From a virus, in the IMG/VR virus record IMGVR_UViG_3300037485_000837, positions 1 through 28,876 of that record: 28,876 nt of DNA. One strand, 5' to 3'. Positions 1 through 28,876 of this stretch are shown piece after piece (the stretch's first letter is position 1; each line of letters starts with the position of its first letter). The notes beneath the pieces were generated by a model. The model saw nothing but the letters and a program-made list of their open reading frames with translations, ran no database searches and was not told the origin of the DNA. The position numbers and the translations under genes were made by a program.

Positions 1-2327
1 CTTATAGAAGTTTAAGTAATTGCTTAAGATTACCGTCTCCATCTGATAGCTATTCTTCAATTATGTATAGTGATACTATGCTTGTATCAGCAGCTAAAAG
101 AGGTTGTGGGTATGGTTTAGGAATATCTAAATTACGTCCTGAAGAAACTAAAGTACAGAATGCTGCTGATTCATCAACAGGTGCTGTATCTTTCATGGAG
201 AGGTTTTCCAATAGTACCAGAGAAGTAGGTCAAAACTCTCGCAGAGGAGCTTGTCTTATTGATATTGATGTTAGACATCCTGATGTAGATAAGTTTATTA
301 CTATAAAAGAAAATCTTACAAAAGTTACAGGGGCTAACATCTCAATATTTCTTCATGATGATTTCATGAAAGCTGTTGAAAAAGATGAAGATTACATTCT
401 TAGATTTCCTTGTGATTTAAATGCAACTTTTGATGAAGATACTAATTGTGTGGTCTTAGAAAAAAAAAGTATTGTTGTTTCCAGTAACGATTGGGGCTAT
501 AATCATATTGTAAAATTTTCAGGAAATGAAGATTGGAATGGATGGAGTTTTAAAGTAATAAAAGCTAAAGAACTCTGGAATAACATTATCGAGCAGGCAA
601 AACGCAACGCAGAGCCGGGAGTATTTTTCAGAGATAGAATGACAGATTATAGTCCTTCTAACGTGTATGAAAAATATTTTGAAGATGGTACAAATGCATG
701 TGGAGAGCAGCCGATGGCTATATTTGACTCGTGCCGACTGATGGTACTTAACCTATTTTCATTTGTAAAAGATCCTTTTACTGATAAAGCTGAGATTGAT
801 TATGAGCAATTGTATCAAATATCATATGAACAATTAAGGCTAACAGATGATCTTGTAGACCTTGAGATTGAACATCTTGAGCGTATTATCAATAAGATAA
901 AGTCAGATCCTGAACCTATTGAGGAAAAGCAGATAGAACTTACTTTATGGGAAAATGTACGTCAAATGGCAATTGATGGTAGACGTACTGGCTGTGGAAT
1001 AACTGCATTAGGAGATATGTTAGCAGCTTTAGGATTAAAATATGACTCTGATGAATCCTTAGAAGTTGTAGATAAAATAATGTCTACTAAAATGAAAGGA
1101 GAATTAGACTGTACAATTGATCTAGCTATACTAAGAGGTACTTTTAATAATTGGGACGCTAAACTTGAATATATTGATGCTACAAAAGCAGGTTTAGACA
1201 TTATAGGAAACAACTCATTCTACGATATGTTAATTACAGACTTTAATGAACAGTTTCAAAGAATGTTTAAGTATGGTAGACGCAATGTAAATTTTTCGAC
1301 AATTGCCCCTTGTGGTAGTATAAGTTTGGAAACACAAACGACTTCCGGTTGTGAGCCACTGTTTATGCCTTTCTATATGAGAAGAAAGAAGGTTAATCCT
1401 AATGATAAGAATGTAATAATTGATTTTACTGATCAAAATGGAGATAAATGGCAAGAGTTTCCTGTACTGCACTCTAAATTCAAAGATTGGTGTATAAGTA
1501 TATTACCCGCTGTTGATACCTATTATTGGAGTAAAGATATCGAGAATCTTACTAATGAAGAATTAAAAGTAGCATTTGAAAAATCTCCTTGGTATGGTAG
1601 TACAGCTAACGATATTAATTGGCAGAAACGTGTAGAGATGCAAGCAGTATTACAGAAATATACTTCTTCAGCTATTAGCACAACTTTGAACTTGCCAGAA
1701 ACTATTACACATGAAGAAGTAAGTAATATTTATATGGAGTCTTGGAGACAGGGTCTAAAGGGACAAACAATTTATGTTCAAAATAGTAGAACAGGAGTAC
1801 TTGTAAATACTGATAATAAGAAAAAAGATTCCTTTGAATATCATGATGCTCCTAAACGTCCAAAGTGTTTACCTGTTGATGTTTTTACTACAGTATCTAA
1901 AGGTACTAAGTGGAATGTTATCGTAGGATTATTTGATGGTAAACCTTATGAAGTATTTGCAGTTCCCCATTTTACCAATGAAAGTCATCTTGAGTTATGT
2001 AAAGTAGCTAAAGGAAGATACGATCTTCTAAAGAATAAGGAAACTTATTCTGAAGATATTACAGCTAATATGTCTGATGAGGAAGACGTAGTAACCCGAC
2101 TATGTAGTGCGGGGTTAAGACACGGTGCAGATATTACTTATTTGGTTGAGCAATTAGGTAAATCTCATGGAGATATAACTTCATTCAGCAAAGCAATCTC
2201 TCGTTGTCTTAAGAAATATATCAATGTAGAGAAAGTTACTGCTAAATCAGAATGCCCTGAATGTCAAGGAGAACTTAGATATGAAGAGGGCTGTAAAAAA
2301 TGCTCATGTGGATTTAGTGCGTGTTAA
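1..2327 (+). CDS. nrdJ: Adenosylcobalamin-dependent (class II) ribonucleotide reductase, 5' end missing
   Basis: Reduces ribonucleotides to deoxyribonucleotides in the cytoplasm using a B12-derived radical; class II enzymes need no oxygen and no small subunit, which suits an anaerobic gut host. The frame is open from the left edge, and the residues before the Met at 63 (SNCLRLPSPSDS, Cys codon at 21-23) match the conserved opening of the catalytic barrel, so that Met is internal and the true start lies outside the window. Seen in order: the SKLRP block, STGAVSFMERF, the catalytic Asn-x-Cys-x-Glu as NACGE at 693-707, TIAPCGSISLE and GCEPLF near 1300-1365, TLNLPE then GLKGQTIYVQNSRTG, and a C-terminal zinc-ribbon/redox tail with CPEC, KCSCG and a final Cys at 2251-2325. 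That tail is typical of NrdJ. No nrdB-like gene is visible. A deaminase or class I enzyme is unlikely given the whole motif series. Confidence 0.93.
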   Translation, partial: YRSLSNCLRLPSPSDSYSSIMYSDTMLVSAAKRGCGYGLGISKLRPEETKVQNAADSSTGAVSFMERFSNSTREVGQNSRRGACLIDIDVRHPDVDKFITIKENLTKVTGANISIFLHDDFMKAVEKDEDYILRFPCDLNATFDEDTNCVVLEKKSIVVSSNDWGYNHIVKFSGNEDWNGWSFKVIKAKELWNNIIEQAKRNAEPGVFFRDRMTDYSPSNVYEKYFEDGTNACGEQPMAIFDSCRLMVLNLFSFVKDPFTDKAEIDYEQLYQISYEQLRLTDDLVDLEIEHLERIINKIKSDPEPIEEKQIELTLWENVRQMAIDGRRTGCGITALGDMLAALGLKYDSDESLEVVDKIMSTKMKGELDCTIDLAILRGTFNNWDAKLEYIDATKAGLDIIGNNSFYDMLITDFNEQFQRMFKYGRRNVNFSTIAPCGSISLETQTTSGCEPLFMPFYMRRKKVNPNDKNVIIDFTDQNGDKWQEFPVLHSKFKDWCISILPAVDTYYWSKDIENLTNEELKVAFEKSPWYGSTANDINWQKRVEMQAVLQKYTSSAISTTLNLPETITHEEVSNIYMESWRQGLKGQTIYVQNSRTGVLVNTDNKKKDSFEYHDAPKRPKCLPVDVFTTVSKGTKWNVIVGLFDGKPYEVFAVPHFTNESHLELCKVAKGRYDLLKNKETYSEDITANMSDEEDVVTRLCSAGLRHGADITYLVEQLGKSHGDITSFSKAISRCLKKYINVEKVTAKSECPECQGELRYEEGCKKCSCGFSAC

Positions 2328-2336
2328 ATAATTAAC

Positions 2337-2507
2337 ATCGGTAGAGTGACGGAAGCGCAATATGGACAAATGGATATCCCATTGACTATTGTGAAAAGTA
2401 GACGTTAAAAAGTTGCCTTTAATGAGGTCCCATAATAAGAGGATATGAGGAGACTTAGGATATGGAAGTAATATCCTCATGTGAGTATCAAATCTCACCT
2501 CTACTGT
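2337..2507 (+). ncRNA. Candidate structured RNA in the gap after nrdJ
   Basis: The 196-base gap 2328-2523 has no convincing gene. Its ends pair: CGGTAGAG (2339-2346) with CTCTACTG (2499-2506), eight pairs including one G-U, which closes a ~168-base unit. Inside, GTGAG/CTCAC (2481-2485 / 2494-2498) forms a hairpin stacked directly on the closing helix, and AGGATAT/ATATCCT (2457-2463 / 2471-2477) forms a seven-pair hairpin with a seven-base loop. An upstream copy of AGGATATG (2440-2447) could compete for the same ATATCCT, and TATGGAC (2361-2367) can pair with GTCCCATA (2427-2434) with one bulge. I do not recognise the family. It lacks tRNA arms, the B12 box of cobalamin riboswitches, and group I intron core sequences. 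The strand is inferred from the flanking plus-strand genes. It could alternatively be untranslated leader for the gene at 2524. Confidence 0.4.
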
Positions 2508-2523
2508 ATTTTAATTTAAAAAA

Positions 2524-2796
2524 ATGAATAATATGAAAACAGAAAAACATACAAACCGTTACGGTGATGAATACACATTCACATTACAGGGTGATGGTAA
2601 TATAAAGTGGGAAGGAGAGTTTAAGTATTGTAGATATGGGTTTGATAAAGACCCTGATGTTAAAACTTTCGTTGATCCTTCAGGAGGTAAATTCATAGCA
2701 GTAGGAAGTACTGAAATGGGTATGAGAGTAATTGGGTTTGAGAAGATAGATACTGGTTATCTTATATTGACTGAGCCTATAAATAAGAAAGAATGA
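2524..2796 (+). CDS. Small hypothetical protein
   Basis: Ninety residues, unrecognised. The sequence alternates charged and hydrophobic residues with many Gly and aromatic residues (EYTFTLQGDGNIKWEGEF near the start), suggesting a small beta-rich soluble protein; there is no signal peptide, membrane segment or cysteine-rich motif. The first ATG at 2524 follows an A-rich stretch with no Shine-Dalgarno sequence, as usual in Bacteroidota; a second ATG three codons on (2533) is an equally good start. Its stop overlaps the start of the next gene in an ATGA arrangement, implying translational coupling with the phosphatase-like gene. It lies just after the candidate structured RNA, which could act as its leader. 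Confidence 0.7.
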   Translation: MNNMKTEKHTNRYGDEYTFTLQGDGNIKWEGEFKYCRYGFDKDPDVKTFVDPSGGKFIAVGSTEMGMRVIGFEKIDTGYLILTEPINKKE

Positions 2797-3191
2797 TAAA
2801 AGGAACAAGAAATCAACTATATAATGTAAGTAATCCTTATCAAGGAAATACTAAGAAAGTATTATGTGTATGTTCAGCAGGATTATTGAGATCAGCTACA
2901 TTACAGAACTTTCTAATTAAGAATTACGGCTATAATGTACGTAACTGTGGAACTGACGCTCATCATGCATTGATACCTATATCAGAAGTATTGTGTATAT
3001 GGGCAGATGAGATAGTATTTGTAAAAGAACTTAATTATCAAGATGTAAAAAAAGACCTTGAGGATATCGGTATTGATGAGGAGAAGATAAAGATACTTGA
3101 TATCCCAGATGCTTATGGGTTCAACGATCCTGAGTTACTAAAGATAATTGAAAAGCAATATAAAGCAACAATTAATAGTTTCCCAAAATAA
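2793..3191 (+). CDS. Low-molecular-weight protein tyrosine phosphatase-like protein
   Basis: 132 residues, close to the usual ~150 of the LMW-PTP fold. A hydrophobic strand KVLCV leads into the phosphate-binding loop CSAGLLRS (residues 28-35), which fits the Cys-X5-Arg-Ser catalytic signature. GTDAHHALIPIS follows, where the family has its post-loop helix, and a late IPDAYGFNDPEL segment offers Asp residues in the place of the general acid. Members hydrolyse phosphotyrosine through a phospho-cysteine intermediate; arsenate reductases of the same fold are an alternative. The loop departs from the common CxGNxCRS form, lacking Asn and the second Cys, so the substrate may differ. The start overlaps the preceding stop by four bases and the next gene follows after six bases, so it is part of a small plus-strand operon. 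The phage role is unknown; acting on a host phosphoprotein is only an inference. Confidence 0.75.
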   Translation: MIKGTRNQLYNVSNPYQGNTKKVLCVCSAGLLRSATLQNFLIKNYGYNVRNCGTDAHHALIPISEVLCIWADEIVFVKELNYQDVKKDLEDIGIDEEKIKILDIPDAYGFNDPELLKIIEKQYKATINSFPK

Positions 3192-3197
3192 AACAAT

Positions 3198-3545
3198 ATG
3201 TTAAAGAGTGATTATATAGTAGTAAAGTTAAGTGATGTCCTTGAGAATATGGAGATATTATCAACAACTCAAGGAGATGAATATGAATGTATCACTATTG
3301 AGAATCTTAAAGGTCTTGAAAGTAGAATAGTGGAAGCTTATGAAAATGCAGGATATTTCGGAGGTAATTTTCATATCAATGACATTATCATTAAAGCTGA
3401 AGAAATGGGTTATGAATGTTCAGAAGAACAAGCAATGGATATTGCAGGTACTATAATGACCCATCACGATTGTAATTATGGTATTACGTGGAATACTATT
3501 GAATATGCTATTGAAGAAGAGTTTAAAATAAAAATATCCAAGTGA
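3198..3545 (+). CDS. Hypothetical acidic protein
   Basis: 115 residues, not recognised. It is strongly acidic and appears mostly helical, with segments such as IENLKGLESRIVEAYENAG and IIIKAEEMGYECSEEQAMD; a THHDCNYGITW stretch with two His and a Cys sits near residue 90 but is not a metal motif I can name. There are no membrane segments or signal peptide. The ATG at 3198 follows the previous stop by six bases with an A-rich leader (AAAACAAT), and the stop is immediately followed by the next ATG, so the genes 2524-3749 read as one operon. The length and acidity resemble the many small host-takeover or DNA-mimic candidates of phages, but nothing in the sequence proves that. Confidence 0.72.
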   Translation: MLKSDYIVVKLSDVLENMEILSTTQGDEYECITIENLKGLESRIVEAYENAGYFGGNFHINDIIIKAEEMGYECSEEQAMDIAGTIMTHHDCNYGITWNTIEYAIEEEFKIKISK

Positions 3546-3749
3546 ATGAAGAATTGGACTGTAGAAAAGAAAGATGAAATTGAAAGTATATTAATTAGTA
3601 TGTGGGCAAGTCTTGGAATGGATATTCCGAGTAACTATGAAAATATCGTACAAGATTGTTATGAAGATTTATGTACGGTAGCTGATCCTGAAAATTGGCA
3701 TTCAGGAGATGTTGCAATAGCATTCAGAAGGTGGATAGAATCCAAATAG
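3546..3749 (+). CDS. Small hypothetical protein
   Basis: 67 residues, unrecognised, acidic in the middle and ending in a basic patch (AFRRWIESK). Four Trp in so short a protein, and helices predicted by eye around residues 5-22 and 28-42, suggest a compact helical domain. The ATG begins at the base after the TGA of the upstream gene, a coupling arrangement. The gene ends in TAG at 3747-3749, showing that TAG is a normal stop in this phage. It is the last gene of the plus-strand block, directly followed by the hairpin terminator. Confidence 0.68.
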   Translation: MKNWTVEKKDEIESILISMWASLGMDIPSNYENIVQDCYEDLCTVADPENWHSGDVAIAFRRWIESK

Positions 3750-3793
3750 AAAGGAGGAAGTTAGCTAAATTTAAAGCTTTCTTCCCCCTTTTT
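3750..3793. terminator. Hairpin terminator between convergent gene blocks
   Basis: AAAGG/CCTTT and GGAAG/CTTCC (3750-3760 with 3781-3791, one A-C mismatch) continue across a TT/TT bulge into AGCT/AGCT (3763-3766 with 3775-3778), closing on a short AT loop. A run of five T at 3789-3793 finishes the plus-strand copy; on the minus strand the stem is followed by TTTCTATTT. It begins one base after the stop of the plus-strand operon and 20 bases beyond the stop of the minus-strand operon, so it can serve both. Confidence 0.75.
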
Positions 3794-3813
3794 AATGTCC
3801 AGAATATAGATGG

Positions 3814-6800
3814 TTAGTCTATAAAATACTTCAATCTATCTTCAGGGTAGAACCAATCTTCCACAGTAGATACCAAAGGGAACATATCTCTTGCCCATAT
3901 ATAAGCTTTAAGATCTCCTTTGTGTCTACCTCTCTCATAACGTGGTATGAGATCCTCATCATCAATAAGCCAACCTGTAGGGTCAATGATCTTACCTATA
4001 CTCATGATATGACTTATCTGATTGACGGCAGCAGCAGGAGAGTTGATGATCTTCAATTGTTCAAGTGTTCCCAATAACGGAAGGTAGAATGCCATTTCAG
4101 TGAAATATCTATTAGCTTGATAAGCTGACATATTAGCTCCCCAAGCAGCTATCTCATCATCATCGTCAATTGAATCTGCAAGTATTTCAAGTAGGATACC
4201 TGCAACCAATGCTGTCATCATCATAGCTACCTCACCAAGTGCTCTTGCTAAGTTTGCTTTCTCAAAATCGTGTAATTTGGAGTAACGGTCTTTAGCTGAT
4301 GCCATAGTGAATTGTCCTTCTCTAAGTTCTTTGAATAGTTGATATATGAATTTTGATGCTGTTCTATAGAATCCTTCAACGTCAGTTTCCATTGACCAGT
4401 TATGATACCTTCCTTTCCAACGTCTGTTGATACCGGGCATCATCCACTTACGATATAGACCCACTATACGCCCCATAGCATATCGTTGATAAATAGCCTT
4501 ATCTGCACTGTTGTAGATACCATGTAGAGATTGATTGATAGATGCTACACGTATTGAAAACGCTGTTATGTCTTCATTCGTGAAATCACTGCCATCAAGA
4601 TTCTTGATACCGTCTTTCAGCTTTAGCTTATGGTCTTCTACATCAAATGCTTCATACAGAGGAATCTGTTCTCCCTTGTCATTAAGTACTTTTAGTTTAT
4701 GTGCCAATGCTACTCCCAAACGAGACTGCATTTGATGTTCTCCCATATGGTTAATAAAGAACAATGCTGACAGAGTGAACATTCTACCGAAACGACCTCT
4801 ATCTGCATTCACACGTGACATACGGTTATCATGATCTTGAAGAAGGTCGAATCGTTCAATGAACAATCGTAGTTTATTCTCTGTACGTAATTTACCTATA
4901 TCCTGCATAAGGCTAGGAACACCTTCTTTAGGATCCCAATATACCTTATCAGCATACATTACATCATCAATTCCTACATGCTGATTTGCGAATGATTCCT
5001 GTCTGATAAGTGAGTTACCGAGTATCACGTTATTGAATCCTGCAAATGCGTTAAGAGCAAGTGTGCTTAACGCAGAATATCTGTTGAGAGCATCTGCCAC
5101 TTTGCCCATATCTACAGTACCTAACAACTCTTCTTTCTTCCACTCACCATATAATCTCATGTCCATTACCTCACGATACATTCTATATGGATTACCCCCT
5201 TCAGTGATGACCTCTTCACTACCTTCTTTCTTTATTTTACGTACTCTAAGGATATCAGCAGTCATTTCCGATACATCTATAATGGCACTCAATGCAGAGT
5301 GTCTATTTGCAGTATCAGCAAATGCTATCATGGAAGCTGTTGCATCCAATGACAATTCATTCATATCTTCAAGTTTTCTCATGAAGAAGAGAGGCACTTG
5401 TTGTATCTTACGTCCATTTGCGTCAAGCCCTAACACACCTCTTTCGGTTTCATCTGCACGTACTGTAAATGCATCTTTCACCATCTGTGATAATACTTGA
5501 GAGGGATTCGTCTTCATTCTCTCAAGATCATCCTTACGTATCTGAGGCATGAGGGTACTATTACGGTATTCAGCAGACATATGAGAAACCTTCTTATCTC
5601 TCATTGCAACCCATGCATCATAATATGCTTTTCTTACAGGATCTTTCATGAGTTTCACAAACGTGTCATTCCCAAACTTGGATATTTTAGGTTGTGCAAA
5701 TTCTCTACGATAACTTATTACAGTCTTATTATCTAAAGTGGTTTCGACCATACGCTCACTTTTCCAATCACTTAAAAGAGTTTCTGCCCGTTTTACTTTT
5801 GGAGCAAGTGCTATATCCTGTTTAATGAGTTCAGCTATCCACTTATTGCCATATGTAGTTTTAAAGTGCTTTATTCTCTCTCTATCTTTCTTAAGAGTGA
5901 ATATCCTATTGTAAATAGCAGTTTCCTTTTGTTCAAGGATACTTTGCCACTTAGGATTCTCTTCAAAGTTTTCAGTAAAGAATTTAGCTATTGCGGTATT
6001 ATAGTCAAGAAGTTTCTTTTTACTCATACTACTTCTCTCAAGAACCCTTTGATTATGAGCATCATATTTAGTGTAAGCGTCTGTACCTTTAGATTCAAGG
6101 TAGGCAAGTTTATTTTTAAAGAACTCAAGAGCAGCTTTTTTATCTCTTACTTTTGTTTTCTTTATATTTCCATGAAAATATTCTTTTGCATTGGTAACTT
6201 TTGTGTCAGCATCTGCTGCTATCTCTGGTTTTCTTTTATCACTTTCAATTTCTTGAATAGCAAGCTTTAGTTCCTTTTTTCTTTCCTCAATATCATCAAT
6301 TTCAGGATCTGGTGTCAACTCAAATCTCTTACGTAAATTGGTAAAGAATTCATTTATTGCCTTTTCTACTTTAGAAGTATTTATCTTCGATATGTAATTA
6401 CCTGTAGGAACACCATTTTCATCAAGTTCATACATCCATTCAGTATTGAGCATACCGTTCTCTCGTGCTACTTCGTGAAAGTTGATAATGGTCTTAGCAT
6501 CATCCTCTGTTTGAAGATTAGCTGCTCCTTCTGCATTCTTATGTGTCCTATCCATAAGACCTATGATGTCATCAGCACTTTCAGCAGCACTGTTCACCCA
6601 CATGGAAATTGTCCACATATCATTATGTGTAGACTTGATATTAGCTTCTATATCAGCTAATTTAGCATTTCTTTCCTCTTCTGTACGAAAGAAAGGATCT
6701 TTCATGATAAGTCCTTTAGCATGATCAAGTAATAGGATACCTGCATAATCCTTATATGTCTGCTGCATAGCATCCATACCTGAACGTATATTCTGTAATG

Positions 6801-8706
6801 ATCTCATTATCAGATCCACCTGTTCAGAAGGATTACCTTCTCTATCTATGGTAGCTTTATGTATCGCCACTTGAGTTGTGAGACTTACAATAGAATCCTC
6901 ATACATTGAGATATACTTGTTCATATCACGTAACACTTCAATGAATCCTATGGTATCACCATCCAATTCACCTGCCGCATAATCATTTCTAAGTCTGTTT
7001 ATTTCTTTAAGAATATGATCAGAACCCTCTTCAACGTGAGCTATGTACTTGACGATACCTGAAGTTACACGCTTCTTATTGTAAGCTTCCAACATCTCAC
7101 CATATATCTTCTGTTCACGTTCGATAAGACTCTCAATACCCTGTCGTTTAACGTCCTGAACTCTATTATATATGAGTTTCATACTACTATCAAGTTCGTT
7201 ACCAAGAGCATTCAATAGCTTACTATTCTCAAATTTCTTTCTGAACTCTTCGTACTTATCGTCTTTGGGTTTTTTAGCTTTTTTACTACTTGGCCTTTGC
7301 ATAAAGATACCTTTACCCTCTTGAATACCCTCTTTTATCTGACCGGTATCTCCCCTCATTACCTGATTGACAATATCATTCAAGGCATTTTCAATGCGTA
7401 ATTCCTTAGCAGGATTGCTTTTCTTGAAGAACTGTAAGAATGCATTCCATATAAGCTCTAATCTTCTCTTCCAAATAGGACGTTCATCAAGTATCTCATC
7501 ACCTAATCGTTTCTTAAGGATCTTTCCGAGTATTTCAAGACGTACCATCTCCATATCACCATCATATTCCTCAATATAGGCTTCCGAATGATTTTTCCAC
7601 TCCGTAGTACTCTCAATGACAGATAGTGCGTCAATCACACGTTTATCATCTTTGAGAGCATACAGTACGAAGTGACTCAATTCCTCAAGACTTGTATACT
7701 TATCTGCACGACCTTTATCAATTGCAATTACTCCTCTCAACATATCAGCTATACCAACTGCATGTAAAGGTTTTCCATAGGTCATCTCATACCATTGAGC
7801 ATATTCATCATATGCTTCAATACGTATTCCCAATTGAGACATAATGCCTTTTACAGCACCTTCTATCTTAGGATCTTGCGGAAGAAACTCTTCTTCCTGT
7901 TGTTGAATGAATACCTTGGTATTAAGATCAGGAGTTATTCTTATCTCATTCCAAGTATTACCATACTCATCAGTAACTTGCTTTACATTCTCTTTACCAA
8001 ACTGTTTTTCTAATATATTACCTACTTTAATTTCATAAAATGCTTCAATAGGTTTTAGTTTCTCTATACCTTGTGATTTAAGTTCTTGTTTTTGTTTCTC
8101 TAGCCTTACTATATTTTTTTCAGCTTTTTTTAGCTTATTTTCTAAACCATCCTCAAGCATAGCATCTGTATAATTACTATCAAAAGGTGTAACTTCATAT
8201 AAATTTGTAGGGTTTTCTAAAAAGTCTCTATTGTTTTTTAGTTCTTTATCAATTTTATTAATTTCATCAGCAATAGTTTCATGTCCCTCTATCTTAGCAG
8301 CGGTTTCACCTTTAGGAAATAAAACTTTTTCATAACCTTTCTTAGCACTATCTTGAATAATAGATTTAACAAAGAATGTTACCCAATTATTATCACGACC
8401 TAATAAATGTAAAAACTGATTTTGATTACCAAAGTTTTTATAATTTTGGTTAGTTGCTAAGTTATAATAAGTAATTGCATCTTTATCTGAAATAAAACCT
8501 GATTCATTAGAAGAATTTAAGAACCATCCATCGTCTGCTTTTTCAATTTTATTATTTTTATAATAAAATACTTCTGGTAGATCTTTAATAGAATATTCTT
8601 CTTTAGCTAAAGATTGTCCTTTTAAAAACTGTGGATTTACAATCTTATTAATAAATTCTTCTTTTGAAGAATATATTACTCCTTCATATATATATTTACA
8701 AGCCAT
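3814..8706 (-). CDS. Giant virion/cargo-type protein with polyvalent-type N-terminal half-domain and degenerate zincin
   Basis: 1630 residues, the last gene of the minus-strand virion block. Residues 96-260 match the second half of a domain found in phage and mobile-element polyvalent proteins: NQFLHLL, W108, GYEKVLFPKGE (124-134), FYE (223-225), then ITPD (257-260). A coiled-coil stretch lies at about 185-215. At 341-345 EELSH, in a context like the HEAFH metallopeptidase of the 4360-residue neighbour, looks like a zincin fold that has lost its first His, so probably inactive. The middle is long, charged and helical. Toward the C-terminus there are hydrophobic segments, notably ~1491-1509 (ALVAGILLEIL region), consistent with a membrane-inserting ejected protein. 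The ATG overlaps the stop of the endonuclease gene (TAATG), and a TAG sits two codons upstream, fixing the start. The first ~600 bases are far more AT-rich than the rest. The cargo role is by analogy with crAss-like phages. Confidence 0.82.
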   Translation of the reverse strand: MACKYIYEGVIYSSKEEFINKIVNPQFLKGQSLAKEEYSIKDLPEVFYYKNNKIEKADDGWFLNSSNESGFISDKDAITYYNLATNQNYKNFGNQNQFLHLLGRDNNWVTFFVKSIIQDSAKKGYEKVLFPKGETAAKIEGHETIADEINKIDKELKNNRDFLENPTNLYEVTPFDSNYTDAMLEDGLENKLKKAEKNIVRLEKQKQELKSQGIEKLKPIEAFYEIKVGNILEKQFGKENVKQVTDEYGNTWNEIRITPDLNTKVFIQQQEEEFLPQDPKIEGAVKGIMSQLGIRIEAYDEYAQWYEMTYGKPLHAVGIADMLRGVIAIDKGRADKYTSLEELSHFVLYALKDDKRVIDALSVIESTTEWKNHSEAYIEEYDGDMEMVRLEILGKILKKRLGDEILDERPIWKRRLELIWNAFLQFFKKSNPAKELRIENALNDIVNQVMRGDTGQIKEGIQEGKGIFMQRPSSKKAKKPKDDKYEEFRKKFENSKLLNALGNELDSSMKLIYNRVQDVKRQGIESLIEREQKIYGEMLEAYNKKRVTSGIVKYIAHVEEGSDHILKEINRLRNDYAAGELDGDTIGFIEVLRDMNKYISMYEDSIVSLTTQVAIHKATIDREGNPSEQVDLIMRSLQNIRSGMDAMQQTYKDYAGILLLDHAKGLIMKDPFFRTEEERNAKLADIEANIKSTHNDMWTISMWVNSAAESADDIIGLMDRTHKNAEGAANLQTEDDAKTIINFHEVARENGMLNTEWMYELDENGVPTGNYISKINTSKVEKAINEFFTNLRKRFELTPDPEIDDIEERKKELKLAIQEIESDKRKPEIAADADTKVTNAKEYFHGNIKKTKVRDKKAALEFFKNKLAYLESKGTDAYTKYDAHNQRVLERSSMSKKKLLDYNTAIAKFFTENFEENPKWQSILEQKETAIYNRIFTLKKDRERIKHFKTTYGNKWIAELIKQDIALAPKVKRAETLLSDWKSERMVETTLDNKTVISYRREFAQPKISKFGNDTFVKLMKDPVRKAYYDAWVAMRDKKVSHMSAEYRNSTLMPQIRKDDLERMKTNPSQVLSQMVKDAFTVRADETERGVLGLDANGRKIQQVPLFFMRKLEDMNELSLDATASMIAFADTANRHSALSAIIDVSEMTADILRVRKIKKEGSEEVITEGGNPYRMYREVMDMRLYGEWKKEELLGTVDMGKVADALNRYSALSTLALNAFAGFNNVILGNSLIRQESFANQHVGIDDVMYADKVYWDPKEGVPSLMQDIGKLRTENKLRLFIERFDLLQDHDNRMSRVNADRGRFGRMFTLSALFFINHMGEHQMQSRLGVALAHKLKVLNDKGEQIPLYEAFDVEDHKLKLKDGIKNLDGSDFTNEDITAFSIRVASINQSLHGIYNSADKAIYQRYAMGRIVGLYRKWMMPGINRRWKGRYHNWSMETDVEGFYRTASKFIYQLFKELREGQFTMASAKDRYSKLHDFEKANLARALGEVAMMMTALVAGILLEILADSIDDDDEIAAWGANMSAYQANRYFTEMAFYLPLLGTLEQLKIINSPAAAVNQISHIMSIGKIIDPTGWLIDDEDLIPRYERGRHKGDLKAYIWARDMFPLVSTVEDWFYPEDRLKYFID

Positions 8707-9425
8707 TATCTATTGTGTTTTTTAAAACTTCTATTTATTTGTTGAACTCCCGATTTAGAAATACCATATAAAGGAGCAATTTCTTTATACATTTTACCCT
8801 GCTTTATAAGTTCAATTATTTCACTTCTTTGTTCTTCTGTTAATTTACCTTTTGAAGATACTTTATTAGTTCTTCTTATTAAATGCTTATCTTCTTCTTG
8901 TACAATATAATTAGGTATATTTTTCCAGCTTCTTCCTGCTTTAATCTCAGAAATAGTTGTAATTTTAACATTATACCTTTCAGCAATTTCTTTTAAGGAA
9001 ATATTAAAAGCTAACATTTTCTTAATATCATATATCTCTTCAATAGATATTTTAGAATTAGTTTGCCCCTCATTAAAAAGTTTAATCCTTGTTTTTGACA
9101 TTTTATCTATAGTTGAAGAATCTAACTCTACACAATCTCCACCTGTAGTTAAATTTAAACCTTTAGTATTATTTCCTCTAAAACTATCAAACTCTTTAAC
9201 ATACTTTTTTTCTAAAGCATTTAATTCTTCTCTTGTAAAATCTCCTTTTTCAATAATTTCAAATTTATGATTTTGTACACCATGTCTAAGAAAAGAATTA
9301 TATAGTAAAACTTGAGCAGAGCATCTAAGTTCTTTATATCTATTAAGTCTATATTCAACATCTTTAGATTGTCCAATATAGATTTTACCTGTTGGTGATG
9401 TTATTTTATAAATTCCTGATTTCAT
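8706..9425 (-). CDS. GIY-YIG homing endonuclease
   Basis: 239 residues from the chosen start. The N-terminal nuclease domain shows GIY at 4-6, YIG at 16-18 (spacing typical of the family), the catalytic Arg in VEYRLNRY (26) and the metal-binding Glu in LEKKY (72), followed by GLNLTTGGD. The rest is a DNA-binding tail with two helix-turn-helix-like units, ISLKEIAERYNVKITTISEI and MYKEIAPLYGISKSGVQQ. Such enzymes cut an intron-less or gene-less allele and are copied into it by repair. An upstream Met at 9458 keeps the frame open, but it overlaps the -7 box of the gene's own promoter, so the Met at 9425 is the better start. It sits between two genes that appear to be halves of one, and its stop overlaps the next start. 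Its GC content is about 22% in a counted 60-base sample, well below the flanking virion genes. Confidence 0.93.
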   Translation of the reverse strand: MKSGIYKITSPTGKIYIGQSKDVEYRLNRYKELRCSAQVLLYNSFLRHGVQNHKFEIIEKGDFTREELNALEKKYVKEFDSFRGNNTKGLNLTTGGDCVELDSSTIDKMSKTRIKLFNEGQTNSKISIEEIYDIKKMLAFNISLKEIAERYNVKITTISEIKAGRSWKNIPNYIVQEEDKHLIRRTNKVSSKGKLTEEQRSEIIELIKQGKMYKEIAPLYGISKSGVQQINRSFKKHNR

Positions 9426-9444
9426 ATTTAGTATATTAGAAGTA

Positions 9445-9476
9445 CAAAGATACAACATTAATTTGTAATTTCCAAA
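9445..9476 (-). promoter_or_regulatory. Bacteroides-type promoter of the GIY-YIG gene
   Basis: On the minus strand TTTG (9476-9473) is followed after 20 bases by TATCTTTG (9452-9445), an exact fit to the Bacteroides primary-sigma consensus TTTG (-33) and TAnnTTTG (-7). The -33 box begins two bases after the stop of the 456-residue gene, and the start codon at 9425 would fall some 13 bases beyond the expected transcription start. This gives the endonuclease transcription independent of the virion operon and supports a Bacteroidota host. Confidence 0.75.
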
Positions 9477-9478
9477 TT

Positions 9479-10849
9479 TTAATCACATTTAATTTGTAAT
9501 TCTCCACTCTTTTTTAGTTCATTAATAATTTCATCAGGGCTTTTTATATCACGACTTTTTTGGAAAATGTCGCTCTGTACTTCTAATATTCTACGAGTTT
9601 TAGTAGGAACACCTTTATTAATATTTTTAACAGTATTATAGGCTTCTATTACCCATTCATCTTTTAATGATGCTTGATTTCCATTTTCATCTTTAGCGAT
9701 ACCACCTACAACATACCATTTACCATCTTTTCTTTTTTCATATACTATTTGTTCCATAGTATCAGGTTCAGAAAAAATAAATCTATTTTCAACTATTTGC
9801 TCTACTTTAGTAACATCTGCAATATTATTTTGTAAAGATTTATCATCACTTCTAAACCATCCAATACCTTTATCTGTAGCAAATTGAGCATGACCTTTAA
9901 TACTAGGTGTAATTAAAGGTGTGGAAAACTCTTGCTCTGTATAATTAGTACCACCGGGTACTGTTAAATTAGCGTAGTATTGAGTAGGTTTAGTATTTTC
10001 CATATCAGCAATCTGTTTTTTACTTTTTTCAGTAAGTACAGGTCGCATATCAATTATATTACCATCTTCATCTAACACTTCTTCATAATCAAATTCAGGT
10101 TCTATTGGTTCAGGTTCAAAATTACCATCACCTCTATCTACCATTTTATAATCTTTACTTTTTTCTTTAGCAGTATTAACTTCAACAGTATAACTATAAT
10201 TACTGGCAAGTTCTGTAATAATCTGCTCTCTTGTATTATCACTTATTTTATCATTAAGTTGATCTTGCTTAAATAGCTGTTTATAGTTAGCAAATCCGCC
10301 TAATTCATTAAGTGTCTTATCAAGTGTCCATCCTACTTTTTGAGCTTTACTGAACATTTGAACTGCTCTGTCAGACATTAAGATATCAACAGGTTTGAGT
10401 GTATAATCTACTTGTTTAAAGATACTTCTTCCATCAGTAGTTTTCAGAATTCTCATCTGATTACCAGACTTTTTATGGTACTTTCCCGGTATAGGATGTA
10501 ATTTAAAAAGTTCTTTACGTACCTGAAGATTTACCTTATTGATCTTTTGGGTTGCTCTACCAAGATCTCCAAATTCTTTCATCCAATATGAATTGGAGAT
10601 CTTCTTTTGAGAAAATGATTCTTTTGTATGACTGACAATGAATTCAGCAAGTTCATCTACAGATAATTTACGTAACTCACGTGCTTCCTTATACCAACCT
10701 ATCTCAGATAGAAGCTTAGTTCCTGTAGGAACTATTTCATTGTTACGCCTCCAAGATTCTGTTGCGTCCTGTTCGTTATTATCAAGATTATGTAATAATA
10801 CCTTCCACTCTATAGTATGTTTAGGTGGGCATTTTTGTCCTTCTTCCAT
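9479..10849 (-). CDS. Virion/cargo-type protein with the first half of a polyvalent-type domain
   Basis: 456 residues. The N-terminal ~200 are helical and charged, unrecognised. Residues 291-434 look like the first half of a domain seen in phage polyvalent proteins: YYANLTVPGGTNYTE (GGTNY at 299-303), GH at 319-320, GWFRSDD (330-336) and ILEVQSDIFQKSRD (421-434). In that family the EIQSDWHQKGR-like motif is normally followed by a W-K-A-G-W-TGE-like block; here that block is in the separate 1630-residue protein, and the protein stops 22 residues after the motif. The start overlaps the stop of the giant gene (TAATG), so the two are translationally coupled. A homing-endonuclease gene follows directly. 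I take this as the upstream part of a split ancestral gene. The C-terminal half has a lower GC content than the N-terminal half. The biochemical function is unknown. Confidence 0.8.
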   Translation of the reverse strand: MEEGQKCPPKHTIEWKVLLHNLDNNEQDATESWRRNNEIVPTGTKLLSEIGWYKEARELRKLSVDELAEFIVSHTKESFSQKKISNSYWMKEFGDLGRATQKINKVNLQVRKELFKLHPIPGKYHKKSGNQMRILKTTDGRSIFKQVDYTLKPVDILMSDRAVQMFSKAQKVGWTLDKTLNELGGFANYKQLFKQDQLNDKISDNTREQIITELASNYSYTVEVNTAKEKSKDYKMVDRGDGNFEPEPIEPEFDYEEVLDEDGNIIDMRPVLTEKSKKQIADMENTKPTQYYANLTVPGGTNYTEQEFSTPLITPSIKGHAQFATDKGIGWFRSDDKSLQNNIADVTKVEQIVENRFIFSEPDTMEQIVYEKRKDGKWYVVGGIAKDENGNQASLKDEWVIEAYNTVKNINKGVPTKTRRILEVQSDIFQKSRDIKSPDEIINELKKSGELQIKCD

Positions 10850-13800
10850 TATACTCCTTTACAACGTTTAACTATTTCTTCTGCTTCATTTGGTTTTACT
10901 TCAATAAGGTCTTTGAATTCCTCATTATCAGTAAACCCTTCAGCTTCTTTCTGTATACCTGCAATTGCGTCTATCGTCAGTTCCTGTATCTTCAATGCAC
11001 TCTTTATTATACTACCATACATGCTCGCATCAAATGATGATGTATTAGGATTACTCAATCTACCTAACATATCCGCAACCACTCTCAATGTTTTTTTACG
11101 GTCTTCAGGAGTAATAGTTTCATTTTTATTGATAATAGGAGCAGCAGGTTTTACTATCTTTTCAGGGGTCAATACTTTAATATATTTATATATACTCTGT
11201 ATCTGATGTGTCAATCTATTAAGGTCAAACTCAATAAACTGATTGTTTATACCCAAAGGAGGCAGTACTTTATACAGAGCATTATTAGCACCATCGTTCT
11301 TTACATACTTAAGTAGTACAGTAGCAGTTCTCTTACCTTGCTTTATAGGAGACTTGATGTATTTCACAATTTCTCCTTGCTTACCTGTTATAGGGTCATT
11401 TGACGCCATATTTACAAATTTAGAAGGTACTGCCAAATGAAATTCCCCATCCAATTGTCTGGTGGATATCTCCTTATTCTCCCGCGCATCCAAGAATGGT
11501 ACACTCTTGAGTTTTCTATAACCGTTACGTACTATCTGCTCAAATAGACCTTCCATCTCATGTGGATCTGTTATTCTATCGAACATAGGTTTCATTCTCT
11601 CACTACCTTTCTGATATTCTCTATAGCTGTAATCAAGGTTAGTATTATGTAGAGTGAACATGAAGTCCATAGGTACGAGATCTGTAAAACTATTGTAATT
11701 GAAAGTATGTCCTGAACTGAAGAATGCATATTTAGCAAGATCTACTCCGAGTATTCTCTCTTCTTTAACTTCAGAATATATCATACGTTTCCAAGCATTC
11801 TTGATAGCTTCCATGTGTATCTCATCAAGACCGTTCCTATTGAATGCAATATACTTGAAAGGTATTCTATCTTTCTTTTTATTACTATTCTCATCAGTAC
11901 GTGTCTGAAACTGTTCCAATATTACATTGTATGGACTATCAGGATTCGCATTTCTATACTTACTCAATCTCTTAGGAGTTGTAGTAATTACACGTTCCAC
12001 TTCAGAAAATGGTTTACCTTTCACTTTAATATAAGACTCTTCACCGATCATCATATTGAAATCGGTATGTTGGAATGTCTTATAACCAGTTACAAATGCA
12101 GTCATTATATAACGGTATATTGAGTTTATCTCTTCTGCATCCAATTCACCATTTCTCTTGTACAGTGCAAATCTCTCTACTATTTTATCGAATATAGGTT
12201 TTTCATAAGGAAGATCAGCTATATCAAGAATGATATTCTTTCCCTGAGTTGTCTTTTCTATAAATTCTCCTTGAGACTCTTGTGTTACAGGAGCTTCTTG
12301 TGTACTATTCCAATCATATTTATTAATTAGATAATCTAAAGCAGTAGCATGAGAGGGTTCTCCAAGTTCTTTATAGTAAAGAATAGATTTATTTTTAAGT
12401 GTTCCCGATTTAATCTCTTCTCTAATCCAATTAGCTCTTTTATCTTGTGAGCTAATTACCCAATCAATGTATTTTTCAACAGCTTCTTTAACAGTTTCTA
12501 CTTTAATTAACCCTTGAGTTTTTCCAGTAGGAGCATGACTAAATGGATTACCAAAATGCTCTTCTGTATTAGGTATTCTTGTAGATATAATACCTCTTGC
12601 ATTAAAAGCATTAGTCATGTTCTTTAAGTCTGACCAAGGTTTTATTACTACATTACCAGTAGCTGTCTTATCTCCTAATTGCGAATAGATATCAACTTGT
12701 TGTTCTTCTACTGTTGGTTGTTCTACTACTTCTTGAGGAGTTTCAACTATTTCATCAGATACATTATCAATCTCTGTAAAATCTATCCATCCCATATTGA
12801 CATGAAGATTCTCTGATGCTCTTGACATACCTACATAACCTAATGACTGTCTCTCTGTAGACATCTGCTCACCATTTTCAAGTATCTTAATATCAGATTT
12901 TATGATGGTATTCGCATCAAAGAATACATTCTTAGTAGTTCTTCCCTGTGATTTATGAATAGTTATTGCATGTCCATAATCAATACCTTTTTCAAGAATG
13001 AATTTGGTCTTTTCGCTACCATAAAGAGTTCGATGTTCATTAGATGGATTTGATTTATCATATTTTTCCATCTTATTGGTCTTATGATTATATATCATAT
13101 CCTGATCAATATCCAACTTTGCTAATCTTTGAGCCAGATTATCTATTGCACTATAATAACCTGACCATCTTTTTGCTCTTTTAGCTTCTTCTAAAGCTGA
13201 GTATAATTGTGCAAATTGGCTACTTAAATATTTATTGTTCAGGTTAAGTTCCTTATCAGTAAGATCATTTTCTAACGCTCCTTCAGAATTAAGTGGTAAG
13301 TATATTGTACGGGAAACTTCAGGTACTTTACGGAATCCTTTTTCTCTAAGATCATTAAGTCTTTCGGAACGTAAGTTTAACTGATAACCTGTATAAAAAT
13401 CTGTCTCTACTTTATTTATGTTCTGAATAGTAAATCCTACACTATTAGCAAGATTACCTCTTTCTATCTGTTTAGAAGCATATCCAAGATATCCCATCAC
13501 AATATCACCTACCTGTGGTGGACCTGTTCTTTTAAAGATACGCTCACGAATAAGCTTATTCATTTCAGATACACTATTATTGGTATACCCTATAAAATCA
13601 GTATTCTCAGGATCACTTGTTACTGCATCTCTGAGTTGTATAAGAAAATCTTTTCTATTATCATAGAATTTAAGATTTTCAGTATTCTCCTTGGTTTTAA
13701 ATAACTTGAATGTCTTAGAGTCTCTTACATTCTGTAGAACATTTTTGATATTATTGTTACTTGTTCTATGGATAATATCCAAGTTAACCGAAGGATTTTC

Positions 13801-16800
13801 AGTAAAAGCGGTACTGATACTCTTTTCTTTAGGATTTGTAGCAGCTACTTCTGGTATCTGTTTTTTATCTCCTAAGAAGATTATCTTATATCCAAGATCT
13901 CCGATCTCTTTAAGACGTTGATAATCCTTTTGTTGAAGCATAGATACTTCATCTACCACTATATAGTTACTAAATCCTAATGCCTCCTCTGCTTTCTTAG
14001 AAAGTATTGCTTTTCCTGTCTTTTGATTAGTAGCCATACTACTTGCTACTGTCATAGGAAGATTGGTATTACCAGTTTTCATAGTAGCAACTGCAAGCTC
14101 TACAGTAGCAGCGTGGGTAGGTGCTAAATACAGCATATTAGAACTTAGGTATTTACTTAGATAACCTATAATAGAAGTTTTACCAGTACCGGCTGCACCT
14201 TGAAGAACAAATCTATCCTCATTACTTTTAGTAAAATCTATCAGCTTCTTAAGTGCGTTTTCCTGATCACTTGATAACTTGAATTCAGTGTTTATAGTCT
14301 TACCTTTATATTCAAAGATCGGTTTACCTTCTTCAAGGGATTTAGTAGGGGTCTGTACAACAGGTTTTACAAAGACTTTTTCAGTGACTTCATTAGAGGG
14401 CATCTCAATACCATACTTATAGAAACTCTCTACAAATGGTACTACTCCACTCTCAATGAACTTATTGAATCCTGTGATATGTTCTCCATCAGCAGCCTTA
14501 GCATCTCTCCAAGTTCTCTTAGATACAATGATATTTGCGTACATAGGTCCTGCTGCTTTACCTACAGCATCGAAACGCATACCGTTCATTGTCTTAGTAA
14601 GTGCTTGTGTCTGCTTGAAGGTACTCCTCATCAATTGATAGATACTGAAGTTTGTTTTCAATGTATCAATACTATCAGGATTCTTAAAGGTATCAACTAT
14701 GGTATTCTTAGTAACCCTTACTTCAGTACCACTCTTCTCAAACGCTGTTAGTGCTTTTGTACCTTCTGCTTTAATGATAGATTGTCGCACTTCTTCCATA
14801 AGAGTATCCAACACCTTATCAATAGCTACAACAGACTTACCTTCTTTAGCAAGCTCCTTACTGAATCTTTTAGCAGCAGGAGATGCTACCATCAACATTA
14901 CAGCATTAGGATCATGTCCTACACGTATCATAGTGGCTATAAGGTCACTTGTAGTCGTAGTGATATTAAGGAATGATGCCATTGGATCCTTAGCATTATC
15001 AACATAAGCAGCAATGAATTGTGCTAATGATGAAGATTTAAATTTCTTAAAAATATCAAACTTATCGGAAAGATCTTTCAGTACTTTTCCATTGAATGCT
15101 ATTCCTTTAGGTAATTTGAAATCTCCTTCAGTTACCAATGCATGATGTACGTTCTGATTAGCACCTTGACCGATAAGTGCAGCACCTGTCATATTACGAT
15201 TGAATATCTCTCTCTGTGTAGATGGCAACATCATATTGAGGGTTTCTGCAACATTACCCTCAAGCGCAAGTACTTCCTTCTTAGCTTCTTCAAGCAGTTT
15301 ATAGTTACCCGGAGTAAGCTGCTTTTTCATAGTATCTGAATGAGATAGTATAGCATATTTGATATCCAGTATAAGGTTATCTCTACTCTCCTTAGTGGTC
15401 ATTCCAGATTCTATCTTAACAAGACCATCTTTGGTATTCTCAAAGTTATACATCATACCGAACAGCTTATCAATATCAAAGTCAAGACCTGCAATTGTAG
15501 TAACTTCATCAGGCATGATAATCTGCCCACCTACTCCTTCAAGATAACCTATTACCTTAATATGGAACATTGAATATTTACCCTCTGTAGGGATACGATA
15601 GAATACTCCCATCTTCAGTTCATCAGGAACTTTAGAGACATCCAAATAACCATCTTCACCTACATAGTGATCATACATTGCTCTTGCATGTGCAGGCATT
15701 AATACTTCTACTTCTTTGATGTAAGAATTACCATTCTCATCCTCTGCGATCACAAGTTCAGGTTTACGAAGTCCTGCTGCATTTATCTTCTCATAACCAT
15801 AGGAAGAAGCATTAAAGAGAGATACTCCATATGCTTTCTGTTTAGTTACATTGTTCTTAAAGTATGATGACAGAATAGCTTCTACCTGATATACTATATG
15901 AGCATCCCATAAAGGTAATTTAGTTTCTGTCCTGTTCTTATCTACCCAATCAAGTGCATTGAGCATATCTTCACCCATCTGTCTCTCAACAACTTCTTTT
16001 CTAAGTGCTGTGACTATACCATTGAGATCAGGTGTACCATCAGGCTTATAGAATATCTTCTTAAGTTCATCAAAAGACTCTTTGATATTAAGGTTGATGG
16101 CTTCCTGATATTGTCTGAATACTTCAGTGCCTATCATAGGTTTACCTCCTACATTATATGTAAGAGATTTATCCATATCCTGAGTGATAAGCTTACGATC
16201 TTGTGTACCTACATTATTCTCACTGTCTCTATAGTGTTCAGGAGTCTCCTGTTGAATAGCATATTTACTATTCTCCATCCTATGAACAGTCTTGTTATTG
16301 ATATCATCAATGCTATCAAGTCTATTGAACTGTCCTACCTTTACAGCAGAACCGAATATCACTGCATCCACAAGTCGTTTATTCTCATCGAATACTACAG
16401 TACCATCTTTCTTGAACTCGTAACCCATCTTCTCAAGTACCTTTTGAAGTTTAGGATTACCTTTAGCCATTCGAGGAGTAAGTAATGCCTCACTGTTCTT
16501 TATCTGTGTAGGCACTACATGCACATCTCCGTTCTCTCCTGTAATGAATCTATGAGTATAGTTGAATGGTTTCACTACATTCATCATCTCTCCTTTAGGA
16601 TTCTTAGGCGGCTTACCTAATATCATCTCATCATATTGCTCCTGTAGCTCTTCAGTCCATTTAGCAGTTCCAAGATATATCTCTCTCATTCTGAAGAGGT
16701 CAATGACTGTAGCAGCATCTGTATTATTCAAGCCTCCCTTACTAGGATCTTTAGGATCATCTTCTACTCCATAAGCTATGCGTATCCACTTATTCTCCTC

Positions 16801-19800
16801 TCCGGGAAATGTCTTATTGATAAGATCTTTATGCTCTGTGCGTATCTTCTGCTTGTCTACTTCGGTAGGGTCAGTAACATATGCAACATAATAATTAGGA
16901 CGTACGATTACACTCTTACCATTCTTCAGTAGAAACTCATTTTTAGTATTCACTGAGATATGATTCTGTGGAGAGTGTATCTGTTTGATACGTTTGTAAA
17001 CATCCACAAAGTCAACATTACCATCTTTAGATTTATACTGAGCAACATCACCTCCGAAGAGATACATTGTCTGTATATTCATATACATACGATTCATCAG
17101 GTAATCATTCAATCTACCATCCTTAAGACCATCAAGAACATTCTTACCTAACATTCCTGTGTTATCCTCATAACTTATGATACCGTTCTCATCTTTTACT
17201 TCTGTGAGAATATCATCGGTAAAGAGTTTTTGCTTCTCAAGTTTAAGGTGTTCTCTTAAAAGATTCTCTACTTCTTTTCTGAAGTTATCTCCATCGAGAT
17301 TCTTTCCATTCAATCCTGCAAATATCTGATACTTAAGACCATTCTTAATTAGATTATATGGAATATCCTTAGTATCACCTTTATCTACACGTTTCTGTAA
17401 CCATTCGATACGATCTTTTTCCTGTTGTGCAGTCTGAATGAGTTTCTCAAGAATAATAGTACTACTCTCTTTCTTCCAATACATGAAAGCTGTATTACTA
17501 CTATCAGAAAGTATAGGTATCATATAATATGCCCAAGAATCCTCACGGTCTTCTTTAGGATTCATCCAGTAATTGATCTGCAATGCTTCCAACTGTTGTG
17601 GAGACATATTAGCATATTCAATAGGATTGTCCTGACCTTCCATATCGTATGACGTGAAATATGCAATAGCAGTTTTTTCAGCAGCTTTAAGATCTTTCAA
17701 TTCTTCCATTATAGGAGAATTCTTGTAGAAAGCAGTTCTCATATAAGCATCAATGAATGCTACTCTATCAGGTCCTGTAAGATTAAGCATATGATCTAAC
17801 ATGAATCTATTATCCACATTGGTCATTATCTGCTTGTCTCCACTTCTGAATATAGGTTTATATGTATCTTCTTTACCATTAGCAATGGTCTTAGACATAT
17901 CTCTAAGTGCATAGAATTTACTGTCTTTACCATAAAAAGGATTTTTTCCGTCAACCATTGTGGTCAGTACAGCCTCAAATCCACTTTTACCAATGAATGT
18001 CTTAAAGGATTTTTTACCCTCAATTGTCTCTGGAAATACTTTATATAAGGTATCCTTAAGTACAGGCATATTGATTTTCTTCAATATATCAAACAATGTT
18101 TCTACATGTTCTTCTTTAAGAGGAGCATTTTTATCAAGCTTATTTGTTTCAGTTATGAGTACCTTAAGAGTATCCAAATGTTCTTGGGGAACGGTTGATG
18201 TCTCTGTACTACCATCAAACATCGGAGAATTATAGAAACTATCTTTCCAACTCTCTACAATATCCTTAGATAGATTCTCTCTATTGGCTATGAATGAAAG
18301 CGTTTTGATGCTTTGATTTCCCTCTGCATCATATGTCTTTTCACCCGTTACTCCAATGAAAGCTACTTTACGCTTATTACCCATGTTCCTCCACATCTCA
18401 ACAGATATCTTAGAATCATCTTCCAGTATCTGAATCACTTGTTGGTATGAAGGGAACATCTCAGCAACCTTACTGAGTTTATCATTCATTTCACTCTCAT
18501 TACGTGCATCTACAAGACTATTGGATAGCTTTGCATACACCTTCATAGGACTTTCATATATAGGGTATCCTGCAACATCTCTATCTTTCTGTACAGTTGC
18601 GAATGCCATCTTAGCACGTTCAGAAAACTTACTATAGTGATCTCTAAAGACATCTACCTGCCATCCTTCAAGGATACCTTCATCAGAAGCAAGTTCATCA
18701 TGTTCAACATCTTCATCAGATACTATTCTGTCAATTGATATTCCAAGACCGAATCTTACTGAAAGATCCTGTGCTGCACGAGGTAATATTGATGAGAATA
18801 CATATCCACCATTTGAGGTCTGAGTAGCAAACTTGGACACTACATCTGTAATGTATTTTGCACCATCTTCTGAATATTTAGCACCATTCTTTTTAAAGTC
18901 AGCTTGAATTATCTGATATGCAGTAGCATATAATCCTTGAATAGTAAATCGTGAACGTACTTGTTTATCATATTCTCTAAGAGTAGCCAATTCAACTACT
19001 GTTTCTTTAGGAAGTTTCTTTTCTCTACGGTAGAGGTCTTCTAATACTTTTCTCCCTGCTACTGATAAGACTCCTTTTTTACTCACCCGTAGCATTTCTC
19101 TTACAGCCTCTCCTTTAGAAAGATTCTTAGATAGTTGTAAGTGACTTCTGAATATTTCAATTCCTTTTCCTATAACTACTGAGTTGATAGTATTAATAGC
19201 CATTGCTTCTCCCCTTGGAGTAAGTCCTTCAGAACTATATGTTCTACTGAAACGTGTTATATCCTTAGTAAATGTTATCTTCTGCTTGAAAGGATTATAT
19301 AGACCCTTATCAATACGATACATATAATCGTCTATGGTAGCATCACCTTTGATACCTATTCTCTCAGCAGCTATCTGTATAAGATGGTATAGTTTCTTAA
19401 AGAAACTCAATACTTTTGCTGATAGACCAGTTTTCATTTTACCTTGAGTAAGTTTATACTCCATAAAATGATCTGCCATATTCTCCTCCTTATCAATAGG
19501 ATTTTTACCTTTGAATTCTTTCAGTAGAATACCTCTCTCATTTTCATTCAGTAGTATATGAAATACAGCATGAAATGCCTCATGGTACACTGTACCTTCC
19601 TTAGCATGAGAAGCTATGTAAACACTACCGTTTTTGAACAATCCCCATAATTCAACTCCTCCATTATCAGAGATCTTCTTAAGATCATCCAATACACTTA
19701 TTGGAACATTAGGATAATTCTCTTTGAACCATGCTAATTCTTCTTCACGATTCCATACTTTATAGTCTCCTTTAACTGCTTTGCGGGACATTTTAACATC

Positions 19801-22800
19801 TCCACCTTCTTCAGTATCTCTACCAGTATCAAAGTCATCATCTTCAAAGAAAAATCCATCTACAGCCCCCTCTTCATTTACCTCTTCACCTATATTAGTT
19901 ACTATATCTTCAGGTATTGAGATGTCATCTTCTGTAACAACTTCTTTCGCTAATATAGCATTTATTTCCTTTGTTTTGTCAGTAAACATCTCCACTTCTC
20001 TTGGAGATAATTGCTCACCTATTTTTACTTTCTCTGCAAGTGATTGTATTCTCTCTTTTGCAACAACGCCATTATCTATGAACTGATTATATTCAACTTG
20101 AGAAATTACATCTTCAATTATAGTTTCTTCAACTACAGGTTCAATTGGTTCAGTTTTGACAACAATTGGTTTTTCTTTCTTAACTACAGTAGCTTTCTCT
20201 TTAGTCTTACTCTCAACAACTCTCTTACCTTTCTTACCTACCTTGAACTCATCAAGATTAAGCTTTGCCTGCGCAGCAAGTACAGTAGGCTGTCCTACTG
20301 CAAGATTAGTGGTTATCCATCTGTTCTCTGTGATATATTCATTATATGTCTTTCCTCCTTTATATTTCTCAGGACTGTTCAAACGATCATGTCTGATACG
20401 CATGATGAGATTAGAGAATATATCTTTCATTTCATCAGCAGACCGATAAGTAGTAATAGAACTTTCATCACCTGATAGTGAAATGGTCTGAAAAGTACCA
20501 TCTGTCATATATGTAAGTTGTACAGAAAGATATTCCTGTAGTCTCTCATTGACATTTGCAATATATGCTACTGAAGCCTCTGAGTTTATCATGTTCTCCT
20601 TCAATGTCCTGTTGGAGAACATCTCATCAACTATTGCATTTACTTCTTTAGTAGCAAGACCTATTTCTCTTAATTTAGCTGTATACAGTCCAATAGGAAC
20701 ATATTTACCTGATGCAGTTTGAACATGTAGTACAGTTTTACCTCCCATACCCATGAAACCTTCCATACCTCCTTGATGTACATCAGATCTGTCAATACCG
20801 AATTGTTCTGCTCCAAGATTATCAAGTATCTCAGGTGTACCTTTCAAAGTATTGATAACTCCTAAATATAGTGGTCCATCATAGTTACTAAGGTTATTAC
20901 GTTTCTGATTTGATATATTGAAGTGACCATTGGTTCTACCTCCTAAAGTAATACCGAAGTCTTTCTCTACTATATAAGAACCTTCTTTTTGTCCAGAAGC
21001 TGACCATTCAGTATATATCTGATTACGTAGTTCTTTTATTACATCAAAGTTAGGAGATCCTTTACTTGTCTTTGAAGTTCCTCTGATCTTACCTAATCGT
21101 AACTTTTTACCATCATACTCAATGAAAGGTATTATTGTGATATAATCAGCAGGTTCTCCTTCTGTAGGAGAATACTTATCATCCAAAGGAATTTCAAAGA
21201 ATATCCTCTGTCCATATAAGTTTGAATTAGGGTCATTAAGAACATCAAATTCCCAATCTTGAAGAAAAGGGGCATCTACTTCTCTATCTCCATCAACGAT
21301 GGTTCTTACATTAGTATTTGATAATATAGGATCACCATCTTCATCACGTAGTATATATACGTCACCTTCCTTACCCTCTTCAACATTGATATATCCTTCT
21401 GCAATTGCTGAAGAAATTGACATTTTTACAGGCCTTCCCTCTTTACCGAATATGGTAATTGTATTACCATTACGTGCAAACATAAGATATTGATGATTCT
21501 GTACGATTGCTCTATCTGCTGTAGAAGATTGAGTCTCATCCTGTGGCATAAGATCCATATACTCCTCATGTGCAGCTTTCTCATTGATAGCTTCTGTAGG
21601 AGTTATCATCGCGTCTGTCTGTGCTTTCACAGCATTCGCAGCCATTTCAGAGTAGTATGCATTGAAAGCATCTCTGAATTTACTATTTGATCTATATTGT
21701 GTAAGGAAAGAGTTTATATCCTTTACTTTAGAAATATCAATACCTGTCTTCTCTGCTACTTCTTTAAGCTCCTTATGTAACAGTGGAGTTGAAGAATATC
21801 TACTTGCAGCATCTGCGTCAATACTATCCTCTGTAGGTATAGGAGCATTCTTCTCTGCTTCCTTAGCTAATTTACTGAGTTTAGCATTAGCTTCTTTGGA
21901 TACAGTAGGAGAGGCAACAATTCTATTTATGAGATCAACGGAAGTATCATTATTGATAGCTCCCAATGCACGAGACTTGAATAACTCCTCATCATCTTTT
22001 TTAACAGCAGCTTGTCCTTCAGAAGTTTGCAGACTTACTAACTCTATATTAGCAAGTTCCATCTCAAGTTCGTTACGTGCTTCTTGAGCAGCTACTTTAG
22101 TTACTTTAGAATCTACCGATGTTGGATTTTCCTTTTGACTTTTAACATCTTTAAGTTCCTCAAGTTCTTTAGTTACACGTGTTATTTCCTTATCAATATG
22201 ATCTAAGAACTTCTGTCCATAACTCATCTTCTTGAATTCAGGAGTATCATGAGCCATTTTATTAGCTTCCAGTGTAGCCTTTTGAGCTTCAAGTTTCCTC
22301 TTATTGAATTCTTGTGGTGTCAATTGAGTACCTGCTTCTACTCGTGCATCAGATTCTTCTTTAGCAAGTTTTTGACGTAGTTTATCTTTAGCACGTTTAG
22401 TGAACTTAAGGTCTAATTCCTTTTTAAGTAAAGTAGGATCCTTACGTGTATCATCTGATATTTCAAGGTATTGTTCTTGGTAGAATGCAAGATCTTTCTG
22501 AATATCTTCATTACGTTCTCTGAAATCCTTTATCTGTTCAGGAGTCATCTGCCACTTTGAAGATAATTCTTCATCAGTAGATTCTCCCATCTTCTTATAG
22601 GTATCAATGGTATCCTGTAATTTACCTTCAGATGCCTGTTGGTAAGCATGTGAACTGAATTGAGCATCATTTATCTTATGTGCAGTTACAAGATCTCCTT
22701 CATCAATTGCTTTCTGTTTAGCAACATCCAATTGAGCATTCTTAGCAAGTTTTTCCTGTATCTTATTGATACCTGCACCTGCACCAGTGAATACTCCACC

Positions 22801-23931
22801 ACCTACCATACCTAATAGTACAGATGTCTTGAATTCAGCATCACTTGAATAATCTCCTATTCTCTTGGTAATATCTTTCCAACCTTCATAATCATTACCC
22901 ATTTCAGCTTTACGTTGAGCCTCCTTGGATACTACAAATTGAAATCCTTCTTCTATACCTTCTCCTACAGTGTTACCTGCAAAACCTGCTGTCTTCTGTA
23001 GAAGGTTCTTTCTGAATGCTTTAGATGCTCGATTGGTAGCATTAAGTCCTTTGGTAAGTGACATATATTGTCCAATGTCAAATACGATGTTTCCCCAATT
23101 GTTCTTCCATGCTGTAGAAGCTGCTTCTCCTGCTTCCTTTGCTGCAAGTTGAGGATCTTTACCTGCTGCAATTGCTTTCTGATAGTATTCATCATAAGTT
23201 CCACTTGCTTCCATAGTATTCTCCATGTAACGTGAGAATACTGCCTGTGTGATACCTTCTGTGACTTGACCTGCTGTACGTCCATACAACAGTTTATTGG
23301 TTGCATTTACAATATCACTTGCCTTATCTACCTTAGAAGCAATACCTGCTGAAGTCCCTAATGCACGTGCTGCCTTACCCAAATAGGAAGCTATCTTAGT
23401 AGCTCCCATTGCAGGGATCATCAATGATACTGCTGAAGCTATTGAAGGTGCATTAAAAGCCCACCAACTACCATCAGAGGGCGCAAATCCTTGTTGTGCA
23501 GCTTCTGTCCTGTATACAGGAACCATTTCCTCATTGACGTATTCTTTACTCTTCTTCATTACATCAGAGAACCAGTTACCATATTCAGTCTCTGTACCTT
23601 GAAGAATGTTCTTATGTTGCTCAAAGTCTGCAAGATAACCTATACCTTCCAGAGTTCCTAATGCAGCTTCACTGACACCTTGAGTAATAGCTTTACCCCA
23701 TAGTTCTGCTGAACTCTGATAACCTGCACGTACAGCTTCTTGATTTTGATCTATACCGAATTGAAATCTCTCTTCCGATGCGTCAAAATTAGTATCTCTG
23801 TATTGAGTGTCCAATACATCATAAGGAACTCGACTTGGAGTTCTCTGCACTTGAAATATATCCGCAATACTTTTATTCTTGATAGGTAGATTATTTCTAT
23901 CAAGTTCTCCTCCGTTGTCGTTTCCGAACAT
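10849..23931 (-). CDS. Giant polyprotein: membrane segment, zincin peptidase, crAss-like virion RNA polymerase, SF1B helicase, DUF4326-like
   Basis: 4360 residues with no internal stop. In order: hydrophobic or Gly-rich segments at ~161-192 and ~371-388, as in ejected phage proteins; a charged coiled-coil region to about 800; a beta-rich region; a Lys/Glu/Val/Pro-rich linker near 1240-1290; a zinc metallopeptidase motif HEAFH at 1450-1454 with a candidate third ligand at Glu1483; then the RNA polymerase, with YRIPTEGK near 2779 followed 38 residues later by DFDID at 2817-2821. That spacing and motif match the active-site barrel of virion RNA polymerases such as phi14:2 gp66 and, distantly, bacterial beta-prime. 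A helicase (3245-3705) and a DUF4326-like domain (~3755-3870) follow, then an unrecognised C-terminal ~450 residues. The likely role is injection with DNA and early transcription. Whether it is cleaved, for example by its own peptidase, cannot be seen. The start follows the previous gene's stop by two bases; the stop overlaps the next start. Confidence 0.9.
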   Translation of the reverse strand: MFGNDNGGELDRNNLPIKNKSIADIFQVQRTPSRVPYDVLDTQYRDTNFDASEERFQFGIDQNQEAVRAGYQSSAELWGKAITQGVSEAALGTLEGIGYLADFEQHKNILQGTETEYGNWFSDVMKKSKEYVNEEMVPVYRTEAAQQGFAPSDGSWWAFNAPSIASAVSLMIPAMGATKIASYLGKAARALGTSAGIASKVDKASDIVNATNKLLYGRTAGQVTEGITQAVFSRYMENTMEASGTYDEYYQKAIAAGKDPQLAAKEAGEAASTAWKNNWGNIVFDIGQYMSLTKGLNATNRASKAFRKNLLQKTAGFAGNTVGEGIEEGFQFVVSKEAQRKAEMGNDYEGWKDITKRIGDYSSDAEFKTSVLLGMVGGGVFTGAGAGINKIQEKLAKNAQLDVAKQKAIDEGDLVTAHKINDAQFSSHAYQQASEGKLQDTIDTYKKMGESTDEELSSKWQMTPEQIKDFRERNEDIQKDLAFYQEQYLEISDDTRKDPTLLKKELDLKFTKRAKDKLRQKLAKEESDARVEAGTQLTPQEFNKRKLEAQKATLEANKMAHDTPEFKKMSYGQKFLDHIDKEITRVTKELEELKDVKSQKENPTSVDSKVTKVAAQEARNELEMELANIELVSLQTSEGQAAVKKDDEELFKSRALGAINNDTSVDLINRIVASPTVSKEANAKLSKLAKEAEKNAPIPTEDSIDADAASRYSSTPLLHKELKEVAEKTGIDISKVKDINSFLTQYRSNSKFRDAFNAYYSEMAANAVKAQTDAMITPTEAINEKAAHEEYMDLMPQDETQSSTADRAIVQNHQYLMFARNGNTITIFGKEGRPVKMSISSAIAEGYINVEEGKEGDVYILRDEDGDPILSNTNVRTIVDGDREVDAPFLQDWEFDVLNDPNSNLYGQRIFFEIPLDDKYSPTEGEPADYITIIPFIEYDGKKLRLGKIRGTSKTSKGSPNFDVIKELRNQIYTEWSASGQKEGSYIVEKDFGITLGGRTNGHFNISNQKRNNLSNYDGPLYLGVINTLKGTPEILDNLGAEQFGIDRSDVHQGGMEGFMGMGGKTVLHVQTASGKYVPIGLYTAKLREIGLATKEVNAIVDEMFSNRTLKENMINSEASVAYIANVNERLQEYLSVQLTYMTDGTFQTISLSGDESSITTYRSADEMKDIFSNLIMRIRHDRLNSPEKYKGGKTYNEYITENRWITTNLAVGQPTVLAAQAKLNLDEFKVGKKGKRVVESKTKEKATVVKKEKPIVVKTEPIEPVVEETIIEDVISQVEYNQFIDNGVVAKERIQSLAEKVKIGEQLSPREVEMFTDKTKEINAILAKEVVTEDDISIPEDIVTNIGEEVNEEGAVDGFFFEDDDFDTGRDTEEGGDVKMSRKAVKGDYKVWNREEELAWFKENYPNVPISVLDDLKKISDNGGVELWGLFKNGSVYIASHAKEGTVYHEAFHAVFHILLNENERGILLKEFKGKNPIDKEENMADHFMEYKLTQGKMKTGLSAKVLSFFKKLYHLIQIAAERIGIKGDATIDDYMYRIDKGLYNPFKQKITFTKDITRFSRTYSSEGLTPRGEAMAINTINSVVIGKGIEIFRSHLQLSKNLSKGEAVREMLRVSKKGVLSVAGRKVLEDLYRREKKLPKETVVELATLREYDKQVRSRFTIQGLYATAYQIIQADFKKNGAKYSEDGAKYITDVVSKFATQTSNGGYVFSSILPRAAQDLSVRFGLGISIDRIVSDEDVEHDELASDEGILEGWQVDVFRDHYSKFSERAKMAFATVQKDRDVAGYPIYESPMKVYAKLSNSLVDARNESEMNDKLSKVAEMFPSYQQVIQILEDDSKISVEMWRNMGNKRKVAFIGVTGEKTYDAEGNQSIKTLSFIANRENLSKDIVESWKDSFYNSPMFDGSTETSTVPQEHLDTLKVLITETNKLDKNAPLKEEHVETLFDILKKINMPVLKDTLYKVFPETIEGKKSFKTFIGKSGFEAVLTTMVDGKNPFYGKDSKFYALRDMSKTIANGKEDTYKPIFRSGDKQIMTNVDNRFMLDHMLNLTGPDRVAFIDAYMRTAFYKNSPIMEELKDLKAAEKTAIAYFTSYDMEGQDNPIEYANMSPQQLEALQINYWMNPKEDREDSWAYYMIPILSDSSNTAFMYWKKESSTIILEKLIQTAQQEKDRIEWLQKRVDKGDTKDIPYNLIKNGLKYQIFAGLNGKNLDGDNFRKEVENLLREHLKLEKQKLFTDDILTEVKDENGIISYEDNTGMLGKNVLDGLKDGRLNDYLMNRMYMNIQTMYLFGGDVAQYKSKDGNVDFVDVYKRIKQIHSPQNHISVNTKNEFLLKNGKSVIVRPNYYVAYVTDPTEVDKQKIRTEHKDLINKTFPGEENKWIRIAYGVEDDPKDPSKGGLNNTDAATVIDLFRMREIYLGTAKWTEELQEQYDEMILGKPPKNPKGEMMNVVKPFNYTHRFITGENGDVHVVPTQIKNSEALLTPRMAKGNPKLQKVLEKMGYEFKKDGTVVFDENKRLVDAVIFGSAVKVGQFNRLDSIDDINNKTVHRMENSKYAIQQETPEHYRDSENNVGTQDRKLITQDMDKSLTYNVGGKPMIGTEVFRQYQEAINLNIKESFDELKKIFYKPDGTPDLNGIVTALRKEVVERQMGEDMLNALDWVDKNRTETKLPLWDAHIVYQVEAILSSYFKNNVTKQKAYGVSLFNASSYGYEKINAAGLRKPELVIAEDENGNSYIKEVEVLMPAHARAMYDHYVGEDGYLDVSKVPDELKMGVFYRIPTEGKYSMFHIKVIGYLEGVGGQIIMPDEVTTIAGLDFDIDKLFGMMYNFENTKDGLVKIESGMTTKESRDNLILDIKYAILSHSDTMKKQLTPGNYKLLEEAKKEVLALEGNVAETLNMMLPSTQREIFNRNMTGAALIGQGANQNVHHALVTEGDFKLPKGIAFNGKVLKDLSDKFDIFKKFKSSSLAQFIAAYVDNAKDPMASFLNITTTTSDLIATMIRVGHDPNAVMLMVASPAAKRFSKELAKEGKSVVAIDKVLDTLMEEVRQSIIKAEGTKALTAFEKSGTEVRVTKNTIVDTFKNPDSIDTLKTNFSIYQLMRSTFKQTQALTKTMNGMRFDAVGKAAGPMYANIIVSKRTWRDAKAADGEHITGFNKFIESGVVPFVESFYKYGIEMPSNEVTEKVFVKPVVQTPTKSLEEGKPIFEYKGKTINTEFKLSSDQENALKKLIDFTKSNEDRFVLQGAAGTGKTSIIGYLSKYLSSNMLYLAPTHAATVELAVATMKTGNTNLPMTVASSMATNQKTGKAILSKKAEEALGFSNYIVVDEVSMLQQKDYQRLKEIGDLGYKIIFLGDKKQIPEVAATNPKEKSISTAFTENPSVNLDIIHRTSNNNIKNVLQNVRDSKTFKLFKTKENTENLKFYDNRKDFLIQLRDAVTSDPENTDFIGYTNNSVSEMNKLIRERIFKRTGPPQVGDIVMGYLGYASKQIERGNLANSVGFTIQNINKVETDFYTGYQLNLRSERLNDLREKGFRKVPEVSRTIYLPLNSEGALENDLTDKELNLNNKYLSSQFAQLYSALEEAKRAKRWSGYYSAIDNLAQRLAKLDIDQDMIYNHKTNKMEKYDKSNPSNEHRTLYGSEKTKFILEKGIDYGHAITIHKSQGRTTKNVFFDANTIIKSDIKILENGEQMSTERQSLGYVGMSRASENLHVNMGWIDFTEIDNVSDEIVETPQEVVEQPTVEEQQVDIYSQLGDKTATGNVVIKPWSDLKNMTNAFNARGIISTRIPNTEEHFGNPFSHAPTGKTQGLIKVETVKEAVEKYIDWVISSQDKRANWIREEIKSGTLKNKSILYYKELGEPSHATALDYLINKYDWNSTQEAPVTQESQGEFIEKTTQGKNIILDIADLPYEKPIFDKIVERFALYKRNGELDAEEINSIYRYIMTAFVTGYKTFQHTDFNMMIGEESYIKVKGKPFSEVERVITTTPKRLSKYRNANPDSPYNVILEQFQTRTDENSNKKKDRIPFKYIAFNRNGLDEIHMEAIKNAWKRMIYSEVKEERILGVDLAKYAFFSSGHTFNYNSFTDLVPMDFMFTLHNTNLDYSYREYQKGSERMKPMFDRITDPHEMEGLFEQIVRNGYRKLKSVPFLDARENKEISTRQLDGEFHLAVPSKFVNMASNDPITGKQGEIVKYIKSPIKQGKRTATVLLKYVKNDGANNALYKVLPPLGINNQFIEFDLNRLTHQIQSIYKYIKVLTPEKIVKPAAPIINKNETITPEDRKKTLRVVADMLGRLSNPNTSSFDASMYGSIIKSALKIQELTIDAIAGIQKEAEGFTDNEEFKDLIEVKPNEAEEIVKRCKGV
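12214..14394 (-). other. SF1B helicase plus DUF4326-like block inserted in the RNA polymerase portion
   Basis: Residues ~3180-3906. The helicase shows Walker A GAAGTGKT (3245-3252), DEVSM (3327-3331), GDKKQIP (3354-3360), IHKSQG (3658-3663) and YVGMSRA (3699-3705), the order and form of RecD/Dda-type 5'-3' DNA helicases. After an acidic Val/Pro/Gln linker comes a DUF4326-like segment: ISTRIPNT, HFGNPF with GNPF at 3794-3797, VKEAVEKYIDWV, and SHATALDYLINK. Val/Pro/Glu-rich linkers bound the block on both sides. Counted 60-base samples are AT-richer (33% GC at 13141, 27% at 12361) than the polymerase region (45% at 15721). Confidence 0.8.
14400..16300 (-). other. Virion RNA polymerase catalytic region of the giant protein
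   Basis: The signature runs YRIPTEGKYSM, a hydrophobic strand region with Gly-Gly, IIMPDEVTT, then AGLDFDIDKLFG at 2814-2825 (bases ~15492-15457). The three Asp of DFDID would bind the catalytic magnesium. A following conserved-looking block, IGQGANQNVHHAL and FIAAYVDNAKDPMASFLN, is in the place of the bridge-helix and trigger-loop region, though I cannot assign those elements firmly. The outer boundaries given here are approximate. Confidence 0.8.
19300..19660 (-). other. Zinc metallopeptidase (zincin) domain of the giant protein
   Basis: HEAFH at residues 1450-1454 (bases 19584-19570) provides two His ligands and the catalytic Glu; EENMADHF at ~1482-1489 offers Glu1483 as third ligand. Strand-like GSVYIASHA precedes the motif, and a hydrophobic helix AVFHILL follows. 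The degenerate version in the 1630-residue protein has EELSH in the same kind of context. Maturation of the giant cargo proteins would be a natural role but is inferred. Confidence 0.7.
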
Positions 23932-23933
23932 GT

Positions 23934-26753
23934 TTATTTTTTAAGATTCTTACCTACTGCATTAGGATTACCTCCCGATTCTGCCATCATGATGACGTAT
24001 GCCAATTGTGCATCAGTAAGGTCAAATTCATTTGCCTTACCTGTATATGAATTACCAAAGCTGTTCTGTAATGTTTGTACAAATTCTCCTACATCATTAC
24101 TCTTTTGAAGATCATACCATCCTCCGGGTTTAGTAACTTCCCTCATTGCTTTTATCCAATTACTATTAGGAGTTCCTTTTACAGCATCATTATATGTGGT
24201 CCAATTCTTCCATCCATTTGGAGTATGTCTCACAATGTCAGTACTGAACTGTATATTAAGTGACGGGTCATTAGCAATACTATCAAAGTCTACAGTTGAC
24301 CAATCCTTACCTCCTAATGATGAGAAGTCTCTGTTCTTTGGAGTTTCCCAAGTCTTATCGTTTATCTGCATTAGACCATGATCTTCAGAATCCACATTCT
24401 TAGATTCCATGTGTCTATTCTGATTCATCCAAGTATTGTAAACAACATCTTTTGCAATTACTTCATCCAATACTGTAGGATCTAAATTCTTTTCTTTACG
24501 GATCTCATCCTGTAAAGATACTTTTTTACCATTGATCACAATACTTCCGCTTACTTCGTAAGTATCATCAGAATTATGTATCACATGAATATCTCCAAAT
24601 TCCTTAAGTTGTTCATTTGTAATACCTATATTGGCTACTCCTGATGTTCCTTTAGGAATTGATAGTAATGCATCATGTACAGCATCTTGCATTACTACTT
24701 GAAGATTCTCATCTCCTGTAAGAATACTTGACATTGTAGGAGTTACATCCACTTCATATATTGCACTTGTGAGATCGGTTTCGTCTTTTACTCCTGTACG
24801 TACATACTGCCCCCTCGTAAGCCATTTGTTGACATTTGGATTGTAATAAATGGTCATAGGTTGAAATTCTACAATTCCTTTAGTAAAGTCTCCCATTTTA
24901 TCATTACCTTTTGCTGTTTGTGGTAGATACAATTGATCCATAGAATGCCCTTCAGTAGAGCTTCCTTTAGTATTAAGAGCGTTTATTTTTTTACCATTAT
25001 AAAATGTGTTACTTTCAGGCATCTTTGCAAGTTTTTGAGCAGCACTGATTATCATTTTCTGATTTACAGGAACTTCAGATGCACCTAATTCTCCTCCCTT
25101 AGTATATAGATCATACTGTTTTGCTACAAAGGTTTTATTACCAAATTCTTTCTTGACATTCTTATCAAGTTTTGTGAAGTATTCCTCATATTTTTTAGGC
25201 ACTATTTTACCTCCAACTAAGGTAAATCCTTTAGGAATTTTTAAATCAGAATATGCGTAAGAATCCAATTCTTGTTTGGATAATCCTTTTATATTCTTAG
25301 CCTCAATAAACACTTCTGCTTTTTGTATAGCTACTTTTTCTTCCTCAGAAAGTCCAATTACATTTCCATTCTTATCAAACTTTGGAACACTTCCTTCCCC
25401 TACCTCTAACGCTGTATTCAGAGCTACTGTACCTAAGAGTCTTCGTTTATACAACTTACTCATTGCAGTATTATGAGCCTCCTGTTCCATTTGTTTAGCT
25501 GACATTGATTGTTGAACTATTTCTTTACCCCCAACAACTATCTTCTTAGGTTTATTGACATTTTGTATCTTATTGTATTCTTGGGTAAATGCATCATTAT
25601 ACATTTTAGAATCCTGTTCTCTTCGTTGTGCTACATATTCAGAGCGTTTCTGCTGATTCTGTGCTTCATTCAAATTAGGGTCTGATGTGTAATCAGAAGA
25701 TACGTAATCAAGTGCAGATATTCCATTAGCGTCTTTAAGAGTAAAATAATCAAACCCTGTAGCTTCAACAGCTTTTTTATATCCTTTTTTACCTATTTCT
25801 ACAATAGTAGCACCTGACGCATCTAACATTGATGTTGGCCCAAGAGGTGCTCCTATGATATTTGCCATATCATCACCTTTAGTAGTAGCATCATCTACAT
25901 CTTCTTCTGTGGACTTAGTAGATCGTTTTATTCGTAATCTAAGAGCAGCCTGATCTTCAAAATCTTTTATTGCATCTTCATATTTATATTGTTTACCCTC
26001 TCTGCGATAGGCATCTTTCATGAATGCAATATGACTTTGTGCATCAGGAGAAAGTGTTTCCAATTGATCCAAAGTTACTCCGTCAGAAGATAATCCGTCT
26101 AATATACCTTTAGAGCGTTCTCTAATTGTTGCCATATCGAGATCTCCAACAGAACTACTATAAGATCCATCTTCATTCTTAGAAAATCCTGCAATAAGAT
26201 CTGGCTCAATAATATCTATCATTTCGCCATAAGCTTTTTCTGCTCCCGGATTTACTAATAGATTATAGTCTTTAGGAGTAAATGTATGTCCTGCGTTTAT
26301 TTTATCTTGAAGTCCTTCCATAGAAAATTGACCTGTGGTATCATCATATGCTCCATATCGAGCAGTAGTACCAAATTCAGGTTTAGCCATAGTAGTAGCT
26401 ATGTGCGGCATTAAAGCTCTGTCACTCTCTACACTGCTTACGCGTCTATCATTCTTCCACTTATTCTGAAGCTCTCCATACTTTCTATAAACTCCTTGTA
26501 AGTTACCAGTACCTGCAAGTGCAGTTATCTCATTGATGTCAGCAGCACGTTCCTTATTGATCTGTTGTGCAGCATCCCCTGTGAAGTAGCCTCCTTCAAT
26601 GTTAGCTTCTCCTGCAAGTTTACCTGCTACTAAAGATGCTTGATCTACTCTACCTTGTTTGTATTGACCCATTTTGAACATTTCCTCAAAAGGATACGGA
26701 TCGTATGTCTGTACGAATTCAGTTGGATTCCACTTAGTATATCTGTTCGCCAT
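23934..26753 (-). CDS. Virion/cargo protein with a lysozyme/transglycosylase-like C-terminal region
   Basis: 939 residues. The first ~750 are charged, unrecognised and probably structural (N-terminal MANRYTKWNPTEF, repeated acidic-basic helices). Near the C-terminus RHMES with Glu783 followed by DHGLMQIN (GLMQIN at 793-798) reproduces the ES...GLMQI signature of soluble lytic transglycosylases and goose-type lysozymes, with Glu783 as the likely catalytic acid; KNWTTYND follows where the fold usually has a W-Ty element. Such a domain would open peptidoglycan during DNA entry. The final residues, MAESGGNPNAVGKN (Glu925), look like the beginning of another copy of the same fold, cut short by the stop. 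The ATG follows the upstream stop by two bases, and the giant gene starts two bases after this stop, so the three form one operon. The peptidoglycan role is moderately sure; the rest is inference. Confidence 0.8.
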   Translation of the reverse strand: MANRYTKWNPTEFVQTYDPYPFEEMFKMGQYKQGRVDQASLVAGKLAGEANIEGGYFTGDAAQQINKERAADINEITALAGTGNLQGVYRKYGELQNKWKNDRRVSSVESDRALMPHIATTMAKPEFGTTARYGAYDDTTGQFSMEGLQDKINAGHTFTPKDYNLLVNPGAEKAYGEMIDIIEPDLIAGFSKNEDGSYSSSVGDLDMATIRERSKGILDGLSSDGVTLDQLETLSPDAQSHIAFMKDAYRREGKQYKYEDAIKDFEDQAALRLRIKRSTKSTEEDVDDATTKGDDMANIIGAPLGPTSMLDASGATIVEIGKKGYKKAVEATGFDYFTLKDANGISALDYVSSDYTSDPNLNEAQNQQKRSEYVAQRREQDSKMYNDAFTQEYNKIQNVNKPKKIVVGGKEIVQQSMSAKQMEQEAHNTAMSKLYKRRLLGTVALNTALEVGEGSVPKFDKNGNVIGLSEEEKVAIQKAEVFIEAKNIKGLSKQELDSYAYSDLKIPKGFTLVGGKIVPKKYEEYFTKLDKNVKKEFGNKTFVAKQYDLYTKGGELGASEVPVNQKMIISAAQKLAKMPESNTFYNGKKINALNTKGSSTEGHSMDQLYLPQTAKGNDKMGDFTKGIVEFQPMTIYYNPNVNKWLTRGQYVRTGVKDETDLTSAIYEVDVTPTMSSILTGDENLQVVMQDAVHDALLSIPKGTSGVANIGITNEQLKEFGDIHVIHNSDDTYEVSGSIVINGKKVSLQDEIRKEKNLDPTVLDEVIAKDVVYNTWMNQNRHMESKNVDSEDHGLMQINDKTWETPKNRDFSSLGGKDWSTVDFDSIANDPSLNIQFSTDIVRHTPNGWKNWTTYNDAVKGTPNSNWIKAMREVTKPGGWYDLQKSNDVGEFVQTLQNSFGNSYTGKANEFDLTDAQLAYVIMMAESGGNPNAVGKNLKK

Positions 26754-26755
26754 GC

Positions 26756-27901
26756 TTATTGTATTCCGAAGGATTCGTTAAAAAGAAATCCTATGTCGTT
26801 ATTATTTATTTGATTAAAAGAACTATCATTAGGCACATTTGAAGGAGTCAATCGTCTTTCTATACGCATTTCTCTAATAACATTAGGATCATGATATTGT
26901 GGAGGATTGATATTAATATCGTCATAAGATGGATTTTCTAATGTTCGATATGGATATGATCTATTAGAACCCATAGATTTAACTTTTTTAGGTGAATAAA
27001 AAGCATCTATAGTTTTACCTTGTATCTGATCATTATTTACAATTCCTCCATTCTCATAAAGTTCCTTTCTACCTTCACCTTCACCATAATTAACATAACC
27101 ACTTGATTTACCTTGAGATTCAAGATAATTCCCTGCCGTAAATCTTTGAACATCTTTGGGATATGTGATAGCAGGTTCTATAAAAGAAGTTTTCAATTCA
27201 TCATCTATTGATTGTTGAATAGGAGTTATTGTAGGAGTTTTAGTTGGTATCTGTTGGTATGATGGTCTTTGTGGTGCGGCAGAAGGTAATACTGAAGGAT
27301 TAGTAGAAGAATTAATAACAGTGTAAGGAGTAGGTTTAGTAGGTTTAGTGGGGGAATATTTTCCGGTAACAATATTTAGGACATTACTAAGAGATCCACT
27401 GGTTCTACTTTTAAATGGTAAATCTGTATGTAACAATTTATAATCAACATCTTTAGAAGGATAATAATCTTTTTCATTAAACCACCGACTTTCCATTAAG
27501 GTATCTCTTATATAATTCTCACGCGAACTAAGGTTATTCTGATAACGAAAAGCTTCTTCATTATCAACAGTTGGGGTATCATTAAATGGAGTATATTTTG
27601 AAGCTTTAGGATCATGATCAAATATATTTACTAATGATGACTCATGTTTCGCAAATATATTATTGTAATCAGTAGCATAATTGAAATAATTAGTACTATC
27701 AAGAAAAGCCTCTTTCTGCTTGGCGTTGACATAATCAACATCTCTTAATATACCTTTTCTTAATTTCTCATCTTTTATTTTAGATATATCTAATACTTTT
27801 CCTTTTTCATATACATTTACATAATCCATCCAATTATCTTCAGATAAAGATATTGGTTTAGAAGGATTTTTCTTTTTTAAAGGTTTAATAGGATCTGACA
27901 T
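26756..27901 (-). CDS. Unrecognised virion-block protein with a Pro/Thr/Ser-rich middle
   Basis: 381 residues, no family recognised. A basic N-terminus (PLKKKNPSK) leads into a helical, charged section; residues ~178-235 are a low-complexity Pro/Thr/Ser/Gln linker (KPTKPTPY, QIPTKTPTITP); a Gly-rich piece with YENGGIVNN follows, and the C-terminus is rich in Asn, Pro and Arg. There is no signal peptide or membrane segment. Composition and position suggest a flexible virion or packaging-associated protein. It is more AT-rich than the neighbouring 939- and 322-residue genes, so it may evolve quickly or have been exchanged. Its ATG lies one base after the preceding stop, and its stop is two bases before the next start, so it is co-transcribed with them. 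Tail-region cargo or scaffold are both possible; I cannot decide. Confidence 0.72.
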   Translation of the reverse strand: MSDPIKPLKKKNPSKPISLSEDNWMDYVNVYEKGKVLDISKIKDEKLRKGILRDVDYVNAKQKEAFLDSTNYFNYATDYNNIFAKHESSLVNIFDHDPKASKYTPFNDTPTVDNEEAFRYQNNLSSRENYIRDTLMESRWFNEKDYYPSKDVDYKLLHTDLPFKSRTSGSLSNVLNIVTGKYSPTKPTKPTPYTVINSSTNPSVLPSAAPQRPSYQQIPTKTPTITPIQQSIDDELKTSFIEPAITYPKDVQRFTAGNYLESQGKSSGYVNYGEGEGRKELYENGGIVNNDQIQGKTIDAFYSPKKVKSMGSNRSYPYRTLENPSYDDININPPQYHDPNVIREMRIERRLTPSNVPNDSSFNQINNNDIGFLFNESFGIQ

Positions 27902-27902
27902 A

Positions 27903-28876
27903 TTATGATGGATATAGTTCGGTGAATTTCTGATCTACCATAGAAGCTATAAGCTGCTTACGTATCTCATCATTAGATGACATATTATATTGACGTACTC
28001 CTAATGCTCCTGCTTTAGCAACATCTTTTGCTGCCTCATACTTATTTGTCTGATACTGTCCTTTATTAGCAGCTTCATCATTCATTGCTTGAATAGTGAA
28101 TCCAATGTTCTTCAATTGAGCATCATTCATCAATCCAGTATTCACATTAGCAATATTCTCTCGTACACCTGAACGACCTTTAGATTCTTCTGTAGCAAGT
28201 GCAGATAGTGCTCCTAAGTCAAGTTTACCTTGCTGTCTCATAGCTTCTCTTGCAGAAGCAAATGCATCACGTGTTTCACGCAACGGAAGATCCGCAGTCA
28301 CTTTAGCAGGATTATATGTAGGATACTTTACTTTATCATAATCTTTACCATCACCGAATAAGTAAGCAAGTGAAGGACCTAATTGACCTAAACTTCCTGC
28401 AATTGAGGCAAGCATATTAGGATCGAATTTCTTTTTACTATTAGTAGCATTCTTATCTAAACTATAATTATATGCATTATCAGCATCTTCTTGAGAGATA
28501 ACATAATTATCCATAATAGGAACATATGGAGTTTCTGCGTCTATAGGTTCTTCGTAGAAATTCTTATTGAATTTACTCCAATCATCAGGATTGAATTCAT
28601 TTTTACCTCCGTCACCATATTTCTTTTTCATACCTCCATTACCGAACTGTTGTGTACGGTTTCTTACTACTTCATTTGATTGTGGTAACTTACCTCTTTC
28701 TGCAAGAGATTCATTGTAATCTGCTTGTTTCTGTTGACCTTCATAATATCTGTTCTGTTTATCATTCAGTATATTATTACCGAGAAATGGAATAAAGAAA
28801 TCCAATGCTTGAATACCCGCATTCTCACCCTCCGTTATGATACCTTTGTCTGCCATATCAATGGATTTCATACGAG
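27903..28876 (-). CDS. Unrecognised virion-block protein, N-terminus beyond the window
   Basis: At least 322 residues. Met codons at 28871 and five codons later are present, but the frame is still open at the right edge and the visible beginning (GIQALDFFIPFLGNN) reads like the interior of a protein, so the start is probably outside. Features: a hydrophobic stretch FFIPFLG, a Gly-rich FGNGGMKKKYGDGG segment, a hydrophobic SIAGSLGQLGPSLAYLFG helix near residue 160, and an Ala/Gln/Asn-rich helical C-terminal half typical of phage internal virion proteins. The FxNGGx segment resembles YENGGI in the next gene. The stop is one base before the next ATG. Membership of the ejected-protein group is an inference from position and composition. 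Confidence 0.7.
   Translation of the reverse strand, partial: RMKSIDMADKGIITEGENAGIQALDFFIPFLGNNILNDKQNRYYEGQQKQADYNESLAERGKLPQSNEVVRNRTQQFGNGGMKKKYGDGGKNEFNPDDWSKFNKNFYEEPIDAETPYVPIMDNYVISQEDADNAYNYSLDKNATNSKKKFDPNMLASIAGSLGQLGPSLAYLFGDGKDYDKVKYPTYNPAKVTADLPLRETRDAFASAREAMRQQGKLDLGALSALATEESKGRSGVRENIANVNTGLMNDAQLKNIGFTIQAMNDEAANKGQYQTNKYEAAKDVAKAGALGVRQYNMSSNDEIRKQLIASMVDQKFTELYPS

Follow-up and report, generated by a model that had tools for sequence, protein, structure and literature searches.

A GIY-YIG homing endonuclease gene splits a virion RNA polymerase-associated protein of a crAss-like phage, with cysteine-bearing tags at the break

Among the closest described counterparts of the locus reported here is the nrdA gene of the Aeromonas phage Aeh1, which is split by mobE, encoding an HNH homing endonuclease, into two parts whose products reassemble (PMC2988022) through interaction domains of mobile-element origin (PMC2988022; Crona et al. 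2011, cited in PMC3267527). Endonuclease-associated fission with assembled products has also been described for the topoisomerase gene 60/39 of T4 (mobA) and the DNA polymerase gene 43 of phage 25, although neither a recurrent tag cassette nor a cysteine rule of the kind presented below was described for these splits (PMC2988022). The locus analyzed here resembles Aeh1 nrdA in that a homing gene has given rise to two ORFs whose products, by inference, reassemble. However, it involves a GIY-YIG instead of an HNH nuclease, a virion cargo protein instead of a metabolic enzyme and several sites instead of a single phage, and every tag contains a Cys residue; to our knowledge, no cysteine rule applies to the Aeh1 NrdA system. 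Its nuclease shares the catalytic motif, the helix-turn-helix (HTH)/NUMOD-like C terminus and the location between or inside phage genes with freestanding homing endonucleases of the GIY-YIG type in phages (PHROG 7168; seg genes), whereas relatives outside the virion RNA polymerase (RNAP) chain lack the Cys-bearing tail and head that flank it.

The window, i.e., the whole stretch of 28,876 bases that was analyzed, is an entire viral record. It represents a fragment of a crAss-like phage, since its 1630-residue protein is homologous to gp49 (28-30% identity to crAss001 gp49 and its relatives over residues 233-1628) and its 4360-residue protein carries DFDID, the catalytic motif of the crAss RNAP. 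Homology to gp49 and gp50, together with this motif, places the locus in the virion RNAP chain of the Crassvirales, and its 4360-, 456- and 1630-residue ORFs are homologs of the crAss001 gp47/gp49/gp50 block and the phi14:2 RNAP (PDB 6vr4). The features relevant to this report, given in the order in which they follow one another along the minus strand, are:

10849..23931, minus strand: 4360-residue ORF, a fused gp47-like and gp50-like virion RNA polymerase (DFDID) whose sole Cys, C4357, lies at the C-terminal end
10861..10863, minus strand: codon of Cys4357, the C-terminal junction Cys of the 4360-residue piece (..EEIVKRCKGV, then stop)
9479..10849, minus strand: 456-residue ORF, the N-half of the split gp49-like protein, with C7 and C455 as its only cysteines
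10829..10831, minus strand: codon of Cys7, the N-terminal junction Cys of the 456-residue ORF, facing the 4360-residue piece
9482..9547, minus strand: tail tag, residues 435-456 of the 456-residue ORF (IKSPDEIINELKKSGELQIKCD), not present in intact relatives
9485..9487, minus strand: codon of Cys455 within the tail tag
9445..9476, minus strand: Bacteroidetes-type promoter-like element TTTG-N20-TATCTTTG, with a spacing identical in four cassettes
8706..9458, minus strand: gene for the GIY-YIG homing endonuclease, which has HTH modules at its C terminus and probably starts at 9425
8635..8706, minus strand: head tag, residues 1-24 of the 1630-residue protein (MACKYIYEGVIYSSKEEFINKIVN), its start overlapping the nuclease stop
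8698..8700, minus strand: codon of head-tag Cys3, the sole Cys of the 1630-residue protein
8494..8634, minus strand: variable linker, residues 25-71 of the 1630-residue protein, without counterpart in intact relatives
3814..8706, minus strand: 1630-residue ORF, comprising the interrupted domain's C-terminal half (residues ~72-271) and the remaining gp49-like protein

The 456-residue ORF terminates in LEVQSDIFQKSRD-IKSPDEIINELKKSGELQIKCD, directly followed by its stop codon. This ORF and the N terminus of the 1630-residue protein both align to shared single ORFs, colinearly and without a change of frame (52 ORFs from 50-odd related viral loci, here given L numbers); without duplicates and three ORFs that are broken further downstream, approximately 46 unbroken relatives remain. 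Matches to the N-half stop at residue 434, right after EVQSDIFQKSRD, and matches to the C-half begin at residues ~72-96, with residue 434 abutting residue 74 without any gap in L002. The existence of single-ORF relatives and this abutment show that the domain was once continuous and that the break is derived. Since the matches exclude residues 435-456 of the N-half and residues 1-~71 of the C-half, both stretches are additions at the break. The GIY-YIG gene lies inside one domain of a gp49-like virion RNA polymerase-associated protein. The unbroken ORFs, none of which contains a nuclease gene, provide the empty site expected for a homing endonuclease, and the locus shows the hallmarks of an Aeh1 NrdA-type split, namely two ORFs, retention of both halves and extra tails in the split versions only. 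Relatives were gathered via the N terminus of the 1630-residue protein and the RNAP motif, since searches for relatives of P0001, by tblastn of the phage collection and by pattern, retrieved none. Foldseek and AF2 analyses of the intact domain gave nothing usable; the AF2 model (pLDDT 61, pTM 0.34) was too weak to judge the common fold of the two halves that the initial annotation had suggested examining. Made from the sequence alone, that annotation had claimed that a GIY-YIG gene separates two halves of one domain, to be found as one joining ORF in relatives without the endonuclease, and both expectations held. Its view that a virion gene was hit is supported by the homology to crAss001 gp49, a protein detected in virions (PMC10172136). 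Its polyvalent family label remains unconfirmed and reflects a resemblance only, with no Pfam match for the intact relatives and no PHROG match for either half. We saw no nuclease-free relative that is split with these ends at the site of the window, which would have refuted the annotation.

The nuclease matches the Pfam GIY-YIG family (1.7e-7) and a PHROG of homing endonucleases (5e-17). Across the eight cassette nucleases introduced below, which were too diverse for a single search alignment and were handled as sub-families, the catalytic Tyr, Tyr, Arg and Glu residues of the GIY-YIG motif are invariant. Judged by these residues, the enzyme of the window is catalytically intact; cleavage and spread are inferred. 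Its probable start is M12 at 9425, the point at which its homologs begin. Because the nuclease stop codon overlaps the ATG of the 1630-residue ORF (TAATG), translation of the C-half is likely to be coupled to that of the nuclease. A scan for E. coli-type promoters returned matches at chance level. The Bacteroidetes-type element TTTG-N20-TATCTTTG at 9476-9445 is the only match of its kind in the window, with 0.63 expected by chance, and the box TATCTTTGTA, which we take to be the Bacteroidetes consensus, lies upstream of the nuclease at a 20-nt spacing from (T/C)TTG in four cassettes, that of the window and three others.

An alternative reading holds that the nuclease resides in an intron or intein, such that RNA or protein splicing removes it and rejoins the halves directly. 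The Crassvirales are rich in both types of elements (PMC7886860), and the split of cr116 at DFD|VDK looks like an intron. However, the window contains no group I or group II intron match (Rfam, gathering threshold), and the scan of the nuclease detected no Hint or intein family. Moreover, the frame stops and restarts on both sides of the nuclease gene, and the stop, the start and the tag peptides are conserved on both sides. We therefore regard this explanation as very unlikely. The initial annotation had likewise preferred a homing gene that split one gene into two coupled ORFs, a proposal supported by the intact relatives and the TAATG overlap. Its claim of a complete GIY-YIG gene between the halves also held, and its claim that this gene has its own promoter held in part, with only the Bacteroidetes-type element to support it.

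The stretches added at the break have a recurrent form. The N-half carries a C-terminal tail of 22 residues (helix-strand-Cys) and the C-half an N-terminal head of ~24 residues (MAC-hairpin-helix), neither of which has a match in intact relatives. The same succession of tail, nuclease and head was found in L007 (two cassettes), L028/L037, L050, L055, L056, L059 and L068: in each of these split relatives, the upstream ORF ends in helix-strand-Cys, followed by a GIY-YIG gene and an ORF that opens with the head, following the pattern MAC-Y-x-Y-x-G-x-x-Y-S/T-x-E-E-F. Most heads are 44-69% identical to that of the window, the nucleases 27-57%. The insertion sites vary, with cassettes located after EVQSD..RD (window, L028, L037, L059), between SIIQxTAK and KILFP (L050, L055, L056), before EVQSD and further upstream (L007), and at further distinct positions (the first cassette of L056, L068). 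A head HMM recovered 24 heads, every one at a protein N terminus, and gave no credible internal match, except in L101, where a contig end cuts a copy of a known head. AF2 modeled the head as a hairpin plus helix, with a pLDDT of ~77 over the first 20 residues. The tags show a pN/pS of 0.55, as compared to 1.28 in the codons directly behind the head, which are not homologous between cassettes. These values show that the tags are under constraint; a role in assembling a working protein is inferred.

Several observations show that the tags belong with the protein chain and not with the nuclease family. Approximately 78 loci with related GIY-YIG genes elsewhere lack a Cys tail/head pair, with the sole exception of L183, a locus that is a crAss gp50|gp49 junction in its own right, and the GIY-YIG gene beside the large terminase of crAss001 has no tags. 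The cassettes of the window and L028 share a site and contain different GIY-YIG lineages, and heads of the identical type, together with Cys tails, occur at nuclease-free chain junctions (L063, L065, L066, L070, L106, L111), so the tags are not bound to move along with the nuclease. The same two facts support a tags-first scenario, in which ordinary gene fission produced the tagged junction and the resulting gap was occupied by endonucleases only afterwards, making the tags a possession of the phage rather than of a mobile element. Against it, all unbroken relatives found at the site of the window lack both tags and nuclease, whereas the split ones found (L028, L037, L059) have both, and the promoter spacing is common to four cassettes. 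On balance, we lean slightly away from this scenario. As a proposal about where the tags came from, it does not conflict with a disulfide link between them.

The Cys residues of the tags follow what appears to be a Crassvirales-wide rule: in the loci scored, cuts in the virion RNAP chain gp47-gp50-gp49 carry a Cys on both facing ends, usually at position -1 to -4 of the upstream piece and +3 to +7 of the downstream piece, and the outer ends of the chain lack it. The facing ends carry Cys in annotated members of three families (Steigviridae, Suoliviridae, Intestiviridae), as exemplified by crAss001, in which gp47 ends in ..ALRCNS, gp50 starts with MSKRC.. and ends in ..DKICGANTLYEL, and gp49 starts with MAKKC... 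A search with the RNAP motif yielded 80 further viral loci, which we scored together with the annotated set. Among 70 deduplicated gp50|gp49 junctions, both ends had a Cys among their 14 terminal residues in 63 cases and the upstream end in 68, located at -1 to -4 in 65/68 and at +3 to +7 in 62/63 cases. Only 2 of 69 outer 3' chain ends contained one, both at further junctions at which the next ORF starts with MxC. At the N-terminal side of the catalytic ORF, Cys was present on both facing ends in 26 loci, on the upstream end only in two, and on neither end in the 18 loci with a fused gp47; ten loci had it at the N-end only, with a neighboring gene that is mostly not gp47. Since Cys makes up 0.16% of the residues in large ORFs, fewer than 1% of ends would be expected to have a Cys in their final four positions. 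The junction counts are not phylogenetically independent, yet the cut positions vary by lineage and fused lineages lack the Cys. The rule persists where gp47 sits on the opposite strand. A DNA-level motif as the source of the Cys was ruled out by the use of both codons (152 TGT, 24 TGC) and by gp47 retaining its Cys when located away from gp50. Most apparent exceptions were explained on inspection by recoded TAG codons (L079, L082), further splitting of the gene (L103, L104), an extended N terminus with a Cys at position 20 (L142) or another MxC start that follows (L134, L149). L132 is unresolved: both of its apparent gp50 termini lack Cys and its downstream region is fragmented, possibly reflecting a recoded or intron-rich genome. 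In the literature searched, including the study that ascribes the variable protein boundaries of the crAss RNAP to unknown expression mechanisms (PMC7886860), we encountered no mention of its terminal cysteines, but our coverage of key papers is incomplete and novelty remains provisional. While tails that derive from a mobile element and rejoin a split gene at the protein level are already known (Aeh1 NrdA; PMC2988022, PMC3267527), the Cys rule may be new and, if so, the larger finding.

The Cys ends could, alternatively, be packaging or targeting signals of cargo proteins, which may each need one, so that every new piece would acquire its own. However, the N-end of the first and the C-end of the last piece lack Cys whereas both cut ends have it, and the cargo proteins gp45 and gp46 have no terminal Cys. 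We consider this reading unlikely; as a general packaging signal, it is rejected by the Cys-free outer chain ends.

In the explanation that we judge best, and favor by a modest margin, a homing cassette consisting of a C-terminal tail tag, a stop codon, a Bacteroidetes-type promoter, a GIY-YIG endonuclease gene and an N-terminal head tag would have inserted into a variable linker within a single domain of the gp49-like cargo protein, and the nuclease would spread it; that tags and nuclease move together is inferred. The halves would be made as separate polypeptides, the C-half via the overlapping stop and start codons, and be rejoined post-translationally, with the tail (helix and strand) docking onto the head (hairpin and helix) and the single Cys of each tag pairing as a disulfide. 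The stapled cargo would then behave as one continuous chain, keeping order and stoichiometry during packaging and perhaps ordered ejection through the narrow tail channel, an end that the peptide bond would serve in fused-ORF lineages. The virions of crAss001 contain gp47, gp49 and gp50, inter-subunit disulfides are known from other parts of the particle, and the cargo has been argued to pass a channel of under 50 Å in a partly unfolded state (PMC10172136). There is no direct evidence and no complex model for the disulfide and the tag-tag contact, both of which are inferred. The reducing bacterial cytosol and the anaerobic gut hosts count against a disulfide, and the site of oxidation is open. 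That the products of the two halves may still assemble was only a guess in the initial annotation and is now supported by the conserved Cys-bearing tags and the Cys rule.

A bolder reading, which in our view could as readily prove wrong as right, is that the virion RNA polymerases of the Crassvirales are disulfide-linked polypeptide trains, in which any natural or homing-made break of the otherwise nearly cysteine-free chain is stapled by a Cys on either side and the pieces are packaged and ejected in order, with homing cassettes bringing a ready-made staple (tail and head) that allows an essential virion protein to be broken harmlessly. If true, this would explain how highly variable breaks are tolerated in the giant virion RNA polymerase of some of the most abundant gut viruses, a puzzle noted previously (PMC7886860), and how a homing gene that sits in essential coding sequence could do no harm although nothing is spliced. 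The exact cysteine pairs that follow from this reading, in crAss001 gp47 C2339 with gp50 C5 and gp50 C2404 with gp49 C5, are testable in cultured phages and perhaps in existing mass spectra of reduced and non-reduced virions. Small natural tail and head tags may also offer possible protein-joining tools.

It is also possible, though in our view less likely than the disulfide link, that the pieces are held together without a covalent bond, by a small tail-head interface as in the split NrdA of Aeh1 (PMC2988022), with the cysteines packing there or binding a metal. The precedent and the complementarity of the elements predicted in tail and head speak for this option. Against it, natural junctions that are not of the cassette type have ends that differ greatly in sequence, with almost only the Cys in common, and cysteines are nearly missing from the rest of the chain. 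In the window, the three pieces contain four cysteines in 6,446 residues, all at the two breaks (positions 4357 of 4360, 7 and 455 of 456, and 3 of 1630). Similarly, crAss001 gp47 and gp49 have a single Cys each (2339 of 2341 and 5, respectively), and the RNAP of phi14:2 (PDB 6vr4) has two, at positions 3 and 2179 of 2180.

The RNA polymerase-bearing giant ORF of the window (10849-23931, (-)) also contains a Pif1/Dda/RecD-like helicase domain (protein residues 3218-3711), which is located downstream of the DFDID motif. Outside the chain of virion RNA polymerase proteins, an ORF at 2793-3191 (+), with the start ...KKVLCVCSAGLLRSATLQ.., appears by eye to be similar to low-molecular-weight protein tyrosine phosphatases, based on a C-x5-R-S motif.

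Among the related viral loci, L007 has a single gene (162-3065) that holds two tagged GIY-YIG cassettes in tandem and is thereby divided into three pieces. In L037, a P-loop kinase-like stretch (GTSGSGKST; 6001 onward) without counterpart in the window immediately follows the Cys head tag. Other loci have a gap between two Cys-ended chain genes that is filled by a gene for a protein judged by eye to be ferritin-like:

Ferritin-like genes (by eye) in chain gaps
L114, 2343-2816
L116, 3837-4319
L121, 3741-4223
L094, 13103-13594

In locus L080 (cr116_1; 8750-9591), the catalytic piece, gp50, is broken exactly within its catalytic motif, where a separate gene lies between DFD and VDKEY. This interruption, for which no Rfam match was found, has the appearance of an intron and not of a tag-type split. 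The only gp50 lacking Cys at its apparent ends is that of locus L132 (6041-12748), whose fragmented region downstream of gp50 may be recoded or intron-rich.

Follow-up and report, generated by a model that had tools for sequence, protein, structure and literature searches.

Dda-like helicase and DUF4326-like module within the chain of a predicted crAss-like virion RNA polymerase

We found that a predicted virion RNA polymerase (vRNAP) of a crAss-like phage carries a helicase and a second module inside its own chain. The window, that is, the whole stretch of DNA analysed, spans 28,876 bases and corresponds to an entire IMG/VR record. We are highly confident of the anatomy: a mobile SF1B Dda-like helicase and a DUF4326-like module replace about 10 residues of an inter-helix loop in a single-polypeptide two-barrel vRNAP, at a point that follows the catalytic barrel and precedes the polymerase C-terminal part, and related vRNAPs have repeatedly gained the same modules at their ends, with horizontal spread among them. 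The mechanism that we propose, in which the chain is packaged and injected with its helicase coupled to the polymerase, is tentative, and we give it slightly less than even weight. The anatomy and mechanism taken together, as the best explanation overall, we judge to be evenly poised between right and wrong. The vRNAP ORF is ordered as a gp47-like N-terminal part, the RNAP core, the internal payload and the RNAP C-terminal part, with the following features:

10849..23931, minus strand: crAss-like vRNAP ORF, 4360 aa, one uninterrupted frame
19234..19815, minus strand: region resembling the C-terminal part of crAss001 gp47 (res 1373-1566; blastp 31% over 211 aa, E 2.5e-17)
19570-19584, minus strand: HEAFH zincin-like motif in the gp47-like region, by motif position
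14392..17586, minus strand: RNAP core, left flank (res 2116-3180; blastp to crAss001 gp50, cr128, cr126 and cr111)
15466-15489, minus strand: catalytic DFDID within GLDFDIDK (res 2815-2822), by motif search
12214..14391, minus strand: in-frame insert (res 3181-3906, 726 aa), missing from the 124 other vRNAP ORFs with both flanks and from the five closest relatives
14287..14391, minus strand: linker 1 (res 3181-3215), by composition
12793..14286, minus strand: Dda-like SF1B helicase with every motif intact (res 3216-3713; Pfam, PHROG 325, 3UPU, motif positions)
12703..12792, minus strand: linker 2, P/E/V-rich (res 3714-3743), by composition
12289..12702, minus strand: DUF4326-like domain with an IYSQLG..KT lead motif (res 3744-3881; profile, relatives, model)
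12214..12288, minus strand: linker 3 (res 3882-3906), by composition
11116..12213, minus strand: RNAP right flank, carrying the polymerase fold onward (res 3907-4272; right-side profile E 4.3e-50, homologue model on 6VR4)

We identify the ORF as a crAss-like vRNAP from its sequence, as it has both the DxDxD barrel and homology of its core to phi14:2 gp66 and crAss001 gp50. The active-site DFDID, which an earlier note on this DNA had put near residue 2817, was located within GLDFDIDK. That note had drawn the inserted block at 12214-14394; its start stands, and its exact end is 14391. The gp47-like region has an HExxH motif at residue 1450, and HExxH is also present in cr50_1. The gp49-like gene, a neighbour of the vRNAP, is interrupted by a GIY-YIG endonuclease ORF.

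The proposal that the two flanks were formerly one unbroken stretch of polymerase has strong support. The two flanks are adjacent in five named phages (crAss001 gp50, cr128_1, cr111_1, cr126_1 and a bajarodcaudo virus), in the five closest relatives and in one solved RNAP chain, and the helicase is not a constant occupant of the site. Our survey of ORFs with both flanks used split profiles and combined 79 loci from an RNAP query with loci from helicase and DUF queries. Whole-chain MAFFT alignment put the right flank on the helicase, and the flanks were therefore aligned without the insert, in addition to the split profiles. In the 125 ORFs that contain both flanks of the vRNAP, the gap between flanks had a median of 33 aa; that of the window was 732 aa and the second largest was 217 aa. 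The four closest polymerases (L007-L010), which share 22-32% identity with the left flank and 30-33% with the right, have about 10 residues where the window has 726, and the polymerase reads through uninterrupted. The site is likewise empty in a fifth near relative (L243). An RNAP tree from a quick search, with SH-aLRT support only, grouped the window with L007-L010 at full support.

Both flanks are polymerase, and the solved phi14:2 vRNAP (gp66, PDB 6VR4) spans them as one chain. A profile of 18 site-spanning homologues (A2) matched gp66 over 1249-2103 (E 1e-81). For crAss001 gp50, an AF2 model spanning the site (pLDDT 76.5) had 6VR4 as its sole significant Foldseek match (4e-28), with residues 8-950 of the model superposing on 1244-2114 of the chain (Z 23.9, rmsd 5.1, 734 residues). 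The right-flank profile alone did not find 6VR4, which the joint profile and the crAss001 gp50 model do find. The insertion site maps near model residues 610-618, in the loop between helices 598-615 and 624-631. The polymerase fold thus does not stop before residue 3180, an alternative that the earlier note had raised; the right flank continues it. Because the clamp has three elements, one of which is the gp66 C-terminal region (PMC10770324), the insert probably lies upstream of a gp66-type C-terminal clamp element. Like the window protein, phi14:2 gp66 and crAss001 gp50 are single polypeptides with a DxDxD barrel and homologues of both flanks; unlike it, they are without a helicase or DUF4326-like module, and the site is empty.

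This evidence bears on whether the arrangement is an artefact of assembly, in which two false joins set another phage's payload inside the ORF. We consider such a chimera very unlikely. The internal arrangement is seen in one contig, an exact-peptide scan gave no close relatives of the whole region, viral contigs held no near relative and the insert is slightly AT-richer, all of which would fit; but a chimera demands two in-frame joins back to the same polymerase, with the loss of about 10 residues, exactly in an inter-helix loop. The junctions are also without repeats of note, and both flanks retrieve the same relatives (L007-L010). Less credible still, and in our estimate barely worth entertaining, is an intein or intron that would be spliced out of the product. 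Such elements are abundant in crAss-like phages (PMC7886860), and the interrupted gp49-like gene is an example next door, but a Pfam scan of all 4360 aa found no Hint/intein or LAGLIDADG domain, Rfam gave no intron match, the frame is open throughout and other vRNAPs have these domains as normal coding fusions.

The helicase retains a full motif set. The main SF1B motifs, which had been noted at residues 3245-3705, were all found, with motif Q also present:

res 3218-3227: motif Q
res 3245-3252: motif I, GAAGTGKT
res 3269-3275: motif Ia
res 3325-3331: motif II, VVDEVSM
res 3353-3360: motif III, LGDKKQIP
res 3388-3393: motif IV, HRTSNN
res 3655-3663: motif V, AITIHKSQG
res 3699-3705: motif VI, YVGMSRA

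The PHROG 325 'Dda-like helicase' profile matched residues 3206-3713 (E=7e-62), and the helicase also matched Pfam AAA_30 (2e-19) and the solved T4 Dda structure 3UPU (1.8e-10); the agreement of these three comparisons rules out a chance match. By profile and motif set, we class the helicase as SF1B Dda-like, with 5'-3' ATP-driven unwinding as its predicted activity. It shares the SF1B motif set and profile match with T4 Dda and the PHROG 325 helicases, which, by contrast, are free-standing replication/repair enzymes. The block is AT-richer than its surroundings, as had been reported, yet only slightly: the GC content is 0.329 in the helicase and 0.316 in the DUF4326-like domain, against 0.373 in the left flank and 0.342 in the right, and it ranges from 0.340 to 0.393 across all 498-codon windows upstream. 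The linkers said to bound the block are present as P/E/T/V-rich stretches at 3181-3215, 3714-3743 and 3882-3906, and homology to the helicase of L095 already starts at residue 3196, inside linker 1.

Proline/acid-rich linkers flanking the modules on every side, together with the HExxH motifs at residue 1450 and in cr50_1, are consistent with a polyprotein, in which the zincin-like HEAFH domain or a host protease would cut the linkers and free the helicase, the split polymerase staying associated. We regard this as improbable: cleavage would split the polymerase chain, and the zincin-like region is a protease candidate by motif only, with no known cut site.

To place the helicase among vRNAPs, we tallied 148 distinct vRNAP ORFs, a set that is enriched by the helicase and DUF queries and gives no frequency estimate. 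A helicase was present in 26 (22 C-terminal, 3 N-terminal and 1 internal, the window), and 6 of the 148 had both the helicase and the DUF4326-like domain. No ORF other than that of the window has either module internally; this unique position rests on one contig. All 26 helicases in vRNAP fusions or giant ORFs retain intact Walker A and GDxxQ motifs. Among the 79 RNAP-selected loci, seven have a helicase elsewhere in the chain, C-terminal in L010, L039, L044, L047 and L059 and N-terminal in L057 and L061. The 72 others, some of them fragments, show no fused helicase; roughly nine in ten vRNAPs chosen regardless of payload thus have none, and the helicase is dispensable for the working of the polymerase. 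In 50 of the RNAP-selected records, PHROG 325 gave eight strong matches, seven in vRNAP-size frames and one free.

Such fusions extend to named phages. Two Suoliviridae proteins, cr50_1 QOR58058.1 (4774 aa) and cr118_1 QOR58373.1 (4946 aa), resemble the window in being giant vRNAPs with a fused Dda-like helicase, but theirs is C-terminal (4223-4720 and 4433-4905, respectively), and we did not find the DUF4326-like domain in either. Both chains are annotated only as 'DNA helicase'. In the running text of the literature searched, we found no description of a vRNAP-helicase fusion, and the C-terminal form may already be published. The helicase is therefore a recurrent vRNAP payload, usually C-terminal, and no one-off of the window phage.

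The closest helicases (L098-L103; 35-47% identity in the search) are all vRNAP-fused, and free helicases of about 470 aa rank far behind them. These relatives, L095/L099 (IMG/VR 3300033064_000349), L098 and L103 (44% identity for L095 and 49% for L098), differ from the window in that the helicase is C-terminal, preceded in L095 by AlkB-like and NADAR domains. A scan of genome contigs confirmed no cellular relatives of the helicase. In a helicase tree, the window grouped with L098, L099 and L103 (96/89) within an all-fused clade (100/100), and a second all-fused clade stood elsewhere (98/95); the fused or free state required 4 changes, compared with 15.3 in shuffles. On the RNAP tree, helicase presence required 12 changes, at least 9 of them forced by supported branches, and L010, in the RNAP clade of the window, has a C-terminal helicase from the other helicase clade. 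Because an all-fused helicase clade is borne by polymerases that are scattered on the RNAP tree, we infer from the two trees that a vRNAP-associated helicase lineage has spread repeatedly and horizontally among vRNAPs.

Independently of the helicase, the DUF4326-like domain is very often appended to vRNAPs, being present in 55 of the 148 ORFs (50 C-terminal, 4 N-terminal and 1 internal); most of the 71 loci found with it carry it within a vRNAP ORF, and its position there is nearly always C-terminal to the polymerase. The earlier suggestion of such a domain holds in that the domain is real, is modelled confidently (pLDDT 88.6) and has DUF4326 proteins at ranks 2, 3, 6, 7 and 10 of its BFVD matches, the two best with prob 0.97-0.99, E 0.013 and 0.052 and TM (query) 0.43 and 0.53. 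It falls short in that the window domain scores 15.1-15.6 bits with DUF4326 (PF14216), under the curated cutoff of 25 bits, and we call it 'DUF4326-like' for this reason. Among 31 relatives of the domain, the best E value for PF14216 was 0.0061, and 11 reached E<=0.1. The model had no match in the PDB, which does not make the fold new. Relatives are 37-67% identical to the window domain, whereas the surrounding polymerases are mostly 25-35% identical, a difference that suggests strong constraint or recent exchange. DUF4326 has been proposed to process ADPr-linked phosphates (PMC9503650); the domain, the less certain half of the insert, would probably handle ADP-ribose-type or phosphate-linked defence metabolites.

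Other vRNAPs have NADAR and AlkB-like domains and a weak ART-PolyVal match, and L008 has a cpYpsA-SLOG match (7e-31). The crAss-like vRNAPs are thus carriers of exchangeable modules (helicase, DUF4326-like, NADAR, SLOG and AlkB). This pattern fits well with the main rival to coupling, in which the vRNAP is a vehicle and its helicase and DUF4326-like domain act alone in the host, in counter-defence, DNA repair or host-protein stripping, uncoupled from transcription, the loop being merely a permissive site. Close relatives differ in payload (the other-clade helicase of L010, the SLOG domain of L008) and module position varies; polyvalent proteins are also a known theme (PMC5512222). The window protein resembles these in being a very large phage protein with several enzymatic domains; it differs in that its carrier is an RNA polymerase with the payload inside, and crAss phages are unmentioned in that work. 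Like them it may be virion-embedded and injected, by analogy with the crAss001 cargo (PMC10172136). Against an uncoupled payload, helicases recur, and in all-fused clades, beyond what random payload would need, and a DNA motor suits the task of a polymerase. We consider the uncoupled reading a realistic possibility, short of even.

The coupled mechanism draws on several precedents. The crAss001 proteins gp47, gp49 and gp50 are virion cargo that probably crosses the tail partly unfolded (PMC10172136), and packaging of the window vRNAP and transcription of early genes by it are predicted from crAss001 and phi14:2 (PMC10172136, PMC7886860). vRNAP fusions have been proposed to link DNA entry with transcription (PMC10770324); in one such case, P23-45, the vRNAP is likewise joined to another large functional protein, but that partner is a tape measure rather than a motor and is joined end to end. 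QDE-1, a eukaryotic two-barrel structural cousin, transcribes single-stranded but not double-stranded DNA and partners with a DNA helicase and RPA (PMC2950127). Dda travels 5'-3' and strips proteins off DNA (PMC11551737). Under the coupled mechanism, the whole vRNAP chain would be packaged and injected as for crAss001 gp47/gp49/gp50 and would refold in the host with the helicase still tethered to the polymerase. The helicase would then move 5'-3' on one strand, opening the entering duplex for a polymerase that is poor at melting; alternatively, it may free the early region of R-loops, of stalled host RNAP or of host proteins bound there. The earlier note had raised both a physical link between the two enzymes in the virion and a coupling to early transcription or DNA entry; both would be plausible. 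That an intact ATPase has repeatedly been kept beside the polymerase speaks for a joint task, whereas the varying position of the helicase (N-terminal, C-terminal or internal) argues against precise geometric coupling. The fullest version, an injected single-chain RNAP with a 5'-3' helicase spliced into its own fold, the two moving together as a single machine on phage DNA as it enters, with polymerase-helicase joining having arisen many times independently in the lineage, is possible but somewhat doubtful.

The repeated gain of intact SF1B helicases by crAss-like vRNAPs, once inside the chain, gives a handle on how a single-chain virion polymerase reaches the double-stranded DNA of its phage within a hostile cell. 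Genome annotation conceals the pattern, as entries labelled 'DNA helicase' are giant RNA polymerases. As judged from their sequences, helicases have repeatedly been joined to the polymerase that crAss-like phages are expected to inject, and the carriage of exchangeable modules by vRNAPs bears on very abundant gut phages.

In locus L095 (IMG/VR 3300033064_000349), one virion RNA polymerase (vRNAP) chain, encoded by an ORF at 2310-9752, carries an AlkB-like 2OG oxygenase (7e-15), a NADAR domain (4e-15) and a helicase, all of which lie past the polymerase. The polymerase of L008, which is closely related to that of the window, has a cpYpsA SLOG domain (7e-31) as its C-terminal payload (C-terminus at 4421-5869). 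At the vRNAP C terminus of L015 (12068-14899), we observed a weak match to ART-PolyVal (4e-4) together with a DUF4326-like core; extra sequence stands between this core and the lead motif, IYSKLNDKTQSENVVI.

The N terminus of the cr126_1 vRNAP (MT774391.1; L003 9687-16895) is a NADAR domain (residues 62-189), and the record labels the entire vRNAP by this domain (DUF1768). The giant vRNAPs of MT774375.1 (65825-80149) and MT774379.1 (16381-31221) are annotated solely as 'DNA helicase' because of their C-terminal Dda-like domain. The cr113_1 vRNAP (NC_055896.1) carries the annotation DprA-like. Its annotated frame (31391-44377) contains 73 stops under table 11, and a stop codon is therefore probably recoded. 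In bajarodcaudo virus 1 (PQ006092.1; L004 9861-18044), an endonuclease ORF splits the vRNAP gene, and the split point falls exactly in the catalytic GSDFD|VDK motif.

In the window, the vRNAP is adjoined by a 939-aa protein (23934-26753, minus strand), the C-terminal part of which gave weak lysozyme/SLT-like matches. We also found a GIY-YIG homing-endonuclease ORF (8706-9458, minus strand) between ORFs 9479-10849 (456 aa) and 3814-8706 (1,630 aa). Each of these flanking ORFs matches one ORF of the relatives that resembles gp49, one of the crAss001 virion cargo proteins, and in those relatives the gp49-like ORF is single and lies downstream of the vRNAP. The gp49-like gene of the window seems to have been broken up by a mobile element.
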